This document shows, piece after piece, positions 1-60,183 of a DNA stretch of 60,183 nucleotides (position 1 is its first letter; each line of letters opens with the position of its first letter). A program made the translations under genes and the position numbers. Source of the stretch: Fibrobacter sp. (GTDB taxonomy: Bacteria; Fibrobacterota; Fibrobacteria; Fibrobacterales; Fibrobacteraceae); the NCBI RefSeq assembly GCF_017551775.1, contig NZ_JAFZKX010000040.1, forward strand, positions 1-60,183, written 5' to 3'. The notes beneath the pieces are model-generated. The model was not told where the DNA came from. It ran no database searches and saw only the letters and a program-made list of their open reading frames with translations.

Positions 1-10
1 ATTCATTTTA

Positions 11-77
11 AATCCTTTGAAATTGTTGTGATGCAGTTGGCAGACCGCATTTCAATAATAGTCAAAGGATTTTTTTC
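11..77. repeat. 10-bp inverted repeat followed by a T run
   Basis: A perfect 10-bp inverted repeat has its arms at 11-20 and 62-71, with a 41-base loop. A run of seven T follows on the plus strand. It could be the end of a transcript whose gene lies outside the window, or a longer RNA structure. No gene is visible in 1-186. Confidence 0.35.
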
Positions 78-101
78 ATGACCGCCAGAAGGCTTTTACG
101 G

Positions 102-127
102 AACTACCGGCGTAGCCGGTAGTTTTC
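102..127 (+). terminator. Hairpin terminator, plus strand
   Basis: A 9-bp perfect stem (arms 102-110 and 116-124) with a 5-base loop is followed by a short T run on the plus strand. It probably ends a plus-strand transcript that starts outside the window. Confidence 0.55.
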
Positions 128-134
128 TTATACA

Positions 135-168
135 CAAAAAAGACCGCCACCTTCGCAGTGGCGGTCTT
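135..168 (-). terminator. Rho-independent terminator of the rpmH-yidC block
   Basis: An 11-bp GC-rich stem (arms 140-150 and 158-168) carries a T run on the minus strand (complement of the A run at 135-140). It lies just downstream of the yidC stop and should end the rpmH-rnpA-yidD-yidC transcript. Confidence 0.8.
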
Positions 169-186
169 GTAAAAAAGCCCTAAAGC

Positions 187-2049
187 CTACTTCACGATTT
201 TTGCGTCCTGAACCTTCTTGCCGTTCAGTTTGCCGGAAGGATTGGCCGGAACATTGTTCCTGTTCAAAATCTTGTACTGGACGATAGTCCAGATGTTACT
301 GATAATCCAGTAGAGCACGAGGCCGGAGGGCATCACCGCGCTGAAGACGAACATCATGGCGGGCATCATCCACACCATCATCTTCTGCTGGGCCGGGTCC
401 ATGCCGGCGCTGCCGCTCATGGTGATCTTCGTCTGGAAGTAGGTCGTCACGACCATGATCCACGGGAGAATCGCAAGGCCCGCAGGCATGATGAACGGGA
501 TAGAAATTCCGCTCCACACCACGTCGATCTTGCTCAAGTCGGTAATCCACAGGAATGCGGGCATGCCGCGCAGTTCAATCGCGCGCCCGAGCACAAAGAA
601 CAGGCCCATGAAAATCGGCATCTGGAACAGCATCGGCAGGCAGCCCGTGCAGCTGGAGAACGGGTTCACGTTGTTCTTCGAGTAAAGTTCCATCATGGCG
701 GCCTGCTTCTTCTGCGGGTCGCTCCTGTACTTCACGTTGATCTCGTCCATCTGGGGCTTGAGCGCCGCGAGACCGCGGGTAGCCTTCATCTGCTTGATGG
801 TAAAGGGAGTCGTGAAGGCGCGCACGATAATCGTGATAAGGAGGATGGCCACCGCGTAGTTCGGGATAATCGAGTAGAAGAACTTGAGCAGTTTCAGGAG
901 CCACTTGCAAATCCACACGAACCAGACGCTGGAACCGAGGAACCACTTGGAACCCGTCACGATAATCTTTTCGTAATCCTGGCCGAACGCTTCAATTTCA
1001 TCCCACTGGAGCGGGAGAACCATGAAGTTGAACGCCACGGAATCGGCGCGCACGCCGTCGGCGATGGTAAGGCTGTAGGTACCGGGATCGGACTTGCCTT
1101 CGGCAGTGACATTGATATGCTTGGCCTTCACCTTGGCCGGCACCGGGCTATCGAACTGTACCGACATCGCCACATACTTGCGGCGCATGCCCACCCAGTA
1201 GTAATCGGCCTCGTCGAGGGTCATGGCGTCGGTAAACGATTCGCGCTCGGTGATGTTGTTGTTCTTGTAAATGACTTCGCTGAAGAAGTAGCTCGCACCG
1301 CCGAGGCTCTTGCCCTTCGGGATGACTTCCGTTTCCTTCATGCCGCCATTCCACGAAAGTTCGTAGGCGGTGGGGTTGAACCCGACAAACTTGTTCACCT
1401 GACGGACGGCGGCGCCTTCCTTCGTAAAGCCGTAACTGCGCACGACCTTGTTGCCGTTCACGTCGGCAAAGGTAAATTGCACGCTCGTATCGGCATCCAC
1501 CGTAATCCATTCCGGAGCATCGACTGCAAACAAGGCTTCGCTCAGGTCAGCCCCGCCAAGCTTCAGGTCCAAGGCGCCAAGCGTCGTATCCTGGATGAGT
1601 TCGGGGTAGTTGCCGGCACTGTCCTTCAGCGCCTTCACGATGACGCTCTGGACCTTGCCGCCCTTGTTGGAGAGCGTCATGATGAACTTGTCCGTCTCGA
1701 CGGTCACCGTGCGCGGGACAATCGCGGGAGCCGGGGCAGCCACGGAATCGGCAGCGGCGACATTCGCGGAATCGACGACAGCGGCACTGTCGGCAGCGAC
1801 AACGGCGGCCCCGGAATTCTGCGGGGCGGCGCCAAGCACGGGAGGTTCCTTCTCTTCGGGCTTGTTCACCGGGAGCACCAGTTCGGAAGGCTTGCCAGCT
1901 TCCGCAACCTGTGCCGCGGCAGCCTTCTGTGCTTCCGCCTGGGCGGCGCGGGCCTTAGCCTTGGCCTCTTCGTTCGAGGCATTCATCGTCATCCACACGA
2001 TGATGATTGCCGCCATGAGTATGGAACCAATAATGGTATTCTTATTCAT
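187..2049 (-). CDS. yidC: Membrane protein insertase YidC
   Basis: This is the YidC/Oxa1 insertase, which places inner-membrane proteins alone or with SecYEG. The 620-residue product has an N-terminal membrane anchor, then an Ala/Lys/Glu-rich and Ala/Val/Asp-rich spacer (about 30-110). A large periplasmic beta domain of the Gram-negative type covers about 115-345. The conserved insertase core follows at about 370-600 with several hydrophobic segments, including the Arg-bearing first core helix (IIVRAFTTPFTIKQMK) and the Met-rich segments typical of this family. The ATG at 2049 has a good AGGAAGG ribosome site 7 bases upstream. It is the last gene of the conserved rpmH-rnpA-yidD-yidC order. 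The low-complexity Ala-rich spacer is longer than in E. coli YidC; otherwise it looks ordinary. Confidence 0.97.
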   Translation of the reverse strand: MNKNTIIGSILMAAIIIVWMTMNASNEEAKAKARAAQAEAQKAAAAQVAEAGKPSELVLPVNKPEEKEPPVLGAAPQNSGAAVVAADSAAVVDSANVAAADSVAAPAPAIVPRTVTVETDKFIMTLSNKGGKVQSVIVKALKDSAGNYPELIQDTTLGALDLKLGGADLSEALFAVDAPEWITVDADTSVQFTFADVNGNKVVRSYGFTKEGAAVRQVNKFVGFNPTAYELSWNGGMKETEVIPKGKSLGGASYFFSEVIYKNNNITERESFTDAMTLDEADYYWVGMRRKYVAMSVQFDSPVPAKVKAKHINVTAEGKSDPGTYSLTIADGVRADSVAFNFMVLPLQWDEIEAFGQDYEKIIVTGSKWFLGSSVWFVWICKWLLKLLKFFYSIIPNYAVAILLITIIVRAFTTPFTIKQMKATRGLAALKPQMDEINVKYRSDPQKKQAAMMELYSKNNVNPFSSCTGCLPMLFQMPIFMGLFFVLGRAIELRGMPAFLWITDLSKIDVVWSGISIPFIMPAGLAILPWIMVVTTYFQTKITMSGSAGMDPAQQKMMVWMMPAMMFVFSAVMPSGLVLYWIISNIWTIVQYKILNRNNVPANPSGKLNGKKVQDAKIVK

Positions 2050-2051
2050 CT

Positions 2052-2297
2052 CTATTCCTTCCTGGGCGGAACCGGATCATAGCCGCCCTTGCAGAATGGG
2101 TTGCATCTCAGAATTCTAAAAGCCGCAAGATAGAAACCTTTGAAGGGTCCGTGGACCCGAAAAGCCTCTATCGCATACTGGGAGCAGGTCGGCCTAAACC
2201 TGCACACCCCGTGAAAAAAGAACGGATGGACCAGCTGGTAAAGTCGAATCGGCGCGATCAGCACCTCCACCAGCAAATCCCTAGCCTTCGTGAGCAT
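2052..2297 (-). CDS. yidD: Membrane protein insertion efficiency factor YidD
   Basis: A small YidD-family protein (81 residues from the ATG at 2297) that assists YidC-dependent insertion at the inner membrane. The family signature is clear: an amphipathic N-terminal helix ([11 protein letters not shown]), then [15 protein letters not shown], and a C-terminal segment [17 protein letters not shown] at 2309 in the same frame is an alternative start that would add four residues and lengthen the overlap with rnpA. Its start lies inside the 3' end of rnpA and its stop is two bases before the yidC start, so all are translated from one message. Confidence 0.93.
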
Positions 2298-2655
2298 TCT
2301 CCGAACCACCTTCCGGCAACGCCCATTCCATCTTGCGGAATATCTTCAGGGCAGATTCCCTGAGGCGTTCCGGCGTCATTTCCTTGGACGAGTCGTTCAC
2401 GATGACCATCGCCCAAACCGGCTTGCTTATGGCGGGGACCATCCCGAAGAACAGCGGTCGCAGGATTCTACGGCACTTGTTACGGTAGACCGCGTTCCCG
2501 TTCTTCTTTTTCGCCAAAAAACAAAAACGACAAAAACCGTCCGGGCTGTCAATCCATCGCATCGACAGGGACGGTGCGCGGACGAATTTCCCTTGGACGG
2601 CTACTTGCCGATAAGCAGGCTGGTTTGGCAGCCGGTAAGAACGCAGAGCGGCCAT
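2281..2655 (-). CDS. rnpA: Ribonuclease P protein component
   Basis: RnpA is the protein subunit of RNase P, which binds the precursor tRNA 5' leader. The 124-residue product carries the family's basic RNA-binding motif ([15 protein letters not shown], consensus RNR.KR..RE) and flanking conserved beta strands. I chose the ATG at 2655 because GGGGTGG lies at proper distance; a GTG at 2664 is the alternative. It follows rpmH within about 15 bases and its 3' end overlaps yidD by 17 bases. The internal segment around the Lys-Lys-Lys stretch and the C-terminal tail are more divergent than in proteobacteria. Confidence 0.93.
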
Positions 2656-2670
2656 ATGGCCCACCCCGAC

Positions 2671-2826
2671 TTACTTCTTGTAGATGGAATCGCTGATGGT
2701 GAGGCGCTTGCGACCCTTGGCACGACGGCGGCTCAGGACGGCACGACCCCAGCGGTCTTCCATGCGGGCCATGAAACCATGCTTGTTGACGCGCTTACGA
2801 TTGTGAGGCTGGAATGTTCTTTTCAT
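2671..2826 (-). CDS. rpmH: 50S ribosomal protein L34
   Basis: L34 is a small basic protein of the large ribosomal subunit. The product begins [18 protein letters not shown], the unmistakable L34 N-terminus, and is 51 residues from the ATG at 2826 (longer than the common 44-46 because of a C-terminal extension ending in SIYKK). A longer in-frame reading upstream (to 2883) is not credible because the added residues do not belong to L34. It heads the rpmH-rnpA-yidD-yidC block. No cluster of DnaA boxes was seen upstream, so the usual neighbour oriC/dnaA is not here. Confidence 0.97.
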
Positions 2827-2987
2827 GATAAAACCTTTTTCTTTGCAAAATTTTGAGCCACAAAAATAGCAAAAAATCCGCATATATCAAGGGGTTGCGC
2901 CACCGCTATTGACCTTTTTTAACGGCATCCTGGCCTATCCCCAGGAACGTCCGTAATTAACCAACAATCTATCAACAGGGTTTATGT
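2827..2987 (-). promoter_or_regulatory. Upstream region of rpmH
   Basis: This 161-base gap must hold the promoter of the rpmH block. On the minus strand the complement of 2908-2921 (AAAAAAGGTCAAT) resembles an element found upstream of two other minus-strand genes (14096-14113 and 21367-21384). A TATATG-like hexamer lies between it and rpmH. Assignment as promoter elements is inference. Confidence 0.35.
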
Positions 2988-4073
2988 TTAGTCCGTCATC
3001 GCGCGGACCTGGTTCTTGTAGCGCGTTTTGAAACTGTCAAGGAGGGAATCCACCTTCTTCAGCAGGCGCTCGCGGTCGAACTCGTTCTCGTCGCGGCAGG
3101 GAACAAGGCCGCCGCTGATAGTGATGCGCAGGCGCGAGTCGAAACTCCAGGTAAGGTTCGAAACGCTCTCGCGGAATTCATCCGCGCGCACGAAGGCGTC
3201 GACATCGGAATCGACCGCCATGATGTAAAGGAAGGTATCCTCGCCATAGCGCGCACCGCACTCGCCCACGTCCTCGTTGACGTTCTTCCACAGGGCATGC
3301 GCCACATCGCACACGATCCTGTCACCCATCACGTGGCCATACGAATCGTTCAAGTTCTTGAAGTCGTCGATGGTGAACATGAACATGTAGAACTTCTCGC
3401 GGCTATGCCACACGATGTTCTCGAGGTACTGGATGACATGACGGCGGTTGTAGAGCTCGGTGAGGGAATCGTGCTTGGACTGGTAATCCAGCTTGTTCAG
3501 GAGGCGTTCCCTCTGGATGCGCTCGTTCACGTACGCGTTTATCGCAAACGAGCAAATCAGGAACAGGCTCAAGGCGACAAGCACGTAGTTGGACGCGTAG
3601 TCCAGGTAAATGATGTCCCAAGACGGCTTGATCGGAATCCAGTCGGGATGAAGCCAGGCGACAGCGAAAACCAGAAAGCCCGAGATTATCGTAAAGGTCG
3701 CCGAAAAGAAGCGGATCCTACGGTTGTCGATAAAGCTGCTGAGGAAGGGTCCGACCAGCAGGTAGTACGGCCCGGCGCTATCCGTCGCGCCGCAGAAGAA
3801 GAACTGGACGGGCGAATAAATACACGAATAATAGATAATCAGGATAAAGAATCCGGCGGAGTAGTAGCCCGTCTTACTAACGAACAGCGCCACCACGACA
3901 CTCACGACCACGTTCGCAAGGCACAACATTTCCGCCGAGCGGTTGACCTGTTCGGCCATGGTGATAAAGGTCCCGAAAATGGACACGATGATGACAATAC
4001 CCTGGATAATCCAGAACAGCTTCTGCTCCAGAGTCTCGAGGTTGTCCCAGAACCTTTTAATGCGTACTACCAT
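2988..4073 (-). CDS. Membrane GGDEF-domain protein with degenerate active site
   Basis: An inner-membrane protein of 361 residues. About six hydrophobic segments (about 20-190) precede a short helix and a C-terminal GGDEF-like domain (about 200-355). The domain start is well kept (SKHDSLTELYNRRH; FTIDDFKNLNDSYGHVMGD). However, the signature loop reads ARYGEDTFLYI, so GGDEF has become GEDTF: the second Gly is Glu and the catalytic/metal Glu position is Thr. True diguanylate cyclases need this loop, so the protein is more likely a catalytically dead sensor or GTP/c-di-GMP binder than an active cyclase. No EAL domain or RxxD inhibitory site was noticed. It stands alone, convergent to nothing, with an ATG start at 4073. 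Confidence 0.85.
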   Translation of the reverse strand: MVVRIKRFWDNLETLEQKLFWIIQGIVIIVSIFGTFITMAEQVNRSAEMLCLANVVVSVVVALFVSKTGYYSAGFFILIIYYSCIYSPVQFFFCGATDSAGPYYLLVGPFLSSFIDNRRIRFFSATFTIISGFLVFAVAWLHPDWIPIKPSWDIIYLDYASNYVLVALSLFLICSFAINAYVNERIQRERLLNKLDYQSKHDSLTELYNRRHVIQYLENIVWHSREKFYMFMFTIDDFKNLNDSYGHVMGDRIVCDVAHALWKNVNEDVGECGARYGEDTFLYIMAVDSDVDAFVRADEFRESVSNLTWSFDSRLRITISGGLVPCRDENEFDRERLLKKVDSLLDSFKTRYKNQVRAMTD

Positions 4074-4191
4074 ATAATGTCCACACTCTTATATCTAATA
4101 TAACTAGAGATTTACCAAAAGGGACAAAATTTGCCAAAATTATTTTATATTTCCGTAGAGAAAACGACAATAACATCACGGCAGGCATACA

Positions 4192-4728
4192 ATGGAACTC
4201 ACACCGCTCGACATCCGAAACCAGACATTTCACAAGAAATCGTTCGGCGGCATCGACGCCGAAGAAGTCAAGGCTTTCCTGGAAACCGCAGCGACGGCTT
4301 TCGAGCAGCTCTCCCGCAACCGTACCGACCTGAACGAACGCCTGAAGATTGCCGAAGAGCGCGTGAACTACTACCATCAAATCGAGAAGACCATCCAGGA
4401 CGCGGTCATCACCATGCAGCGTACCGTGGACGAGGTGAAGGCGACCGCCGAGAAGGAAGCCGAAATCATCATCGCCGAGGCGAAGGCCAGGGCCGTCCGT
4501 GAAGTGGAGTCCACCAAGAAGCAGGCCGAAGACCTGCGCGCCGAAATTGAGCAGCTGAAGCAGCTCCGCAGCAATTACTTCATCCGCTGCCGCTCGCTTA
4601 TCCGCGGGCAAGAAGAACTCCTCGCCGCCATGGAAAACGACCAGAGGGAATTCGACGCCCCCGCAGCGGCCAACCCGCCCAGGACAGCGACTCCGGGCGT
4701 TTCCTCCAGCGGGAACGTCCTCGCCTAG
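4192..4728 (+). CDS. DivIVA-like coiled-coil protein
   Basis: A 178-residue cytoplasmic protein. The N-terminal 60 residues match the DivIVA lipid-binding domain pattern: LTPLDIRNQTFHKKSFGGIDAEEVKAFL, where DIRNQTF..K.FGGYD..EV..FL is typical. A long coiled coil follows (about 50-150, rich in Ala, Glu and Lys), then a Pro/Ala/Ser-rich disordered tail. DivIVA proteins mark curved membrane at poles and septa; in Gram-negatives the exact role varies, so a polar or septal scaffold role here is inference. The stop is one base before the next gene, so the two are co-translated. Confidence 0.85.
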   Translation: MELTPLDIRNQTFHKKSFGGIDAEEVKAFLETAATAFEQLSRNRTDLNERLKIAEERVNYYHQIEKTIQDAVITMQRTVDEVKATAEKEAEIIIAEAKARAVREVESTKKQAEDLRAEIEQLKQLRSNYFIRCRSLIRGQEELLAAMENDQREFDAPAAANPPRTATPGVSSSGNVLA

Positions 4729-4729
4729 C

Positions 4730-4954
4730 ATGCGCGTCAACATCAAGGTACATGCGCGGAGCAAGCGCGAAAGCGTGACCCCGCAACCCGACGGAAGCCT
4801 CAAGGTCGAAGTGAAGGCGCCGCCCGTAGAGGGCGCCGCGAACGAGGCCATCTGCGAACTGCTCGCAGAGCACTTCAAGGTGCACAAGCGCGACGTGAAA
4901 GTCGTCCTCGGCTCCACGAACAACAAGAAAGTCGTCGAAATCGCCGAGATATAA
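4730..4954 (+). CDS. YggU/DUF167 family protein
   Basis: A 74-residue protein of the YggU (DUF167) family, recognisable by the basic strand VHARSKRESVTPQPDGSLKV, then APPVEGAANEAICELLAEHF and KRDVKVVLGSTNNKKVVEI. The molecular role of the family is unknown; members are small alpha/beta proteins often encoded beside cell-division or DivIVA-like genes, exactly as here. The ATG follows the DivIVA-like stop after one base. Confidence 0.93.
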   Translation: MRVNIKVHARSKRESVTPQPDGSLKVEVKAPPVEGAANEAICELLAEHFKVHKRDVKVVLGSTNNKKVVEIAEI

Positions 4955-4985
4955 TCAGGCCCCTCCCGCATCATTCCATATACGG

Positions 4986-5014
4986 AAAAGCCCCAGGATA
5001 AACCTGGGACTTTT
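4986..5014. terminator. Bidirectional terminator between convergent genes
   Basis: A stem CCCAGG/CCTGGG (4992-4997 and 5003-5008) is flanked by AAAAG and CTTTT, giving U tracts in both directions. It separates the plus-strand DUF167 gene from the minus-strand GH30 gene. Confidence 0.8.
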
Positions 5015-5036
5015 GATTTTATCTAGGAAAGGAGAT

Positions 5037-7133
5037 CTACTTGGTCACGGAGAACCGGAACATCTTGCCGCCGCGGAGAGGCTTCGCAATGAACATCCCG
5101 CCGTTACGGACAAGCCCGGCCGTCTTCGCCCTGACATCGGCGAGACCCGCAGCCTCGATACGCCCGAGGAACATGCCCGTCACGTCGTAAATACCGTACG
5201 CAACAGGCGACTGGCCCGCATCAAATCGGGCTCCCAAGAAATCCGGATTGCAAGGTTCCTCCGTGCACTGGCTGGAACCGTTCGAGAATGCAAAATAGTC
5301 CACATCGAACCAGGAGCCAGTCACCGTCATGCGGAGGATATGCTCGCCAGCCGGAAGGGGAACAATCGCCTTCACGTCCGTAAACTCATCCCAGCTCGTT
5401 CCTGATACCGGAACTTCGGCAACAGAATTTCCATCTACGGAAAGCGTGAAACTCGCAGTCGAATTGTCCGTCGCCACGGAGGCAACCATCGAATAGTCAC
5501 CCGCCTCCTTCACGTTCACGGTATATTCGAGCCATTCGCCTTCCTGGTTGTGGCCCACGACATAACCCGTCGCCTTCTTGTAGACGTCGACGCCCGTACC
5601 TTCACGGTAATCGTTGCATTCAGCAGTCTTGCCTTCGTCCGTACAGGCGTGGTTTTCCGAATCGGCATCGTTGTAAGTCTTGTTTTCCTTGCCCGTACCC
5701 GGAACGTCGAAGTTTTCGGCCTCGATCTTGCCCGGGAGTTCAACGGCCTTGCCGCCGAACGGCTCACGCGGCACAGGGTCGGCGGGCGTTCCCACGCCCA
5801 CGAGCGTCACGATGCAATCCTTGTTGTTCGTGTTGCCCGCATCCATCGTAATCGTCACTTCGCCATTCTTGACTTCGATTTCGCCTTCGTCCTTAGCGTT
5901 TTTCGCCTCGCTGGTGGTGTACATACGGAAGGTCTGGACATCGGCGCCCTGCACCTTTACGGTCACGGTCTTGGAATTCTTGTAATCGCGGTTCACGAGC
6001 ACCACTATCACGGAGTCGCCTTCAGAACTCTTGTAGGCAGAAGCGAACAGGTTGGCTTCGGGCTTGGCAGTCGCACCCACGCGGATTGCCCCCGGACGGA
6101 CAAAGCGGGCGAACTGGCTCATCACGTAACCGCGCTTGGAAATCTTGCCGATTTCGTTCTGCGGCACCTGGAGCTTGTTGCCAAAGTCCTTTTCCATAAT
6201 CAGGCCGTAGCAACGGCGGATGTACCACCAAGTGTACTGGTTGAAGTTGCCCACGACCATGGCTCGGTGGATTTCGTAACCCACATCCATGGCATTCACG
6301 GTATCGCGCTTGTTCTGGTTCGCCTGGTCACCCGTATTGCGAATCGTACGCCAATCATTACCGCTTCCCTGGCTTTCGGTATAGTGTTCCGTCATCCAGC
6401 GTTCAATGCCCTTCTGGTCGGCCAGCTTGTATTCAAAGAAGTTGTCCTGGGTATTTCTGTCACTCGCGTAGAAGTGCGCACCGAGAATATCCCAGTTCTT
6501 GAGGGCACTGGCGTCGTTCAGCACCTTGTTGTAGAGGTTCTTGTCGTATCGGAAGGATTCCGTCGAAATCACCTTGGTGCCGTTCTTGCGCATCTGATCG
6601 GCATAACCCTTGGTGAAGTTGTAAATTTCGTCGGCGCTCCAGCAGGCCCATTCACCGCACCAGTCAGGCTCATTGCTGATGGAGATGGCATACAGGGGAA
6701 CACCCTGTTCCTTCATGTACGCCGTAAAGCTGTTCAGGTGATCCACGTACTTCTGGTAGTTCGACGAACTTATGTGCTGGTTCGCCCCCGCATACGGGGA
6801 AGTCCACGGAGTCGCGTACAAAATAAAGTCATCGCCGGCATACTTCTTGGCGTACTTTGCGGCATTCACTTCCTTGTTGAAACTGCCGGAATTTGCGTAT
6901 ACCGGAATGCGGAGCGTGTTGAGACCGATCGTGCCCTCGCCCGTTCCAAACGCAATCTTGGCATCGGCTTCGGAAAGGCCACCACCGCCCTGCCATTCGT
7001 TATGCACCATGCCACCGAAACCGCGGATAACCTGGTGCTCTTCGCTCACGTCGACATTGACCGTCGATGCGAAAGCCATGGCGGCAAAAGCGCCACAGCC
7101 AATCGAGAGAGAGACATTCTTGAAACAACTCAT
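5037..7133 (-). CDS. Secreted GH30 xylanase-type glycosidase with CBM6
   Basis: An extracellular hemicellulase (698 residues from the ATG at 7133). A signal peptide (about 1-23, ending AFA) precedes a GH30 TIM barrel with side beta domain (about 25-455). The mature part opens with VIRGFGGMVHNEWQ, has ISNEPDW (acid/base Glu) and WMTEHYTE (nucleophile Glu), and closes with the beta strands ending CIVTLVG. A CBM6 module (about 470-610; KIEAENFDVPGTG to WFDVDYFAF) follows, then a basic C-terminal domain ending KMFRFSVTK. The GH30_8-like bacterial glucuronoxylanases have this overall plan, but the exact substrate is not proven here. The ATG at 7133 fits AGGG at good distance and gives a clean signal peptide; a TTG six codons upstream is less likely. 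It shares its CBM6 subtype with the second GH43 gene (14457-16691). Confidence 0.9.
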   Translation of the reverse strand: MSCFKNVSLSIGCGAFAAMAFASTVNVDVSEEHQVIRGFGGMVHNEWQGGGGLSEADAKIAFGTGEGTIGLNTLRIPVYANSGSFNKEVNAAKYAKKYAGDDFILYATPWTSPYAGANQHISSSNYQKYVDHLNSFTAYMKEQGVPLYAISISNEPDWCGEWACWSADEIYNFTKGYADQMRKNGTKVISTESFRYDKNLYNKVLNDASALKNWDILGAHFYASDRNTQDNFFEYKLADQKGIERWMTEHYTESQGSGNDWRTIRNTGDQANQNKRDTVNAMDVGYEIHRAMVVGNFNQYTWWYIRRCYGLIMEKDFGNKLQVPQNEIGKISKRGYVMSQFARFVRPGAIRVGATAKPEANLFASAYKSSEGDSVIVVLVNRDYKNSKTVTVKVQGADVQTFRMYTTSEAKNAKDEGEIEVKNGEVTITMDAGNTNNKDCIVTLVGVGTPADPVPREPFGGKAVELPGKIEAENFDVPGTGKENKTYNDADSENHACTDEGKTAECNDYREGTGVDVYKKATGYVVGHNQEGEWLEYTVNVKEAGDYSMVASVATDNSTASFTLSVDGNSVAEVPVSGTSWDEFTDVKAIVPLPAGEHILRMTVTGSWFDVDYFAFSNGSSQCTEEPCNPDFLGARFDAGQSPVAYGIYDVTGMFLGRIEAAGLADVRAKTAGLVRNGGMFIAKPLRGGKMFRFSVTK

Positions 7134-7460
7134 ATCAAACCCTATTTCCAAACAGAAGTCCGCAGGATTGCGGTCCCATGCTCTAAAAATACCCGCCCAA
7201 AACCCGTTTTTACCCGTCTTCGGCAGATTTTCCCTTTACGTTTTGGTAACGAAAACAAGCTAAAAACCGCAAAAAAAAGGAATCAGACATTGTTTCATCA
7301 GAAGCGAGCCATCCTTTTGTAAAAAAAAGATAAAGCCGCAGCATTTCACGATTAAAACAAATTAGATTTTGTCAAAAAAAAATGTATGGGCTAGTTTTGG
7401 CACATAAAATTCAATTACAATACGTAATTTGGGCCATACTCAAAACCACAATGAGAAAAC
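7134..7460. other. AT-rich intergenic region between divergent genes
   Basis: These 327 bases separate the GH30 gene and the large papain-like gene, which are transcribed away from each other, so promoters for both should lie here. Long A/T runs are present (7267-7278, 7320-7330, 7373-7382). A TGGCACA at about 7397 resembles half of a sigma54 site but lacks the TTGC half. No further structure or small gene was recognised. Confidence 0.5.
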
Positions 7461-10400
7461 ATGCAAAAAATAGTATCTATAATTTTACTTTCTTTGGCTA
7501 ACTTAGCAAACGCAATCGTCGTCTATACATTAGACGAGCAGTATTCACAAGTAGATCAAACGGTCCTAAGATTCAGAATAGAAAACAATTCCAGCGATAC
7601 TTTGAATGGTGTTGAACTACGTTATCATGTCGTCCAAAACACTTCAAACATAGACGAACCAGATTTGTATTACCTTCCCGGAGGCATGGCCAACTGGTCT
7701 TTTGATGATTCCGTCAATGCGACCCTTGTCATCTACTTTCCAACAACCATTCTTTATCCTGGAGATACTTTAGGTGGTATTTCTGGTTTTTCAGTAGGCC
7801 TTCATAACCATAATTGGTCCATATGGACAAAAAGCGATGACCCATCCCAGCCAAAATCCAACACATTCACCATTGCGAACAATGTGGAAATAATGTCTGG
7901 AGGTCAATTACTAATGTCCGATGTTGAAAAACACGCCGGTTGCCCCTCCATCCAGTTTATCGAAATACAAAAGGATTCCGTTTCGCTGCTGGTTCTACAA
8001 CAATCTAGTTCCGATTCACCTTTGATAACCATCAAAAACAAAAACGGATATTTAGTAACCGCAAATCTTAATGCTACTGAGTTCGATTCAATAGGACAAA
8101 AAATTTGGCATGGATACATGCCCACCCAAGACTCTATCGAACATCGCGGAGAATTAACAGCAGAATGTAACGGCAATATTTTGGCTTATTTTGCATATGG
8201 TTGGAAACCAACAAATGCAGCAGCTGCTGTATCAAAAAAACTTTGGGAATCAGCCGAAACCTTTGTAAAAGCCGATTTTGACATGGGTTTCAATCAAGGC
8301 TTAATTGAGGGACAACGCATAGCCTTACAGAAGGATTCTTTAGGAAAATTCCTTGATGCTAAACAAGCTGCAAATTGGAAATTCTACCGATCATGGGAAA
8401 TACCTGGCGAAAACCCAATGCCCACAATCCGAACCCAAATGCTAATGCGATACAACCAACAAGATATTGATTCGCTCTTTCTTGAATGGAGCCCAATCGA
8501 AGGCTGCGATCTATATCATCTTATTGTTATACAGGTTTCAACCGCAAACGATTCCGTTGTATACGGAGACACAATTGTTTCAAAACCCACAGAAAACACT
8601 TCAATCAAAATTGAGGTTCCTTCCGCTGGAAAATACATTTGGTATGTGGAGCCTCTTGTTGAAGTTGATATGAGCGAAGAGGACGAACGTAAAGAATACT
8701 ACTATGTCAATGGAGATGTTATTTCTCATGAGCCTCGTCGTGGGCTTTGGAAAAGATTTGAAAATTGGGCAAAAAAGACCGTATCAAACGTTGTTCAAAC
8801 GTTTACCCCCATTACATATACTCTTATCAATGACGGAAGTCTAATCGACAATATTGGGACTTCCATTGCTCATCTTAATCCCATCGGAATAATCCTGACT
8901 TTCGTTCCAACCCAAACAATGCATGAGAAAGTCAACATTATAACGAAAAACATGAAATGGCTCCAAGAAACGTATAAAGAAGAATATATACATGAAGCTC
9001 TCCCAACAAATGCATGCTTTGGATCGAGTGCTTTTTGTGCAATGAAAGATACTAGAATGCTTGCCGAAAACTGGAGTGTCGGTTTTAATGAAACAAACTG
9101 GGATAAAATCTTTCTAAAATATACTGTCAATGGAAATATAAATGATGCCGTTCGTAACCGCTGCTGGCTCACAATGGCCCAAATGATAAACCACTACAAG
9201 GGAGGAAATATTGCATCTGACGAGATTCTTTATAATGTAAGAGGCGGATTTAGCAACACCACAGGAAGCAATCCTATAGAATCAATGCAATCCGTCAGTT
9301 ATGCTCTTAAGCAGACATTATTGGATCAAACTTTATATACTTTTTTTGTAAACGCATACCATTCGATGGGTGTTTTACCTACAGATAATGGTTGGACATC
9401 TATTTTTCCCATTTCACATACAGTTGTGAACACATCCATTGACGGCTGGCTAGTCGGGACACCAAGACTCAATACCATTATCAGCACAATAGAATCCGGC
9501 AATGTTCTTGGAGTCTCTCAACTAAATGACGGAGCGGGTGGCTTTCACGCTATGGTTCTTAATGGGTACAGAATAGACACTGATGGCAAAGTCTACATCC
9601 ATTTGTTAAATACTCATAATATGGGCGAAGAAGAATGGCGATATTATTGCAACATTTCTTTTCTTGGAGTGGATCTTGTCGCACAATTTATCGCTAATGG
9701 AATAGGACAATTTATTGACTATTTAAGAGAATTAGGCGAAGAAGAATCTCCCTTAAGCGGAGACATGTTTATTACTTATTACATTCCTCCTTTTTATGCA
9801 AACGGACGTCTCACAGACGAAAGCATATTCAATGATTCTGATGGTGACGGCATAGTCGATATTGACGAGAATAAACGATTCAGAACAAATGCTTTTAATC
9901 CTGATTCCGATGGTGATGGAATAAATGATTATGACGAAATTTATGAATACAAGTTGTGCGAAACATATAGTGGGAAATTCATGCCTCACATTGAAGTTTC
10001 CTTTGACGAAGATGGCAACAAAAAAATCAAAATCCACAATGAGCCACAACTACAATACAGAACACAATCTGATTTTGATCAGGATGGTCTACATGCTGCT
10101 ATAGATCCAGATTCCGACGGAGATGGCTATTGCGACATTGATGAAAAAGGGTTTATAGGGAACTTAGAAATTCACAATTGCGAACGATTTGATGCATCAA
10201 AACATCCAGATGGAGTTATTCCAAAATGCAGAGATAATACAGTCGCTCTACTCGCAAAGGAAAAAATACAACTAAACGACAGGGCAACCTGCGTTTCTTT
10301 GAATGGCTCCCATTGTCCCGTCGCATCATACGGAACAGCATTCAACAATGTCTACGGAGTGAGTCTTGGCGTAAGCGCTTTCGTAGGCAATATCTACTCT

Positions 10401-11111
10401 GCAAAATCAATTTTATTGCGCGACAGAGCTAACGTATATGGAAACATAGAAACAGGCGGTTCTGTAGTCAAGCAAAGTTCCACATCCATCATTACAGGGA
10501 GAGTGGTTGAAAATTCCATATTATCCTCAGCCTATACAAATCTTTACGCATCAGTTCTTGACAATGCAACTCACAACATCGATTTTACAATATATCGCCA
10601 ACATTCTGTTAATTCGAATGAAATTACATCCTCCTACATTTTTGGAATCGGCGCAAACAATACTGATTTCAACTTTAACTCAGGCTCAAATTTAATATTT
10701 GATTTAACCGGCAATCTACTTGCTGGGTCCCTAAAATTCCAAGATGGAGCAAGATTGTACGCACCAACCGAGAACGTGGTATTTCATATAGGAAACGACT
10801 TCCAATGGAATGGAAAAATTGTGACCGACAATATGGTTTCTGCCGCACAGCATATTATGCTTTACTATTATGGAACCAACAAGGTGTTCGTACAAACGGA
10901 TTTTGCAGGAACAATCATTGCGCCCAATGCTGAAGTTGTTGTTGGTCAATCAGGCAAACACTTTTATGGGGCCATATTCGCCAAAAGTATCGTGATTCAC
11001 CAAAACACTATGGTTACTTGGGTTCCATTTGTGGAATCAACACCAAATACTATTATAGCAAAAAAAAATCTTTTGAATCAAAAATACACTATTAATTTTT
11101 GGAGGATATAA
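7461..11111 (+). CDS. Large secreted papain-like protein with calcium-type repeats
   Basis: A 1216-residue exported protein with a signal peptide (1-18, ending ANA). An N-terminal beta domain (about 20-150; VLRFRIENNSSDTLNGVELRY) resembles CBM3-like or fibro-slime-type beta sandwiches. Fibronectin-like strands follow. A papain-fold (C39/C10-like) region lies at about 540-740, with Cys568 in NRCWLTM, His696 in GGFHAMVLNGY and Asn717 in HLLNTHN as a plausible catalytic triad. At about 790-895 there are thrombospondin-type-3/dockerin-like acidic repeats (DSDGDGIVDIDE, DSDGDGINDYDE, DFDQDGL, DSDGDGYCDIDE) that should bind calcium. The last 250 residues form a repetitive beta region (about 940-1190), similar to surface beta-helix domains. 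It is far more AT-rich than the flanking glycosidase genes and overlaps nothing of the locus functionally. An adhesin or protease with a bacteriocin-like leader-peptidase fold are both possible. Confidence 0.7.
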   Translation: MQKIVSIILLSLANLANAIVVYTLDEQYSQVDQTVLRFRIENNSSDTLNGVELRYHVVQNTSNIDEPDLYYLPGGMANWSFDDSVNATLVIYFPTTILYPGDTLGGISGFSVGLHNHNWSIWTKSDDPSQPKSNTFTIANNVEIMSGGQLLMSDVEKHAGCPSIQFIEIQKDSVSLLVLQQSSSDSPLITIKNKNGYLVTANLNATEFDSIGQKIWHGYMPTQDSIEHRGELTAECNGNILAYFAYGWKPTNAAAAVSKKLWESAETFVKADFDMGFNQGLIEGQRIALQKDSLGKFLDAKQAANWKFYRSWEIPGENPMPTIRTQMLMRYNQQDIDSLFLEWSPIEGCDLYHLIVIQVSTANDSVVYGDTIVSKPTENTSIKIEVPSAGKYIWYVEPLVEVDMSEEDERKEYYYVNGDVISHEPRRGLWKRFENWAKKTVSNVVQTFTPITYTLINDGSLIDNIGTSIAHLNPIGIILTFVPTQTMHEKVNIITKNMKWLQETYKEEYIHEALPTNACFGSSAFCAMKDTRMLAENWSVGFNETNWDKIFLKYTVNGNINDAVRNRCWLTMAQMINHYKGGNIASDEILYNVRGGFSNTTGSNPIESMQSVSYALKQTLLDQTLYTFFVNAYHSMGVLPTDNGWTSIFPISHTVVNTSIDGWLVGTPRLNTIISTIESGNVLGVSQLNDGAGGFHAMVLNGYRIDTDGKVYIHLLNTHNMGEEEWRYYCNISFLGVDLVAQFIANGIGQFIDYLRELGEEESPLSGDMFITYYIPPFYANGRLTDESIFNDSDGDGIVDIDENKRFRTNAFNPDSDGDGINDYDEIYEYKLCETYSGKFMPHIEVSFDEDGNKKIKIHNEPQLQYRTQSDFDQDGLHAAIDPDSDGDGYCDIDEKGFIGNLEIHNCERFDASKHPDGVIPKCRDNTVALLAKEKIQLNDRATCVSLNGSHCPVASYGTAFNNVYGVSLGVSAFVGNIYSAKSILLRDRANVYGNIETGGSVVKQSSTSIITGRVVENSILSSAYTNLYASVLDNATHNIDFTIYRQHSVNSNEITSSYIFGIGANNTDFNFNSGSNLIFDLTGNLLAGSLKFQDGARLYAPTENVVFHIGNDFQWNGKIVTDNMVSAAQHIMLYYYGTNKVFVQTDFAGTIIAPNAEVVVGQSGKHFYGAIFAKSIVIHQNTMVTWVPFVESTPNTIIAKKNLLNQKYTINFWRI

Positions 11112-11113
11112 AC

Positions 11114-11722
11114 ATGCAAAAGATATCTAGCATACTCTTCTTTATGGTTATCAGCAGTCTCCTCGGATGTCAAACAGAAGAATTAGAATGTACTGATTCC
11201 AATCACTTTATCAGCTTAAACGTTTTAACGGCAGATAATGTTGACAGCATTCATTTTTTACTGAACAATAGAAATATTTGCCACGGGAATGTCGGTAATT
11301 TCTACAATTTACTTATTTGCGGAGATTCGTCCGTAAACGGGTATTTGAGCGCAATAGAAATTGACGATCCATCAAAAAAATGTGAAATATCGGACAAAAA
11401 AACTATATGGAAAAATTTCCACTGTTTCATCGGCAATTCTTCGGATGAAATAGATGTTGATTCTAGTGCATTAAGTCTAGAAATCTTTACTGCGACAGAA
11501 AAATCAACAATAAATATTTCTCAAGTTATTTCGGGTGGGCTGTATATAAACATCCTTCCCGAATCTGATACTACAAAATGGTTTGGGTATGAACAAAATC
11601 CCATAAGGCCATATTTTAGCGAATACCAAGCACCATCTTCGTCAACACGCTTGGGCTGCAATGATGGTTACTGCGTAGCAGCGTTGCCTATAGTCGAAAA
11701 AGAATTCTGCTTCGACAAATAA
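11114..11722 (+). CDS. Hypothetical lipoprotein
   Basis: A 202-residue predicted lipoprotein whose signal MQKISSILFFMVISSLLGC ends in a lipobox Cys. The ATG at 11114 is set by a strong GGAGGA at 11101-11106, which itself overlaps the 3' end of the preceding large gene, so the two are one operon. The body is acidic, with several Cys (ECTDS, NICHGN, LLICGD, KKCEIS, CNDGYC) suggesting disulfides. It is as AT-rich as its partner. I do not recognise a family; a partner or surface tether for the papain-like protein is inference from position only. Confidence 0.7.
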   Translation: MQKISSILFFMVISSLLGCQTEELECTDSNHFISLNVLTADNVDSIHFLLNNRNICHGNVGNFYNLLICGDSSVNGYLSAIEIDDPSKKCEISDKKTIWKNFHCFIGNSSDEIDVDSSALSLEIFTATEKSTINISQVISGGLYINILPESDTTKWFGYEQNPIRPYFSEYQAPSSSTRLGCNDGYCVAALPIVEKEFCFDK

Positions 11723-11730
11723 AAACCGCA

Positions 11731-11768
11731 AAAAAACACCCCCGAGCAAAGCCCGAGGGTGTTTTTTC
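11731..11768. terminator. Strong bidirectional terminator
   Basis: A hairpin with arms of AAAAAACACCC type and matching GGGTGTTTTTT (plus an inner CCGAG.. stem) sits between the convergent lipoprotein gene and the first GH43 gene. It provides U tracts on both strands. Confidence 0.9.
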
Positions 11769-11800
11769 TGGATGTGTGGTTTAGGGATTCTGTTTCTGGG

Positions 11801-13999
11801 CTACTTTGCAGTAGACACCATGAATTTCTTGTTGCCGACCACGGAGCGGAGCATGTACACGCCCTGCTTGAAGCCCGCCGCCTTCAGGGTCTCAGCGGCA
11901 GTACCGGCATCGAGTTCGACGCTTCCGAGGCGCTTTCCGGCAAGGTTATACACATTGTAAGTCTTTGCCGAAGTCACGTTGAATTGGGTGGCGTGGAGGG
12001 CAAAAGTCGAAATATCACCCAAAGAGAACCAGTCGACGTTCACGTTGTCACCCGTGACAAGCAGACGGATAACGTGCGTTCCCTTGGTAAGCGTGGCCTT
12101 GCCGCCATCGAATTCCTTATAGACGCTCCAGTCTTCGCCAGTCTGCGGAACCTTGATGGTATCGCCGATAAGGGTCTCTCCATCGAGCAAGAAGCAGAAG
12201 CTTGCGCCATTTTCCATGCCGGTAGAGGCAGAAACCTTGATGTCATAAGAACCGTCAGCCGGGACATCGACGGTGTATTCGAGCCATTCGCCCGAAGCCG
12301 TGTAACCGATTGCCATACCCGTACCGCCCAGCACGATGTCTACACCCTGGTCCGCACGGAAATCGGCATCGCCCTGGTTTTCGCCTTCGGAATCGCTGTA
12401 GGAATCCACATCGCCGCCGCGGCCAGTGCCAGGAATATCGTACTTTTCAGCTTCAATCTTGGCCGGAAGCTTGATAGCTTCGCCATCGTACGGCTTCTGC
12501 GGTTCGGGAGGCGTAGTGCCGCTCCCTTCGAAGCCCCAGGCCTTGATAGCCATCGTGGAATCCTTATCGCCCTTGAACACCAGGAATATCTGGTCTACAA
12601 TGCCCTTCAGGCCTTCGACATCGCACTTGTTTTCGGCAAAGGTAGACTTGTTGCCGGTATTCTTGAGAGTGCAAGTGCCAGCCAAAGTACCGCTAGCAGA
12701 ACCCGTGTGGATTTCAACCTTGTTGCCGTCGGCAGCGCTTGCCGCCTGCACCACAAAGCCCGTGGCCGCGGTACCAAAGTCAACACCGCTCACGCGGATC
12801 CAGGATTCCTTGGAAGAAAGCGGGAGCAACAGGTGTTCGGCAACCTTGCCCGGGCTCCAGTTAGAACGGCTACGGATGCCCTTCTGCTTGGAGCTCGTGA
12901 GTGCCGGATACCAGTCATACGGATCGAAGTTCTCGATCTGCTTCGGGCCTTCCTTCGTGAAGGTCAGTTCCTTCATGGTGCCGTCGTTGTTGTAGTAAAA
13001 TTCGTCCACGCTCACGCTACGGTGGTAGGCAGGAGTCGGGTTCGCCTTGCCGTCTTCGGCCGGGATCTTTTCGAGGCCGTCGTAACCGTTGGCAATACGG
13101 CGATCATGGTAAGCAACGTACCAGTGGCCCTTGAATTCGGCAATGCCATGGTGGTTGTTGTTGTTCGCGTTGATATTCTGGCCGCCAATGCTCGGGTTGC
13201 CCATGAAGATGCCCTTGTATTCATAGGGACCCATCGGGTTCTTCGACATACCATAGGCAATGCGCAAATCGGCAGTACTGTAAGAGAGGTAGTAGTTGTC
13301 TTTGTACTTGTGAATGTAGGACGCTTCCATGGCCTTCGGACCACCGATTTTCAGGTGGGTCTTGGTGCTTACATCGAAGCCCTTCATGTCCGCATTCAAC
13401 TTGTAAATGTTGAAAATATCGTTATTGTTGTTTGCTGCCGGGCGAGAATTGCTTTCGCCACCACCAAAGGTGAAATAGCCCGTGCCGTCGGTATCGAAGA
13501 AGATTGCCGGGTCGAAGCACCAGCCGATGCCATCGCAGTCCGCAATGCCGCCGCCCCAGTTGTTGATGAGTTTCTTTTCCCCTCCAAGAGGGTTCGTCCA
13601 GGGACCAGCAATGCTGTCGGCGCCAATAAGGCCGATACCGCCACCACCGCCATCGGGGAACACGATATAGAGCCTGCCGTCCTTAGGATTCACGGCAATG
13701 CCGGACGCCCAGATGGCATCGATACCGCTGACCTTGCGGGCATCGTAAATGATGCCGAAATCGGTCCAGTTTTTCATGTCCTTGGTACGGAAGCCGTAGA
13801 GGGCCTTAATTTCGTAACCGCTGGCGTTTGCCGGAGCCGGGTCGTCAGAGTCGGTAATGACGTAGAAATACGTATCGTCGGACGCCGCACCCGGGTCCGC
13901 AAGATAGTGGTAGCTGGAAATCGGATTATCGGCCAAGGTTGCCGTGGCGAGAAGTCCCACGGCAACCAGGCCGAACTTTCCCATACAATAACTTTTCAT
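11801..13999 (-). CDS. Secreted GH43 glycosidase with CBM6 (paralog 1)
   Basis: An exported arabinan/xylan-type side-chain hydrolase (about 732 residues). A signal peptide ends ATLA. The GH43 five-blade propeller (about 25-330) shows the three family acids: Asp in YHYLADPGA (base), Asp in WCFDPAIFFD (pKa modulator) and Glu in MEASYIHKY (acid). A conserved beta module follows (about 370-500; LPLSSKESWIRVSGVDFG to IFLVFKG), shared by all three GH43 genes and CBM6-like. A typical CBM6 (about 520-660; KIEAEKYDIPGTG to VNVDWFSLG) and a tail resembling a T9SS type-A sorting domain (YNVYNLAGKRLGSVELDAG .. GVYMLRSV) complete it. ATGs at 14011 and 13999 both fit; GGATG lies before the latter. alpha-L-arabinofuranosidase or beta-xylosidase specificity cannot be decided by eye. 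Confidence 0.9.
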   Translation of the reverse strand: MKSYCMGKFGLVAVGLLATATLADNPISSYHYLADPGAASDDTYFYVITDSDDPAPANASGYEIKALYGFRTKDMKNWTDFGIIYDARKVSGIDAIWASGIAVNPKDGRLYIVFPDGGGGGIGLIGADSIAGPWTNPLGGEKKLINNWGGGIADCDGIGWCFDPAIFFDTDGTGYFTFGGGESNSRPAANNNNDIFNIYKLNADMKGFDVSTKTHLKIGGPKAMEASYIHKYKDNYYLSYSTADLRIAYGMSKNPMGPYEYKGIFMGNPSIGGQNINANNNNHHGIAEFKGHWYVAYHDRRIANGYDGLEKIPAEDGKANPTPAYHRSVSVDEFYYNNDGTMKELTFTKEGPKQIENFDPYDWYPALTSSKQKGIRSRSNWSPGKVAEHLLLPLSSKESWIRVSGVDFGTAATGFVVQAASAADGNKVEIHTGSASGTLAGTCTLKNTGNKSTFAENKCDVEGLKGIVDQIFLVFKGDKDSTMAIKAWGFEGSGTTPPEPQKPYDGEAIKLPAKIEAEKYDIPGTGRGGDVDSYSDSEGENQGDADFRADQGVDIVLGGTGMAIGYTASGEWLEYTVDVPADGSYDIKVSASTGMENGASFCFLLDGETLIGDTIKVPQTGEDWSVYKEFDGGKATLTKGTHVIRLLVTGDNVNVDWFSLGDISTFALHATQFNVTSAKTYNVYNLAGKRLGSVELDAGTAAETLKAAGFKQGVYMLRSVVGNKKFMVSTAK

Positions 14000-14095
14000 A
14001 TACACATCCATTTTTAAAAGCACATTGTTGAAATGTCTGCTAACTATAATCTACCCCTAAAAAACGCCTTCTTTACCCCCCAAAAAACACATTCC

Positions 14096-14113
14096 ATTGA
14101 CTTTTTATCCATA
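14096..14113 (-). promoter_or_regulatory. 18-base element upstream of GH43 paralog 1
   Basis: This copy is identical to the element at 21367-21384 and is followed at the same spacing by the GGGTA-type motif at 14056. See the finding on this pair. Confidence 0.45.
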
Positions 14114-14159
14114 ACGACAACAAAAACGTTTTTTTGAATTTTTTGAGTAAAAAAGATGC

Positions 14160-14285
14160 GGGAGGGGCCCCAGCTCGGAGTTGCGAAGGCCGCACGGGCC
14201 CCTCCCTGCACCCTCCCCATCCTGGCGCAAGCGCCAACCTTACGGCTCAACCATGGTCATACAAGTATGACCGCGGCACTCGCCT
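14160..14285. repeat. GC-rich intergenic repeat with nested inverted repeats
   Basis: In an otherwise AT-rich gap there are three perfect inverted repeats in series: 11-bp arms at 14160-14170 and 14196-14206; GGCGC-AA-GCGCC at 14224-14235; and GGTCATAC-AA-GTATGACC at 14255-14272. The stretch ends with GCACTCGCCT (14276-14285), which recurs in a similarly organised GC-rich stretch at 58523-58532. It is probably a dispersed intergenic element of this genome. Confidence 0.5.
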
Positions 14286-14373
14286 TAACAGGTTGTGGCC
14301 GACGCTTTTCGGGCAAAAATTCGCTTATTTCCGGTCTTTTTCTCTTAAATGCAAGAAAAAGACCGTTTATTGC

Positions 14374-14410
14374 ACAAAAAAAACATCCCGGAGCGGGTCC
14401 GGGATGCCTT
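14374..14410 (-). terminator. Terminator of GH43 paralog 2
   Basis: An 8-bp stem CATCCCGG/CCGGGATG (14384-14391 and 14399-14406) has a minus-strand T run formed by the A run at 14376-14383. It lies downstream of the 14457-16691 gene. Confidence 0.8.
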
Positions 14411-14456
14411 TTAAAGTCTAATTTGCCGTTTTTTGTTAAAAAACGCAGTTTTGGGA

Positions 14457-16691
14457 TTATTCGGCGACTCTGGCCATGAATTTCTTGTTGCCGCGGACGG
14501 AACGGAGCATGTAAACGCCCTGCGGGAAGCCGGCAGTGCGGAGCGCATCCTGCACCTTGCTGCCTTCCAGGTCCACGGTACCCACCAGGGTGCCCTTCAG
14601 GTCGAACACGCGGAACGCATTGGAACTCATCGCATTCAAGTGGACCGTTTCGCGGAGAGAAATCGTGCCAATCGGTTCGGGATCGGTAGCGTCCTTGCCT
14701 TCGACAAACGTGATGTAGTCAATGTCCAGCCAGTCGCCCGTAACAGTAAAGCGCAAGATGTGTTCACCGGCGGTAAGACTTACATTCGTCTTGACCTTGT
14801 TGTAATCATCCCAGTTGTCTTCGCCTTCGTTTGCCGGGATGGCGATTTCATCGGTGATGTCATTGTCATCTATGGAAAGCTTGAAGCTGGATGTATTGGC
14901 GGCAGAAGCGACAGCGGCAAACATCGTGTAGTCACCATCCTTTTCCACATTCACCGTGTATTCAAGCCATTCGCCAGTCTGGTTGTAGCCCACCACGTAG
15001 CCGGTAGCCTTCTTGTAAATGTCAACGCCCGTATCTTCGCGGTAGCTCTTGCCACCATTGCTTTCGGCGCCATGGTCTTCGCTGTCGTTGTCGCTGTAAG
15101 AGGCCAAGCCAGCGCCACGGCCAGTACCCGGTTCATCGAAGTTTTCCATTTCGATCTTGCCCGGAATTGCCCAAGCCTTGCCGCCAAACGGCTTCTGCGG
15201 TTCAGGAGGAGTCGTGCCGCTGCCTTCGAAGCCCCAGGCCTTGATGGCCATCGTAGAATCCTGATTGCCCTTGAACACGAGGAACAACTGCTTCACAATA
15301 CCCTTGAGGCCTTCTACCTCGCACTTGTTTTCAGCATAGACAGTCTTATTGCCAGTGTTCTTGAGGGTGCAAGTACCAGCGAGGGTACCCGTTGCAGAAC
15401 CGGTGCGGATTTCAATCTTGTTGCCATCGGCAGCGCTTGCGGCTTCGACAGTGAAGCCCGTAGCGGCAGTACCGAAATCAACACCGCTCACGCGGAGCCA
15501 AGATTCCTTGGAAGAAAGCGGGAGCAAAACGTGTTCAGCCTTCTTGCCCTGCACAAAGTTGGAGCGGCTGCGGATGCCCTTCTGCTTGGAACTCGTGAGA
15601 GCCGGATACCAATCGTAGGGGTCAAAGTTTTCAATCTGTTCCGGGCCTTCGTTGGTGCAAACCACCTGCTTGATGGTACCGTCGGCATTGTAGAACATTT
15701 CGTCCACAGAAACGCTGCGGTGGTAACCTTCGTTCGGGTTGGCGCGACCGTCATCGGCCGGGATAACTTCCAATCCGTTGTGGCCCTTCGCGATACGGCG
15801 GTCATGATACACCACGTAAGAATGGCCCTTGAATTCGGCAATACCATGGTGGTTGTTGTTGCCGTTGATGCTTCGGCCGTTCATGCTCGGATCACCAAGG
15901 ATGGTACCCTTCCAGGTGTACGGACCCATTACATTATTAGAAGTACCGTAGTCAATCGTGGGAGCGCCCTGCTGCCAACCGGTACTGTACGAGAAATAGT
16001 AAGTGCCATTGTGCTTATGGATGTAAGAAGCTTCGAGCATCTTGCGGGTCGGCAAGTTGTTCACCTTCACGTGAGAGCCATTGCCCACCGGAGCGTTCTT
16101 GGCATCGTTCAACTTGACGATATCGAAGTTGTCGGTGTTCGGGCGGCTATTGCTTTCACCACCACCCCACGTAACGTAAGTGGTACCGTCGTCATCGATA
16201 AAGATGCCCGGGTCAAAGCACCAAGACACGCCATCGCAGCCGATAATGCCGCTACCGCCAACGAGCTTGTTCTTGCCGTTGCCTACGGCATTTTCCCACG
16301 GGCCGTCAATATCCGGAGCCTTGATGTAGCCGATACCGCCACCACCGCCATCGGGGAACACGATATAGAAGGTGCCGTCATGGACAGCGATGCCGGAGGC
16401 CCAAATGTCGTTAATGCCGCTCACCTTGCGGGCATCGTAAATGATGCCGTAGTCGGTCCAGTTCTGCATATCCTTACTGCGGAACGCATAGAGGGCGTAA
16501 ATCTTGTAGCCGTCAGCATTTGCCGGCGCCGGGTCATCGGAGTCCGTGATGATGTAGAAGTAATCATCGTCAGCAGCCGCACCCGGGTCCGCCAGATAGT
16601 GGTATGTAGAAATCGGGTTATCGGCGAGAGCCATGCTGGCAAGGCCGCCCACAACAGCCAAGCCAAGCTTTCCAATGGAAATCTTTTTCAT
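14457..16691 (-). CDS. Secreted GH43 glycosidase with CBM6 (paralog 2)
   Basis: A 744-residue exported GH43 enzyme, the closest relative of paralog 1 through the catalytic and middle beta domains (the segment LPLSSKESWLRVSGVDFGTAATGF is nearly identical). The signal peptide ends MALA. The GH43 acids are in YHYLADPGA, WCFDPGIFID and LEASYIHKH. A CBM6 module (about 530-680) follows, and then the sorting-type tail ending NKKFMARVAE. Its CBM6 (VDIYKKATGYVVGYNQTGEWLEYTVNV) is not like that of paralog 1 but almost the same as the one on the GH30 enzyme at 5037-7133, so the module was exchanged. The ATG at 16691 is preceded by AGGG at 9-base spacing; the ATG at 16700 has no ribosome site. It is expected to strip arabinose or xylose from xylan or arabinan outside the cell. 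Confidence 0.9.
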   Translation of the reverse strand: MKKISIGKLGLAVVGGLASMALADNPISTYHYLADPGAAADDDYFYIITDSDDPAPANADGYKIYALYAFRSKDMQNWTDYGIIYDARKVSGINDIWASGIAVHDGTFYIVFPDGGGGGIGYIKAPDIDGPWENAVGNGKNKLVGGSGIIGCDGVSWCFDPGIFIDDDGTTYVTWGGGESNSRPNTDNFDIVKLNDAKNAPVGNGSHVKVNNLPTRKMLEASYIHKHNGTYYFSYSTGWQQGAPTIDYGTSNNVMGPYTWKGTILGDPSMNGRSINGNNNHHGIAEFKGHSYVVYHDRRIAKGHNGLEVIPADDGRANPNEGYHRSVSVDEMFYNADGTIKQVVCTNEGPEQIENFDPYDWYPALTSSKQKGIRSRSNFVQGKKAEHVLLPLSSKESWLRVSGVDFGTAATGFTVEAASAADGNKIEIRTGSATGTLAGTCTLKNTGNKTVYAENKCEVEGLKGIVKQLFLVFKGNQDSTMAIKAWGFEGSGTTPPEPQKPFGGKAWAIPGKIEMENFDEPGTGRGAGLASYSDNDSEDHGAESNGGKSYREDTGVDIYKKATGYVVGYNQTGEWLEYTVNVEKDGDYTMFAAVASAANTSSFKLSIDDNDITDEIAIPANEGEDNWDDYNKVKTNVSLTAGEHILRFTVTGDWLDIDYITFVEGKDATDPEPIGTISLRETVHLNAMSSNAFRVFDLKGTLVGTVDLEGSKVQDALRTAGFPQGVYMLRSVRGNKKFMARVAE

Positions 16692-16802
16692 TTTTAACAT
16701 CCCTTTTCGACTGCACCATTACAGTCTTCACCATTGTATAATTTAACGCCCCAAAGCCCATAATTCACTCCAGCCCAAGCAATTAGCATGGACGTATTGT
16801 CC

Positions 16803-16837
16803 AAAACAAAAAAGTACTCCGAGTTACCCCGGGGTAC
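16803..16837 (-). terminator. Terminator of GH43 paralog 3
   Basis: An 8-bp stem (arms 16814-16821 and 16830-16837, one G-T pair) is followed on the minus strand by TTTTTT-G-TTTT. It lies just downstream of the 16899-19046 gene. Confidence 0.7.
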
Positions 16838-16898
16838 CTTTATGACGCCGAAAAAGGCGCCGGTCTGGATGTGTGGTGTTTAGGGACTCTTTCTGGCC

Positions 16899-19046
16899 TT
16901 ATCTATTCACCGTGGCCATAAACTTCTTGTTTCCGTTCACCTGCCTGAGCATGTAGGCGCCCTGCCTGTAGCCAGCAGCCTTCAGGGCCTGGGAGGCCTT
17001 GTCGACCGCAAGGTCCACAACCCCGAGCATCTCGCCCGAGAGGCTGAACACGCGGTAAGCCTCGGAACCGCCAGCACGGAACCTGAGCTGCTGAATCGCA
17101 TCCGGCACGCTGTCCTTCACCGCGCCGAACGAGAACCAGTCCACGTTCACGTTGTTGCCGGTAACAGTCAGGCGAATCGTATGCGTGCCCTTGGTGAGCG
17201 TCACCTTGCCCGCGCTGAATTCCTCGTAAACGCTCCAGTCTTCACCCGTCTTGGTCACATTGACCGTATCGCCCACCGTCTTTCCGTCCACGGAGAAGCA
17301 GAAGCCGGAATTCTCGGCGCCCGAGGATGCATAAGCCGTAATCGGATATTCGCCGTCGGCAGCGACATCTACGGTATATTCGAGCCATTCGCCCGCGTTC
17401 GTGTAACCAATCGCCTTGCCGGTACCGCCAAGCACGATATCCACGCCATATTCGGTACGGAATTCGGCATCGCCCTGGTTATCGGTATCGTTGTCGCTGT
17501 AAGAATCGTTGCCCGCGCCATAGCCCGGCACATCGAAGTTCTCGGCTTCGACCTTGCCCGGAATTGCCACGGCCTTGTCACCGAACGGAGTCTGCGGCTC
17601 GGGTTCACGCTTGGTCCCCTGGAATTCCCATTCCAGAATGCCCATGGTGGAATCCTGCGAACCCTTGAACACGAAGAACAATTCGTCCACTTCGCCGGTA
17701 AGCCCGCTCATCTCGCAGTCATTATCCGCATAGCTGTTCCAGCCGCTGGTCTTTTCCAGTTTGCAAGTTCCGGCGAGCGAGCCCGACACGCTTCCCTTGT
17801 GGATTTCAACGGTGTTGCCGTCGGCCACGCTCGCCGCCTTGATGCGAAGGTTCTGCGCGCCATTGCCGAAGTCCACGCCGCTAACGCGAATCCAGGATTC
17901 CTTGGTAGAAAGCGGAGTAAGCACATGCACGACGGCCTGGCCCCTAGTGTAATCGGTACGGCTGCGCACATTGCGCTGCTTCGAACTCGTGAGCGCCTTG
18001 TAAGTCTGGTACGGATCGAACTTCCCGACCTGCGCGGGGCCCGACTCGGTGAACTTCACCACGTTCATCTTGTCGCCGTTCCAGGTGAGTTCATCGATAG
18101 AAACGCTTCTGTGGTTACCCGTCGTTGTAGGCAACTGACCATTGGTGAGTTTCGGCTTTTCAGAAGCCATCACAAGACGGCGGTCATGATAAACAGCGTA
18201 CCACTTGTCCTTAAACTTCGCGATACCGTGGTGGTTGTTGCCGCCCTTGCCGTTAATCTTCGAGGGGTTTTCAATCACCGTTCCTACATAAGTATAAGGG
18301 CCCTTGATATTCTTAGAAGTCGCATAGCTGATATTCTGGCTCTGGTCGTTGTAACTCAGGTAATAAATGCCATTGCGCTTGTGAAGGTAAGACGCCTCGA
18401 AAGACCTGTTCGCGCCCTGGAGAGCCGTCTTGGAACTCACATTCAGTTCAACCTTATCGTAAGAGAGTTTGCTGAACTCGAACAGGTCGAAGTTGTTGCC
18501 GTAGCCACGGCTGCCGCCGCTACCGCCACCGAAAGTCATGTAGGACTTGCCGTCTTCATCGATGAAGATGGCCGGGTCGAAGCACCACGAGATGCCGTCG
18601 CAACCCGTAACACCGCCATTACCCACGAGGAGCTTGCCCACCGGGTCGTGATAAGGGCCAGCAACGTTCTTGGAAGATACAATGCCCACGCCGCTCGCAC
18701 CGTTCGGGTAAATCAGGTAGAACACGCCATCAACAACGGCAATGCCCGGAGCCCAGATGTTCTTGATATAAGAAACTTCTCGGTCATGACTGAGCACCAT
18801 GCCGTGATCCGTCCAGTTCTTCATGTCCTTGGAACTGAGAATGTAGAGAGAACGGATAGTATAGTCGTTTTCGCCCGTATTCGGGCTTTCATCGTCCGTA
18901 TCTGTAAGGATAAAGAACTCGTCTTCCGTGCCGAAGGCTGCCGGGTCCGCGAGGTAGTGATAAGAGGAAATCGGGTTGTCGGCAAAGCCGAAAGAGGCAA
19001 ACCCTGCCATAAGGCACAGCGCGCCCACGCTATTCCATGTTTTCAT
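16899..19046 (-). CDS. Secreted GH43 glycosidase with CBM6 (paralog 3)
   Basis: The third member of the GH43 set, 715 residues and the most diverged. The signal peptide ends GFA. The propeller shows YHYLADPAA (base Asp), WCFDPAIFID (Asp) and FEASYLHKR (acid Glu). The middle beta module (LSTKESWIRVSGVDFGNGAQNL) and a CBM6 follow; the latter's VDIVLGGTGKAIGYTNAGEWLEYTVDV is of the same subtype as in paralog 1. The tail ends NKKFMATVNR. The start is well supported: TAAGGAG sits 5 bases before the ATG. It is separated from paralog 2 by a terminator, so each GH43 gene probably has its own promoter. Confidence 0.9.
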   Translation of the reverse strand: MKTWNSVGALCLMAGFASFGFADNPISSYHYLADPAAFGTEDEFFILTDTDDESPNTGENDYTIRSLYILSSKDMKNWTDHGMVLSHDREVSYIKNIWAPGIAVVDGVFYLIYPNGASGVGIVSSKNVAGPYHDPVGKLLVGNGGVTGCDGISWCFDPAIFIDEDGKSYMTFGGGSGGSRGYGNNFDLFEFSKLSYDKVELNVSSKTALQGANRSFEASYLHKRNGIYYLSYNDQSQNISYATSKNIKGPYTYVGTVIENPSKINGKGGNNHHGIAKFKDKWYAVYHDRRLVMASEKPKLTNGQLPTTTGNHRSVSIDELTWNGDKMNVVKFTESGPAQVGKFDPYQTYKALTSSKQRNVRSRTDYTRGQAVVHVLTPLSTKESWIRVSGVDFGNGAQNLRIKAASVADGNTVEIHKGSVSGSLAGTCKLEKTSGWNSYADNDCEMSGLTGEVDELFFVFKGSQDSTMGILEWEFQGTKREPEPQTPFGDKAVAIPGKVEAENFDVPGYGAGNDSYSDNDTDNQGDAEFRTEYGVDIVLGGTGKAIGYTNAGEWLEYTVDVAADGEYPITAYASSGAENSGFCFSVDGKTVGDTVNVTKTGEDWSVYEEFSAGKVTLTKGTHTIRLTVTGNNVNVDWFSFGAVKDSVPDAIQQLRFRAGGSEAYRVFSLSGEMLGVVDLAVDKASQALKAAGYRQGAYMLRQVNGNKKFMATVNR

Positions 19047-19123
19047 AACAGCTCCTTAATCAAGAGCCACGAGCCCCACCACCACCAAAGGCTCATGTCC
19101 CATACGCCTATAAAGATATCTTG

Positions 19124-19157
19124 AAAAAAAAGAAAAGTGCCGCGGGCCGCGACACTT
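19124..19157 (-). terminator. Terminator downstream of the 19209-20450 gene
   Basis: A stem AAGTG-c-CGCGG / CCGCG-a-CACTT (19135-19145 and 19147-19157) is followed on the minus strand by TTTTCTTTTTTTTT. It ends the two-gene TIGR02147/lipoprotein operon. Confidence 0.75.
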
Positions 19158-19208
19158 CTCATTTACAAATTGTATAAACTTTTGTAAGGTTTTAGAAACC
19201 GAGTTTGA

Positions 19209-20450
19209 CTACTTTCCCTGCTTCTTTGCGACAAACTCGCTATAGCCGAACACCTCGATGTCGTCAATCCAGAACTCGCCACCCGTGCCTCCGAATATGG
19301 AGATATCGGTAATGCGCCTCTTCACGACATCCCAGCCGAGATTGCCGCCAGTCTTGTTGCTGTCGGGTTCCTGGAGCTTGCTGGGCACAACCACGTAGCG
19401 GTTCCAGACGGTATCGATATCGATATGCGTCCAGGCCTTTCCGCTTTCTTCTTCGGAAGTGCTGTCGAGGTTCATGTCGAACGAGAACGAAATGTACTTG
19501 TGCTTGGTCGTGTCCGTAATGGCATCGGCGCGAGCCCAGAACACGATGGAATCGAGTCCACTCATGTCGACGAAGCCACCCAGTTCATAACCCATCAGCA
19601 CCCACTGGTACAGAGAGTCGTTCGTGCATGTAAAGTGCGCGACCTTGCCTTCCCGGCCAAGGCCTGCCTCGGCCACTTCGACTTTGCCCGAGGCATACTC
19701 GCTGTGGTCGATTTTCCAATTGTCTACGCCCGCCTCGAAATCGTCGAGTACAAACGAAAGTATAGGCGGTCTCGCGTCGATCTGGACTTCACGGAACTGG
19801 CCCGACCTGACTTCGGCGAGCACGGAACCGAGCTTGCGGATAAAGTTAACCCGCTGCCTCTTGCCCTTCTCGTTAATGACGGTAGAATCATCCTGAACGA
19901 AGGCGACCATCTCGAAGTTGCCCGCAGGCAGGGACTCGAATTCGAAATTGCCATCGGAATCGGTTTCGGTACTGTAATCAAGGCCCTGGACGGCGACTGT
20001 GACCGGCTCGCTGGTACCCTCTTCGAACACCACCTGGCCCGCAACCGCACCCGGAGGTCCGACATGCAGGGACACGCGACCGCCGTCGGTATGCCACGAC
20101 CTGTAGTTGAACTTGGAGGCACCCTTCAGCGAATCGCTGCGGGCTTCCACTATATAACTACCATAGCCCAAATTGCTAAGCACCAGCGATCCGGAATCGT
20201 TGGTCTCAAAATTCATATTCGCAGTAGCAAGGGAATCGCTCAGAGTATCGCCGCTGGCCAGATAGCTATCCGGACGGACAAAAACCTTGACATGTGCCGC
20301 CGGAGTCCCGTCGGCAAGTTGCACGGAAAGGGCGATGGAATTTTCCGTTTCCATCGACGAACCGGCGCCTTCGATACCGTTCTCGCCAGTACACGCGACA
20401 AAGAATCCGCTCAATGCCGCCAACCCTATTTTCCACACCCTATTCATCAT
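19209..20450 (-). CDS. Lipoprotein with carboxypeptidase-like and carbohydrate-binding-like domains
   Basis: A 413-residue predicted lipoprotein (signal MMNRVWKIGLAALSGFFVAC with lipobox Cys). Residues about 40-125 and 130-190 look like two carboxypeptidase-regulatory/CnaB-like beta sandwiches (VAGQVVFEEGTSEPVTVAVQGLDYSTETDSDGNFEFESLPAG). The C-terminal 180 residues (about 225-405; FVLDDFEAGVDNWKIDHSEY to EFWIDDIEVFG) resemble the CBM11/CIA30-like jelly rolls seen on surface glycan-binding proteins. Its start overlaps the stop of the upstream TIGR02147-type regulator by ATGA, so the two are coupled. Pairs of this kind recur in Fibrobacter. Function is unknown; a surface glycan-binding or signalling role is inference. 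Confidence 0.75.
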   Translation of the reverse strand: MMNRVWKIGLAALSGFFVACTGENGIEGAGSSMETENSIALSVQLADGTPAAHVKVFVRPDSYLASGDTLSDSLATANMNFETNDSGSLVLSNLGYGSYIVEARSDSLKGASKFNYRSWHTDGGRVSLHVGPPGAVAGQVVFEEGTSEPVTVAVQGLDYSTETDSDGNFEFESLPAGNFEMVAFVQDDSTVINEKGKRQRVNFIRKLGSVLAEVRSGQFREVQIDARPPILSFVLDDFEAGVDNWKIDHSEYASGKVEVAEAGLGREGKVAHFTCTNDSLYQWVLMGYELGGFVDMSGLDSIVFWARADAITDTTKHKYISFSFDMNLDSTSEEESGKAWTHIDIDTVWNRYVVVPSKLQEPDSNKTGGNLGWDVVKRRITDISIFGGTGGEFWIDDIEVFGYSEFVAKKQGK

Positions 20451-21310
20451 TTTTTTACTCCTGCACCATCCCCCATAATAGCATTTTCCGACGAACCACC
20501 CTTGCGGGCTACCGGGTAAAACGCCATCGAAAGCTGCATAACGCGGTCGGGATTCTTAGCCTCGTCCACGCGTTTTTGCACTAATCTGCGGAATTCCCTC
20601 AACATTTCGCCCAAATCCTCGAAACAGGACTGGTCGACAGAAAGAGTCAGGGTAGAAATATTGCGCTCGTCGACAGGGATATTCTCGAGGGCGTCGCTCG
20701 CGAGCCCGAGCACCTGTCGCTGGAAGTTCCTCACCGCCTTCGCCTTCTCCGGGCCACCCACCGTGAGGTGCGCATCCGTAAGCGCAAGGCGTCCGCTCGC
20801 CAACTTCTTGACAAGCCCGACCTCCTTCAAAATCTCGATAGCCTCGGTCACCTGCTCCTCGGAAATGGGCGGGCAAATGTCCTTGGCGATCTGCTTCACG
20901 TTCACCACCCCACCGTTCAGATCGAGGTAGGCACGCACGGCCGGAATCCACCAGTTCTCGAGCAGCTTGAGTTCCGCCGCCTGGAGGCTGTGGCGTTCCA
21001 CGTCGCGAAGGGAAAGCGCCTTCGCCATCAATTCTTCTTTCTTCGCCTTGTCCTTGCTCACCGCAGCAGAGAACAGCAGGTCGAAGTATTCCGCCTCGCG
21101 ACCGTTCAGGGCAAGGATTTCTTTGGCAGCCTGGAGCGCATGAGCGGGCAGGTGCTGTTTTTTCTGCAACACGCGGTAAAGGTAGCTGGAATCCAGCCCC
21201 AGCTTATCGCCCATCATGCGATAGCTATAGAAGGGCATCTCCGCCTTGCGGCGGTCGTAGTAGTCCTTCAAGAAGTCGCGGTAGTCCGCTATGTCCGAAA
21301 AAATAACCAT
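20447..21310 (-). CDS. TIGR02147 family (DUF4423) putative regulator
   Basis: A 287-residue cytoplasmic protein of the paralogous family known from F. succinogenes (TIGR02147). The N-terminus DIADYRDFLKDYYDRRKAEMPFYSYRMMGDKLGLDSSYLYRVLQKKQHLP is the family hallmark and looks like a helix-turn-helix fold. A winged-helix-like stretch (VKQIAKDICPPISEEQVTEAIEILKEVGLVKKLASGRLALTD) and the DUF4423 core follow (STLTLSVDQSCFEDLGEMLREFRRLVQ). Members are thought to be transcriptional regulators, often beside a lipoprotein gene as here. The downstream lipoprotein overlaps it by four bases. The upstream region carries an element shared with the first GH43 gene. Confidence 0.85.
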   Translation of the reverse strand: MVIFSDIADYRDFLKDYYDRRKAEMPFYSYRMMGDKLGLDSSYLYRVLQKKQHLPAHALQAAKEILALNGREAEYFDLLFSAAVSKDKAKKEELMAKALSLRDVERHSLQAAELKLLENWWIPAVRAYLDLNGGVVNVKQIAKDICPPISEEQVTEAIEILKEVGLVKKLASGRLALTDAHLTVGGPEKAKAVRNFQRQVLGLASDALENIPVDERNISTLTLSVDQSCFEDLGEMLREFRRLVQKRVDEAKNPDRVMQLSMAFYPVARKGGSSENAIMGDGAGVKK

Positions 21311-21366
21311 CAGCTATTAAATTACCCTTTGCAAAGTAGAAAAAAAAGGCTTTTTGTAAATTCTCT

Positions 21367-21384
21367 ATTGACTTTTTATCCATA
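21367..21384 (-). promoter_or_regulatory. 18-base element shared with the GH43 paralog 1 upstream region
   Basis: The same 18 bases (ATTGACTTTTTATCCATA on plus) occur here and at 14096-14113. In both cases a GGGTA-x2-TTxATAG-like motif lies exactly 56 bases further on in the minus direction (from 21327 and from 14056). Both copies sit upstream of a minus-strand gene. A regulator or promoter site is inferred. Confidence 0.45.
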
Positions 21385-21527
21385 GGGAAGTTGACGGAAA
21401 TCACAAAATAGGGCCTTTTTTCCCGATTTTTCGCCATTTTTTCTATGTTACCCCAAGAACACATTGAACGACAAAAAACATTTTTTCCATGCAACCACCC
21501 CCCACCCCCACGCATCAAAATAAAAGA

Positions 21528-22091
21528 ATGGACGAAAGAGTGATTCTAAAGATGGTTCGGGAAGGCAGCCGCGAGGCGCTTGGAATGCTGTGGAGTGAAC
21601 ACAGCAGCAAAGTCCTGAACCTCGCCTTCAGAATGCTCCGGGACAGGGACGAAGCCGAAGACATCCTCATGGACGTTTTCGTCCAAGTACCCTCCGCCAT
21701 CAAAAGTTTCAAAGGCCAGAGCGCAGTCTCCACGTGGCTTTACCGCCTCACGGTGAACGCATGCCTCATGAAGTTGCGAGCGGGCAAACGCCATCGCGAG
21801 CTCGAAGAGGAACACCTCGACACGATTATCGAGGAAGCCCTCGGGACAGGCGAAACGACGAGCGATTTCGACCCGACGCTTCTCGAAAAGGGACTCGCGC
21901 AGTTGAACGCGGAAACGCGAAGCATGCTCTGGCTCAAGGATGCCGAGGACCTGGATGTAAGGGATCTCGCCGAGATTTACAAGATGCCCGAGGGCACCGT
22001 CAAGGCGAGACTGAGCCGCGCAAGGAGTTTTGTTCGCAACTATATAAACGAACGCAAAGCCAGTATCAACAAGGAGTGCAACCATGCCTAA
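21528..22091 (+). CDS. ECF-type RNA polymerase sigma factor
   Basis: A 187-residue sigma70-family extracytoplasmic-function factor. Region 2 is visible (EALGMLWSEHSSKVLNLAFRMLRDRDEAEDILMDVFVQVPSAIKSFKGQSAVSTWLYRLTVNACL), as is region 4 (LDVRDLAEIYKMPEGTVKARLSRARSFVRNYI). The linker carries an acidic stretch. I prefer the ATG at 21528 because region 2 starts right after it; an upstream ATG at 21489 would add a Pro/Thr/His-rich tail. It heads a three-gene operon with a single-pass protein and a Spy/CpxP-like protein, which suggests an envelope-stress response. It overlaps the next gene by 8 bases. Confidence 0.92.
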   Translation: MDERVILKMVREGSREALGMLWSEHSSKVLNLAFRMLRDRDEAEDILMDVFVQVPSAIKSFKGQSAVSTWLYRLTVNACLMKLRAGKRHRELEEEHLDTIIEEALGTGETTSDFDPTLLEKGLAQLNAETRSMLWLKDAEDLDVRDLAEIYKMPEGTVKARLSRARSFVRNYINERKASINKECNHA

Positions 22092-22434
22092 CAAAATCGA
22101 CTTCTCGAAAATGGAGCGGCTCACCCCCCGGGCCGATTCCTGGGCTAAAGTCTGCGCCCGCCTGGACGCAGAAGCCAAGAATGCACCCGCAGGGAAAATC
22201 ATCGACATCAAGAGCTGGTACAGCGCCATCCCGATCGCGGCGAGCCTCGTGCTCGTAAGCATCATGGCGCTCCTCCCCGCAATCAACAACTCGAACAGCA
22301 CCGAAACCATTTCCATGAACAGTTCCGCCCCCTCCGAGGTCATGAGCTGGTATTCCAGCCTGGGCAACTCGACGAGCGACGAATTCGAAACGCTCGAGGA
22401 ATCTGTCGGATTCAGCTATTTAACAAAGGAGTAA
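22084..22434 (+). CDS. Small membrane protein, possible anti-sigma factor
   Basis: A 116-residue protein with a cytoplasmic N-terminal part (about 1-45), one membrane helix (about 50-70, IPIAASLVLVSIMALLPAI) and a Ser/Glu-rich periplasmic tail. The layout, and the overlap with the sigma factor stop, are what one expects of an anti-sigma partner. However, no zinc-binding HxxxCxxC motif is present, so the role is inferred from position and topology only. Confidence 0.6.
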   Translation: MPNKIDFSKMERLTPRADSWAKVCARLDAEAKNAPAGKIIDIKSWYSAIPIAASLVLVSIMALLPAINNSNSTETISMNSSAPSEVMSWYSSLGNSTSDEFETLEESVGFSYLTKE

Positions 22435-22437
22435 ACA

Positions 22438-23058
22438 ATGAAGGGTACAACGCTATTCGCGGTAAGTATCGCCATCTTCGCATTGGTATTGGGATTCTTC
22501 CTGGGAAACTTCGGCGGCAAGTGCAATTGCTGCTGCAAAAAGGCCGATACGGCCCAGTGCATGCGTCACGGCATGCAGCCGCCTCCGCCTCCCGGCCCGC
22601 CGCACCATCCGGGTGAATTCCGCGGCCCGCACGGCGATTTCGGCAAGGGACCCGGCAGGCACTTCAAAAACTCGATAAACCCCGCCGTCGTCGATTCCAT
22701 GCTGCAGGTGACACCCGAGCAGAAGGAAGCGCTCGACGCGAACCGCGCCAAGGGCGATTCCATTTTCAAGGAATTGAGGAAGCAGAAGCACGGCGCCGAA
22801 AAGGCTCTGGGCGAAGCGCTCGACAGCAGGGATCCCGCAAAAATCGAGGCCGCGAAGGCACTGGTGCTTGATGCCGACAAGGCTCTGCTCGAACACCGCA
22901 TCAACGGGGTAAACGCCCTCGCGAAAGTACTCACGCCGGAACAGTTCGAAAAGTTCAGCCAGTTCCGCAGAGACCACATAAAAAATATGCGCGAACAGAT
23001 GAAGGATTTCCGCCACGGCCCCAAGGGCCCGCAAAAAGCTGACAGCGCCGAGCAGTAA
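22438..23058 (+). CDS. Spy/CpxP-like periplasmic protein
   Basis: A 206-residue exported or membrane-anchored protein. After an N-terminal hydrophobic segment (about 5-25) there is a Cys cluster (KCNCCCKK), then a His/Pro/Gly-rich spacer (MRHGMQPPPPPGPPHHPGEF). A helical domain carries two LTPEQ-like motifs (VTPEQKEAL at about 95 and LTPEQFEKF at about 165), the signature of Spy/CpxP/ZraP-type periplasmic chaperones and metal sensors. The Cys and His clusters suggest metal binding. It is the last gene of the ECF operon, three bases after the putative anti-sigma gene, which fits a stress output or sensor. Confidence 0.75.
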   Translation: MKGTTLFAVSIAIFALVLGFFLGNFGGKCNCCCKKADTAQCMRHGMQPPPPPGPPHHPGEFRGPHGDFGKGPGRHFKNSINPAVVDSMLQVTPEQKEALDANRAKGDSIFKELRKQKHGAEKALGEALDSRDPAKIEAAKALVLDADKALLEHRINGVNALAKVLTPEQFEKFSQFRRDHIKNMREQMKDFRHGPKGPQKADSAEQ

Positions 23059-23089
23059 TCCGCAGCGGCATTGAACCATTCTTGATACG

Positions 23090-23122
23090 AAGAACCCCGA
23101 CGCATAAGCGCCGGGGGTTCTT
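23090..23122. terminator. Bidirectional terminator between convergent genes
   Basis: Arms AAGAACCCC (23090-23098) and the matching GGGGTTCTT (ending 23122) form a strong stem between the ECF operon and the convergent SpoIIE gene. Confidence 0.8.
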
Positions 23123-23144
23123 GCATACAGGCGATGCGTGAAGG

Positions 23145-25478
23145 CTAGATTTTCTTCATCACGGTAAGGATGCTCTTGCTGCCATCCCTGCGGAAGGCGA
23201 CATCGCGCATGCTCCTGTTCGAGAGGAACTTTCCGAGGGCTTCGAACATGCGTTCCTCGGCGGAAAGCGCCTCACCGGAATCTTCAGCAAAGGCGGAGGC
23301 ATTCTGGCTATCGGCAAAGCTGAGCCGCGCCATCACGTGCGTCTTGCAGGTTTCCACCGTGAACGTCACCTTGTCCGTTCCCGAATACTCGACCACGTTA
23401 TCGAACACCTCGACAACGGCATCGTCGAGCTGTTTCCGCACCTCGGCAGATACGCCCAGCGGCTCGAGGACTTCCCCGACGAAAGACGTCAAGGCATCGC
23501 GGTTTTCGGGAACGGCGTCCACGACCGTCTCGCGGGCATCCCACCTGTCGTCCCTGCCTCCGGTATACTGCACCGAGAGCGTGGCGGCATCGTCGAGCGG
23601 CTCGGCACCGTTCATGAATTCGTCGAAACGTTCCCTCATGAAATAGCATGCGCCGCCAGGAGCGCGGTTGCCGCTTTCCGAGAGGTCCACGAGCAGCCTC
23701 GTGCTGCCGAACCGTTCCCCGTCGGCATTCACCGCATTGACAAAGCCTTCGGTGAAGAAGAACAGCATGTCGCCCGGAGCCAAGTCGATCGACTGTGGCT
23801 CGTAGCGGGCTTCCTTGTCCATGGCAAGCGCCACGCCGAGTTCGCACTTCAGGCTTTCCACGGAGCCGTCCTTGTGGCGAATCGCCGGAAGATTGTGACC
23901 CGCCGAAGCGTAATCCACATGCCCGTTGCAGAGGTCCATGATGCCCATCCACACCGTCACGGGCATTTCGTCCTTGTTCCGGCGAGCAAGTTCGTAATTG
24001 GCCTTGTTGAAAATATCGGAGACCCTGGTAACATGCATGGTCATGGTGCGCAGCACGATTCGCGTCACCATCATCACGAGCGCCGCCTGGACACCCCTGC
24101 CCGATACGTCGCCCATCATGAACACCAGATGGTCGTCATCGACCTTGAAGAAGTCGTAGAACGCGCCGCCGACTTCCTTCGCGGGCTGCAGGTACGGGGC
24201 AAGCGAATGCCGCATGTCGCCGCAGTTCTCTTCGGATTCGTCCTTCGGGAGGATACCCATCTCGATTCCGCGCGCGAACTCGAGATCGCGTTCAATGCGG
24301 TCGAGGCTCTTCTGTTTTTCGACATACTTCTTGAGCGAGACACGCATGTCGCTGAAGGCAGTCGCGAGCTGCGAGATTTCATCGTGGCCGCTGATCATCG
24401 GGATAGCCGTATCGAAATCGCCCTTGCCGAGTTTTTCCGCCGCTACGGCAAGCGTCTTTAGCGGGCGCGAGACGCGCAGCGTTATCACGAGGATAAGCAC
24501 GAGCATCACGATGTAGCCGCCGAAACCAATCCAGGCGAACATGTAGTTCACGGAACGCTTCTCTTCGAGGAACGTCTCCGCGGGCCATACGATCATGAAC
24601 GTCCAGTCAATCGTCTCCATCGCCGTAAAGTAGATGACCGCCTCATCGCCGTCGAACGAAGAACCCAGGAAGAGCCCGCTCTTCATGCTGCTCACCGCTT
24701 TTTCGAACTCATCGAACCGCTTGCGCGACGCGCTCTTCGAAATGGAACCGAAATTGCCCTTGAACGTAAGTTCGTCCTTCGGGTGGGCAATAACCATGTT
24801 GCTCGCCGAAAGCACCACCGCATAGCCGTTGTTCGATACGGGAATGTTCGCGACCAAGTCCTTGAGGAACGCGATGGAAATATCCACGCACAGGACGCCC
24901 GCGAACTTCTTCTTCCCCGACGCATCCTTGCGGAAGATGGGCGTGGTATAAATGACGATGGGCTCCTTGATGAACTGCCCGACAAAAGGCTCCTGCCAGA
25001 TTCCCTTCATGCTGTCCCTGGTGCTCGTGTACCAGGTCGTCTCCAGGAAGTTTCCGCCATCGGTGATGGTGTTCCCGTTTTCGGTATAGTGCGCGAGCCT
25101 CATGTACTGGCCCTTGGGCGCACCCCTCGGGGCCATTCCCGGCTCGTAAGCGACAACCACCGCCAGCACCTGGGGCACGGTCGCACGAACGCCCGAAAGG
25201 GAACGCAGCAAGAAGTCGTCGAGTTGCTGGCCGACAAGCCCCTGCTCGCTCACCTTGGCAGCGATCTCTTCGCCGAAGTTGCGGCACGAACCGAACAGGT
25301 TGTTTATGACAGCCACGTTGGCACGGCTGATCTCTTCGCCCTTCTCCACGAGGAGACGGGAAAGCCTATCCTGAATCTGTGTACTGCTGAAACTGAACAG
25401 AGCAGCGAAAACAACGCTGATGCCCAAGAGAATCATTGCGGATTGTTTGAACGCCAAGCCGCGTACGTTTAACTTCAT
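23145..25478 (-). CDS. Cache-HAMP-SpoIIE phosphatase fused to RsbW-like ATPase domain
   Basis: A 777-residue inner-membrane signalling protein. TM1 (about 10-30) and TM2 (about 310-333) enclose a dCache-type sensor (GVLCVDISIAFLKDLV; VLSASNMVIAHPKD). HAMP follows (about 334-388), then a PP2C/SpoIIE domain (about 415-620: AKEVGGAFYDFF, GDVSGRGVQAALVM, ASAGHNLPAI, TEGFVNAVN, DDAATLSVQY), and a C-terminal HATPase domain (about 640-775: VRKQLDDAVVEVFDNVVEYSG). Such proteins act as RsbU/RsbW-type partner-switch regulators controlling an anti-anti-sigma factor. One metal-site motif reads TEG instead of TDG. No STAS antagonist gene is next to it. The ATG at 25478 has AGAGG at good spacing; a TTG two codons upstream is unlikely. 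Confidence 0.9.
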   Translation of the reverse strand: MKLNVRGLAFKQSAMILLGISVVFAALFSFSSTQIQDRLSRLLVEKGEEISRANVAVINNLFGSCRNFGEEIAAKVSEQGLVGQQLDDFLLRSLSGVRATVPQVLAVVVAYEPGMAPRGAPKGQYMRLAHYTENGNTITDGGNFLETTWYTSTRDSMKGIWQEPFVGQFIKEPIVIYTTPIFRKDASGKKKFAGVLCVDISIAFLKDLVANIPVSNNGYAVVLSASNMVIAHPKDELTFKGNFGSISKSASRKRFDEFEKAVSSMKSGLFLGSSFDGDEAVIYFTAMETIDWTFMIVWPAETFLEEKRSVNYMFAWIGFGGYIVMLVLILVITLRVSRPLKTLAVAAEKLGKGDFDTAIPMISGHDEISQLATAFSDMRVSLKKYVEKQKSLDRIERDLEFARGIEMGILPKDESEENCGDMRHSLAPYLQPAKEVGGAFYDFFKVDDDHLVFMMGDVSGRGVQAALVMMVTRIVLRTMTMHVTRVSDIFNKANYELARRNKDEMPVTVWMGIMDLCNGHVDYASAGHNLPAIRHKDGSVESLKCELGVALAMDKEARYEPQSIDLAPGDMLFFFTEGFVNAVNADGERFGSTRLLVDLSESGNRAPGGACYFMRERFDEFMNGAEPLDDAATLSVQYTGGRDDRWDARETVVDAVPENRDALTSFVGEVLEPLGVSAEVRKQLDDAVVEVFDNVVEYSGTDKVTFTVETCKTHVMARLSFADSQNASAFAEDSGEALSAEERMFEALGKFLSNRSMRDVAFRRDGSKSILTVMKKI

Positions 25479-25539
25479 AGCCAAGCCTCTAAAAAATAAC
25501 CGTTTTCCGTTTTTTTAAATCCCTAGCCACCACACACCA

Positions 25540-26103
25540 TCATCTCTTGAAAATCTTGTCGACCGTATCGGCGAACTCCTCGAAAGCGAACGTGCCTTCC
25601 AGTTCCGAGAGCGCCTTCACCAGCCCGCGGTAATGCCACTCGTGCTGCTTTTTGCTCTTGACATGGAACAGCTTCCACACCTCGTCACCGTGTTCCCTGA
25701 GGTCGCGGTAGATGGCGCGGGCATTGCTGAGTTTATCCGAAAGAGCGACGATTTTTGCATCGCGGGGCGCCGCCTTCAGCTGGTCGATGGCGATAGACTT
25801 GCGCAACTGCCAGCTTTCTTCTTCCGTCTTGCCGTTCACCACGATGTCGGATTCCGTTTCCACGAGCTGCGCGACCCGTTCGCCGAATTCACGCTTGACA
25901 TCGGAATACTTCACGCCGGTATCTTCCACCGTGTCGTGGAGGGCAGCGGCAGCCAGAAGTTCCTGGTCGTTTGTCATGGTAGCGGCAATAGAGACCGCCT
26001 CCATCGGGTGGACGATGTACGGGAAACCCTTTCCCTTGCGTTCCATACCCTGGTGGGCCTTTACCGCGAAGACGATCGCCTTGTCAAGAATAGAAGTATC
26101 CAT
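25540..26103 (-). CDS. HD-domain hydrolase, MESH1-like small alarmone hydrolase
   Basis: A 187-residue cytosolic HD-superfamily protein like the hydrolase half of RelA/SpoT and the single-domain MESH1/SAH enzymes that remove pyrophosphate from (p)ppGpp. Metal ligands are visible: AVKAHQGMERKGKGFPYIVHP (two His), LLAAAALHDTVEDTGV (HD and ED), and the later LSDKLSNARAIYRDL (Asp). No synthetase or TGS domain is present. The C-terminal 50 residues are extra. It lies downstream of the ZIP transporter on the same strand, 20 bases away; physiological substrate is inferred. Confidence 0.85.
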   Translation of the reverse strand: MDTSILDKAIVFAVKAHQGMERKGKGFPYIVHPMEAVSIAATMTNDQELLAAAALHDTVEDTGVKYSDVKREFGERVAQLVETESDIVVNGKTEEESWQLRKSIAIDQLKAAPRDAKIVALSDKLSNARAIYRDLREHGDEVWKLFHVKSKKQHEWHYRGLVKALSELEGTFAFEEFADTVDKIFKR

Positions 26104-26124
26104 AATATTAATCTATACTAAAAA

Positions 26125-26892
26125 CTAGCCAAGTGCAACATCCAGCGCCATCATCAGCGAAAAACCGACCGCAAAAAAGACCGTACCGATATTGGAATGG
26201 CGCCCTTCGGACATTTCCGGGATGAGTTCTTCCACAACAACGTAAATCATGGCACCCGCGGCGAAGCTGAGCAGGTAGGGCATGGCGGGCACGAAATGCT
26301 CCGCGAAGAAAATCATGAAAAGCGCCGCGACAGGTTCGACCGCGCCCGAAAGCGCACCGTATACAAACGATTTTTTCCGGGAAAGACCTTCGGCGCGCAG
26401 CGGCATAGAAATAATGGCGCCCTCGGGGAAGTTCTGGATGGCGATACCGATCGAGAGCGCAAGCGCCCCGAGCGCCGTAATATCGACATTCCCCGAAAGG
26501 AAACCCGCATAGACCACGCCGACCGCCATCCCCTCGGGAATATTGTGCAGCGTAACCGCGAAAACAAGCATGGCAGTCCCGGAAAGCCCGCTCTTCGGGC
26601 CCTCCTTCTCGTGATTCACGTGCATGTGCGGGACGACATTGTCAAGGAGCAAGAGGAAGAGGATTCCTATCCAGAAGCCCGCGACCGCGGGCACGAATGC
26701 GAACTTCCCGAGGGAAGCGGCACCATCCATAGCCGGGATCAGGAGGCTCCACACGCTGGCAGCGACCATGACGCCCGCCGCAAAGCCCGACATCGAGCGC
26801 TTGAGATTCTCCCCCATTTCGCGGCGGAGCAAGAAGACGCAAGCCGACCCGAGGACAGTCCCTAAGAATGGAATCAGAATGACCTTCAGCAT
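26125..26892 (-). CDS. ZIP family divalent metal transporter
   Basis: A 255-residue inner-membrane transporter with eight hydrophobic segments. The metal-site helices are clear: TM4 FAVTLHNIPEGMAVGVVYAG and TM5 IGIAIQNFPEGAIISMPL, both typical of ZupT/GufA-type ZIP carriers for zinc, iron or manganese. A His-containing loop (VPHMHVNHEKEG) lies between TM3 and TM4. The start is ATG at 26892. Confidence 0.93.
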   Translation of the reverse strand: MLKVILIPFLGTVLGSACVFLLRREMGENLKRSMSGFAAGVMVAASVWSLLIPAMDGAASLGKFAFVPAVAGFWIGILFLLLLDNVVPHMHVNHEKEGPKSGLSGTAMLVFAVTLHNIPEGMAVGVVYAGFLSGNVDITALGALALSIGIAIQNFPEGAIISMPLRAEGLSRKKSFVYGALSGAVEPVAALFMIFFAEHFVPAMPYLLSFAAGAMIYVVVEELIPEMSEGRHSNIGTVFFAVGFSLMMALDVALG

Positions 26893-27009
26893 ATGTTTAC
26901 CTTACAAAGAAATCTAATAATTTAATAACAAACAAGCGCCCCAAAGCCATATTTTATATCTTTAAAGCGTACGGAGAATTAACGACGTAGATTTCGTTTG
27001 GAGGCTATG

Positions 27010-27384
27010 ATGACCGCTATAATCGGTGCCGTTTTGTTGATGGTCGTTGTCGTAATGAGCATCGCCCTGATTCTAGGGGCCCCGCTGGGTGCCTTCACCC
27101 TGGGCGGCCGATTCAAGGTGTTCCCGCCCAAGCTGCGCCTGGTGCTCGCCACGCAGATGCTGATGCAGCTTTTCTTCGCCGCCATACTCCTGCAGCTCGG
27201 CGGGCATATGGCCCCGTGGTTTTCGCATCAGGTTACCAAGGTCATCGGAATTGTCCTGGCCGCCTACCTGACCCTGAACAGCTTCGCCAATCTCGCCTCG
27301 AAAAGCAAGCAAGAGAAGTACGTGATGACACCCCTTTCGGTGGTCACGGCCATCTGCTATTGGATCAACGCCCTCGCATTTTAA
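27010..27384 (+). CDS. Small four-helix membrane protein, unknown
   Basis: A 124-residue protein with four hydrophobic segments (about 1-28, 42-66, 73-97 and 105-124), the first rich in Met and Val. A GGAGG at 27000-27004 fits the ATG at 27010 better than the ATG at 27007. I do not recognise a family. It is still GC-rich and so belongs to the host-like side of the island boundary that follows. Confidence 0.7.
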   Translation: MTAIIGAVLLMVVVVMSIALILGAPLGAFTLGGRFKVFPPKLRLVLATQMLMQLFFAAILLQLGGHMAPWFSHQVTKVIGIVLAAYLTLNSFANLASKSKQEKYVMTPLSVVTAICYWINALAF

Positions 27385-27485
27385 ATGGACTGCACAGGTG
27401 TTCAGTTGCTGGACGGATAAATAAGCCGAAATTCGGGGGAATGAGTCTCCGAGGTCGGGAAAAATGTTGAAGGAGCAATGCGGAA

Positions 27486-28922
27486 CTAGTTCTTTATCCC
27501 TTTTCCCTCTTTCAGTGAATTTTGCAGGGTCTTTGAAGAACACCCAAGCGCATCTGCCGCATCTGCTTGTGTCTTATATTTTTTGCAGGCGTATTTTGCA
27601 AGAGCCTTATGGAAGAACTTGGTCGCTTCTTGCCATGATTTGTTTTCGAATTCAGGGAAAGCGGCAATATCGAATTCGCTCTTTTTAACGTCTTCAAATG
27701 AAATTTCTGCCAAAATTTCCTCTATTGATTTTTTGCCATTCCATGCAATAATTTGATAGGCTACGGACTGCAAATTGCGAAAATTACCCGGGAGTCGTGA
27801 TTTTCGAAAAAATCTTATAAGGCATTCGTCTTCAGGAGCCTCCTGGGGTGAACTCTCTAAACATGACGAATTCCACACTTTCCGCCAGTCATCAAGCAAG
27901 TCCTCTCGACATTCTCGCAGTGGAGGGAGTTCTACCTTATAAAAAGAAATTCTATCATAAAAATCTGGATCTAGCCTTTCTTGCAGTTCTTTTTCCGGCA
28001 AATTAGAAGCACATACAAGTTCGATATTGGCTGTATTCTCTTCATTACTGCCAAGAGGGCGATAACGATGCTTTTTGTCTTGCAGTGTACGCACCAATTT
28101 TCGCTGTACGGATTTTGGCAAATCTTGAATCTCATCCAGGAAAAGAATTTTTCCCTTCGCTTCTTCCAAAAGACCTTTTTTATCTTCAATAGCCCCCGTA
28201 AATGCGCCCTTCACATGACCAAATATTGCCGATTCTGCCAACGTTGAATCTAGGGAACCACAAGCTACCGCTACAACCTTTTTGTTCTTTATTTCTGCAA
28301 TATGAGATTCCACATGGCGGCTTTTACCAATACCACGTTCGCCAAGCAAAAGAAGCGGAACGTTTCGGACACTGGCATAAACCTTTATCTTCTCTATAGC
28401 ATCCCGTCGCACTTTTGACTTTGCCTCAGGCTCGTAGCTCGGTTCGTTCGGATTCTCCCTTTCGTATTTACGAAACTCGCTTAAGTAAGTGGTTATCGGA
28501 AAGTCAACATCATCACACGAAGTTTGATTTGAATTAGGAACTTTTTGAGAAGAAACTATTTGCGTTCCTTTAGGAAAATTTCCACCCGCATACAATATGA
28601 GCCAGACCGCATGCATCGCAGGAGTACCCGCGGATACATTGATGATCAAGTTTCTCTCATCCCTTATCAAAGGCAATATTTGATCTTTAATCAATCCATA
28701 AATCTCTTTATGTGCTGTTGGATTTTTTAGCGCAAGTTCAATAGGCTCAATGGCGGGAAAAAGACCTTTCATTTCGTCTTTTCTTTCTGCAAAGCCTTTT
28801 TGATAAAGATATAGGATCTTTTCAATTTCACACGAAGATTTAAACTTGTCCACAAACGTCTCCAAAGTACCAGGATCATGGCCGGGAGACATCCAAGTAA
28901 GTAAAGTCACCTTTTTTTTCAT
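27486..28922 (-). CDS. Sigma54 activator with CARF/RtcR-like sensor domain
   Basis: A 478-residue bacterial enhancer-binding protein. The N-terminal 160 residues look like a CARF/RtcR-type Rossmann sensor: KKKVTLLTWMSPGHDP, then NLIINVSAGTPAMHAVWLIL (compare the N.TGGT.pM motif of CARF proteins). The AAA+ domain has Walker A GERGIGKS (194-201), the sigma54-contact loop GAFTGA (239-244), Walker B ILFLDE (259-264), an arginine region around 315-324 and LPGNFRNLQ (377-385). A Fis-like helix-turn-helix (about 452-471, TQADAADALGCSSKTLQNSL) ends it. The ATG at 28922 starts right at the first beta strand; a longer frame to 29069 would run over the sigma54 promoter of the facing operon. It is divergent from the 29117-40814 operon and is very likely its activator. 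The ligand (cyclic oligonucleotide or cyclic-phosphate RNA) is inferred. Confidence 0.88.
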   Translation of the reverse strand: MKKKVTLLTWMSPGHDPGTLETFVDKFKSSCEIEKILYLYQKGFAERKDEMKGLFPAIEPIELALKNPTAHKEIYGLIKDQILPLIRDERNLIINVSAGTPAMHAVWLILYAGGNFPKGTQIVSSQKVPNSNQTSCDDVDFPITTYLSEFRKYERENPNEPSYEPEAKSKVRRDAIEKIKVYASVRNVPLLLLGERGIGKSRHVESHIAEIKNKKVVAVACGSLDSTLAESAIFGHVKGAFTGAIEDKKGLLEEAKGKILFLDEIQDLPKSVQRKLVRTLQDKKHRYRPLGSNEENTANIELVCASNLPEKELQERLDPDFYDRISFYKVELPPLRECREDLLDDWRKVWNSSCLESSPQEAPEDECLIRFFRKSRLPGNFRNLQSVAYQIIAWNGKKSIEEILAEISFEDVKKSEFDIAAFPEFENKSWQEATKFFHKALAKYACKKYKTQADAADALGCSSKTLQNSLKEGKGIKN

Positions 28923-28954
28923 GTTTTCAATATACAATTTTTTCGCTTTTAGGG

Positions 28955-28969
28955 AAATTTTTTTCTTAT
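28955..28969 (+). promoter_or_regulatory. Candidate activator site for operon promoter P1
   Basis: The motif AAATTTTTTTCTTAT ends 75 bases before the -24 GG of the sigma54 promoter at 29042. A near copy (AAATTTTTCTTAT within the palindrome at 40843-40868) ends 72 bases before the second sigma54 promoter. Position and resemblance suggest an enhancer site; this is inference and the motif is A/T-rich. Confidence 0.35.
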
Positions 28970-29041
28970 CACTTCGCATTAGGAAAAGATTTATTGGTAA
29001 AAAATTCCGTTTTTTCCCACTATTTCGCTCCATCTGATTTT

Positions 29042-29057
29042 TTGGCACGTTTTTTGC
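29042..29057 (+). promoter_or_regulatory. Sigma54 (-24/-12) promoter P1
   Basis: TTGGCACGTTTTTTGC matches the RpoN consensus TGGCACG-N4-TTGC. The GG (29044-29045) and GC (29056-29057) are the required 12 bases apart. Transcription would start near 29069, giving a leader of about 48 bases with AAAGGATGG before the ATG at 29117. It drives the seven-gene operon and lies between it and the sigma54 activator gene. Confidence 0.88.
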
Positions 29058-29116
29058 CATATTTTTCACGAAACCACAAAAAAATGTATATATCTATTAA
29101 CAAAGGATGGTAAGCC

Positions 29117-29827
29117 ATGAGTGTATTCAACAATGTCATCAACATTCAAGCCCGCCCGCTTCCTGTAATTATTCTTGCGGATGTAAGCGGTAGCATGAGT
29201 GAAATCGGCAAGCTCGATTCTTTGAAACTTGCTTTAAAAAATATGATTGCGTCATTCAAAAACGCTTCATCTTCATCTTTGGAAGCAGAAATCTATGTTT
29301 CGCTCATAACATTTGGCAATAATGCCACAAATATTGTTTTGGAGCCGCAGGCTGCAAGCGAAATTGCAAATGATGCATCCAAAATGAGCGCCATTGATGG
29401 GTTGGTGGCGGTTGGTAATACACCTCTTGGTGGAGCTTTAACAAGCCTCGTAGATATGCTGGAAAGGAGAGATATTTATCCATCTCGTGCATATCGTCCA
29501 TTTATTGTTCTTGCATCTGATGGCAAGCCTAATGATTCCTGGCAAGATCCATTAAGTAGACTTCTTAATAGTGAGCGGAGCAAAAAAGCGACCCGTCTTG
29601 CGCTTGCTATTGGGGCGGATGCGGACGAAAACATGTTAAAAAAATTCGTGAATAATGATGAAATTCCTGTATTTAAAGCGAACAACGCCGCTGAAATACA
29701 AAAATTCTTCAAATGCGTCACGATGTCCGCCATTAAGAGTTCGCAATCGGCCAAGCCTGGCGAAATTAGCGCGAATGACATCATTGGCCTTTCTGAAAGT
29801 GTTAAGGATCTCTTTGATGAGGATTAA
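29117..29827 (+). CDS. VWA-domain protein, TerY-like
   Basis: A 236-residue cytosolic von Willebrand factor A protein of the TerY type. The MIDAS metal site is complete: DVSGSM (22-27), Thr102 in GNTPLGGAL and Asp135 in LASDGKPND. The C-terminal 40 residues (SSQSAKPGEISANDIIGLSESVKDLF) are a typical TerY tail. In TerY-P triads such a protein travels with a PP2C phosphatase and a zinc-ribbon kinase, as here. It is the first gene after the sigma54 promoter; the next gene starts three bases after its stop. Confidence 0.92.
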   Translation: MSVFNNVINIQARPLPVIILADVSGSMSEIGKLDSLKLALKNMIASFKNASSSSLEAEIYVSLITFGNNATNIVLEPQAASEIANDASKMSAIDGLVAVGNTPLGGALTSLVDMLERRDIYPSRAYRPFIVLASDGKPNDSWQDPLSRLLNSERSKKATRLALAIGADADENMLKKFVNNDEIPVFKANNAAEIQKFFKCVTMSAIKSSQSAKPGEISANDIIGLSESVKDLFDED

Positions 29828-29830
29828 CAT

Positions 29831-30556
29831 TTGCTTTTAGAATATGTCACTAGTAGAAAATGGAAAACAGTCCAAGCTTCGGTACGGGGGCCTGGACATA
29901 TCAAGGACAATCTTCCAAATCAAGATTGTACATATATTGGTTATGTTGACAAATTTCTATTAGTGATGGTTTGTGATGGATTAGGGTCCCATGCTCATAG
30001 TGATTATGGGGCGCAAACTTTGTGCAAATTATTCGCACCGTGTTTTAAGGAATGGAGTAAATACAAATCACATATTCCGACAGATTTTTTGCGACTATTA
30101 CATTGCCAATGGTTAATGCATGTACGTAATTTTGGGGCAGATGAATGTGGTTGTACCTGCCAGTTTGCTATTGTTAATAGTAAGGGCAAAGGTTGGTTAG
30201 CCCAACTAGGAGATGGAATGACTCTTGTGCGACACAATGGGAAGATTGAGGCGTTTTCTGAAATCAAGGATGGTTTTGGTAACGAAACTTCCGCTATGGG
30301 GGACTATGATACCATTCCGTTTTGGCGTTTAAATAAGATAGAGTTAAGTTCTCCAAGCGATAGAATTCTTATGATGACAGATGGAATCAGCGAAGATATT
30401 TTATCTGATGCTATGGATGAATTTGTTTCTGTCTTTGATAATTTTTTTAAGGTTCCAATTAATCGAGCCCAAAAGAATCTAAAAGATGAACTGACACATT
30501 GGCCGACACAACACCATATTGATGACAAAACCATCGTTGCTATTGAAAGAAGGTGA
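29831..30556 (+). CDS. PP2C-type protein phosphatase of the TerY-P triad
   Basis: A 241-residue PPM/PP2C phosphatase. The metal-binding signature residues are present: NQDC (Asp32), VMVCDGLGSHAHSDYGA (Asp49), LAQLGDGM (127-129), MMTDGISED (TDG 183-185) and DDKTIVAIE (231-237). It probably reverses phosphorylation by the kinase encoded next. No ATG exists before the conserved core, so the TTG at 29831 is the start; GATGAGG at 29816-29822 supports it. The use of TTG inside a tightly packed operon could tune its level. Confidence 0.9.
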   Translation: MLLEYVTSRKWKTVQASVRGPGHIKDNLPNQDCTYIGYVDKFLLVMVCDGLGSHAHSDYGAQTLCKLFAPCFKEWSKYKSHIPTDFLRLLHCQWLMHVRNFGADECGCTCQFAIVNSKGKGWLAQLGDGMTLVRHNGKIEAFSEIKDGFGNETSAMGDYDTIPFWRLNKIELSSPSDRILMMTDGISEDILSDAMDEFVSVFDNFFKVPINRAQKNLKDELTHWPTQHHIDDKTIVAIERR

Positions 30557-30562
30557 TTTGTT

Positions 30563-32017
30563 ATGTTTACAGAAGAACTTGTAAAAGAAAATCGCATCAT
30601 AGTAGTTGAAACTGAAAGCGCTGGCAAATTTGATTTAAAAGAATGTATTGGAGAAGGCGGACAGGGGGCTGTATATAAAACACAGCATCCAAATCTGCTT
30701 GTTAAATTAAGTTACGCATCAAAGGACAATTTCAATCCTAATATTGTTTATAGACGTTATAGGAATCTTCGTTCTAGAATAGACTTACCTAATAATTTGG
30801 CAAAGCCTTTAAATGAAATCAAGCCTATTATAAAGGGAGGAAAGGTTTTCTATGGTTACGTCATGGAACTGATGGAAGATATGGTTCCATTAAGCAGTCT
30901 TCATTGCAAAAAAGGCGAAGAATTTGCTTTATACATAGAACGACTCGGCGGAATTCGACGTATCTATACACTTTTGCGTAAACTAGCTGAAATACTTAAT
31001 CAAATACATGCAGTCGGTTACTGTTATGGGGACTTGAACCCAAATAATATCTTTATTTCTAGCGATACTGAATTTAGCGAAGTACAACTTATCGACTGTG
31101 ATAATATGACCATTGCTGCAGACTTCAAGGATTCAATATCGTTTAAGGGATTCTCTGCACCCGAAATTGTAAGAGAACATAAGTTCAATACACCTTTAAG
31201 TGACACATGGAGTTTTGCCGTAGTTGCGTTCTTTGCCCTTCGGCAGGAATTGCCATTTCATGGAAGACTTGTAACTGATGCGGCTACTATGGATATTTCA
31301 ACCATAGAGAAAAAAGAAGAGGAAGCGGATCTTCCGTTTATCGATGATCAAGATGAAGATAACGTAGGAGAATCGGCCGTCTTTCGCGAAGTCATGGAAA
31401 CGAAGAATTTGCAAGACCTGTTTAAAAGAACGTTTTCCGGTGAAAAGAATTTTTTGACAAGACCGGCTTTGTTTGAATGGATTGAGGCTCTTCAGATAGG
31501 CGAAAATTCATTCATGAAATGCAAAAATTGTGGAAAGCATTACATTAAGATGGGCAAGAAGTGCGAATGTCCTTTTTGCGATACAGAATCACATGTACCA
31601 TACATCCTTTTGCTCAATATGATTTATACAGGGGGACAACTTATAGAAACAAGTTCTAGCCATCCCACATATTTGCTAGAAGATTCATCTGCCCTGTTGA
31701 TTATTCCCATGGCAGAAACCAAATCGGCTAATATCAAAGTCTCGTTCAATGCTTCCAAGCAACAGTTAAGCCTTCTGCTGACAAATCAGGATGAACTTAA
31801 GGCGACCTTATTGATTGATAAAGAAAAGACAACTAAGAATTGTGCTCTAAAAAAAGATGTTCCTCTCCTTGTTAAAGTCAAAGAGGATTGCCGATGCTAC
31901 ATCTTTTTCCCAGAATACACTCTCACAGAAATTATAAACAACGAAGATGAATCCGAAGAAAGTTCTTCTTTAAAATTTAGGGGCGCAATCAAATTCAAGT
32001 ATTGGGGTGAAGCATGA
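30563..32017 (+). CDS. Hanks-type kinase with C-terminal zinc ribbon (TerY-P kinase)
   Basis: A 484-residue protein kinase. The glycine loop GEGGQG is at 30-35, the ATP-anchoring Lys48 in LLVKL, the catalytic loop YGDLNPNN at 155-162, the Mg-binding Asp178 in LIDCDN (DFG equivalent) and SAPE at 198-201. An acidic insert (about 250-270) follows. A zinc ribbon (C320-x2-C323 .. C336-x2-C339) then leads to a C-terminal beta-rich domain (about 345-480). Kinase plus ribbon is the TerY-P form. Catalysis of Ser/Thr phosphorylation and its target are inferred; the target may be another operon product. It overlaps the helicase start by ATGA. Confidence 0.9.
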   Translation: MFTEELVKENRIIVVETESAGKFDLKECIGEGGQGAVYKTQHPNLLVKLSYASKDNFNPNIVYRRYRNLRSRIDLPNNLAKPLNEIKPIIKGGKVFYGYVMELMEDMVPLSSLHCKKGEEFALYIERLGGIRRIYTLLRKLAEILNQIHAVGYCYGDLNPNNIFISSDTEFSEVQLIDCDNMTIAADFKDSISFKGFSAPEIVREHKFNTPLSDTWSFAVVAFFALRQELPFHGRLVTDAATMDISTIEKKEEEADLPFIDDQDEDNVGESAVFREVMETKNLQDLFKRTFSGEKNFLTRPALFEWIEALQIGENSFMKCKNCGKHYIKMGKKCECPFCDTESHVPYILLLNMIYTGGQLIETSSSHPTYLLEDSSALLIIPMAETKSANIKVSFNASKQQLSLLLTNQDELKATLLIDKEKTTKNCALKKDVPLLVKVKEDCRCYIFFPEYTLTEIINNEDESEESSSLKFRGAIKFKYWGEA

Positions 32018-35000
32018 ATAATGAGCAACTAAACATCATTGCGTGCAATTCCTCGGCTCAACTTGTAGATGTGATTGTTGATGATGATGGTAAAGTCGGT
32101 ATCAATAGATTCGATGTTTGGGAACTTACTCCAAGTGGTTTTTTCAAGAATAGTAACCATCCTGAAAAAAAATACTTGCCTAAAAATTCATCTATAGATA
32201 ATCAAGAATCTCTTTATATTGTCGATTCCATCAAACAGACGAATGGTTCCTATGAAATAGGCCTGAATCAATGGGATTTTGGCGGTCCCACTATTAAAGG
32301 GAATATAGGCCAAGTGTGCGACATTGTTGTTCCGACCCCTCTTCTCATAGCAGTCACTAAGAAAAAAAACTTTAAAGATGCTGAACAGGCTTTTGATTGG
32401 TTTAAGAACGAATTTCTTTTTCATACAACTGAAAATTTGTACTTATTCTTTAAAATATTGAGTAATGAGCCTGGTTTAGAAGGAGGATGGCTAGGACGAA
32501 AGAATATTGCAAATATTGAAAGCAAGAAGATTAATGGTAAGGACTATCTCTTTGTCAGTAGTTTAAAAAGGTCTCCGCAAAAGAAACTGAATATACAAAA
32601 GGGTATAGCGCACGTTCGGTTTGTATCGGAACAGGATGCTGTCGAAAGCGATCCTATTTTGAACGCTCAATTGGCAAAGCAGGCTGCAGATCCAAACTCC
32701 ATCATCAACCTTTGGGAAAAATACAATCAGGTTGATGCAAATATGTTGGAGGATTATAAAAATCAATCAGGGATTCTCCGGATTGAAAAGATTTCGGCAA
32801 AAGGCGAAAATTGCAGCGCTACACTTCAGAATAAAACTGAGGAAATAGAAAATTTTAAGAACATATACAATCAGTTAAACAGCAATCAGAAAAATGCCTA
32901 TTCCATTTATGTTTTCGCGGGAAAAAATAAACACCCAATATGTAATGAACACATTGATGAACAAAAACGAACCATCTCTTGGAAATGGAACGAACGAAAG
33001 CCACAATACAATAATAATGAAAAATTGGAACTAGAAGGTTTCGCCATTAATTTTATGCCATGGGCAATTGCCTCTAAACGCAGGACAGATGCTCTTGAAA
33101 AAGTTCGTACGCGAAACATCCCAATTCCCACTATTACAGACATCTTAAACAAAACAACGATGCCGTCATTCAGTTCGGCGACTACAAAAAAAGCGCCTAC
33201 TGAATTGCAAATAGAAGCTGCGTTTGGTGATAGTAAGCCCAACGACGCTCAAATAAAGGCTCTTAAAGTTTGCCTTAATACTCCTGATATAGCTCTTATT
33301 CAAGGACCTCCTGGAACGGGAAAGACTCGCGTCATTAATGCATTACAAAAATACTTGCAATCAACAGACCCGAGGCATCCCGAAAAAATGCCGAGCATAT
33401 TGCTGACAAGTTTTCAGCATGTGGCCGTTGACAATGTGGCTGATGGAAGTTCAATTTGGGGACTCCCTGTATTTCGTTTCTATGGGGAACAAAAGGACAA
33501 GGAGCAAATTTTTAGGGGGCTACAGCAATGGCAAGAAGAAACTGCGAAAAAGATAGATGAGCAAATAAACAAAGTGCAGATTAACTCCCGATACAAGGAA
33601 TATGATAAGCTGCAAGTGAGTCTCAATGCGATAAGGGCAGCAAGATCCTCGTACGAGATTCGTAATTTAATACAAGAGATTATTGGCCTTTCGGCCACAA
33701 ATAACTTTCTTTCGCCATCAGAAGTTTCGACTCTTAAAGATTTTAAAAAAAGATTCCAAAGCAAGCAGATGGATTATCGATTCTATCAATGCCTAATGGG
33801 GTTAAGAACGACTCCCGTGGGATTTAATGATGATGGAAAGAGAATGATTGAGCGATTGTTGGAATACTACGACTTGCGTAAGGATTCTTTAAATTGCGAT
33901 GCAGTGGAGAATGGGTACGAAAGATTACAGAAACTGATGGAATCTACACCTAGCAAAGAAGATTTTGATTGGATTGAATGGCTTAAAGATGAAGGCATTG
34001 CTCAAATGGTGCATAATCCGACAAATTCTTTTGACCATCGGCTATTCACAATGCTTCAAGACTATATTGAGACGACCATAATTCCCAATATCAAGGAGCG
34101 TATTAGGCAAACTGATATTCAAAAGTACATTATTTTGAACGGATATAAGGAAAATGTCGGCTTCAAGTCTATTAGGAATGCAATGCTCCGTTACGCTATG
34201 ACTTATGCGGCGACTGTTCAGCAATCCAAAAGCGAGTCTTTTGTCCGGCTCCTCGGGGAAAAAAACTTTGAATTCGACTATGTCATCATTGATGAAGCGG
34301 CTCGTGCAAATCCGCTTGATCTATTCATTCCGATTACTTTAGCACGAAAAAAAGTTATACTGGTAGGCGATCATAAACAACTTCCTCAATTAGTTGATCA
34401 AGATATTTTGGAGCAGATGGAGTCTAACAACGATTCTGAGGAGCGATTTGAAGAACTAAAAGGCTTTATGGAAAAGTCGCTGTTTGAATCCCTTTGGAAT
34501 TACTTAAAAATGGAACGAAACGATGGCGTTGTACGCACAGTAACGCTTGATACTCAATACCGCATGCCGAAAAAATTGAGCGATTTTGTGAGCAAAAATT
34601 TTTATGGTGAAGAAACTCATATTCAAACTGGCAAAAATCCCAACGACTGCATTCATCACGTTTCTAGGTATATAAAGAAAAACGGTGAGTGTAAGTGCGC
34701 AGTCTGGGAAAACGTTGATGGTAAAGAATCCGGGAAAATAAGCAAAACGAACGAAGCCGAGGCGGAACTGATTATCAAACGTATAAGGGAAATTGTAAAA
34801 GAAACCGATGAATCAATTGGTGTTATTGCCTCGTATAGCGCCCAAACAAGGCTCATTGATAAAATGGCGAAATCAGATGCCGAACTGAAAAAAAGGATTG
34901 ATTCCAAACAGTTGGAAATTGGGTCAATTGATGCTTTTCAGGGACGACAATTTGACATTGTATTTTTCTCTGTCGTTCGCAGCAATGACAAAAACATCTT

Positions 35001-35160
35001 TGGCTTCTTGAAATCGGAAAATCGACTAAATGTTGCTTTTTCGCGACAAAAGAAACTCCTCGTAGTTGTAGGGAATCGAAATATGTATGAAACTGAAAAA
35101 GCTCAAGAAGATGTCCCTGCCTTGAAGGAATTCATCAAGCTTGCTGACGAGGAGAAATAG
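32014..35160 (+). CDS. UPF1-like superfamily 1 helicase with novel N-terminal region
   Basis: A 1048-residue protein. The first 400 residues show no family I recognise. The C-terminal part is an SF1 helicase of the UPF1/DNA2 (AAA_11/AAA_12) type: Walker A GPPGTGKT at 431-438, DEAA Walker B at about 759-762 (VIIDEAARANPLDLFIPIT), GDHKQLPQL, motif IV-like TLDTQYRMP, then GSIDAFQGRQFDIVFFSVVRSN and LNVAFSRQKKLLVVVGN (motifs V/VI). A long coiled or helical insertion lies between the Walker motifs. Substrate (RNA or DNA) is unknown. It starts within the kinase stop and is followed at one base by the next gene. AT-rich like its neighbours. Confidence 0.93.
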   Translation: MNNEQLNIIACNSSAQLVDVIVDDDGKVGINRFDVWELTPSGFFKNSNHPEKKYLPKNSSIDNQESLYIVDSIKQTNGSYEIGLNQWDFGGPTIKGNIGQVCDIVVPTPLLIAVTKKKNFKDAEQAFDWFKNEFLFHTTENLYLFFKILSNEPGLEGGWLGRKNIANIESKKINGKDYLFVSSLKRSPQKKLNIQKGIAHVRFVSEQDAVESDPILNAQLAKQAADPNSIINLWEKYNQVDANMLEDYKNQSGILRIEKISAKGENCSATLQNKTEEIENFKNIYNQLNSNQKNAYSIYVFAGKNKHPICNEHIDEQKRTISWKWNERKPQYNNNEKLELEGFAINFMPWAIASKRRTDALEKVRTRNIPIPTITDILNKTTMPSFSSATTKKAPTELQIEAAFGDSKPNDAQIKALKVCLNTPDIALIQGPPGTGKTRVINALQKYLQSTDPRHPEKMPSILLTSFQHVAVDNVADGSSIWGLPVFRFYGEQKDKEQIFRGLQQWQEETAKKIDEQINKVQINSRYKEYDKLQVSLNAIRAARSSYEIRNLIQEIIGLSATNNFLSPSEVSTLKDFKKRFQSKQMDYRFYQCLMGLRTTPVGFNDDGKRMIERLLEYYDLRKDSLNCDAVENGYERLQKLMESTPSKEDFDWIEWLKDEGIAQMVHNPTNSFDHRLFTMLQDYIETTIIPNIKERIRQTDIQKYIILNGYKENVGFKSIRNAMLRYAMTYAATVQQSKSESFVRLLGEKNFEFDYVIIDEAARANPLDLFIPITLARKKVILVGDHKQLPQLVDQDILEQMESNNDSEERFEELKGFMEKSLFESLWNYLKMERNDGVVRTVTLDTQYRMPKKLSDFVSKNFYGEETHIQTGKNPNDCIHHVSRYIKKNGECKCAVWENVDGKESGKISKTNEAEAELIIKRIREIVKETDESIGVIASYSAQTRLIDKMAKSDAELKKRIDSKQLEIGSIDAFQGRQFDIVFFSVVRSNDKNIFGFLKSENRLNVAFSRQKKLLVVVGNRNMYETEKAQEDVPALKEFIKLADEEK

Positions 35161-35161
35161 C

Positions 35162-36610
35162 ATGGAAATTGCAAATCTGTTTTGCAACTCTTGTGAGTGT
35201 CCCAAGGGGGACTACTTCGCCTTGCCTGTCGTTATATGGGATATCTTGGTTGCTGAAGCGGAGATTCCCGAGAATTTCTTCTCTAACTTAATTTTAGATT
35301 TTCTCCAAACTGGTGACAAGACTATCCATGAGCTCCATGAACTAACCAATCTTGATGAATCTCTTGTTCGCTATATTCTTGAACATGATCTCAGAGGACA
35401 AGTCACAAAAGGAATTGATAAATGGCATGTGCCAGAAGGAAATACCAAGACCAAAACAAAAATCAAGAAAACTCGAATTGTTGTGTTGCAATCTATGTTG
35501 ACAGGGCAGTTGATTCCTCATCCCCTAAAGAATGGTGGACTCGCATCTATTGATTATCTGCAAATTGAAAAGGGAATTTCTATTGTCGGAGGAACCAAGG
35601 GAAGACCTTGTAATATCAAGCCCTTTATTGTATATCCTCGACCAGATGAACATGGAGAGTTCGCTCCCGATATTTCGCAAGAAGACATTTACGGTATGTG
35701 GAAGGAATATCAGCAAATTGACTGCGATATAGCCATGTCTGACTACGATGATGTTAAATCAGGTTACATCGAACAGCCGGATAAAATTATTTCTATCGAG
35801 AGACGTGATACAGATTCCGGTATATGTAATTATCTACTAGTCAAGGTCAATAAGATATCTGAAGGTGAAGCTTTCCAATGTATTGATATGTTGGAAGACA
35901 ATTCTAAAATTCCAATGGAATTTCTTGCAAATGAACTTAATGTGGCTCTTGAACAAAATGAAAAAATGGGGGCGTTTTTAGGACTCAAATCAATAGAGAT
36001 CCCTATTGCACTTCAAGATCGTATCCAGAGCAGATATCCGTATTTTAATGATGATATTATTATTGAAATCTGCAGATTTTTTGTATTAAAAGATATTCTA
36101 GCAGACGATACGGATAACTCACTTGATTTAAGCGATGCGTTTCTTACCCGAATGCAAAATATGTACGAAAGTATTCTCAGGACAAAAAATACCCTTTATG
36201 ATAAGGAACTCATAAAAATTTCCCGTAAGGATGAACAAGAGCGCCGTTACTATTTAGAGGCTGGTCTAAGAATGCGTAATTTAGAACTAGACGAGGTCAC
36301 AAAGAAAGCTTTGACAAATGAAGATGTATGGCGAAATATGACCCGAAAAAAGCCATCCTTAAAGTCGTTACTAATTAGGCATTTACTCTTTTATCTTGAC
36401 CATCCTAAAAATCCGCTTGCCTGGTTTGCGGCACTGCTAGATCAAAACGGATTGTTGAAGGATGACCTTAGACTTATTATTGAATTGGTGAACACACGAA
36501 ACATCTATGATCATTTTAACACGGATAGAAACCCTATTCCGTATCCATACATTAACATCTATAATAAAATTGAGAAACAATTGGATATTTTACACGAGGC
36601 CTACAAATGA
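35162..36610 (+). CDS. Unknown protein with HEPN-like C-terminal motif
   Basis: A 482-residue protein of no family I recognise. The N-terminus has a Cys pair and a winged-helix-like stretch (FLQTGDKTIHELHELTNLDESLVRYIL). A mixed middle follows. The last 120 residues look all-helical and contain RLIIELVNTRNIYDHFN, in which R446-N-x3-H451 fits the RNase motif (Rx4-6H, polar after R) of HEPN domains. If real, this would be the likely effector nuclease of the operon. The ATG at 35162 follows a GAGGAG; a longer TTG frame starts inside the helicase gene. It overlaps the next gene by ATGA. Confidence 0.6.
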   Translation: MEIANLFCNSCECPKGDYFALPVVIWDILVAEAEIPENFFSNLILDFLQTGDKTIHELHELTNLDESLVRYILEHDLRGQVTKGIDKWHVPEGNTKTKTKIKKTRIVVLQSMLTGQLIPHPLKNGGLASIDYLQIEKGISIVGGTKGRPCNIKPFIVYPRPDEHGEFAPDISQEDIYGMWKEYQQIDCDIAMSDYDDVKSGYIEQPDKIISIERRDTDSGICNYLLVKVNKISEGEAFQCIDMLEDNSKIPMEFLANELNVALEQNEKMGAFLGLKSIEIPIALQDRIQSRYPYFNDDIIIEICRFFVLKDILADDTDNSLDLSDAFLTRMQNMYESILRTKNTLYDKELIKISRKDEQERRYYLEAGLRMRNLELDEVTKKALTNEDVWRNMTRKKPSLKSLLIRHLLFYLDHPKNPLAWFAALLDQNGLLKDDLRLIIELVNTRNIYDHFNTDRNPIPYPYINIYNKIEKQLDILHEAYK

Positions 36611-39048
36611 GCAAAAAGAACAAGAATAAGAACAAAAATCAGCCTTCCGCTCCACAACGTCATGCACCTATAAGTATGGCCGATGTGAAAAACCTATTCT
36701 CTCCACTAAAGGACACCATTGAAAGCGCTCCTGCAATTTCAAGTAATGATGGTTCCGCAACGGTCACTACGCCTCCCAAGGAGTCTCTACTAGACAAAAT
36801 TAAAAGTCTAGTACCTTCCGAAAAGAAGCTGTCTGACGATGAAAAAAACATCCTTGATACATTGCAAAGAGATCTTAAGGTAGCCATTGATTTATACAAC
36901 ATGGCGAAAAAAGATTGCGACGGCGTCAAAGCTGATTACAACGCCAAAATTGCAAATTTAGGAAAAACAGCTAAAGATCAAGAAGATAAAGCGCGTAAGC
37001 TAGAGGAAAAGAAAGGTAATCTTGACAAACGAGAAACTGGACTCAATGAACGTTTGGACAAACTAGATGATAGAGAATCCAAACTCAATACGCTCAAAAA
37101 TGAGGTCGATCAAAAAGAGGCTGAGAATAAAAAAGAAAGTGAGCGCTTAAATAAATTAGACGCAGAAATTAAGCAAAGAGAAGCCGAAGCCAATGCCGGA
37201 TTTATCGCAAATGAGACTAGATGGAAAAATGAAATTACAGAAAAACTCAACAAAGATCTTCAATCGACAAGAGAATCTTTGCAAAAACAAATTAATGAAT
37301 ATCAGGAAGAAAAGGCCTCTTTATATTTTAATCAACAGAAATGTATCCTTGAAAAAACAGAATACGAGAATAAGAAAAAGGCCTTTGACGATGTGAAAGC
37401 AGAAATTCGAGACGATTACAAGCGAGAATTAGAACAGAGGAAAAGTGATTATAATGCTCAAATTACAGAATTGACTAAGGAGAAAGAGAGTCTGCTATGT
37501 CAATTAAAGAGCTATAAGGACATTAAGTCGCAACTTGATGGAATGAGTGCCGAAGAAGCCAAGGAGTTAATCAATTCGCTTCGCATAGAAAATGAGAAAC
37601 TCAAATTGGAGCGTAATACGCTATGGAGTCCAGAACATCAGCAGCAAATGCAAGATGATTTGGAAACGTTCAAAGATAAATATGAAGCAGCTATCGCTGA
37701 AAAGAATGCTCTCTTTAATCAGATGATGGATTATCGAAGAAAAATTGTTGACAATGATGGCCTGATTGCATATAAAAATACTTTAGAGACTCACAATAAG
37801 GCCCTTAAAGCTGCTCAAGATCAACTGCGTGAAGAGCTCAATGAACTCACCAAAAAAGATAAGAATAAGGATATTTTTGCAGAATTCAAAAATATTGATA
37901 GCAGATGCAATCATAAATATATCAGTTTTACCCAAAAATCCGGTGACCTTAAGGATTTTGTAAATGCAGTTGGATACCAACTGACGCAATATCAACCAAA
38001 TCTTTTCTACACTCGCGAAACGTTGCAGCTGTTCGTGGGTGGACTTGCCATGAGTCGCTTAATACTGTTGCAGGGTATTAGCGGAACGGGAAAGACCAAA
38101 CTTGCTCAGGCGTTCGCCTCTATTGTTGGCGACAATTCCGATGGTCGTCAATCGGAAAAAGATTCCTGTAGTTACATTATCCCAGTTCAAGCGGGATGGC
38201 GCGATAACCAAGATTTGCTGGGCTACTACAATGCTTTTGAAAAGAAGTTTTATGAGAAACCTTTCTCCAAAGGCCTGTACACTGCATCTACACCCCAGTT
38301 TAGAAATCGTCTATTTTTCTTAATTCTAGATGAAATGAACCTGTCGCACCCAGAACAGTACTTTGCTGATTTCATTTCTGCAATGGAACAAGCAAATAGT
38401 TCCATATTTGACAACCTTAAAGTTGAACTTCTTTCTGGGATGCCCAAAGAAATTATGGAGTCAGACCGTTGGCCCATGCACCTCGAAAATGAAAAAATTA
38501 TCGTTCCTCCCAACGTATGGTTTATCGGAACAGCAAACCATGACGAAACAACAATGGAATTTGCCGACAAAACATACGACCGTGCTCATGTCATGGTGAT
38601 GGAACGAAATACTCAAAAAACTTCCTATGATAAAGTAGGAAAAGGTTCTGCCCACTGGTCCGCCGAGGATTTGAGAAACGCCTTTGTAGAAGCGCAAGAA
38701 TCAAGCGAGGGAGAAAAACAATCGGATTGGGTCACTGAAAAATTACATTCCCTCAAGGATATTCTTAAATCCGAATTTGATGTTTCTTTTGGCAATCGTC
38801 TCGAAAGACAGATTAGGGATTTCGTTCCGGTAGTCTGTGCCGCAGGAGGAACAGAGGAACTCGCCCTAGACCATCTCCTGGCAACAAAGATTGTCCGAAA
38901 GGGAAAAATTACGGGACTATTTGGTGTACAAGAAGATTCGCTCGTAAAACTCAAGGATGAAATCCAGAAAAATATAAAGCTAGGTGATGATTCCGCGACA
39001 ATCAAACTTCTTGACCAAGACATCGCTGCAAAAAGACGAGGTGCATAA
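36607..39048 (+). CDS. McrB-like AAA+ ATPase with long coiled coil
   Basis: An 813-residue protein. After a Lys/Asn-rich start, residues about 60-430 form a very long coiled coil rich in Lys, Glu and Asp. The C-terminal AAA+ domain (about 455-780) has Walker A GISGTGKT (490-497), Walker B LILDEMNLSH (DE 575-576) and a sensor IGTANHDETT (640-649), close to McrB/MoxR-type NTPases. It is the usual partner of a DUF2357/McrC-like protein, and the next gene is one. The coiled coil replaces the DNA-binding N-domain of classical McrB, so it may act as a ruler or filament-forming arm. It overlaps both neighbours by a few bases. Confidence 0.85.
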   Translation: MSKKNKNKNKNQPSAPQRHAPISMADVKNLFSPLKDTIESAPAISSNDGSATVTTPPKESLLDKIKSLVPSEKKLSDDEKNILDTLQRDLKVAIDLYNMAKKDCDGVKADYNAKIANLGKTAKDQEDKARKLEEKKGNLDKRETGLNERLDKLDDRESKLNTLKNEVDQKEAENKKESERLNKLDAEIKQREAEANAGFIANETRWKNEITEKLNKDLQSTRESLQKQINEYQEEKASLYFNQQKCILEKTEYENKKKAFDDVKAEIRDDYKRELEQRKSDYNAQITELTKEKESLLCQLKSYKDIKSQLDGMSAEEAKELINSLRIENEKLKLERNTLWSPEHQQQMQDDLETFKDKYEAAIAEKNALFNQMMDYRRKIVDNDGLIAYKNTLETHNKALKAAQDQLREELNELTKKDKNKDIFAEFKNIDSRCNHKYISFTQKSGDLKDFVNAVGYQLTQYQPNLFYTRETLQLFVGGLAMSRLILLQGISGTGKTKLAQAFASIVGDNSDGRQSEKDSCSYIIPVQAGWRDNQDLLGYYNAFEKKFYEKPFSKGLYTASTPQFRNRLFFLILDEMNLSHPEQYFADFISAMEQANSSIFDNLKVELLSGMPKEIMESDRWPMHLENEKIIVPPNVWFIGTANHDETTMEFADKTYDRAHVMVMERNTQKTSYDKVGKGSAHWSAEDLRNAFVEAQESSEGEKQSDWVTEKLHSLKDILKSEFDVSFGNRLERQIRDFVPVVCAAGGTEELALDHLLATKIVRKGKITGLFGVQEDSLVKLKDEIQKNIKLGDDSATIKLLDQDIAAKRRGA

Positions 39049-40814
39049 TGTTCGACATCTTCTTGCAAAAAGATGTTGAAAAAGATTTCCCTGATTGCGG
39101 AGGTCTCTATGCACAAAGCAAAGAGGACGCACAAAAAGGGAATATTATCTACCACTTTGATGAAATCGAAATCAAGGACTCCACACCCATATCTCGCGAT
39201 ATTTTAAGCGCATTTCGGTTACTCGCCAATGACAAGGAGGAATCTTTCTTTTCGCTATGTGATGATCCCGAAAACCTTGACCGCAATCCGCTAGAGCGAT
39301 TCCTCCAAAAAGATATTGAACAAATCCGGCGAAATGACCCTCTCACCCATCTAAAAGAAGTTGTCGCCAGGCCGATTCTCGACTTGAAAGAAGAAGAAAT
39401 CAAGCAGCCAACAAGCCGAGTCAAAAAATTCGCCCCCCGCGCTTTGGAATATCTAGCAGGGCATTCCGAAGATTGGCGAAATCGTTCTTTTGTGGGCGTT
39501 CATCCACAGCGTATTCTCTCCTTGGTAAGAGACGACAAATGGGAAACTTACGAAAACCGTTTGATGTACACGCTTTGCAAAATATTGATTTCCTTAATCA
39601 ATCAAAGGCTGCAAGAGCTAAAGAATATAGACAACGCCTATTACGAAATTGAACTGTATTATCAGGAAACAAACAACATAGATTTCAATTCTATGGGCAA
39701 AGAACTAAATTTCCTGTTAAATCGATATAGTCAAGAAACAGTAAAAGAAAATAGGGACCTACTGAAACAAACTATAGATTTTCTAAAGTACCTGCAACGT
39801 TCCATATCTGCCTTTTGGAATTCGCCGCTATTCAACAATTTGAAAACCATACCCAATATTGAAGTTGACATCAACCACGACATTATGACAAATGTCTTGA
39901 TGAACAACCAGCATTATTCATATTTGCCCAAAATACAGAAAGAGGTAAAGAGAGCGCGAATCGCAAAACTTTCCAAAACAGAAAAAAAAGACGAACAAGT
40001 TTCGTTGCGGAACTACGAAAAAGTATTCGTCAAGCGATGCATTAACGACTTCAAGAAAGAAAACAGAGAATGCTGGACATACTTGGAACTCAAATCAAAA
40101 GAAACGCCATATAGCTTTGAATTTGAGGCACGCGAGAAAAAACTGCGTTTCGTTTTTGTCACCTCAAAGCCAACAAGCATCTACGAATCTTGCATTCCTA
40201 CAAAAAAAACGAGCGAGGTATCGGTCCTTGTATATCCACAAAGTGACCCCTATCTTAACGATAACGGAAGCAACTACTTTACCATCCAGCAGATGTTCAA
40301 AGACTGCAAGCCCTATATGATATTGGGGATTTCCCCGCAATCCATATTTTCAAAATTACTTATTCAAAGAATAATTCTTCAATGGGCGTGGCCCATCCTT
40401 ATGCACCAATATCCATTTGAGATAACTCAAAACAGATTCATTAAGGATTTAGTGCCCACCCTTTTGAACAAGAAATTCCTGCTTGAAAGTTACGATATAA
40501 AGAAATTCAAGAATCAAGTTGACGAACAAGAAAGAACCAACAGAGTTCAAAAAAGAGATTTATATACCTATCGCAAGAATTGCGACGAAGACATAAAGAT
40601 TCTTGAAGCGGGGAATACTCTCGTAAATCTAGTCTTGACATGTCCCTGTTGTAAGAGTACAGGAAAATTGCATGACGGGGCGACCAATGACAACTTTTTG
40701 GTTTCCTGCAATAATTGCCATAGCCGTTGGAGCAGAAACGGAAACAAAATCAAATGGTCATTCAAAGACACAAAACTTCATGGGAAATGGGAATCTTTTG
40801 AATTAAAAATTTAA
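39048..40814 (+). CDS. DUF2357-like (McrC-like) partner protein with zinc ribbon
   Basis: A 588-residue protein, the last of the main operon. The N-terminal half resembles DUF2357-type partners of McrB-like ATPases (FAPRALEYLAGHSEDWRNRSF .. DDKWETYENRLMYTLCKIL). Residues about 350-500 form a mixed alpha/beta region where a nuclease fold could lie; I could not pick out a clear PD-(D/E)xK triad. A zinc ribbon CPCC .. CNNC ends it (about 532-565). The start overlaps the ATPase stop in TAATG. McrB/McrC-like pairs cut or remodel modified or foreign DNA; a similar activity here is inferred. Confidence 0.65.
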   Translation: MFDIFLQKDVEKDFPDCGGLYAQSKEDAQKGNIIYHFDEIEIKDSTPISRDILSAFRLLANDKEESFFSLCDDPENLDRNPLERFLQKDIEQIRRNDPLTHLKEVVARPILDLKEEEIKQPTSRVKKFAPRALEYLAGHSEDWRNRSFVGVHPQRILSLVRDDKWETYENRLMYTLCKILISLINQRLQELKNIDNAYYEIELYYQETNNIDFNSMGKELNFLLNRYSQETVKENRDLLKQTIDFLKYLQRSISAFWNSPLFNNLKTIPNIEVDINHDIMTNVLMNNQHYSYLPKIQKEVKRARIAKLSKTEKKDEQVSLRNYEKVFVKRCINDFKKENRECWTYLELKSKETPYSFEFEAREKKLRFVFVTSKPTSIYESCIPTKKTSEVSVLVYPQSDPYLNDNGSNYFTIQQMFKDCKPYMILGISPQSIFSKLLIQRIILQWAWPILMHQYPFEITQNRFIKDLVPTLLNKKFLLESYDIKKFKNQVDEQERTNRVQKRDLYTYRKNCDEDIKILEAGNTLVNLVLTCPCCKSTGKLHDGATNDNFLVSCNNCHSRWSRNGNKIKWSFKDTKLHGKWESFELKI

Positions 40815-40842
40815 TTCTGTCCATAACATATTTGTGAATATC

Positions 40843-40868
40843 TATATAAGAAAAATTTTTCTTATATA
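40843..40868. repeat. Perfect 26-bp A/T palindrome
   Basis: The two 13-base arms (40843-40855 and 40856-40868) are perfectly complementary without a spacer. It lies 29 bases after the main operon stop and about 70 bases before the second sigma54 promoter. It may be the operon terminator, or a dyad bound by the sigma54 activator; part of it resembles the motif at 28955-28969. Confidence 0.7.
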
Positions 40869-40934
40869 ACGAAATTTTTTATACGTGAGGTAAGTTATCC
40901 ACCCCAAAAACGGCGATTTTGGCCTTTTTTCCTT

Positions 40935-40950
40935 TTGGCATGCATTTTGC
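40935..40950 (+). promoter_or_regulatory. Sigma54 (-24/-12) promoter P2
   Basis: TTGGCATGCATTTTGC fits TGGCA.G-N4-TTGC, with GG (40937-40938) and GC (40949-40950) exactly 12 bases apart, followed by T-rich sequence as in P1. A start near 40962 would give a leader of about 29 bases with AAGGAG before the ATG at 40991. It should drive the HicA-like gene and the 37-residue gene. Confidence 0.85.
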
Positions 40951-40990
40951 TTTTCTGAGAGTGTCGAAGAACACAAACAAGGAGTGCAAA

Positions 40991-41269
40991 ATGTCATACA
41001 TATCCAGCAATAAGGAAATCCGTGATTTCGTCCTGAACCTGCTCCGCTCTGGGCAATGGGAGATTACTCGGCATGGGAAGCACGTCATTATCCGGCACAC
41101 GGCAAAAGGGGCCAACAAGACTGTTGTGATTCCCAGTACGCCGAGCGATCCGAGAACCTTTGATAACTTCCGGCGAGACTATTTTCGCTACTTACGGCAG
41201 TATCTTATTCAATCGGGGTGGATTCGAACGAATTCCAAACCCAAAGTCAACACAACCTTAGCAGCATAA
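40991..41269 (+). CDS. HicA-like small protein
   Basis: A 92-residue basic protein. The core GQWEITRHGKHVIIRHTAKGANKTVVIPSTPSDPRTFDNFRRDYFRYL follows the HicA/YcfA layout (a small double-stranded-RNA-binding-like fold with a conserved His in a GxH context). HicA proteins are mRNA interferases, normally paired with HicB; no HicB-like gene is present here. The ATG at 40991 has a perfect AAGGAGTG 6 bases upstream. It sits under the second sigma54 promoter, so it should be co-induced with the defence-like operon. Confidence 0.7.
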   Translation: MSYISSNKEIRDFVLNLLRSGQWEITRHGKHVIIRHTAKGANKTVVIPSTPSDPRTFDNFRRDYFRYLRQYLIQSGWIRTNSKPKVNTTLAA

Positions 41270-41283
41270 AGGGGGTAATACCT

Positions 41284-41397
41284 ATGTCTAAGCATAACGG
41301 ACAACCACCAATCAATCCGCATGGAGCCGGTTGGCCTTCCACTACGGGAGGCAAATCAGGCGGTGGTCGCGGAGGCAATCCGCCTAAAGGCAGATAA
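41284..41397 (+). CDS. 37-residue Gly/Pro-rich peptide
   Basis: A short frame with ATG at 41284 and TAA at 41395-41397, preceded by AAGGGGG at good distance. The peptide (MSKHNGQPPINPHGAGW.., then a GGKSGGGRGGNPPKGR end) is Gly/Pro/Asn-rich, unstructured-looking and basic. It starts 14 bases after the HicA-like stop and ends before a terminator, so it is the second gene of the sigma54 unit. It may be an antitoxin-like or tail-like partner; function is unknown. Confidence 0.6.
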   Translation: MSKHNGQPPINPHGAGWPSTTGGKSGGGRGGNPPKGR

Positions 41398-41411
41398 CGG
41401 CCAATAATTCT

Positions 41412-41442
41412 CTCCCCCAGGTTTTGCCCTCGGGGGAGTTTT
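41412..41442 (+). terminator. Terminator of the HicA-like operon
   Basis: A stem CTCCCCC/GGGGGAG (41412-41418 and 41432-41438) followed by TTTT marks the end of the small sigma54 unit and the right edge of the AT-rich island. Confidence 0.75.
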
Positions 41443-41454
41443 CACTTCAGCGGC

Positions 41455-43203
41455 CTACCCCACCGTCGCCGTCACATCTTCCGCAATCTGCTTGGGCGTG
41501 AGGCGGTTCCTTTCCATGAGCTCGCCGTAGGGCACCTTGTCGTAGAATTCCTTCTTGAGGCCCTTCACGAGTACCTTCATGCCGGTATTGCCGTAATAAC
41601 GCGCAATCTTCTCGCCAAAGCCGCCGTCCACAACACCGTTTTCCAAAGTAACGACAATCTGGTGGTCGGTGCGCAGGCCATCCAATACCTCGCAATCGAT
41701 GCCTGTGGCAAATCGCGGGTTGACAATGGTCGCGTCGATTCCCGACTTTGCAAGTTCTGCAGCGGCTTCTTCGGCGAGGGTGTAGTAGCTCCCGAGACCG
41801 ATTAATGCCACCTTGCTTCCACGTTTGTCAACCTTGTACGTGTTCAGCCTGGAGTAATCCTTGTCGAACGCGGTATTCCTGTGCGCAACTCCATTCGGGA
41901 TGCGGATGGCGATCGGGTGTTCCGTCTGGTCAATCGCATAGTCCATCATGGCGACGGCCTCTTCCACGCAGGTCGGGCAGAGGTATACCAGGTTCGGGAT
42001 GTTACTCATCATCGGGATGTCGAATATGCAGAGGTGCGTGGTGTCGTTCATGCCGTCGGCACCCGACATGGTCACGAGAATCGTTGCCGGGTTGTTGTTC
42101 GCGCAGAGGTCCTGCGAAAGCTGGTCGTAGGTGCGTTGGATGAACGTGCCGTGCGTACTATAAATCGGTTTTGCTCCGCCCTTCGCGAGGCCGGATGCAA
42201 GCGCCACGGCGTGCTCTTCGGCAATGCCCACGTCAATGAACTGCTTGCCCGCTTCCTTGCGCTGGTCGGCAAAGAACCCGATGCCCGCAGGCACGGCGGA
42301 ATGGATCACGACCACCTTCGGGTCCGCCTTGATTTTCTTCATCAGGTAATCGCCGAGGATGCCTCCGTACGATTCTCCCTTGCCCCAGTTGATGACGCCG
42401 GTCGGAATATCAAACGGTGCCGCCCAGTGGAAACCCTCCTTTGAGTTTTCCGCAAAGCTGTAGCCTTTGCCCTTGAGCGTGTAGATGTGCACCACGACGG
42501 GTTTCTTGGAATCTTTCACCTGCTTGAACGCTGCGATGAGCGGTTCAATTTCGTTACCTTGTTCTACATAGAGGTAGTCGAACCCGAGGGTCTTAAAATA
42601 GTTGTTTTCGCTTTTGCCCTGCGTGGCACGGAGTTCCGCGAGGCTCGCGTAGAGTCCGCCGTGGTTTTCGGCGATGGACATTTCGTTGTCGTTCACCACC
42701 ACGATAAAGTTCGTCGCGTACTCGCCCGCATTGTCGAGGCCTTCGAACGCTTCGCCACCGCTCAAGGAACCGTCACCGATTACGGCAATCACATTGCCCG
42801 ATTCGCCCTTGATGTCGCGTGCGGTCGCCAGTCCGAGAGCGAGGCTCACCGAGGTCGAGGTATGGCCAATCATAAAGTGGTCATGTTCGCTTTCGCAGGG
42901 TTCTGTGTAGCCCGTGACGCTCCAGTATTTTTCCGGATTCAAAAACGCTTCGGCACGGCCGGTCAGAATCTTGTGGGTGTAGCTCTGGTGCGACACATCG
43001 TAGACGATTTTATCTTTCGGGGATTCAAAAACGTAATGCAGCGCGATGGTCGCTTCCACGAATCCGAGGTTCGGCGACAGGTGTCCGCCGCATTTTGAAA
43101 TCTTGTTGAGGAGGGCCGTACGGATTTCGCCAGCCAGCGTCTTGAGGGTTTCAGAGTCCATCTTCTTGACGTCGGCAGGGGACGCGATTTTTTCCATCAG
43201 CAT
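41455..43203 (-). CDS. dxs: 1-deoxy-D-xylulose-5-phosphate synthase (transketolase-like)
   Basis: A thiamine-diphosphate enzyme joining pyruvate and glyceraldehyde-3-phosphate to DXP, the first step of the MEP isoprenoid pathway and of thiamine/pyridoxal synthesis. About 582 residues, slightly shorter than the usual 620. Seen are GGHLSPNLGFVEATIALHYVF with the DXS N-terminal start, the ThDP site GDGSLSGGEAFEGLDNAG .. NDNEMSI, the pyrimidine domain DVGIAEEHAVALASGLA and a transketolase C-domain (LENGVVDGGFGEKIARY). The ATG at 43203 has GAAGGCGG upstream; longer frames to 43296 add an implausible N-terminus. Confidence 0.92.
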   Translation of the reverse strand: MLMEKIASPADVKKMDSETLKTLAGEIRTALLNKISKCGGHLSPNLGFVEATIALHYVFESPKDKIVYDVSHQSYTHKILTGRAEAFLNPEKYWSVTGYTEPCESEHDHFMIGHTSTSVSLALGLATARDIKGESGNVIAVIGDGSLSGGEAFEGLDNAGEYATNFIVVVNDNEMSIAENHGGLYASLAELRATQGKSENNYFKTLGFDYLYVEQGNEIEPLIAAFKQVKDSKKPVVVHIYTLKGKGYSFAENSKEGFHWAAPFDIPTGVINWGKGESYGGILGDYLMKKIKADPKVVVIHSAVPAGIGFFADQRKEAGKQFIDVGIAEEHAVALASGLAKGGAKPIYSTHGTFIQRTYDQLSQDLCANNNPATILVTMSGADGMNDTTHLCIFDIPMMSNIPNLVYLCPTCVEEAVAMMDYAIDQTEHPIAIRIPNGVAHRNTAFDKDYSRLNTYKVDKRGSKVALIGLGSYYTLAEEAAAELAKSGIDATIVNPRFATGIDCEVLDGLRTDHQIVVTLENGVVDGGFGEKIARYYGNTGMKVLVKGLKKEFYDKVPYGELMERNRLTPKQIAEDVTATVG

Positions 43204-43358
43204 AAGGAACCGCCTTCGGGGTGGTTGAGTGTTCATTACAAATATACTACCTGCAGCCCCATTTAAGTTCCAAAACGGGCCATCGAACCATGCCACCTCT
43301 CTATTTTTCTATTTTTACCCCCGCAACAAAAAACCGCGCATGCGGAAAGGATTAATCT

Positions 43359-45023
43359 ATGTCGAAACTGACAGATTCTAAGGAATGGAAGGCCCTCGAA
43401 GCCCATGCCGAAGTCGCCAAGACCTGGCACATGAAGGAACTCTTCGCGAAGGACCCGGCCCGCGCCGGCAAGTTCAGCCTGGAGGCCTGCGGACTCTTCC
43501 TGGACTACTCCAAGAACATCATCACCGACGAGACCATGGCGAAGCTCCAGGACCTGCTCAAGTCCGCCAACTTCGACGACATGCGCGCCAAGTACTTCGC
43601 TGGCGAAAAGATTAACACCACCGAAAAGCGCGCTGTGCTCCACACCGCACTCCGCTACAAGGGCAACGACGCCATCTGCGTCGACGGCAAGGACGTGATG
43701 CCCGAAGTTCGCGCCGTGCTCAAGCACATGGAAGACTTTACCCACCTCGTCCGCAGCGGCAAGTGGAAGGGCCACACCGGCAAGTCCATCAAGTACGTGG
43801 TGAACATCGGTATCGGCGGTTCCGACCTCGGTCCGGTGATGGTCACCGAAGCTTTGAAGCCGTATGCCGAAAAGCCGATCGCCGGCGAAACCTCTCCGGA
43901 AGTCTACTTCGTTTCTAACATCGACGGCACTCACATGGCCGAGACGCTCAAGAAGGTGAACATCGAAGAGACGCTCTTCATCGTCGCTTCCAAGACGTTC
44001 ACGACCCTCGAGACCATGACCAACGCCGAAACGGCCAAGGCCGCCGTCCTCAAGGCTTTCAACGGTGACGAGAAGTCCATCGCGAAGCACTTCGTGGCGC
44101 TTTCCACCAACACCGAAGCCGTCGCCGCCTTCGGTATCGACACCGCCAACATGTTCGAATTCTGGAACTGGGTCGGTGGCCGTTACTCCCTGTGGTCTGC
44201 CATCGGTCTCTCGATCGCTCTCCGCATCGGTTTCGAAAACTACATGAAGCTCCACCAGGGCGCCTACGAAATGGATCAGCATTTCAAGACCGCTCCGGCC
44301 GACAAGAACATGCCGGTTATCCTCGCCCTCATCGGCGTGTGGTACAACAACTTCTTCGGCGCTTCCAGCTACGCGATGCTCCCGTACGACCAGTACCTGC
44401 ACCGCCTCGCCGCCTACTTCCAGCAGGCCGACATGGAATCCAACGGCAAGACCGTTGACCGCGATTCCCTGCGCGTCGACTACCAGACCGGCCCGATCCT
44501 CTGGGGCGAACCGGGCACCAACGGCCAGCACGCCTTCTACCAGCTGATCCACCAGGGCACCAAGATGATTCCTTGCGACTTCATCGCCCCGGCCAACAGC
44601 CACAACAAGGTCGGCGACCATCACCAGAAGCTGCTCTCCAACTTCTTTGCCCAACCCGAAGCCTTGATGAACGGCAAGACGCTCGCCCAGGCCCAGGAAG
44701 AACTCCGCAAGGATGGCAAGAGCGAAGAAGAAATCGCATTCCTCGCTCCGCACAAGGTGTTCGAAGGCAACAAGCCGACCAACTCCATCATGATGGACTA
44801 CGTTTCCCCGGAAACGCTCGGCGCCCTCATCGCCATGTACGAACACAAGATCTTCACGCAGGGCGTTATCTGGAACATCAACAGCTACGACCAGTGGGGT
44901 GTTGAACTCGGCAAGCAGCTCGCCAAGAAGATCCTCCCGGAACTCGCCAAGGCCGACGCCGAACTGGGCCACGACAGCTCCACCAACGGGCTGATCAAGT
45001 GGTTCAAGGCTCACCAGGCTTAA
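43359..45023 (+). CDS. pgi: Glucose-6-phosphate isomerase
   Basis: A 554-residue phosphoglucose isomerase interconverting glucose-6- and fructose-6-phosphate. Family signatures are [17 protein letters not shown] (about 149-165), the [21 protein letters not shown] signature 1 (about 267-287) and [27 protein letters not shown] (about 384-410), plus the C-terminal Lys-bearing [14 protein letters not shown]-rich codons with strong C/G third positions suggest high expression. It stands alone, divergent from dxs. Confidence 0.97.
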
Positions 45024-45029
45024 TGGACC

Positions 45030-45164
45030 CTATCGTGCTTTGCACTCCAGGGTGACATGTCATTGCACTTCGTGCATGACTGCGTCGGTTATCCAATGCG
45101 TGTGCAAGCACCCGCGCTGTATAACCTAGCATGTCATTCTGGAGTGTCCGCAAGGACACGATAG
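45030..45164. repeat. 135-bp long imperfect inverted repeat
   Basis: Nested complementary arms: 45030-45037 with 45157-45164 (8 of 8), 45043-45050 with 45139-45146 (8 of 8), 45053-45059 with 45130-45136 (7 of 7) and 45087-45092 with 45121-45126 (6 of 6). There are smaller local hairpins such as GCACTTCGTGC. It resembles a MITE-like or structured intergenic element between pgi and its terminator. Together with that terminator it fills most of the 346-base gap; the rest shows nothing recognisable. Confidence 0.7.
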
Positions 45165-45171
45165 AATCAAT

Positions 45172-45204
45172 AAAAACCGCGGCTTTCAAAAGTCGCGGTT
45201 TTTT
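45172..45204 (+). terminator. Rho-independent terminator downstream of pgi
   Basis: A GC stem (ACCGCGGCTTT/AAAGTCGCGGT) flanked by A and T runs lies 150 bases after the pgi stop. It would also end any transcript of the 135-bp repeat. Confidence 0.8.
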
Positions 45205-45369
45205 GTATAAAATCACATCCAATTTCATTCCAAGTTGGAATAAAATCTTTCCACTCCACAAGAGCCTCTTTGCGCTTCCGCACACTACGAGAGCCGTTTG
45301 CAAACTTTTTGCACTCATCACCGCTTTTGAGGGTATTTTATAACGAAATGACTCAACAACGGAGACAAT

Positions 45370-46464
45370 ATGAAAAGGGGCATACTTTTCATCCTGGGAC
45401 TTTCTGCAGCGCAAGTTTTTGCCGAAAACCAATGCATAGAGCTTTGCTCCTCATGCATGAATAACGACAAGCAAGATGTATGCGCAAAAGTCGAATCCCT
45501 TTGCAAGTGTTCAGATATTCTAGAAAGTTTAAAGTTGGAACTTCTGTCAACGAACTCGTCGACAATCGATACCACGCAGGCCACTCAAGCACCCTTTGAC
45601 ACAAGTATTTCTCCAATCGACTCGCTGGCAGAAGCCGACAGCACAGAACATAATGATTCGGCAATAACAATCGTTACGACACAAGACACGCAAGTAGTAG
45701 AAAAAAGGCAAGTATTTTCACAAGGCGAGCAAAACATCAACGTGACAGTCTCTGTTGTTACGGAGAAAGAAAAAGTAAAAGAGGAACCAGCCCCTTCACA
45801 AACAAAAAAGAACAGAATTTTCTATTTGGGTCTTTCCCTCGGTTTCGAACAGTTCCAAGAATACACCGTTGCCAATTACGAAGTCTACGAAGCGGATGAA
45901 TTTTACGACCACTTAGGCGCAAATCTTGGATTGTTCTTGCGCTGGTATTTTTATAGCGCAGGAAGTTTCCAGTTCGGTCTAAACGCAATTTACCATCACG
46001 GGTACAACGATATACAAGGCTCTGATTTCAAGATTGGCGGAGAGCAAATCAATTACAACCATGATGTATCCATTAATTACCACAGCATCATGGCAGAGAT
46101 TCCGCTCACTTTCCGCTTCGGAATACCCTTTATAGCAAGTCCCTATCTTAGCTTAGGCATCCATGTTCGCAAACCCATTTACGCATGGATCGATTACGAT
46201 GTCGACGTAACGTTCCATTTGGGCAACTATTATAGTTACAGCAACCGCGACTACGATTTCGATGAACACGGAGGTTATCACGGAGCGTTTGCGGACATCG
46301 ATTGGGAATTCCTCGGCTATCTCGGATTCGGAATCGAATTAACAAGACACATTTCCATCCAATGGCAGATGCTCCTGATAAATGCGGTCACTTACTCCGC
46401 CAATGTTTTAAACTACAAATTGCTAGCCGATACCTGGCGTTTAAGCCTCGACTTCGCTTTCTAA
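45370..46464 (+). CDS. Outer-membrane beta-barrel-like protein
   Basis: A 364-residue exported protein. The signal peptide ends VFA. A Cys-rich helix-like segment follows (about 20-55; CIELCSSCMNNDKQDVCAKVESLCKC), then a Thr/Ser-rich linker. The C-terminal 210 residues have alternating aromatic strands (IFYLGLSLGFEQF .. GLFLRWYFYSAGSFQFGLNAIYHHG .. LSLDFAF) and end in Phe, as outer-membrane barrels do. GGAGAC precedes the ATG. No specific family was recognised; it is co-directional with the next lipoprotein gene after a 9-base gap. Confidence 0.75.
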   Translation: MKRGILFILGLSAAQVFAENQCIELCSSCMNNDKQDVCAKVESLCKCSDILESLKLELLSTNSSTIDTTQATQAPFDTSISPIDSLAEADSTEHNDSAITIVTTQDTQVVEKRQVFSQGEQNINVTVSVVTEKEKVKEEPAPSQTKKNRIFYLGLSLGFEQFQEYTVANYEVYEADEFYDHLGANLGLFLRWYFYSAGSFQFGLNAIYHHGYNDIQGSDFKIGGEQINYNHDVSINYHSIMAEIPLTFRFGIPFIASPYLSLGIHVRKPIYAWIDYDVDVTFHLGNYYSYSNRDYDFDEHGGYHGAFADIDWEFLGYLGFGIELTRHISIQWQMLLINAVTYSANVLNYKLLADTWRLSLDFAF

Positions 46465-46473
46465 GGAGGGCAT

Positions 46474-47256
46474 ATGAAGGTTATCAAAACAACAAAGTCC
46501 ATCTGGATTGGAGGCCTTGCGCTGGCGGCATCCATGTTCCTTACCGCATGTAGCTATGAAAGTCCCTTTTCAAAAGCCGAAGAAGAGTTGGACGACATAA
46601 GATACGACGCCAAAAGTGAATACGAAGATCGAGAATCAGAGGACGAAGCGGACAAGTGCTACTATGGCGAAAGTTCCCACCCGGATTCGTGGTGTTGCAA
46701 CTACTATGGATATAGATGCGGTTACATCTCAAGCAGCTCCTCTTTCCGTTCAAGTTCCAGTTATCGGCAAAGTTCCAGCAGTACCCAGAAAGAGTACGTA
46801 TCGGAATACGATTATCTAACCAGTTCCATGACGCTCAACTTCAGTTTGACCCACTACGAACAGACCGTATGCACCATGGAAGGCAAAGGTTCAAAATCCT
46901 GCAACTATGACGACGGAGATCCAAAGATTTCCTTCAAGATCATATTCATCAAATTCACCGGAGATTCAACGACATATTCTACGAGCGACAAACTCGGGAA
47001 AAAATGGTTCTATTACGAAAACACAGGCGAATGGGATGGCAAAAAAACATTTTCTGTAAATGTTCCCGCATACACAGAAACCATCCGCGTTTGCCCAACG
47101 GTTCTCGATGACGACTTTAGTTTTGACGACGACATGTCATCTGGTTATTGCTACTACATTTCCAGCATCGGTTCGTTAGATTATCAAGAAGTAGTTTACC
47201 AATCGGACTACAAGAACACGAAATGCGAAGTTGAATGGGAATGGTATTTATACTAG
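46474..47256 (+). CDS. Lipoprotein with poly-serine linker
   Basis: A 260-residue predicted lipoprotein (signal MKVIKTTKSIWIGGLALAASMFLTAC). An acidic and Cys-rich stretch (KCYYGESSHPDSWCCNYYGYRCGY) is followed by the SSSSS-type linkers common in Fibrobacter surface proteins. A C-terminal beta-rich domain (about 115-260) ends in EVEWEWYLY. AAGGAGG precedes the ATG. I do not recognise the domain; it pairs with the barrel-like protein before it. Confidence 0.75.
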   Translation: MKVIKTTKSIWIGGLALAASMFLTACSYESPFSKAEEELDDIRYDAKSEYEDRESEDEADKCYYGESSHPDSWCCNYYGYRCGYISSSSSFRSSSSYRQSSSSTQKEYVSEYDYLTSSMTLNFSLTHYEQTVCTMEGKGSKSCNYDDGDPKISFKIIFIKFTGDSTTYSTSDKLGKKWFYYENTGEWDGKKTFSVNVPAYTETIRVCPTVLDDDFSFDDDMSSGYCYYISSIGSLDYQEVVYQSDYKNTKCEVEWEWYLY

Positions 47257-47289
47257 GCCACAGAAGCCTAGAATCCCAGGCGGCAATCC

Positions 47290-50097
47290 CTATTTCAGCG
47301 TATGGAGCAGGGAATCGATGCGGGCAGTCATCTTGACGGCGCCGGTATACGCAAGGTGGTCCTTGTCATTGCACACTTCGCCCAAAAAATCGTGATTGCC
47401 CATCTTGTTCTCGTCCATGAAGATGAAGTTCGGGTGTTCCTTGCTCAGGTCGGCAATTCCCTGCAACAGCTCGGGAGCCTCGCTGCGGCGCGGGCCATAG
47501 CGCCCGAACGAGCCCGTCTTCTGGAAATTCGGGTTCTGCGGGAACACGATACCGATAACGTAAATGCCGTTGCTTTCGGCCAGTTCGATAATTTCCTCAA
47601 GATGCGCGAAGGCCTCATAGTAGCTGTCCGAGGCAAAATCCATCCAGGTGCTGTCATATTCCACAACGGGCAAATCTTCCCAAGGCTTCGGATTGAAGCG
47701 CACATAGCCCATCTCGTCACGGAAATAGCCCGCATAGAAATCCGACCCGAAGGAGGACTGCACCACCTCGGCCAAGCCCTCGGGAACACTATCCTGCCAG
47801 AAGTTATGGTTCGCATCATAGATGTAGCCCGGATACTTCTTGTATTCGTTGTAGAAGAAGTTGTATTCGCTCCGCTCGCTATGGAACCACAAATCGATAT
47901 CCAGCGATACGATGAGGTACTTGAGGTTCTTCACGTGCGGCAGCACGTAGTTTTCGAACAGGTACTTGGAAACGTAAACCATGTTGGGCACATTCGCCAT
48001 ATTTATGACAAAGAAATCTTCGCTGAACAGGGCCGGGACGAGGCCCATGAGCGGCCTGGACGACCCAAGAATCACGACATTCGCGGTATCCTTGTACGTC
48101 CAGAGGAGTTCCAGCTTATAGCGCAACATGTAAGGGGGCTCGCCCGCACCAATTGAGCAATACACGCCCGCGCTGTCGAAGTCCAAATCCGTCTGGATGG
48201 CGCTACCCGCTTCCTGAGTCCAGAGGGCGGGATGCCACATATCTTCGCCTTCCACGAGTTCAATCATGCTCGAATCGCTTACATCCACCAGCACCACCCA
48301 GCCGTGCCTGCCTTCCGGATTCGCGATAGAGGTCACCACGTATTTTTCGCCGGGACGCCTCGTGGCGTCGTGAGCCCATTCCGTATGGTCGAACGAGAAA
48401 CCCGCGGGAGCCCCGATGGATTCAATCAACTTGCCCGTACTGTCGGCGATGAGCAGGCGTTCGTGCGTTCCGTAATCCTGTCCGACGAATTCGCGGCCCG
48501 TCTTCCCGCCAAAATCAAGGAATAGCGTGCGTTTGCTGCCATCGCGCGCGAGGCTCGCGTTGCAGGCCTGCTCGCCCTCATACCATACCTCATCACGCGC
48601 GGCACCCGAACTGTCCACAATGCGGGCGCGCAGTTTCGACGCCCCCGTAACAGCCAGCCTGTTATCGTCACTCACGCCCCCATGGTACGCGCCTTCGAAA
48701 AGTTTCTGCGGCATACCGAACGCGCCTTTCGAGAACGGCACCTGCCAAGTGGTCTGCGTCCGGAACGAGGCATCGTCCTTGTTGTTCGCCGCCGATGTCA
48801 CAAAGACGATGACGGTATCGCCCGAATCGAGCACACGCCAGCGCGGTATCGCGGCACCATCCACATTGAGCTTCGCGACATAACTCCAGATGGCATCGAG
48901 GCTGCGCACATATATACGCGACTTGCCATCTACGCCCTCGAGGCCGGTACAGAAAGCCACCAACTTGCCATCGGGAGAAATATCCGGATGGTACACGTCG
49001 AACGTGTCGACGATTTCCTCGACGTTCGGAATCCCGCTGGAATAGTCGATATATGCGAGATTCCCCGTCAAATCGTTCCTGAAGGCGAGTTTTACGTTGA
49101 ACGAACCCGTCTTCCCGCGAAGTTTCGCGGAATTGGACACGACGACAAAACGGCTATTGCCCGCGTACCCCTTGTCGTTCATCCATACGGCGCTGGGAAT
49201 GGCGCCCATGGCAAGGCGGAACCCGACATATTCGGCATGGGTAGAAGAGGTCACGGTGTACACGTCACCGCGGGAATACCGCAGCATTCCAGAAGCGGGC
49301 GTGCGGAAAGAACCGCCCTTCACGATGCGCTTTCCCTGGTGACCACCGTCGGGTGCACCCGCAAAATTCATGAGGGTCGTATCCCGCAGATTGGCATACC
49401 AGTCGTTCACCCATTCCATCACGTTGCCCGCCATATCACAGATGGCATCGCCCTGCAACGCCGTACACACCTCATGGGGTTTGTCTTCGGAATTTTCCGC
49501 ACTCCACGAATGCTGCGTATCCCAATGCCAGCGGGAAACAAACATCCATTCCGCTTCCGTTGGCAGGCGCATCCCCGCCGACTGCGGTTCGAACGCGTAC
49601 CCTTCCAAGAAAGTGCAATGCCCCTGGTTGTCCTTCGTCACGGCAGTGTACCTGTAGGCGGTATCGAGATCAAGCATTTTGCTCTTCTCGTTTGCGAAAA
49701 GCACCGCATCGAAGAACGTCACGTCGGTAACGGGCAGGGAATCGTTTTCGCATTCGGGCACGAACCCGCGGCCATCCATCACGGACTTGTATTCACCGCA
49801 GGTGACCTCGTGTTTAGAAAACCAAAAATTGTAGTCGAACAATACAAGCATCTGCGGGCGTTCGCCGGAAGGAGCGGTCGTCACGTTGGCCCCGAGATAC
49901 ACGGAATCACCGGCAGCGCCAATCAGTTTAAATCCGTCCGTTGCCGCGGGCTCCTCGGGGGTCTCCACAATCGGGGATGACGGCGAGTCCGGTTTCTTGT
50001 CCGTACACGCCACAACGGCCATAGCGACGGCTACGGCGGCAAACAGGGGAACCCTACACAAACGAATCAAACCTTTTTTGGAACTCTCAAAAAACAT
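47290..50097 (-). CDS. TIGR02171-type lipoprotein with FGE-sulfatase domain
   Basis: A 935-residue lipoprotein (signal ending AVAMAVVAC). Residues about 65-280 form an FGE-sulfatase/SUMF1-like domain: FWFSKHEVTCGEYKSVMDGRGF, VTDVTFFDAVLFANEKSK, MRLPTEAEWMFVSR, CDMAGNVMEWVNDWYANL and VKGGSFRTPASGMLRYSRGD. A WD/TolB-like beta-propeller region follows (about 300-640; DTFDVYHPDISPDGKLVAFCTGLEG). A C-terminal alpha/beta domain then begins VVILGSSRPLMGLVPALF, suggesting an SGNH-like fold. This is the layout of the Fibrobacter paralogous family TIGR02171, whose function is unknown. The ATG at 50097 has GGGAGGGG upstream. Confidence 0.85.
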   Translation of the reverse strand: MFFESSKKGLIRLCRVPLFAAVAVAMAVVACTDKKPDSPSSPIVETPEEPAATDGFKLIGAAGDSVYLGANVTTAPSGERPQMLVLFDYNFWFSKHEVTCGEYKSVMDGRGFVPECENDSLPVTDVTFFDAVLFANEKSKMLDLDTAYRYTAVTKDNQGHCTFLEGYAFEPQSAGMRLPTEAEWMFVSRWHWDTQHSWSAENSEDKPHEVCTALQGDAICDMAGNVMEWVNDWYANLRDTTLMNFAGAPDGGHQGKRIVKGGSFRTPASGMLRYSRGDVYTVTSSTHAEYVGFRLAMGAIPSAVWMNDKGYAGNSRFVVVSNSAKLRGKTGSFNVKLAFRNDLTGNLAYIDYSSGIPNVEEIVDTFDVYHPDISPDGKLVAFCTGLEGVDGKSRIYVRSLDAIWSYVAKLNVDGAAIPRWRVLDSGDTVIVFVTSAANNKDDASFRTQTTWQVPFSKGAFGMPQKLFEGAYHGGVSDDNRLAVTGASKLRARIVDSSGAARDEVWYEGEQACNASLARDGSKRTLFLDFGGKTGREFVGQDYGTHERLLIADSTGKLIESIGAPAGFSFDHTEWAHDATRRPGEKYVVTSIANPEGRHGWVVLVDVSDSSMIELVEGEDMWHPALWTQEAGSAIQTDLDFDSAGVYCSIGAGEPPYMLRYKLELLWTYKDTANVVILGSSRPLMGLVPALFSEDFFVINMANVPNMVYVSKYLFENYVLPHVKNLKYLIVSLDIDLWFHSERSEYNFFYNEYKKYPGYIYDANHNFWQDSVPEGLAEVVQSSFGSDFYAGYFRDEMGYVRFNPKPWEDLPVVEYDSTWMDFASDSYYEAFAHLEEIIELAESNGIYVIGIVFPQNPNFQKTGSFGRYGPRRSEAPELLQGIADLSKEHPNFIFMDENKMGNHDFLGEVCNDKDHLAYTGAVKMTARIDSLLHTLK

Positions 50098-50155
50098 TGA
50101 TAATTTCACCCCTCCCGTTTCACAATCCCTTTTGCAAATATATATTTTTTTCACC

Positions 50156-50605
50156 ATGTCCACCGAACCGATCGAATCGCTCATCAAGAAACTTTCCCCG
50201 CTCATGGAGGAAGAATCCGAAATATTCCGCGAGCTTGCGGTCTTTTTCGGCAGAGCCTCGAAAATTCAGACGGACAGAAGCGAACTTTCGAAATTCCTGG
50301 GCCGCAAAAGGCTCTACCAAGTTCTGCGCTTTACAGGAAATAGTTTCAAGGACTGCGTGTACCAACTCGTGGACGATCATCCCGAATCGATGGAAGCGCT
50401 CGGCATGCTGCGCTACTACACCTCGCCCAAGAAAAAAATCGACTGGGAACAGATCGAGCATGCCGAAATAGCCCTGGGCAAAGAACTTACCACGAACGCC
50501 TACGGATGGATGCCCGACGCATGGACGGCATTCGAAGGCGAATCGGACGAAGAAGGGAACCCGCACGAGCTGGTGGCCATTCTCGCATTCGATTACGGCG
50601 ATTAA
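50156..50605 (+). CDS. Hypothetical protein
   Basis: A 149-residue acidic protein (MSTEPIESLIKKLSPLMEEESEIFRELAVFFGRASK). It is predicted mostly helical, with a C-terminal WEQIEHAEIALGKEL and AWTAFEGESDEEGNPHELVAILAFDYGD. The frame is open further upstream to 49886, but that part is shadow of the facing lipoprotein gene. No strong ribosome site precedes the ATG. No family recognised. Confidence 0.55.
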   Translation: MSTEPIESLIKKLSPLMEEESEIFRELAVFFGRASKIQTDRSELSKFLGRKRLYQVLRFTGNSFKDCVYQLVDDHPESMEALGMLRYYTSPKKKIDWEQIEHAEIALGKELTTNAYGWMPDAWTAFEGESDEEGNPHELVAILAFDYGD

Positions 50606-50696
50606 CCAGCCTTACGTCTTGCCGATGGCACTGCAGTGTAACGAGGGTTTGCAAGCCTCTGCAACGCGGCGGTATGATGATGGGTGACGAGCGGGG

Positions 50697-52874
50697 TTAT
50701 GGATTGACAAATTCAAACAAAGTAATTCCCGGTAATTTGCCTTTTCGGCTATTAAGGTAATCACTTAAGGCCATGTCCACGACCTGCTTGCGCTGCGATG
50801 ACGCATGGCGGAGCCGCGGGGCTTCCCCAGGCTTGAACACGATAAATCCGGTATGGCTCGCATCGTATTTTTCGGCCTTCGAGATAAAGGCAACGCCGAG
50901 CACATTCAGGGTGTCGGACCGCGTCTCGGCGGCCCAACTGCGAGCCTTTTCATAAGGCAGGTAGCGGATTTGCACCTTCGGGTCGTCAGCCGGTTTGCCG
51001 TCAACCAGGTACTTCATTTTCTTCGCCTTGAAGAACTCCTTCTTGGCGATGGTGCGTTCCATCAGCGTATCGCCTTGCACCGGCATAATGCGGGCGAACT
51101 TCCCTTCGCCCACCCAGTCGACAATCATGTAGTGCTTGCGCGTGCGGTAGCCGATTTTTCCGCCCACATAGCGGATGCGCTGTAGCACGTTGAACAGAGA
51201 ATCTTCGCTAGTCGCATTCGCCATCGCGAGAACGTGTTCCACGTAGGTGACGCAATCGACCGAATCCAAATACACCATCGGTTTCGACTCCACGGCATCG
51301 ATATGGCCCTCGCCCATCTTGCCGAGACCATACGGCGTTTTCATGAGCCTCCTGGAGAAATATTCCAGGCGATCATCAAAATCCTTCAGGCCCATGCCCT
51401 CGCGCCACATGTCCTTCATGCGGAGCAGCGAAGGATACCCGTTGTTCGCCCATTCCACAAGCGCGATCCACACGGAATCCATCGTATTCTTGCAATCGGC
51501 ATCCTTGTTTTTGCCGGTCTGGTTCAGGTACATGGCAACAGAAAGCGTGTCGCCCGCCATCGTGAAGATGTAACCCGCAAGGCCGTGAACTTCGGCGATG
51601 TAGCCCGTCTTGAAGCGCGTAAACCAGGGATACAAAAGCGTCTGCATGCGCTTGCTGCCCGAACCGATCCGCGGGCTCGCAAAAGAATTGACGTAGTATT
51701 CGCCCTTCGGGTGGCGCGCCATCTTGGCAAGCATCTTCGTTTCGACGGAAGGCTTGAGCTTGTTTTTCGCGGCCAGCCCGCAACCGTCGAACACTTCGAA
51801 CCCGCTGGAATCAAGCCCCATCTCGGCGAGGAACCTGCGTTCGAGTTTCTTGCCGTTTTCTACGCTCCCGACGCCATACACGTAGGCGGCGGCATTGCGG
51901 AAGAGCGTCTCGGCATGCAAATTCTGGCTTCTCTGGTTGATTTCGTCCATCACGCTCAGCAGAGGCGCCGACGAGAAGGTAAAGGTTTTCCTCTTCACGG
52001 GGCCCGCGGGAACGGGAGCCTCGTACAGCACCAGCCCGCGATCGCGGAAGGCGCGCAAAAGAGCCGCACGGAAATACCCGATGGCCTTGCGCACGGGTAT
52101 CACGAACTGCGTCGAATCGGACTCGATATCGAATTCGCCCTCGATGGTCACCACCGGCTCGTTCGGGTCCAGCGCACGGTTCCACTTGAGCTTCTGCTTG
52201 CGTCCGCGCTTGTTGCGGGGCGCCGTCTTCGTTATCAACTTGTTCACGACCTTGACATACCCCACGTCGGGCACGACCGTCACGCGGACCGGATCGCCCT
52301 CGGCATCACCCGGCTTAATGCGGATTACCGTGCAGTTGTCGTTGAACTGCAGGGGCGTCACCTCGGCACCGTAATAGTAGTCGAAAAAGTCACTGCGCCA
52401 AAATTCGGGTTTCCAAGGCGGAGTAAAGAACGATGTGTCGAGCACCACGCGGCCGCGGATGGTATCGATGCCGAGCGACTTGATGGAATCGGCCATCGCG
52501 TAGAGAACGAGCATCGGGTCGGTGTAATAGCGTGCCGAAATATTCGGGTCGCCTTCGCCGCGCACGTTCACTTCGCCGGTAAAGACGTTGCGCTGCTTGT
52601 TACCTATCAGCCTGAGCTTTGTCTGCGGGGCATAATCGAGCGGCAAAAAATGAAGCGCGGTCGCCGTCGAGAGCGTCTTCATCGTGCTCGCGGGCGTAAA
52701 ATATTCGTCGGCATTCACGTTCAGGAGTTCCGCTCCCGTGCTCACCGAACGCACGGAAAGCCCGAATTTCACTTCGGGAATCACGGAATCGATGTAGGCC
52801 TGATACGGTGCGAAATCGAACCCCGCAAAGAGCGGCGCAATCGCAAGCAGGAGAACAACAACCAACCTATTCAA
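50697..52874 (-). CDS. PBP4-type D-Ala-D-Ala carboxypeptidase fused to DUF1460
   Basis: A 725-residue periplasmic cell-wall enzyme. After a signal peptide (about 1-18) comes a class C penicillin-binding protein domain (peptidase S13, about 20-480) with STMK (Ser63-Lys66), a SQN motif (NQRSQNLHAETL) and KTG (RFKTGYIAEVHGLAGY). A DUF1460 domain follows (about 500-725; SVDCVTYVEHVLAMA, the Cys/His of a NlpC-like amidase), which normally cuts muropeptides. No ATG lies near the start. The TTG at 52874 gives MNRLVVVLLLAIAPLFA; TTG-led frames reach 52922. It follows the solute-binding protein gene on the same strand. Confidence 0.85.
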   Translation of the reverse strand: MNRLVVVLLLAIAPLFAGFDFAPYQAYIDSVIPEVKFGLSVRSVSTGAELLNVNADEYFTPASTMKTLSTATALHFLPLDYAPQTKLRLIGNKQRNVFTGEVNVRGEGDPNISARYYTDPMLVLYAMADSIKSLGIDTIRGRVVLDTSFFTPPWKPEFWRSDFFDYYYGAEVTPLQFNDNCTVIRIKPGDAEGDPVRVTVVPDVGYVKVVNKLITKTAPRNKRGRKQKLKWNRALDPNEPVVTIEGEFDIESDSTQFVIPVRKAIGYFRAALLRAFRDRGLVLYEAPVPAGPVKRKTFTFSSAPLLSVMDEINQRSQNLHAETLFRNAAAYVYGVGSVENGKKLERRFLAEMGLDSSGFEVFDGCGLAAKNKLKPSVETKMLAKMARHPKGEYYVNSFASPRIGSGSKRMQTLLYPWFTRFKTGYIAEVHGLAGYIFTMAGDTLSVAMYLNQTGKNKDADCKNTMDSVWIALVEWANNGYPSLLRMKDMWREGMGLKDFDDRLEYFSRRLMKTPYGLGKMGEGHIDAVESKPMVYLDSVDCVTYVEHVLAMANATSEDSLFNVLQRIRYVGGKIGYRTRKHYMIVDWVGEGKFARIMPVQGDTLMERTIAKKEFFKAKKMKYLVDGKPADDPKVQIRYLPYEKARSWAAETRSDTLNVLGVAFISKAEKYDASHTGFIVFKPGEAPRLRHASSQRKQVVDMALSDYLNSRKGKLPGITLFEFVNP

Positions 52875-52893
52875 GAACCCCAAACCCAACCAC

Positions 52894-54525
52894 TCACTTT
52901 TTGCGACGAACCAAGCAAACAATCAAGCAAACAAAAGCAGCGATTACAGCAAGGCTAATGAGAACAAACGCGACAACAATGATTATGTCAACCGCACGCC
53001 ACATGGGGTACAGAGAAGTCGGATGCTCGAATTTCAAGTCATCGGGCAAGACTTCCGGAATATCCGCAAGCAGGGCGTTTTCAACCATTTTCAAGGCGGC
53101 CGCCTCGTCGAGCGAATCATCGCGACGCAAGACATTGTTCACGTCCTTATGGGCTTGCACCAGGAGTTTCGCGACTTCGCGTCCGCGAATATCCTCGTTT
53201 TCGTTTAAGGACAGCGCCGTCCCGATATCGTTTGTTAGTTTATTTAAAATACATTCAATTTCACCCCATTCGGGGATATTCGGGAAACTCTTGCCAATTT
53301 CGAGACTCTGGATGACCTGCGAGTAGCGGCGATCCTGGTTCCAGATGCTGATGAGCCCGCGGTCCGAAGGCAGGAATCCAACCGCACGGCAGAAACCGTC
53401 GATGTTGTCGGAACGCAACAGGTAAGAAAGCAACATTTCCGCGGCAGCGTACCGCACGGAATCGCCATGCTTGGGCAAGGCCAGGTGGCTTCCGCCCACG
53501 AACGTGTAATGCGCACGCGGACCTTCAGGAGACGGCAAAATCATGATGCCGTCATCGGCGATAGCGCTCGAGCGCAGCCCGCCGACATCTTCGGGATAGT
53601 CCAGCTGGCGCACAAGTTCCGACGAGCCGTAATGGATGAGGACTTCGGAGTTCACGAACCGCGCCGCGTTCTGCGCTGAATTTTCAGAAAGGCTCAAGGG
53701 GGCAAGTTCATTGTCGCCCAGAATCTTCACGAACACGGAAATGCCAGCAAGCGTCAGGGAATCCAGCAGGCCGCTCCTGCAGGAACCTTCTTCACAATCC
53801 AGAAATTCGCCGCCGTAACTCCACACGAACGGAGCCATCTGCTGCGGCCCGGTCCAGTCGTCCTTGCCGGGCAGCGCGAACGCTGCGACGCGCTTCATTT
53901 CGGAGTTCTTCAATTCCCCGCGGTTGATGGCGCGGAGCGATCCGAGGAACCTCGAGAAGTCGCTAATATCGCTGTCCTGAATGTCGAGCGAATGCCAGAG
54001 CCACTCGTTCGCGAAAAAGACGCGCACGTCCAGGAACCACGGGAAGGAATACACGTCGGGACTGCCGACCATGCGGCTCGCCTTGAACAGTTCGGGATAG
54101 AACCTCGAAGAATCAATTTGGGCAAGGAGCGTGTCGAGCACGCGGAGCTTGCCGATCGAAGCAAAATGCGGGACCCACGTGGAACCCAGCTGCAACACGT
54201 CCGGGAAATCAGCTACGGAATCCGGATTGGCGAGAGCCTCGGAAATGGCGGCGTAGGCGGTGGCCCAGTTCAGCACGCGCACCTCGACCGGGATGCCCGT
54301 ATCGCGCCGGAACTTTTTCACCAACTTGTGCACGGCCTTCTGCGAGCCGACACCGTTGTCCATGACCCAAAGATAAAGCGGGCCGGACCAGGGGGCACTT
54401 TGCAAAACAGGTTCCGCATTGGCAGGCGTCGCAACAGCAGCGATTGCGACCGAAGCAGCGACAATCAACGAGGCCAGCAGGCCACGCGCAGGGTGCAACG
54501 CATACTTTTTCAACAGCTTCTTCAT
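52894..54525 (-). CDS. Extracellular solute-binding-like protein with C-terminal membrane anchor
   Basis: A 543-residue protein. A signal peptide (about 1-37, ending ANA) precedes a type-1 ABC solute-binding fold (sugar-binding style: VRVLNWATAYAAISEALAN, FPDVLQLGSTWVPHFASIGKL, YSFPWFLDVRVFFANEWLW). A membrane helix (about 512-538, VDIIIVVAFVLISLAVIAAFVCLIVCLVRRKK) ends it. The extra helix is unusual, because binding proteins are normally free or lipid-anchored. No permease or ATPase gene is near. It overlaps the aroA stop by four bases. It may sense a sugar or wall fragment rather than feed a transporter; this is inference. Confidence 0.75.
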   Translation of the reverse strand: MKKLLKKYALHPARGLLASLIVAASVAIAAVATPANAEPVLQSAPWSGPLYLWVMDNGVGSQKAVHKLVKKFRRDTGIPVEVRVLNWATAYAAISEALANPDSVADFPDVLQLGSTWVPHFASIGKLRVLDTLLAQIDSSRFYPELFKASRMVGSPDVYSFPWFLDVRVFFANEWLWHSLDIQDSDISDFSRFLGSLRAINRGELKNSEMKRVAAFALPGKDDWTGPQQMAPFVWSYGGEFLDCEEGSCRSGLLDSLTLAGISVFVKILGDNELAPLSLSENSAQNAARFVNSEVLIHYGSSELVRQLDYPEDVGGLRSSAIADDGIMILPSPEGPRAHYTFVGGSHLALPKHGDSVRYAAAEMLLSYLLRSDNIDGFCRAVGFLPSDRGLISIWNQDRRYSQVIQSLEIGKSFPNIPEWGEIECILNKLTNDIGTALSLNENEDIRGREVAKLLVQAHKDVNNVLRRDDSLDEAAALKMVENALLADIPEVLPDDLKFEHPTSLYPMWRAVDIIIVVAFVLISLAVIAAFVCLIVCLVRRKK

Positions 54526-55835
54526 TTTGCGAGCTTCTTGAAGTCCTCAAAAAAGTTCGGATAAGTCTTGTTCACACACGCGGGATCCAAAATTTTGATA
54601 GGCACGCCACCGAGCGCGACGAGACTGAAGCACATCGCCATGCGGTGGTCGTTGTAGGTTTCAATTGTCGCGCTCTGCAATACTTCGGGAGGCGTCACCG
54701 TGATGCTGTCCATCGTTTCGCGCACAGTCGCGCCCACCTTGCGCAGTTCCGCAGCCATCGCCGCGATGCGGTCGGTCTCCTTCACGCGCCAACTCGCGAT
54801 ACCGGTAATCGTCATCGGGGCATCCGCAAACAGCGCAAGTACCGCGACCGTCATGGCGGCATCGGGAATCTCGATGGCGTTGAATTCACCGAGGCTCTTG
54901 AGCTTGCCCTTCGGGCCTTCGCATTCGATAAACTCGTCACCCCACGTAATCTTCGCGCCCATGCGTTCCAGCACCTTCGCGAATTGCGCATCGCCCTGAG
55001 TGCTGCACTTGCCCACGCCGACGACCTTCACCTTGCCACCGGCAATGGCCGCTGCGGCAAGCGGATAGCTCGCCGAACTCGCGTCGCCCTCTACGAAGAA
55101 ATCGCCGGGAGAGGTGTACTCTCCATGCGGCACGTCGAACCGGTACGGCTGGGCCGCAGGCCACGAGACCTCAACACCGAAGCGCTTCATCACGGCAAGC
55201 GTAAGCCTTATGTACGGCTCGGAAATCAGTTCTCCATCCACGTGGATTTTCAGCGGAGCCTTGCAGTACGGAGCGCAAACCAAAAGCGCCGTAAGGTACT
55301 GGCTCGAGATGTTCCCGCGCACATGCACCTCGCCACCTTCGAGCCCGGAGGCATCGATACGGAGCGGCGGATAGCCCTCGGTCTCGAGGTATTCAATCTT
55401 CGCGCCAAGCGTACGCAACGCATCCACGAGGTCGCGTATCGGGCGTTCCGACATGCGTTCTTCGCCCGTAAGCGCAAACTGGCCCTTCCCGAGCGAAAGC
55501 GCGGCCGTGAGCGAACGCATCGCCGTACCCGCGTTGCCGAGGAACAGGTCCACAGCGCCGTCCACCGATATGGGCTTGCCGCTGCCTTCCACCACAGCCT
55601 CGGAGAAGTCTTCCGAAAAATCGATATGAACGCCGAGTTTCTGCAAGGCCTCGCCCATGTAGCGCGTATCGTCGCTCTTGAGCAGGTTGTGCAGGCGGGT
55701 CCGGCCCTTCGCGAGGGCGGCAATCAAAAAGGCTCTGTTGGTAATACTCTTGGAACCCGGGAGGCGAACCTCCCCTTCAAACGAAGTAAAAACCGGTAAC
55801 TGTATAAAAGACGGGCGGAACTGAAAATCTTCCAT
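54522..55835 (-). CDS. aroA: 3-phosphoshikimate 1-carboxyvinyltransferase
   Basis: EPSP synthase of the shikimate pathway, joining shikimate-3-phosphate and PEP. The 437-residue product has LPGSKSITNRAFLIAALAKGRT (start of the family), LFLGNAGTAMRSLTAAL, a typical mid-region (FFVEGDASSASYPLAAAAIAGG), and GIASWRVKETDRIAAMAAELRKVGA and YNDHRMAMCFSLVALG near the end, both canonical. It heads the aroA-binding protein-PBP4 set on the minus strand. Confidence 0.97.
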   Translation of the reverse strand: MEDFQFRPSFIQLPVFTSFEGEVRLPGSKSITNRAFLIAALAKGRTRLHNLLKSDDTRYMGEALQKLGVHIDFSEDFSEAVVEGSGKPISVDGAVDLFLGNAGTAMRSLTAALSLGKGQFALTGEERMSERPIRDLVDALRTLGAKIEYLETEGYPPLRIDASGLEGGEVHVRGNISSQYLTALLVCAPYCKAPLKIHVDGELISEPYIRLTLAVMKRFGVEVSWPAAQPYRFDVPHGEYTSPGDFFVEGDASSASYPLAAAAIAGGKVKVVGVGKCSTQGDAQFAKVLERMGAKITWGDEFIECEGPKGKLKSLGEFNAIEIPDAAMTVAVLALFADAPMTITGIASWRVKETDRIAAMAAELRKVGATVRETMDSITVTPPEVLQSATIETYNDHRMAMCFSLVALGGVPIKILDPACVNKTYPNFFEDFKKLAK

Positions 55836-55927
55836 AATTCAAAATTATAAATTATTGAAAAGGCGGCGCACGGAGCGCCGCAAAATCCGCTTAAATTCGA
55901 CGACAACCGCAAAACGGCAGGTAGACC

Positions 55928-56692
55928 ATGGAACAAGAAATCACGACAAAGGAATTCGAGGTGCGCTTCTCGGACTGCGACCACCACAGCCGCCTAAAAC
56001 TTTCGAACCTTTTCCTGTTCATGGAAGAGACGGCCATCGCCGACGCCGAGAAAAACGGTTTCGGCCTCTGGAAGATGATGCAGGCCGGCTACACCACCGT
56101 CATCACGCGCCTCAAGATTCGCATTTTGCACACGCCCGTCTGGGGCGAAAAAATCCAGGTATCCACCTGGGCCAAGGACATCATCAAAGACAAGGTCGTA
56201 CTGAAGGACTATTCCATCGTCGATTCACAGGGGCACTCTATCGCCCAGGCGACTTCGAGCTGGCTCCTGGTGAACATCAAGACCGGCAGGTCCGAGAACC
56301 CCGCCGATTGCCCGTTCCCCATCCCGCTGTTCCCCGGCAAGAACGCGCTGCCCGAAATGATGGACATTCTCGACCCGCAGATCGAACCGAGGGTGGTATG
56401 CACGGAAACGGCCAAGTACAGCGACCTCGACATGAACAGGCACGTGAACCACTGCCGCTACGTGGACTGGGTCATGGACGCCCTCGACGCCGAAGAACTC
56501 AAGAGCCGTCGCATCCGTTCCATACAAATGAATTATCTTTCGCAGGTCCCGCTCGGGGGGAAGGTGAGCATCGTACGCTTCAAGAACACGAACCACCACG
56601 CCTACATTTTCGGGATGAACGAAGTGGGCATGCAACGCGACCCGAACGATGCGGAATGCCATTTCCAGGCGCGCATCGGGTTTGCAGACTAA
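55928..56692 (+). CDS. Acyl-ACP thioesterase-like hot-dog protein
   Basis: A 254-residue double-hot-dog thioesterase of the acyl-ACP (FatA/FatB-like) family, releasing fatty acids from acyl-carrier protein. Seen are VRFSDCDHHSRLKLSNLFLFMEETAI, GLWKMMQAGYTTVITRLKIRI and the second half KYSDLDMNRHVNHCRYVDWVMDAL with the Asn/His site of the family (DMNRHVN). AGGTAG precedes the ATG. It lies between the aroA operon and a convergent MBL gene. Confidence 0.9.
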   Translation: MEQEITTKEFEVRFSDCDHHSRLKLSNLFLFMEETAIADAEKNGFGLWKMMQAGYTTVITRLKIRILHTPVWGEKIQVSTWAKDIIKDKVVLKDYSIVDSQGHSIAQATSSWLLVNIKTGRSENPADCPFPIPLFPGKNALPEMMDILDPQIEPRVVCTETAKYSDLDMNRHVNHCRYVDWVMDALDAEELKSRRIRSIQMNYLSQVPLGGKVSIVRFKNTNHHAYIFGMNEVGMQRDPNDAECHFQARIGFAD

Positions 56693-56697
56693 TTTTA

Positions 56698-57735
56698 TTA
56701 GTTTGTATTAACCACCACGCCCAAATCAGGCCACAGTTCAAACGTCACGCTGCCGTCTCGGTCGGTGCGGAAAAACCGCGCCGTATCCCCGAGCACATAA
56801 GCGTACTTGCGGATAACCGACATGGCGGGGTGCCCGTAGCTGTTGCCCGCGCCAACGCTTGCCACGGCATAATCCGGAGCGACTTGCGCAACGAACCGCA
56901 GTGAGCTGCTCCCCGCAGATCCGTGGTGCGGCACCTGCAGCAAGCCCGCGGAGAGCGTGGGGGAAAGTTCCAGCAGGCGGCGTTCACCCGCAGAATCCAG
57001 GTCGCCCGTCAGGAGGGCGGTAGAAACCCCGAATTCCACCCGCAGAACCACGCTCGCAGGGTTCCCGCCTTCGCGCACGTAATCCGGCGGCCAAAGAACG
57101 TCGAACCGCGGGGCATCCCCGGCACCCGAAGACTGCCCGGAACCCGCGACACACTCGGGCGAACCTTTCCCGGCACCCGAAGACTGCCCGCAATCCGCAG
57201 CGAACCCGAGCGCATCCCCGCGCACAAGCATATCCACCGGGACGCCCAACCTGCGAGCCACCCGCAGTACGCTATCCCGCACAAAACCGCCCGCGGTATC
57301 CGGCCCCACGAACAGACGCCGCACATGCACCCGCGCGGCACTCCCAACCTGAGAAGAGTCAACAATCCGCGGCGACGTCCCAACCCGAGCAAAGCCAGCG
57401 CCCGCCTCACCCGAAACCCCACCGCGGTCCACAGCGAACTCCATGAACCCGCCCGCATGGTCCCTGTGGTTATGGCTCACCACCACCCACTCGAGCGTAT
57501 CCACCCCGCGCGCGACCAGCGAATCCACCACCCCCACGGAATCGGGCCCCGTATCGTACAGCGCGAAACGCCCGCCATACTCCAGCAGCACCGCGAGCCC
57601 CTGCCCCACATCAAGAAACTCGACCCGCAGCGGAAGAGCCTCCTCCTCGCCCTCATCTATCACACAAGTGCATGCGGTCAGGGCGAAAACGGCCGCCAGA
57701 ACCCACTTTTTTAACGAAAAAACAGAGTATCTCAT
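56698..57735 (-). CDS. ComEC-like metallo-beta-lactamase-fold lipoprotein
   Basis: A 345-residue predicted lipoprotein (signal ending LTAC). The MBL domain matches the C-terminal part of ComEC/Rec2 (VEFLDVGQGLAVLLEYGGRFALYDTG, VVVSHNHRDHAGGFMEF, VPHHGSAGSSSLRFV, YAVASVGAGNSYGHP), with the HxHxDH-type metal site as HNHRDH. It lacks the ComEC membrane channel. A repeat-like insert (GQSSGAG occurring twice, about 170-200) interrupts the domain. The ATG at 57735 gives the lipobox; a GTG at 57777 would add residues. It could be an extracellular nuclease or hydrolase; no substrate is known. Confidence 0.8.
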   Translation of the reverse strand: MRYSVFSLKKWVLAAVFALTACTCVIDEGEEEALPLRVEFLDVGQGLAVLLEYGGRFALYDTGPDSVGVVDSLVARGVDTLEWVVVSHNHRDHAGGFMEFAVDRGGVSGEAGAGFARVGTSPRIVDSSQVGSAARVHVRRLFVGPDTAGGFVRDSVLRVARRLGVPVDMLVRGDALGFAADCGQSSGAGKGSPECVAGSGQSSGAGDAPRFDVLWPPDYVREGGNPASVVLRVEFGVSTALLTGDLDSAGERRLLELSPTLSAGLLQVPHHGSAGSSSLRFVAQVAPDYAVASVGAGNSYGHPAMSVIRKYAYVLGDTARFFRTDRDGSVTFELWPDLGVVVNTN

Positions 57736-57800
57736 ACCCTTAATACGGTTATCCCCCCTAAAATCAGCCAAAAGCACACCTTTTTTACTATCTTTTAGGT

Positions 57801-58166
57801 ATGCAGTTACCCAAATACAAGAAAAAGAAACGCATCAAGCTCAAAATTTGCCAGGAACCCGGCTGCGGACGCGAATTCTGGGGACACCCGATTGCCAAGT
57901 ACTGCGAACTGCACCGCGACATCAAGTTGCGCCAGAAGCAGAAGAAGAACGTGGAGAGCATCGAGTCCAAGAACATCGTTATCCGCCACAACTACACCGA
58001 GTCCATGGACCTGATGTTCAAGTGCTGCCTCGAAGGATGCAACGAACTGTTCCCCATCAAGATTTACCCGAAGCAGACCGTCTACCCGCGTTTCTGCAAG
58101 GAACACACGAACGACTTCAAGCGCGAGAACTTCATCCGCATCATGCAGAAGAAGAACTCCGACTAG
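57801..58166 (+). CDS. Small zinc-binding-like protein
   Basis: A 121-residue basic protein with two Cys/His clusters: CQEPGCGREFWGHPIAKYCELH (about 17-38) and CCLEGCNELFPIKIYPKQTVYPRFCKEH (about 75-102). Both have the C-x4-C .. C-x2-H spacing of small treble-clef-like zinc ribbons. A Lys-rich start and end suggest nucleic-acid binding. No family name recognised. It is followed by a terminator and then the tRNA. Confidence 0.75.
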   Translation: MQLPKYKKKKRIKLKICQEPGCGREFWGHPIAKYCELHRDIKLRQKQKKNVESIESKNIVIRHNYTESMDLMFKCCLEGCNELFPIKIYPKQTVYPRFCKEHTNDFKRENFIRIMQKKNSD

Positions 58167-58205
58167 TTTTTTCGCGAAATTAGCGGTTTTTGAAACTTTT
58201 TTACT

Positions 58206-58236
58206 GCCATCCCTTGAAATTTGGGATGGCTTTTTT
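58206..58236 (+). terminator. Rho-independent terminator
   Basis: A stem GCCATCCC/GGGATGGC (58206-58213 and 58223-58230) is followed by TTTTTT. It ends the zinc-binding-like gene. Confidence 0.85.
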
Positions 58237-58255
58237 ATATTTGGGCACGCTACAT

Positions 58256-58330
58256 GGTGGATGTAGCTCAATTGGTTAGAGTCCCAGATTGTGATTCTGG
58301 ATGTTGCCGGTTCGAGTCCGGTCATCCACC
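58256..58330 (+). tRNA. tRNA-His (GTG)
   Basis: A cloverleaf can be drawn by hand: acceptor GTGGATG/CATCCAC with discriminator C, D arm GCTCAATTGGTTAGAGT, anticodon loop TT-GTG-AT, and T arm CCGGTTCGAGTCCGG. The anticodon GTG and the extra G at position -1 (58256), opposite C73, identify tRNA-His. The 3' CCA is not encoded. Confidence 0.95.
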
Positions 58331-58332
58331 CG

Positions 58333-58364
58333 AAAAATCCCGCGATTATTCGCGGGATTTTTTT
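58333..58364 (+). terminator. Terminator of the tRNA-His transcript
   Basis: A 9-10 bp stem (AAATCCCGCG and CGCGGGATTT) with a T run starts three bases after the tRNA. Confidence 0.85.
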
Positions 58365-58429
58365 ATCCAAGTTTTTCGCGGGATTCCTTCCATTTTTTTT
58401 CGCGAGGATTTTTTTCATTGATTTTTACA

Positions 58430-58606
58430 AGGGGGGACGTCTCCCCCTCGGCAGCACTGCGTTGCCGCCTACCCCCACTGCGGGCGCTCGCCGCCCCGCA
58501 ACGCCCCGGCTAGTTTTGCGCTGCACTCGCCTCATTGCCAGGGGACTTCTACGGAGTCCCTTGCTAATCTTGGCACTACTCCGTAGTGCAGACTGCTGCG
58601 CACGGC
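58430..58606. repeat. GC-rich intergenic repeat with nested hairpins
   Basis: In the gap between the tRNA terminator and the Fib_succ_major gene lies a run of short inverted repeats (the GGGGGGA-CG-TCTCCCCC type at about 58433-58448; GGGGACT.. AGTCCC at about 58542-58561). It includes GCACTCGCCT at 58523-58532, which also ends the repeat at 14160-14285. It seems to be another copy of the same element class. Confidence 0.5.
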
Positions 58607-59629
58607 TTATTCATACCTCATGCAACGGACAGAGAACCCATGGTCCTTAGCGGCGTAGTCGAACGGGCTGATTCCGTCACTCCTCACAAGCATGTAATCT
58701 GCGTATATCTCGAAATCTTCCTGGGACGAGCTCCAAAAGCACGCTTCGAAGCCCTCATTCGTGAAGCTAGAATCAAGGAATCTATTGCGTGTAAAATCGC
58801 GGTTTCTGTAATAATCGCGGATTCTGTAGCCAGCAGGCAACACAGCAAAGGAATAAGTGTCCCTTCCGTTTGCGCTAGCAATCGTGTCCACTGGACACGA
58901 AGTGCCATCTAGGGCATCATCGTCACACCATTCGTACCAGCCGCTAGTGGACCTGAGCGCCTCACTCGCCGTTGAACCGCCAACAGCTTCATAAAGTGCA
59001 TACCACTCATCTAGAGAAGGCAGATGCCAGCCATCGGGGCAAACGCCCCGAACAGGGCCGTAACCCCTGTTGCATTTTACGCCATAGCCACAGCCCTTAG
59101 CTTTTGTAGACCATATTCCCGCACTGTCCATTGCGGCGCTCCATAGATATAAGCGACCATATTTCTCACAATAACTAGCACTATCATTATAGCAGAAACT
59201 GGAGGAATCTAATCCCTCAGTGGGTTGCAAATAGGCGTAGTTCAAATTCTCTGCCATCCAAATTTGTTCACCGATTTTTACAATCTTGTATGTTTGCCCG
59301 TCACGCCCATCAGTCATAGTTCCTGTAACTCCATCTTCAAAGAAACTGATACTCGACGCATCACTTGAAAACGACTCCGCAGAGCTACTACTTGACTTGG
59401 CATCGCCGTTTTTACTGCTACTCGATTTCGCAGAAGAACTGGACACACTTGTCTCGCTTTCGCTCGACTGCGGTGTGACGCTAGAGGAACTACTTGAATC
59501 GTCGCAGTCCTCGCAAACAGACAAAGACGAATCCTCGTCGGGGCGGGTTGTGAAACCGCTGCTGTCGTCATCGCCGCAAGCCGCAAACAAGAATGCAGAC
59601 ACGGCACATATTGCTAAAACTCTTTTCAT
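58607..59629 (-). CDS. Fib_succ_major (TIGR02145) lipoprotein
   Basis: A 340-residue surface lipoprotein (signal ending LFAAC, then GDDDSSG). A poly-Ser/Asp linker (about 30-100, many SSSS runs) leads into the Fibrobacter succinogenes major paralogous domain (about 105-340): GQTYKIVKIGEQIWMAENLNYAY, YGRLYLWSAAMD, GVCPDGWHLPSLDEWYALYEAVGG and GFSVRCMRYE. The domain is related to FGE-type C-lectin-like folds. Function is unknown. AGAGGTTAGG precedes the ATG. A second copy follows upstream on the same strand. Confidence 0.93.
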   Translation of the reverse strand: MKRVLAICAVSAFLFAACGDDDSSGFTTRPDEDSSLSVCEDCDDSSSSSSVTPQSSESETSVSSSSAKSSSSKNGDAKSSSSSAESFSSDASSISFFEDGVTGTMTDGRDGQTYKIVKIGEQIWMAENLNYAYLQPTEGLDSSSFCYNDSASYCEKYGRLYLWSAAMDSAGIWSTKAKGCGYGVKCNRGYGPVRGVCPDGWHLPSLDEWYALYEAVGGSTASEALRSTSGWYEWCDDDALDGTSCPVDTIASANGRDTYSFAVLPAGYRIRDYYRNRDFTRNRFLDSSFTNEGFEACFWSSSQEDFEIYADYMLVRSDGISPFDYAAKDHGFSVRCMRYE

Positions 59630-59653
59630 TGTCCTAACCTCTCTACCCTAAAA

Positions 59654-60183
59654 TTAATCTTGCACGCAACGAACAGAGAACCCGTAGTACTTGTAGTTGC
59701 TGCCCGGGCGCGCATCGTCGCCGTCGTAGTTCAAGTACATGCGGCACGCGTAGTCGCTATTGAACTCAGTAGAACTCCAGAAGAACGCGTTGTCGCCCTC
59801 GCCGTTGAAATACCCATTGTAGCTCCTGAGGCCAGCAGGCAACGCCGAGAAGGAATAGGCATCCGTGCCGTTGCCGCTACTGTTCCAGCCGCTAGTGGAC
59901 TTGAGCATTTTGCCTGCTGTTGATTGGCCCCCGACCGCGGTAAACAACGTATTCCATTCCGTTTGTGTAGGCAGGTGCCAGCCCTCAGGACAAACTCCGC
60001 GTACCGGATATGTCGGTGAGCAAGTCTTATTATAGCCACAGCCCTTGCCATTCGTAGACCACGTTCCCACACTGTCCATCGCTGCAGCCCAGGTGTAAAG
60101 GCGACCATATTTGATGCAGTTGGCAGGGTCGTTACCAAAGCACCAACTAGTGGAATCGGAGGTGTAGCCACTATTATTATAGA
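59654..60183 (-). CDS. Fib_succ_major (TIGR02145) protein, 5' part outside the window
   Basis: The C-terminal part of a second Fib_succ_major protein. The frame stays open to the window edge: upstream of the Met at 60079 it reads CIKYGRLYTWAAAMD, so the first in-frame Met in the window is not the start. Domain motifs are GVCPEGWHLPTQTEWNTLFTAVGG, ALPAGLRSYNGYF, FFWSSTEF and GFSVRCVQD. Its signal and linker lie beyond 60183. Tandem copies of this family are typical of Fibrobacter. Confidence 0.9.
   Translation of the reverse strand, partial: YNNSGYTSDSTSWCFGNDPANCIKYGRLYTWAAAMDSVGTWSTNGKGCGYNKTCSPTYPVRGVCPEGWHLPTQTEWNTLFTAVGGQSTAGKMLKSTSGWNSSGNGTDAYSFSALPAGLRSYNGYFNGEGDNAFFWSSTEFNSDYACRMYLNYDGDDARPGSNYKYYGFSVRCVQD

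What the first reader, a model, noticed from the sequence alone, without database searches (positions are those of the whole stretch)
29042..29057. Near-perfect sigma54 promoter directly before the triad operon
TTGGCACG-TTTT-TTGC has the invariant GG and GC 12 bases apart, and it lies in the 194-base gap next to a GAFTGA-containing activator. Operons with TerY-type triads are not commonly described as sigma54 dependent, so this ties control to the sensor domain.
Basis: seen in the sequence. Interest (0 to 1): 0.8.

Follow-up and report, generated by a model that had tools for sequence, protein, structure and literature searches.

The report
CARF-controlled sigma54 switch before CoCoNuT operon
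In a Fibrobacter-type bacterium a seven-gene anti-virus operon, and a small toxin-like gene at its far end, each sit behind a textbook sigma54 promoter with paired binding sites that match an adjacent activator carrying a CRISPR-type ligand sensor, so the defence is probably kept off until that sensor is triggered.

Summary
Confirmed and extended. TGGCACGTTTTTTGC (29043-29057, +) matches the -24/-12 consensus at 11 of 11 positions. It is the only such site in the window and lies 48 nt (predicted start to ATG) before terY; 0 of 20,000 shuffles of the gap reach it. The host, a Fibrobacteraceae MAG, has an intact rpoN. The divergent gene encodes a CARF-AAA+-HTH activator with GAFTGA (PADLOC RtcR_PspF1, E=8e-156; the CARF model matches Can2/Card1/Csm6). 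Its target operon is a Type II CoCoNuT: VWA, PP2C, STK-ZnR, CnuH, HEPN CnuE, NxD-motif CnuB, CnuC. All 12 orthologous activators found in the family have a 10-11/11 sigma54 site beside them or before their operon. Almost all also have a tandem palindromic enhancer (ATACGAAAAATTTTTCGTAT, two copies 20-22 bp apart). In this genome enhancer plus promoter occurs exactly twice, both here: before terY, and past the operon before a HicA-like gene with a 37-aa ORF. In relatives the same control module sits before Type III-A CoCoNuTs and a helicase/wHTH/PLD operon. An RtcR-CoCoNuT link was proposed in 2024; I found no published sigma54 sites, enhancers or HicA-like unit for these loci. Host lacks RtcA, RtcB and Cas10, so the ligand is open. 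No transcript data.

The parts
29043..29057 (+). sigma54 -24/-12 promoter P1 (TGGCACGTTTTTTGC), predicted start 29069
   Evidence: 11/11 consensus; 0/20000 shuffles; conserved at the syntenic locus L037 and at all activator orthologues
28929..28969 (+). tandem palindromic enhancer (UAS) for P1, two 20-bp boxes 21 bp apart, centres 105.5 and 84.5 bp before the GG, ending 6 bp before the activator's start codon
   Evidence: 26.0 bits with a matrix not trained on it, 0/300 shuffles; one of only two tandem hits >=18 bits in 60 kb
27486..28922 (-). CARF-AAA+(GAFTGA)-HTH enhancer-binding protein, RtcR_PspF1 type, divergent from the operon
   Evidence: PADLOC PDLC01994 E=7.9e-156; Pfam Sigma54_activat 1.9e-36; CARF fold matches; 12 orthologues in the family
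29117..29827 (+). TerY-like VWA protein
   Evidence: Pfam VWA 5e-13
29831..30556 (+). PP2C phosphatase
   Evidence: Pfam PP2C_2 7e-33
30563..32017 (+). Ser/Thr kinase with C-terminal zinc ribbon
   Evidence: Pfam Pkinase 1e-13; CxxC pairs at residues 320 and 336
32014..35160 (+). CnuH, UPF1-like SF1 helicase
   Evidence: Pfam AAA_11/AAA_12; same gene order as annotated CoCoNuT operons L090, L091
35141..36610 (+). CnuE, HEPN-type effector (RxxxxH, RNIYDH)
   Evidence: motif at residue 453, conserved in L037; no Pfam hit
36607..39048 (+). CnuB, coiled-coil McrB-like GTPase with NxD motif (NHDE)
   Evidence: motif defined in PMC11090510
39048..40814 (+). CnuC, McrC-like protein with zinc ribbon
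   Evidence: CxxC pairs at 532 and 554; position matches the DUF2357 gene in L090, L091
40936..40950 (+). second sigma54 promoter P2 (TGGCATGCATTTTGC, 10/11), predicted start 40962
   Evidence: counterpart in L037 at 2212-2226 (-)
40846..40886 (+). tandem enhancer for P2, centres 81.5 and 60.5 bp before the GG
   Evidence: 33.5 bits; 0/300 shuffles with a matrix that leaves it out
40991..41269 (+). HicA-like protein, 92 aa
   Evidence: PADLOC HicA-like 1.2e-13; Pfam HicA_toxin 0.0014, below cut-off; homologues behind the partner promoter in L037, L038, L040, L041, L092
41284..41397 (+). 37-aa conserved ORF MSKHNGQPPINPHGAGWPSTTGGKSGGGRGGNPPKGR
   Evidence: near-identical behind hicA-like in L040 and L041

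Best explanation
The site is the -24/-12 promoter of a CoCoNuT defence operon. Sigma54-RNA polymerase waits there in a closed complex. The divergent activator binds the tandem palindromes through its HTH; when its CARF domain binds a ligand, its AAA+ ring assembles and the GAFTGA loop remodels the polymerase, switching on the seven-gene operon. The same activator, through a second enhancer and promoter past the operon, also switches on a HicA-like gene with a 37-aa ORF. Because the enhancer lies directly before the activator's own start codon, its binding probably also limits its own expression. Shown: the promoter and enhancer sequences, their conservation, an intact rpoN and the gene contents. 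Inferred: binding, start site, ligand gating, autorepression and the defence role. The ligand is unknown; [quoted passage not shown]
For: 11/11 site, 0/20000 shuffles. rpoN intact with RpoN box. All 12 orthologous activators (38-68% identical in those aligned) have a 10-11/11 site beside them or before the operon they close. Tandem enhancer 20-22 bp apart upstream of these sites, 0/300 shuffles for the window's P1 with a matrix not trained on it, and only two tandem hits in 60 kb, both at the two promoters. Composite enhancer+promoter pattern: exactly 2 matches in the genome, both here, control 0. The syntenic operon in L037 keeps both promoters and both enhancers. CARF fold: Can2/Card1/Csm6/Cdn1 hits, Z up to 12. 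No sigma70-like promoter in the gap. Control-like case: the Pontibrevibacter homologue L089 has lost GAFTGA and has no clear sigma54 site before its operon.
Against: No transcript start, binding or expression data. The window's P1 enhancer is weaker than most (26 bits against 37-45 in the closest relatives) and sits about two helical turns further upstream. In L044 and L046 the enhancer is weak (2 and 1 of 300 shuffles reach it). In Vibrio relatives the -12 element reads TTGA, not TTGC. The simple 2-mismatch count is at chance level. The matrix and composite pattern were derived from loci of this same set.
Confidence: 0.87

Rival explanations
1. The sequence is a chance match in an AT-rich gap, and the operon is driven by a housekeeping promoter.
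For: The gap is 30% GC with many T runs; loose sigma54 matches in the window are at chance level.
Against: 0/20000 shuffles at 11/11; conserved at the syntenic locus and beside all orthologous activators; no sigma70-like site found in the gap.
Confidence: 0.05
2. TGGCA-N7-TGCCA followed by T's is an intrinsic terminator or a protein-binding palindrome.
For: The terminator scan reports a 5-bp stem with a T tail at exactly 29043-29059.
Against: The stem is not kept: 2-4 of 5 pairs in all other loci, while GG-N10-GC is kept in all; no + strand gene upstream needs a terminator there.
Confidence: 0.03
3. The promoter is sigma54-dependent but answers to another of the genome's enhancer-binding proteins, the CARF protein serving elsewhere.
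For: The genome has at least five further sigma54-activator matches; the P1 enhancer is weaker than in relatives.
Against: The enhancer+promoter pair occurs in this genome only at this locus, and the enhancer is recovered beside the orthologous activators whatever operon they face.
Confidence: 0.05

Closest known systems
RtcR / rtcBA RNA repair operon (E. coli, Salmonella)
   Same: CARF-AAA+-HTH activator, divergent from its operon, sigma54 promoter, upstream activating sequence (PMC7790460, PMC9650030)
   Different: Target is a CoCoNuT plus a HicA-like unit; the host has neither RtcA nor RtcB, which RtcR needs; the best profile is RtcR_PspF1 (518 bits), not RtcR itself (149 bits)
CoCoNuT Type II and III-A systems with RtcR homologues (Bell et al. 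2024, PMC11090510)
   Same: Same genes in the same order; association with RtcR-like CARF proteins and activation through a UAS already proposed
   Different: There the RtcR gene lies at the 5' end, almost always in the same direction; here it is divergent (or last in the operon in relatives). No -24/-12 sites, enhancer sequence or HicA-like partner unit in its main text (it notes BrnT-like toxins upstream instead)
TerY-P triads (Anantharaman et al. 2012, as cited in PMC11090510)
   Same: VWA, PP2C and kinase-zinc ribbon genes together
   Different: Here part of a longer operon with a dedicated sigma54 activator
HicA toxins
   Same: Weak profile match and a GKHVI stretch resembling the HicA active-site region (the latter from my own knowledge)
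   Different: Below the Pfam cut-off; no HicB antitoxin seen beside it, a 37-aa ORF instead

Membership tests
sigma54 (-24/-12) promoter | GG-N10-GC within TGGCACG-N4-TTGC | tested here: met
   11/11
sigma54 (-24/-12) promoter | rpoN in the host | tested here: met
sigma54 (-24/-12) promoter | dependence on sigma54 and mapped start | not testable with these tools
   needs 5' mapping and mutants
bacterial enhancer-binding protein | AAA+ sigma54 interaction domain with GAFTGA | tested here: met
   Pfam 1.9e-36, GAFTGA
bacterial enhancer-binding protein | upstream binding sites for the HTH domain | tested here: inconclusive
   tandem palindromes found and conserved; that the protein binds them was not tested
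RtcR-type CARF activator | N-terminal CARF domain | tested here: met
   PADLOC model and fold matches; model pLDDT 73
RtcR proper | control of rtcBA | tested here: not met
   no RtcA or RtcB found in the 98%-complete genome
RtcR proper | binding of RNA ending in 2',3'-cyclic phosphate | not testable with these tools
   needs purified protein and RNA ligands
CoCoNuT | McrB-like GTPase with NxD motif and coiled coil | tested here: met
   NHDE at CnuB; coiled coil judged from the sequence only
CoCoNuT Type II | CnuE with a single HEPN RxxxxH motif | tested here: met
   RNIYDH at residue 453; L036/L038 have RxxxxH plus RxH as in Type III-A. Another RxxxxH string at residue 77 lies in the N-terminal part, outside the expected HEPN region; the HEPN fold itself was not modelled
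CoCoNuT Type II | TerY-P, CnuH, CnuE, CnuB, CnuC order | tested here: met
HicA toxin | match to HicA family | tested here: inconclusive
   PADLOC HicA-like 1e-13, Pfam below cut-off, fold model too poor to use

The most novel reading that the evidence does not exclude
The activator, tandem enhancer, sigma54 promoter pair and HicA-like/37-aa unit form a portable control cassette that is exchanged between different defence operons (Type II CoCoNuT, Type III-A CoCoNuT, helicase-wHTH-PLD). RNA ends made by the HicA-like protein or the HEPN effector feed back on the CARF sensor as a self-amplifying alarm.
Probability: 0.2. Interest if true: 0.8.

Novelty: new variant of a known kind. Interest (0 to 1): 0.6.

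Why it matters
Most defence systems are studied as if always on. This locus gives sequence-level evidence that CoCoNuT/TerY-P operons can be held behind a sigma54 switch gated by a CARF sensor, with exact sites to mutate. It turns a published proposal (RtcR homologues induce CoCoNuTs) into a directly testable one, adds an overlooked partner unit, and shows that the control module is shared by different effector operons.

Tried and rejected
Terminator reading: stem not conserved. Sigma70 promoter: none found. Activator start at GTG 29069: rejected, the family starts at 28922 and the longer frame would cover the promoter. Viral contigs: no relative of the activator; genome contigs gave two true relatives that are the same loci as G072 and G086 (contig lengths) plus a distant Flavobacteriaceae one. 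Vibrio plasmid relatives (L086, L088) carry TGGCACGAAGATTGA and TGGCATGATGCTTGA with GGTGT-type repeats upstream: suggestive only, since -12 is GA. L040 site 4786-4800 has no enhancer and lies away from the activator operon: treated as background. Single-box enhancer score alone did not separate the window's P1 from shuffles (13 of 20, reached by 128/200 shuffles); only the matrix-based tandem test did. HicA-like fold model too poor to search. Literature: no paper held has CARF, sigma54 and 'phage defense' together; the 2020 CARF classification paper is not held.

Full report
The site. Window 29043-29057 (+) reads TGGCACGTTTTTTGC, all 11 specified positions of TGGCACG-N4-TTGC, with GG and GC 10 bases apart. 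It is the only such site in the window. Dinucleotide shuffles of the 194-bp gap never reached 11/11 on the + strand in 20,000 tries and reached 10/11 three times; shuffles of the whole window give 0.025 such sites on average. Genome-wide TGGCACNNNNNTTGC occurs 17 times against 5 for the reversed pattern. The predicted start is 29069, 48 nt before the terY ATG, which has AAAGGA in front. The host is a Fibrobacteraceae MAG (two relatives from a named collection are labelled Fibrobacter) with one rpoN, an open frame of 573 aa with the RpoN box RRTVAKYR.

The neighbours. The divergent gene (ATG at 28922) encodes CARF-AAA+-HTH: Pfam Sigma54_activat, PADLOC RtcR_PspF1 at E=7.9e-156 against 3.8e-44 for RtcR itself, GAFTGA present. 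A model of its first 166 residues (pLDDT 73) matches CARF proteins almost exclusively at the top: Can2, Cdn1, VC1899, Csm6, Card1, Z up to 12. The operon is VWA, PP2C, kinase-zinc ribbon, UPF1-like helicase, an unnamed protein with RNIYDH, a coiled-coil AAA+ protein with NHDE, and an McrC-position protein with a zinc ribbon. This is the order of a CoCoNuT (PMC11090510; annotated examples); NxD and a single HEPN motif point to Type II.

Comparison. The activator family has 12 members in 11 of 111 family genomes, the window's included. I fetched these loci. Each has a 10-11/11 sigma54 site beside the activator or before the operon in which the activator is last. Upstream of these sites lies a repeated palindrome, consensus ATACGAAAAATTTTTCGTAT, in two copies 20-22 bp apart. 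With a matrix that leaves out the tested site, the best tandem beats all 300 shuffles for both window promoters and all but two of the activator-linked sites tested (L044 2/300, L046 1/300); an unlinked control site, L040c, is at background. Scanning the 60-kb window with the tandem matrix gives just two places above 18 bits, 28929-28969 and 40846-40886, each upstream of a sigma54 site. The composite pattern hits this genome twice, both here, with 0 for the control. In L040 and L041 one tandem enhancer lies between two divergent sigma54 promoters; L092 has the same layout.

The second unit. The 40936-40950 site drives a 92-aa HicA-like protein and a 37-aa ORF. Its homologue lies behind the partner sigma54 promoter in L038, L040, L041 and L092; in L037 it is diverged. 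In L038 it is broken by a stop. It is shared by Type II (window, L037), Type III-A-like (L038, L092) and helicase-wHTH-PLD (L040, L041) loci, so it goes with the control module rather than with one effector.

Module exchange. The window's activator is 67% identical to that of L036, whose operon is a Type III-A-like CoCoNuT about 32% identical in CnuH, and 63% identical to that of L037, whose operon is the direct counterpart at 70-81%. Regulator and effector therefore do not track each other. The helicase-wHTH-PLD-activator cassette also occurs on Vibrio and Pontibrevibacter plasmids, and its last two genes on a Klebsiella one. The Pontibrevibacter activator has lost GAFTGA and shows no clear sigma54 site, which fits the model but is one case.

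Mechanism. By established knowledge of enhancer-binding proteins, the tandem sites seat dimers that form a ring on activation. RtcR binds tRNA 5' halves with cyclic phosphate ends and oligomerises (PMC7790460), and removing its CARF domain makes it constitutive (PMC9650030). RtcR needs RtcAB; this genome has neither and no Cas10 match, so the ligand must come from elsewhere: phage- or toxin-made RNA ends, or cyclic oligonucleotides from an unseen source. HEPN cleavage can leave cyclic phosphate ends, so the operon could amplify its own signal, as Bell et al. suggested. The enhancer lies 6 bp from the activator's start codon (within a few dozen bp also in L037, L039, L042 and L043), suggesting autorepression. 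These steps are inferred.

Verdict. Observation confirmed, interpretation supported. The kind of link is already proposed in print; the DNA-level control elements, the second unit and the reuse across operons are additions. Weak points: no expression data, a weaker enhancer at P1 than in relatives, and all strong comparative cases come from one bacterial family.

Noticed in passing
40936-41397: Second sigma54 promoter with tandem enhancer driving a HicA-like gene and a 37-aa, nearly invariant Gly-rich ORF; no HicB seen beside it.
   Followed up: yes
L041:1993-8648, L040:10426-17156, L086:512-7340, L088:546-7371, L089:12847-19410: Four-gene cassette SF1 helicase / wHTH-like protein / PLD nuclease / CARF-sigma54 activator, in Fibrobacter and on Vibrio and Pontibrevibacter plasmids; in PADLOC only MkoA-like and DrmC-like parts are recognised.
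   Followed up: partly
L089:17989-19410: CARF activator homologue that has lost the GAFTGA loop although the rest of the cassette is kept.
   Followed up: partly
L046:3787-8039: Activator-linked sigma54 promoter before kinase, VWA and PP2C-HTH genes without CoCoNuT core genes in the stretch read.
   Followed up: no
L044:11111-11449, L042 (94-aa ORF starting 85 bases after the promoter at 3792-3806), L039:3839-4120: Short ORFs with similar motifs (around LEKRLxxRxxAL) soon after activator-linked sigma54 promoters; unknown function.
   Followed up: no
20447-27384 and 41455-50205: Flanks are mainly ordinary chromosomal genes (ZIP transporter, HD domain, SpoIIE phosphatase, DXP synthase, glucose-6-phosphate isomerase), so the defence cassette spans about 27.5-41.4 kb.
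   Followed up: partly
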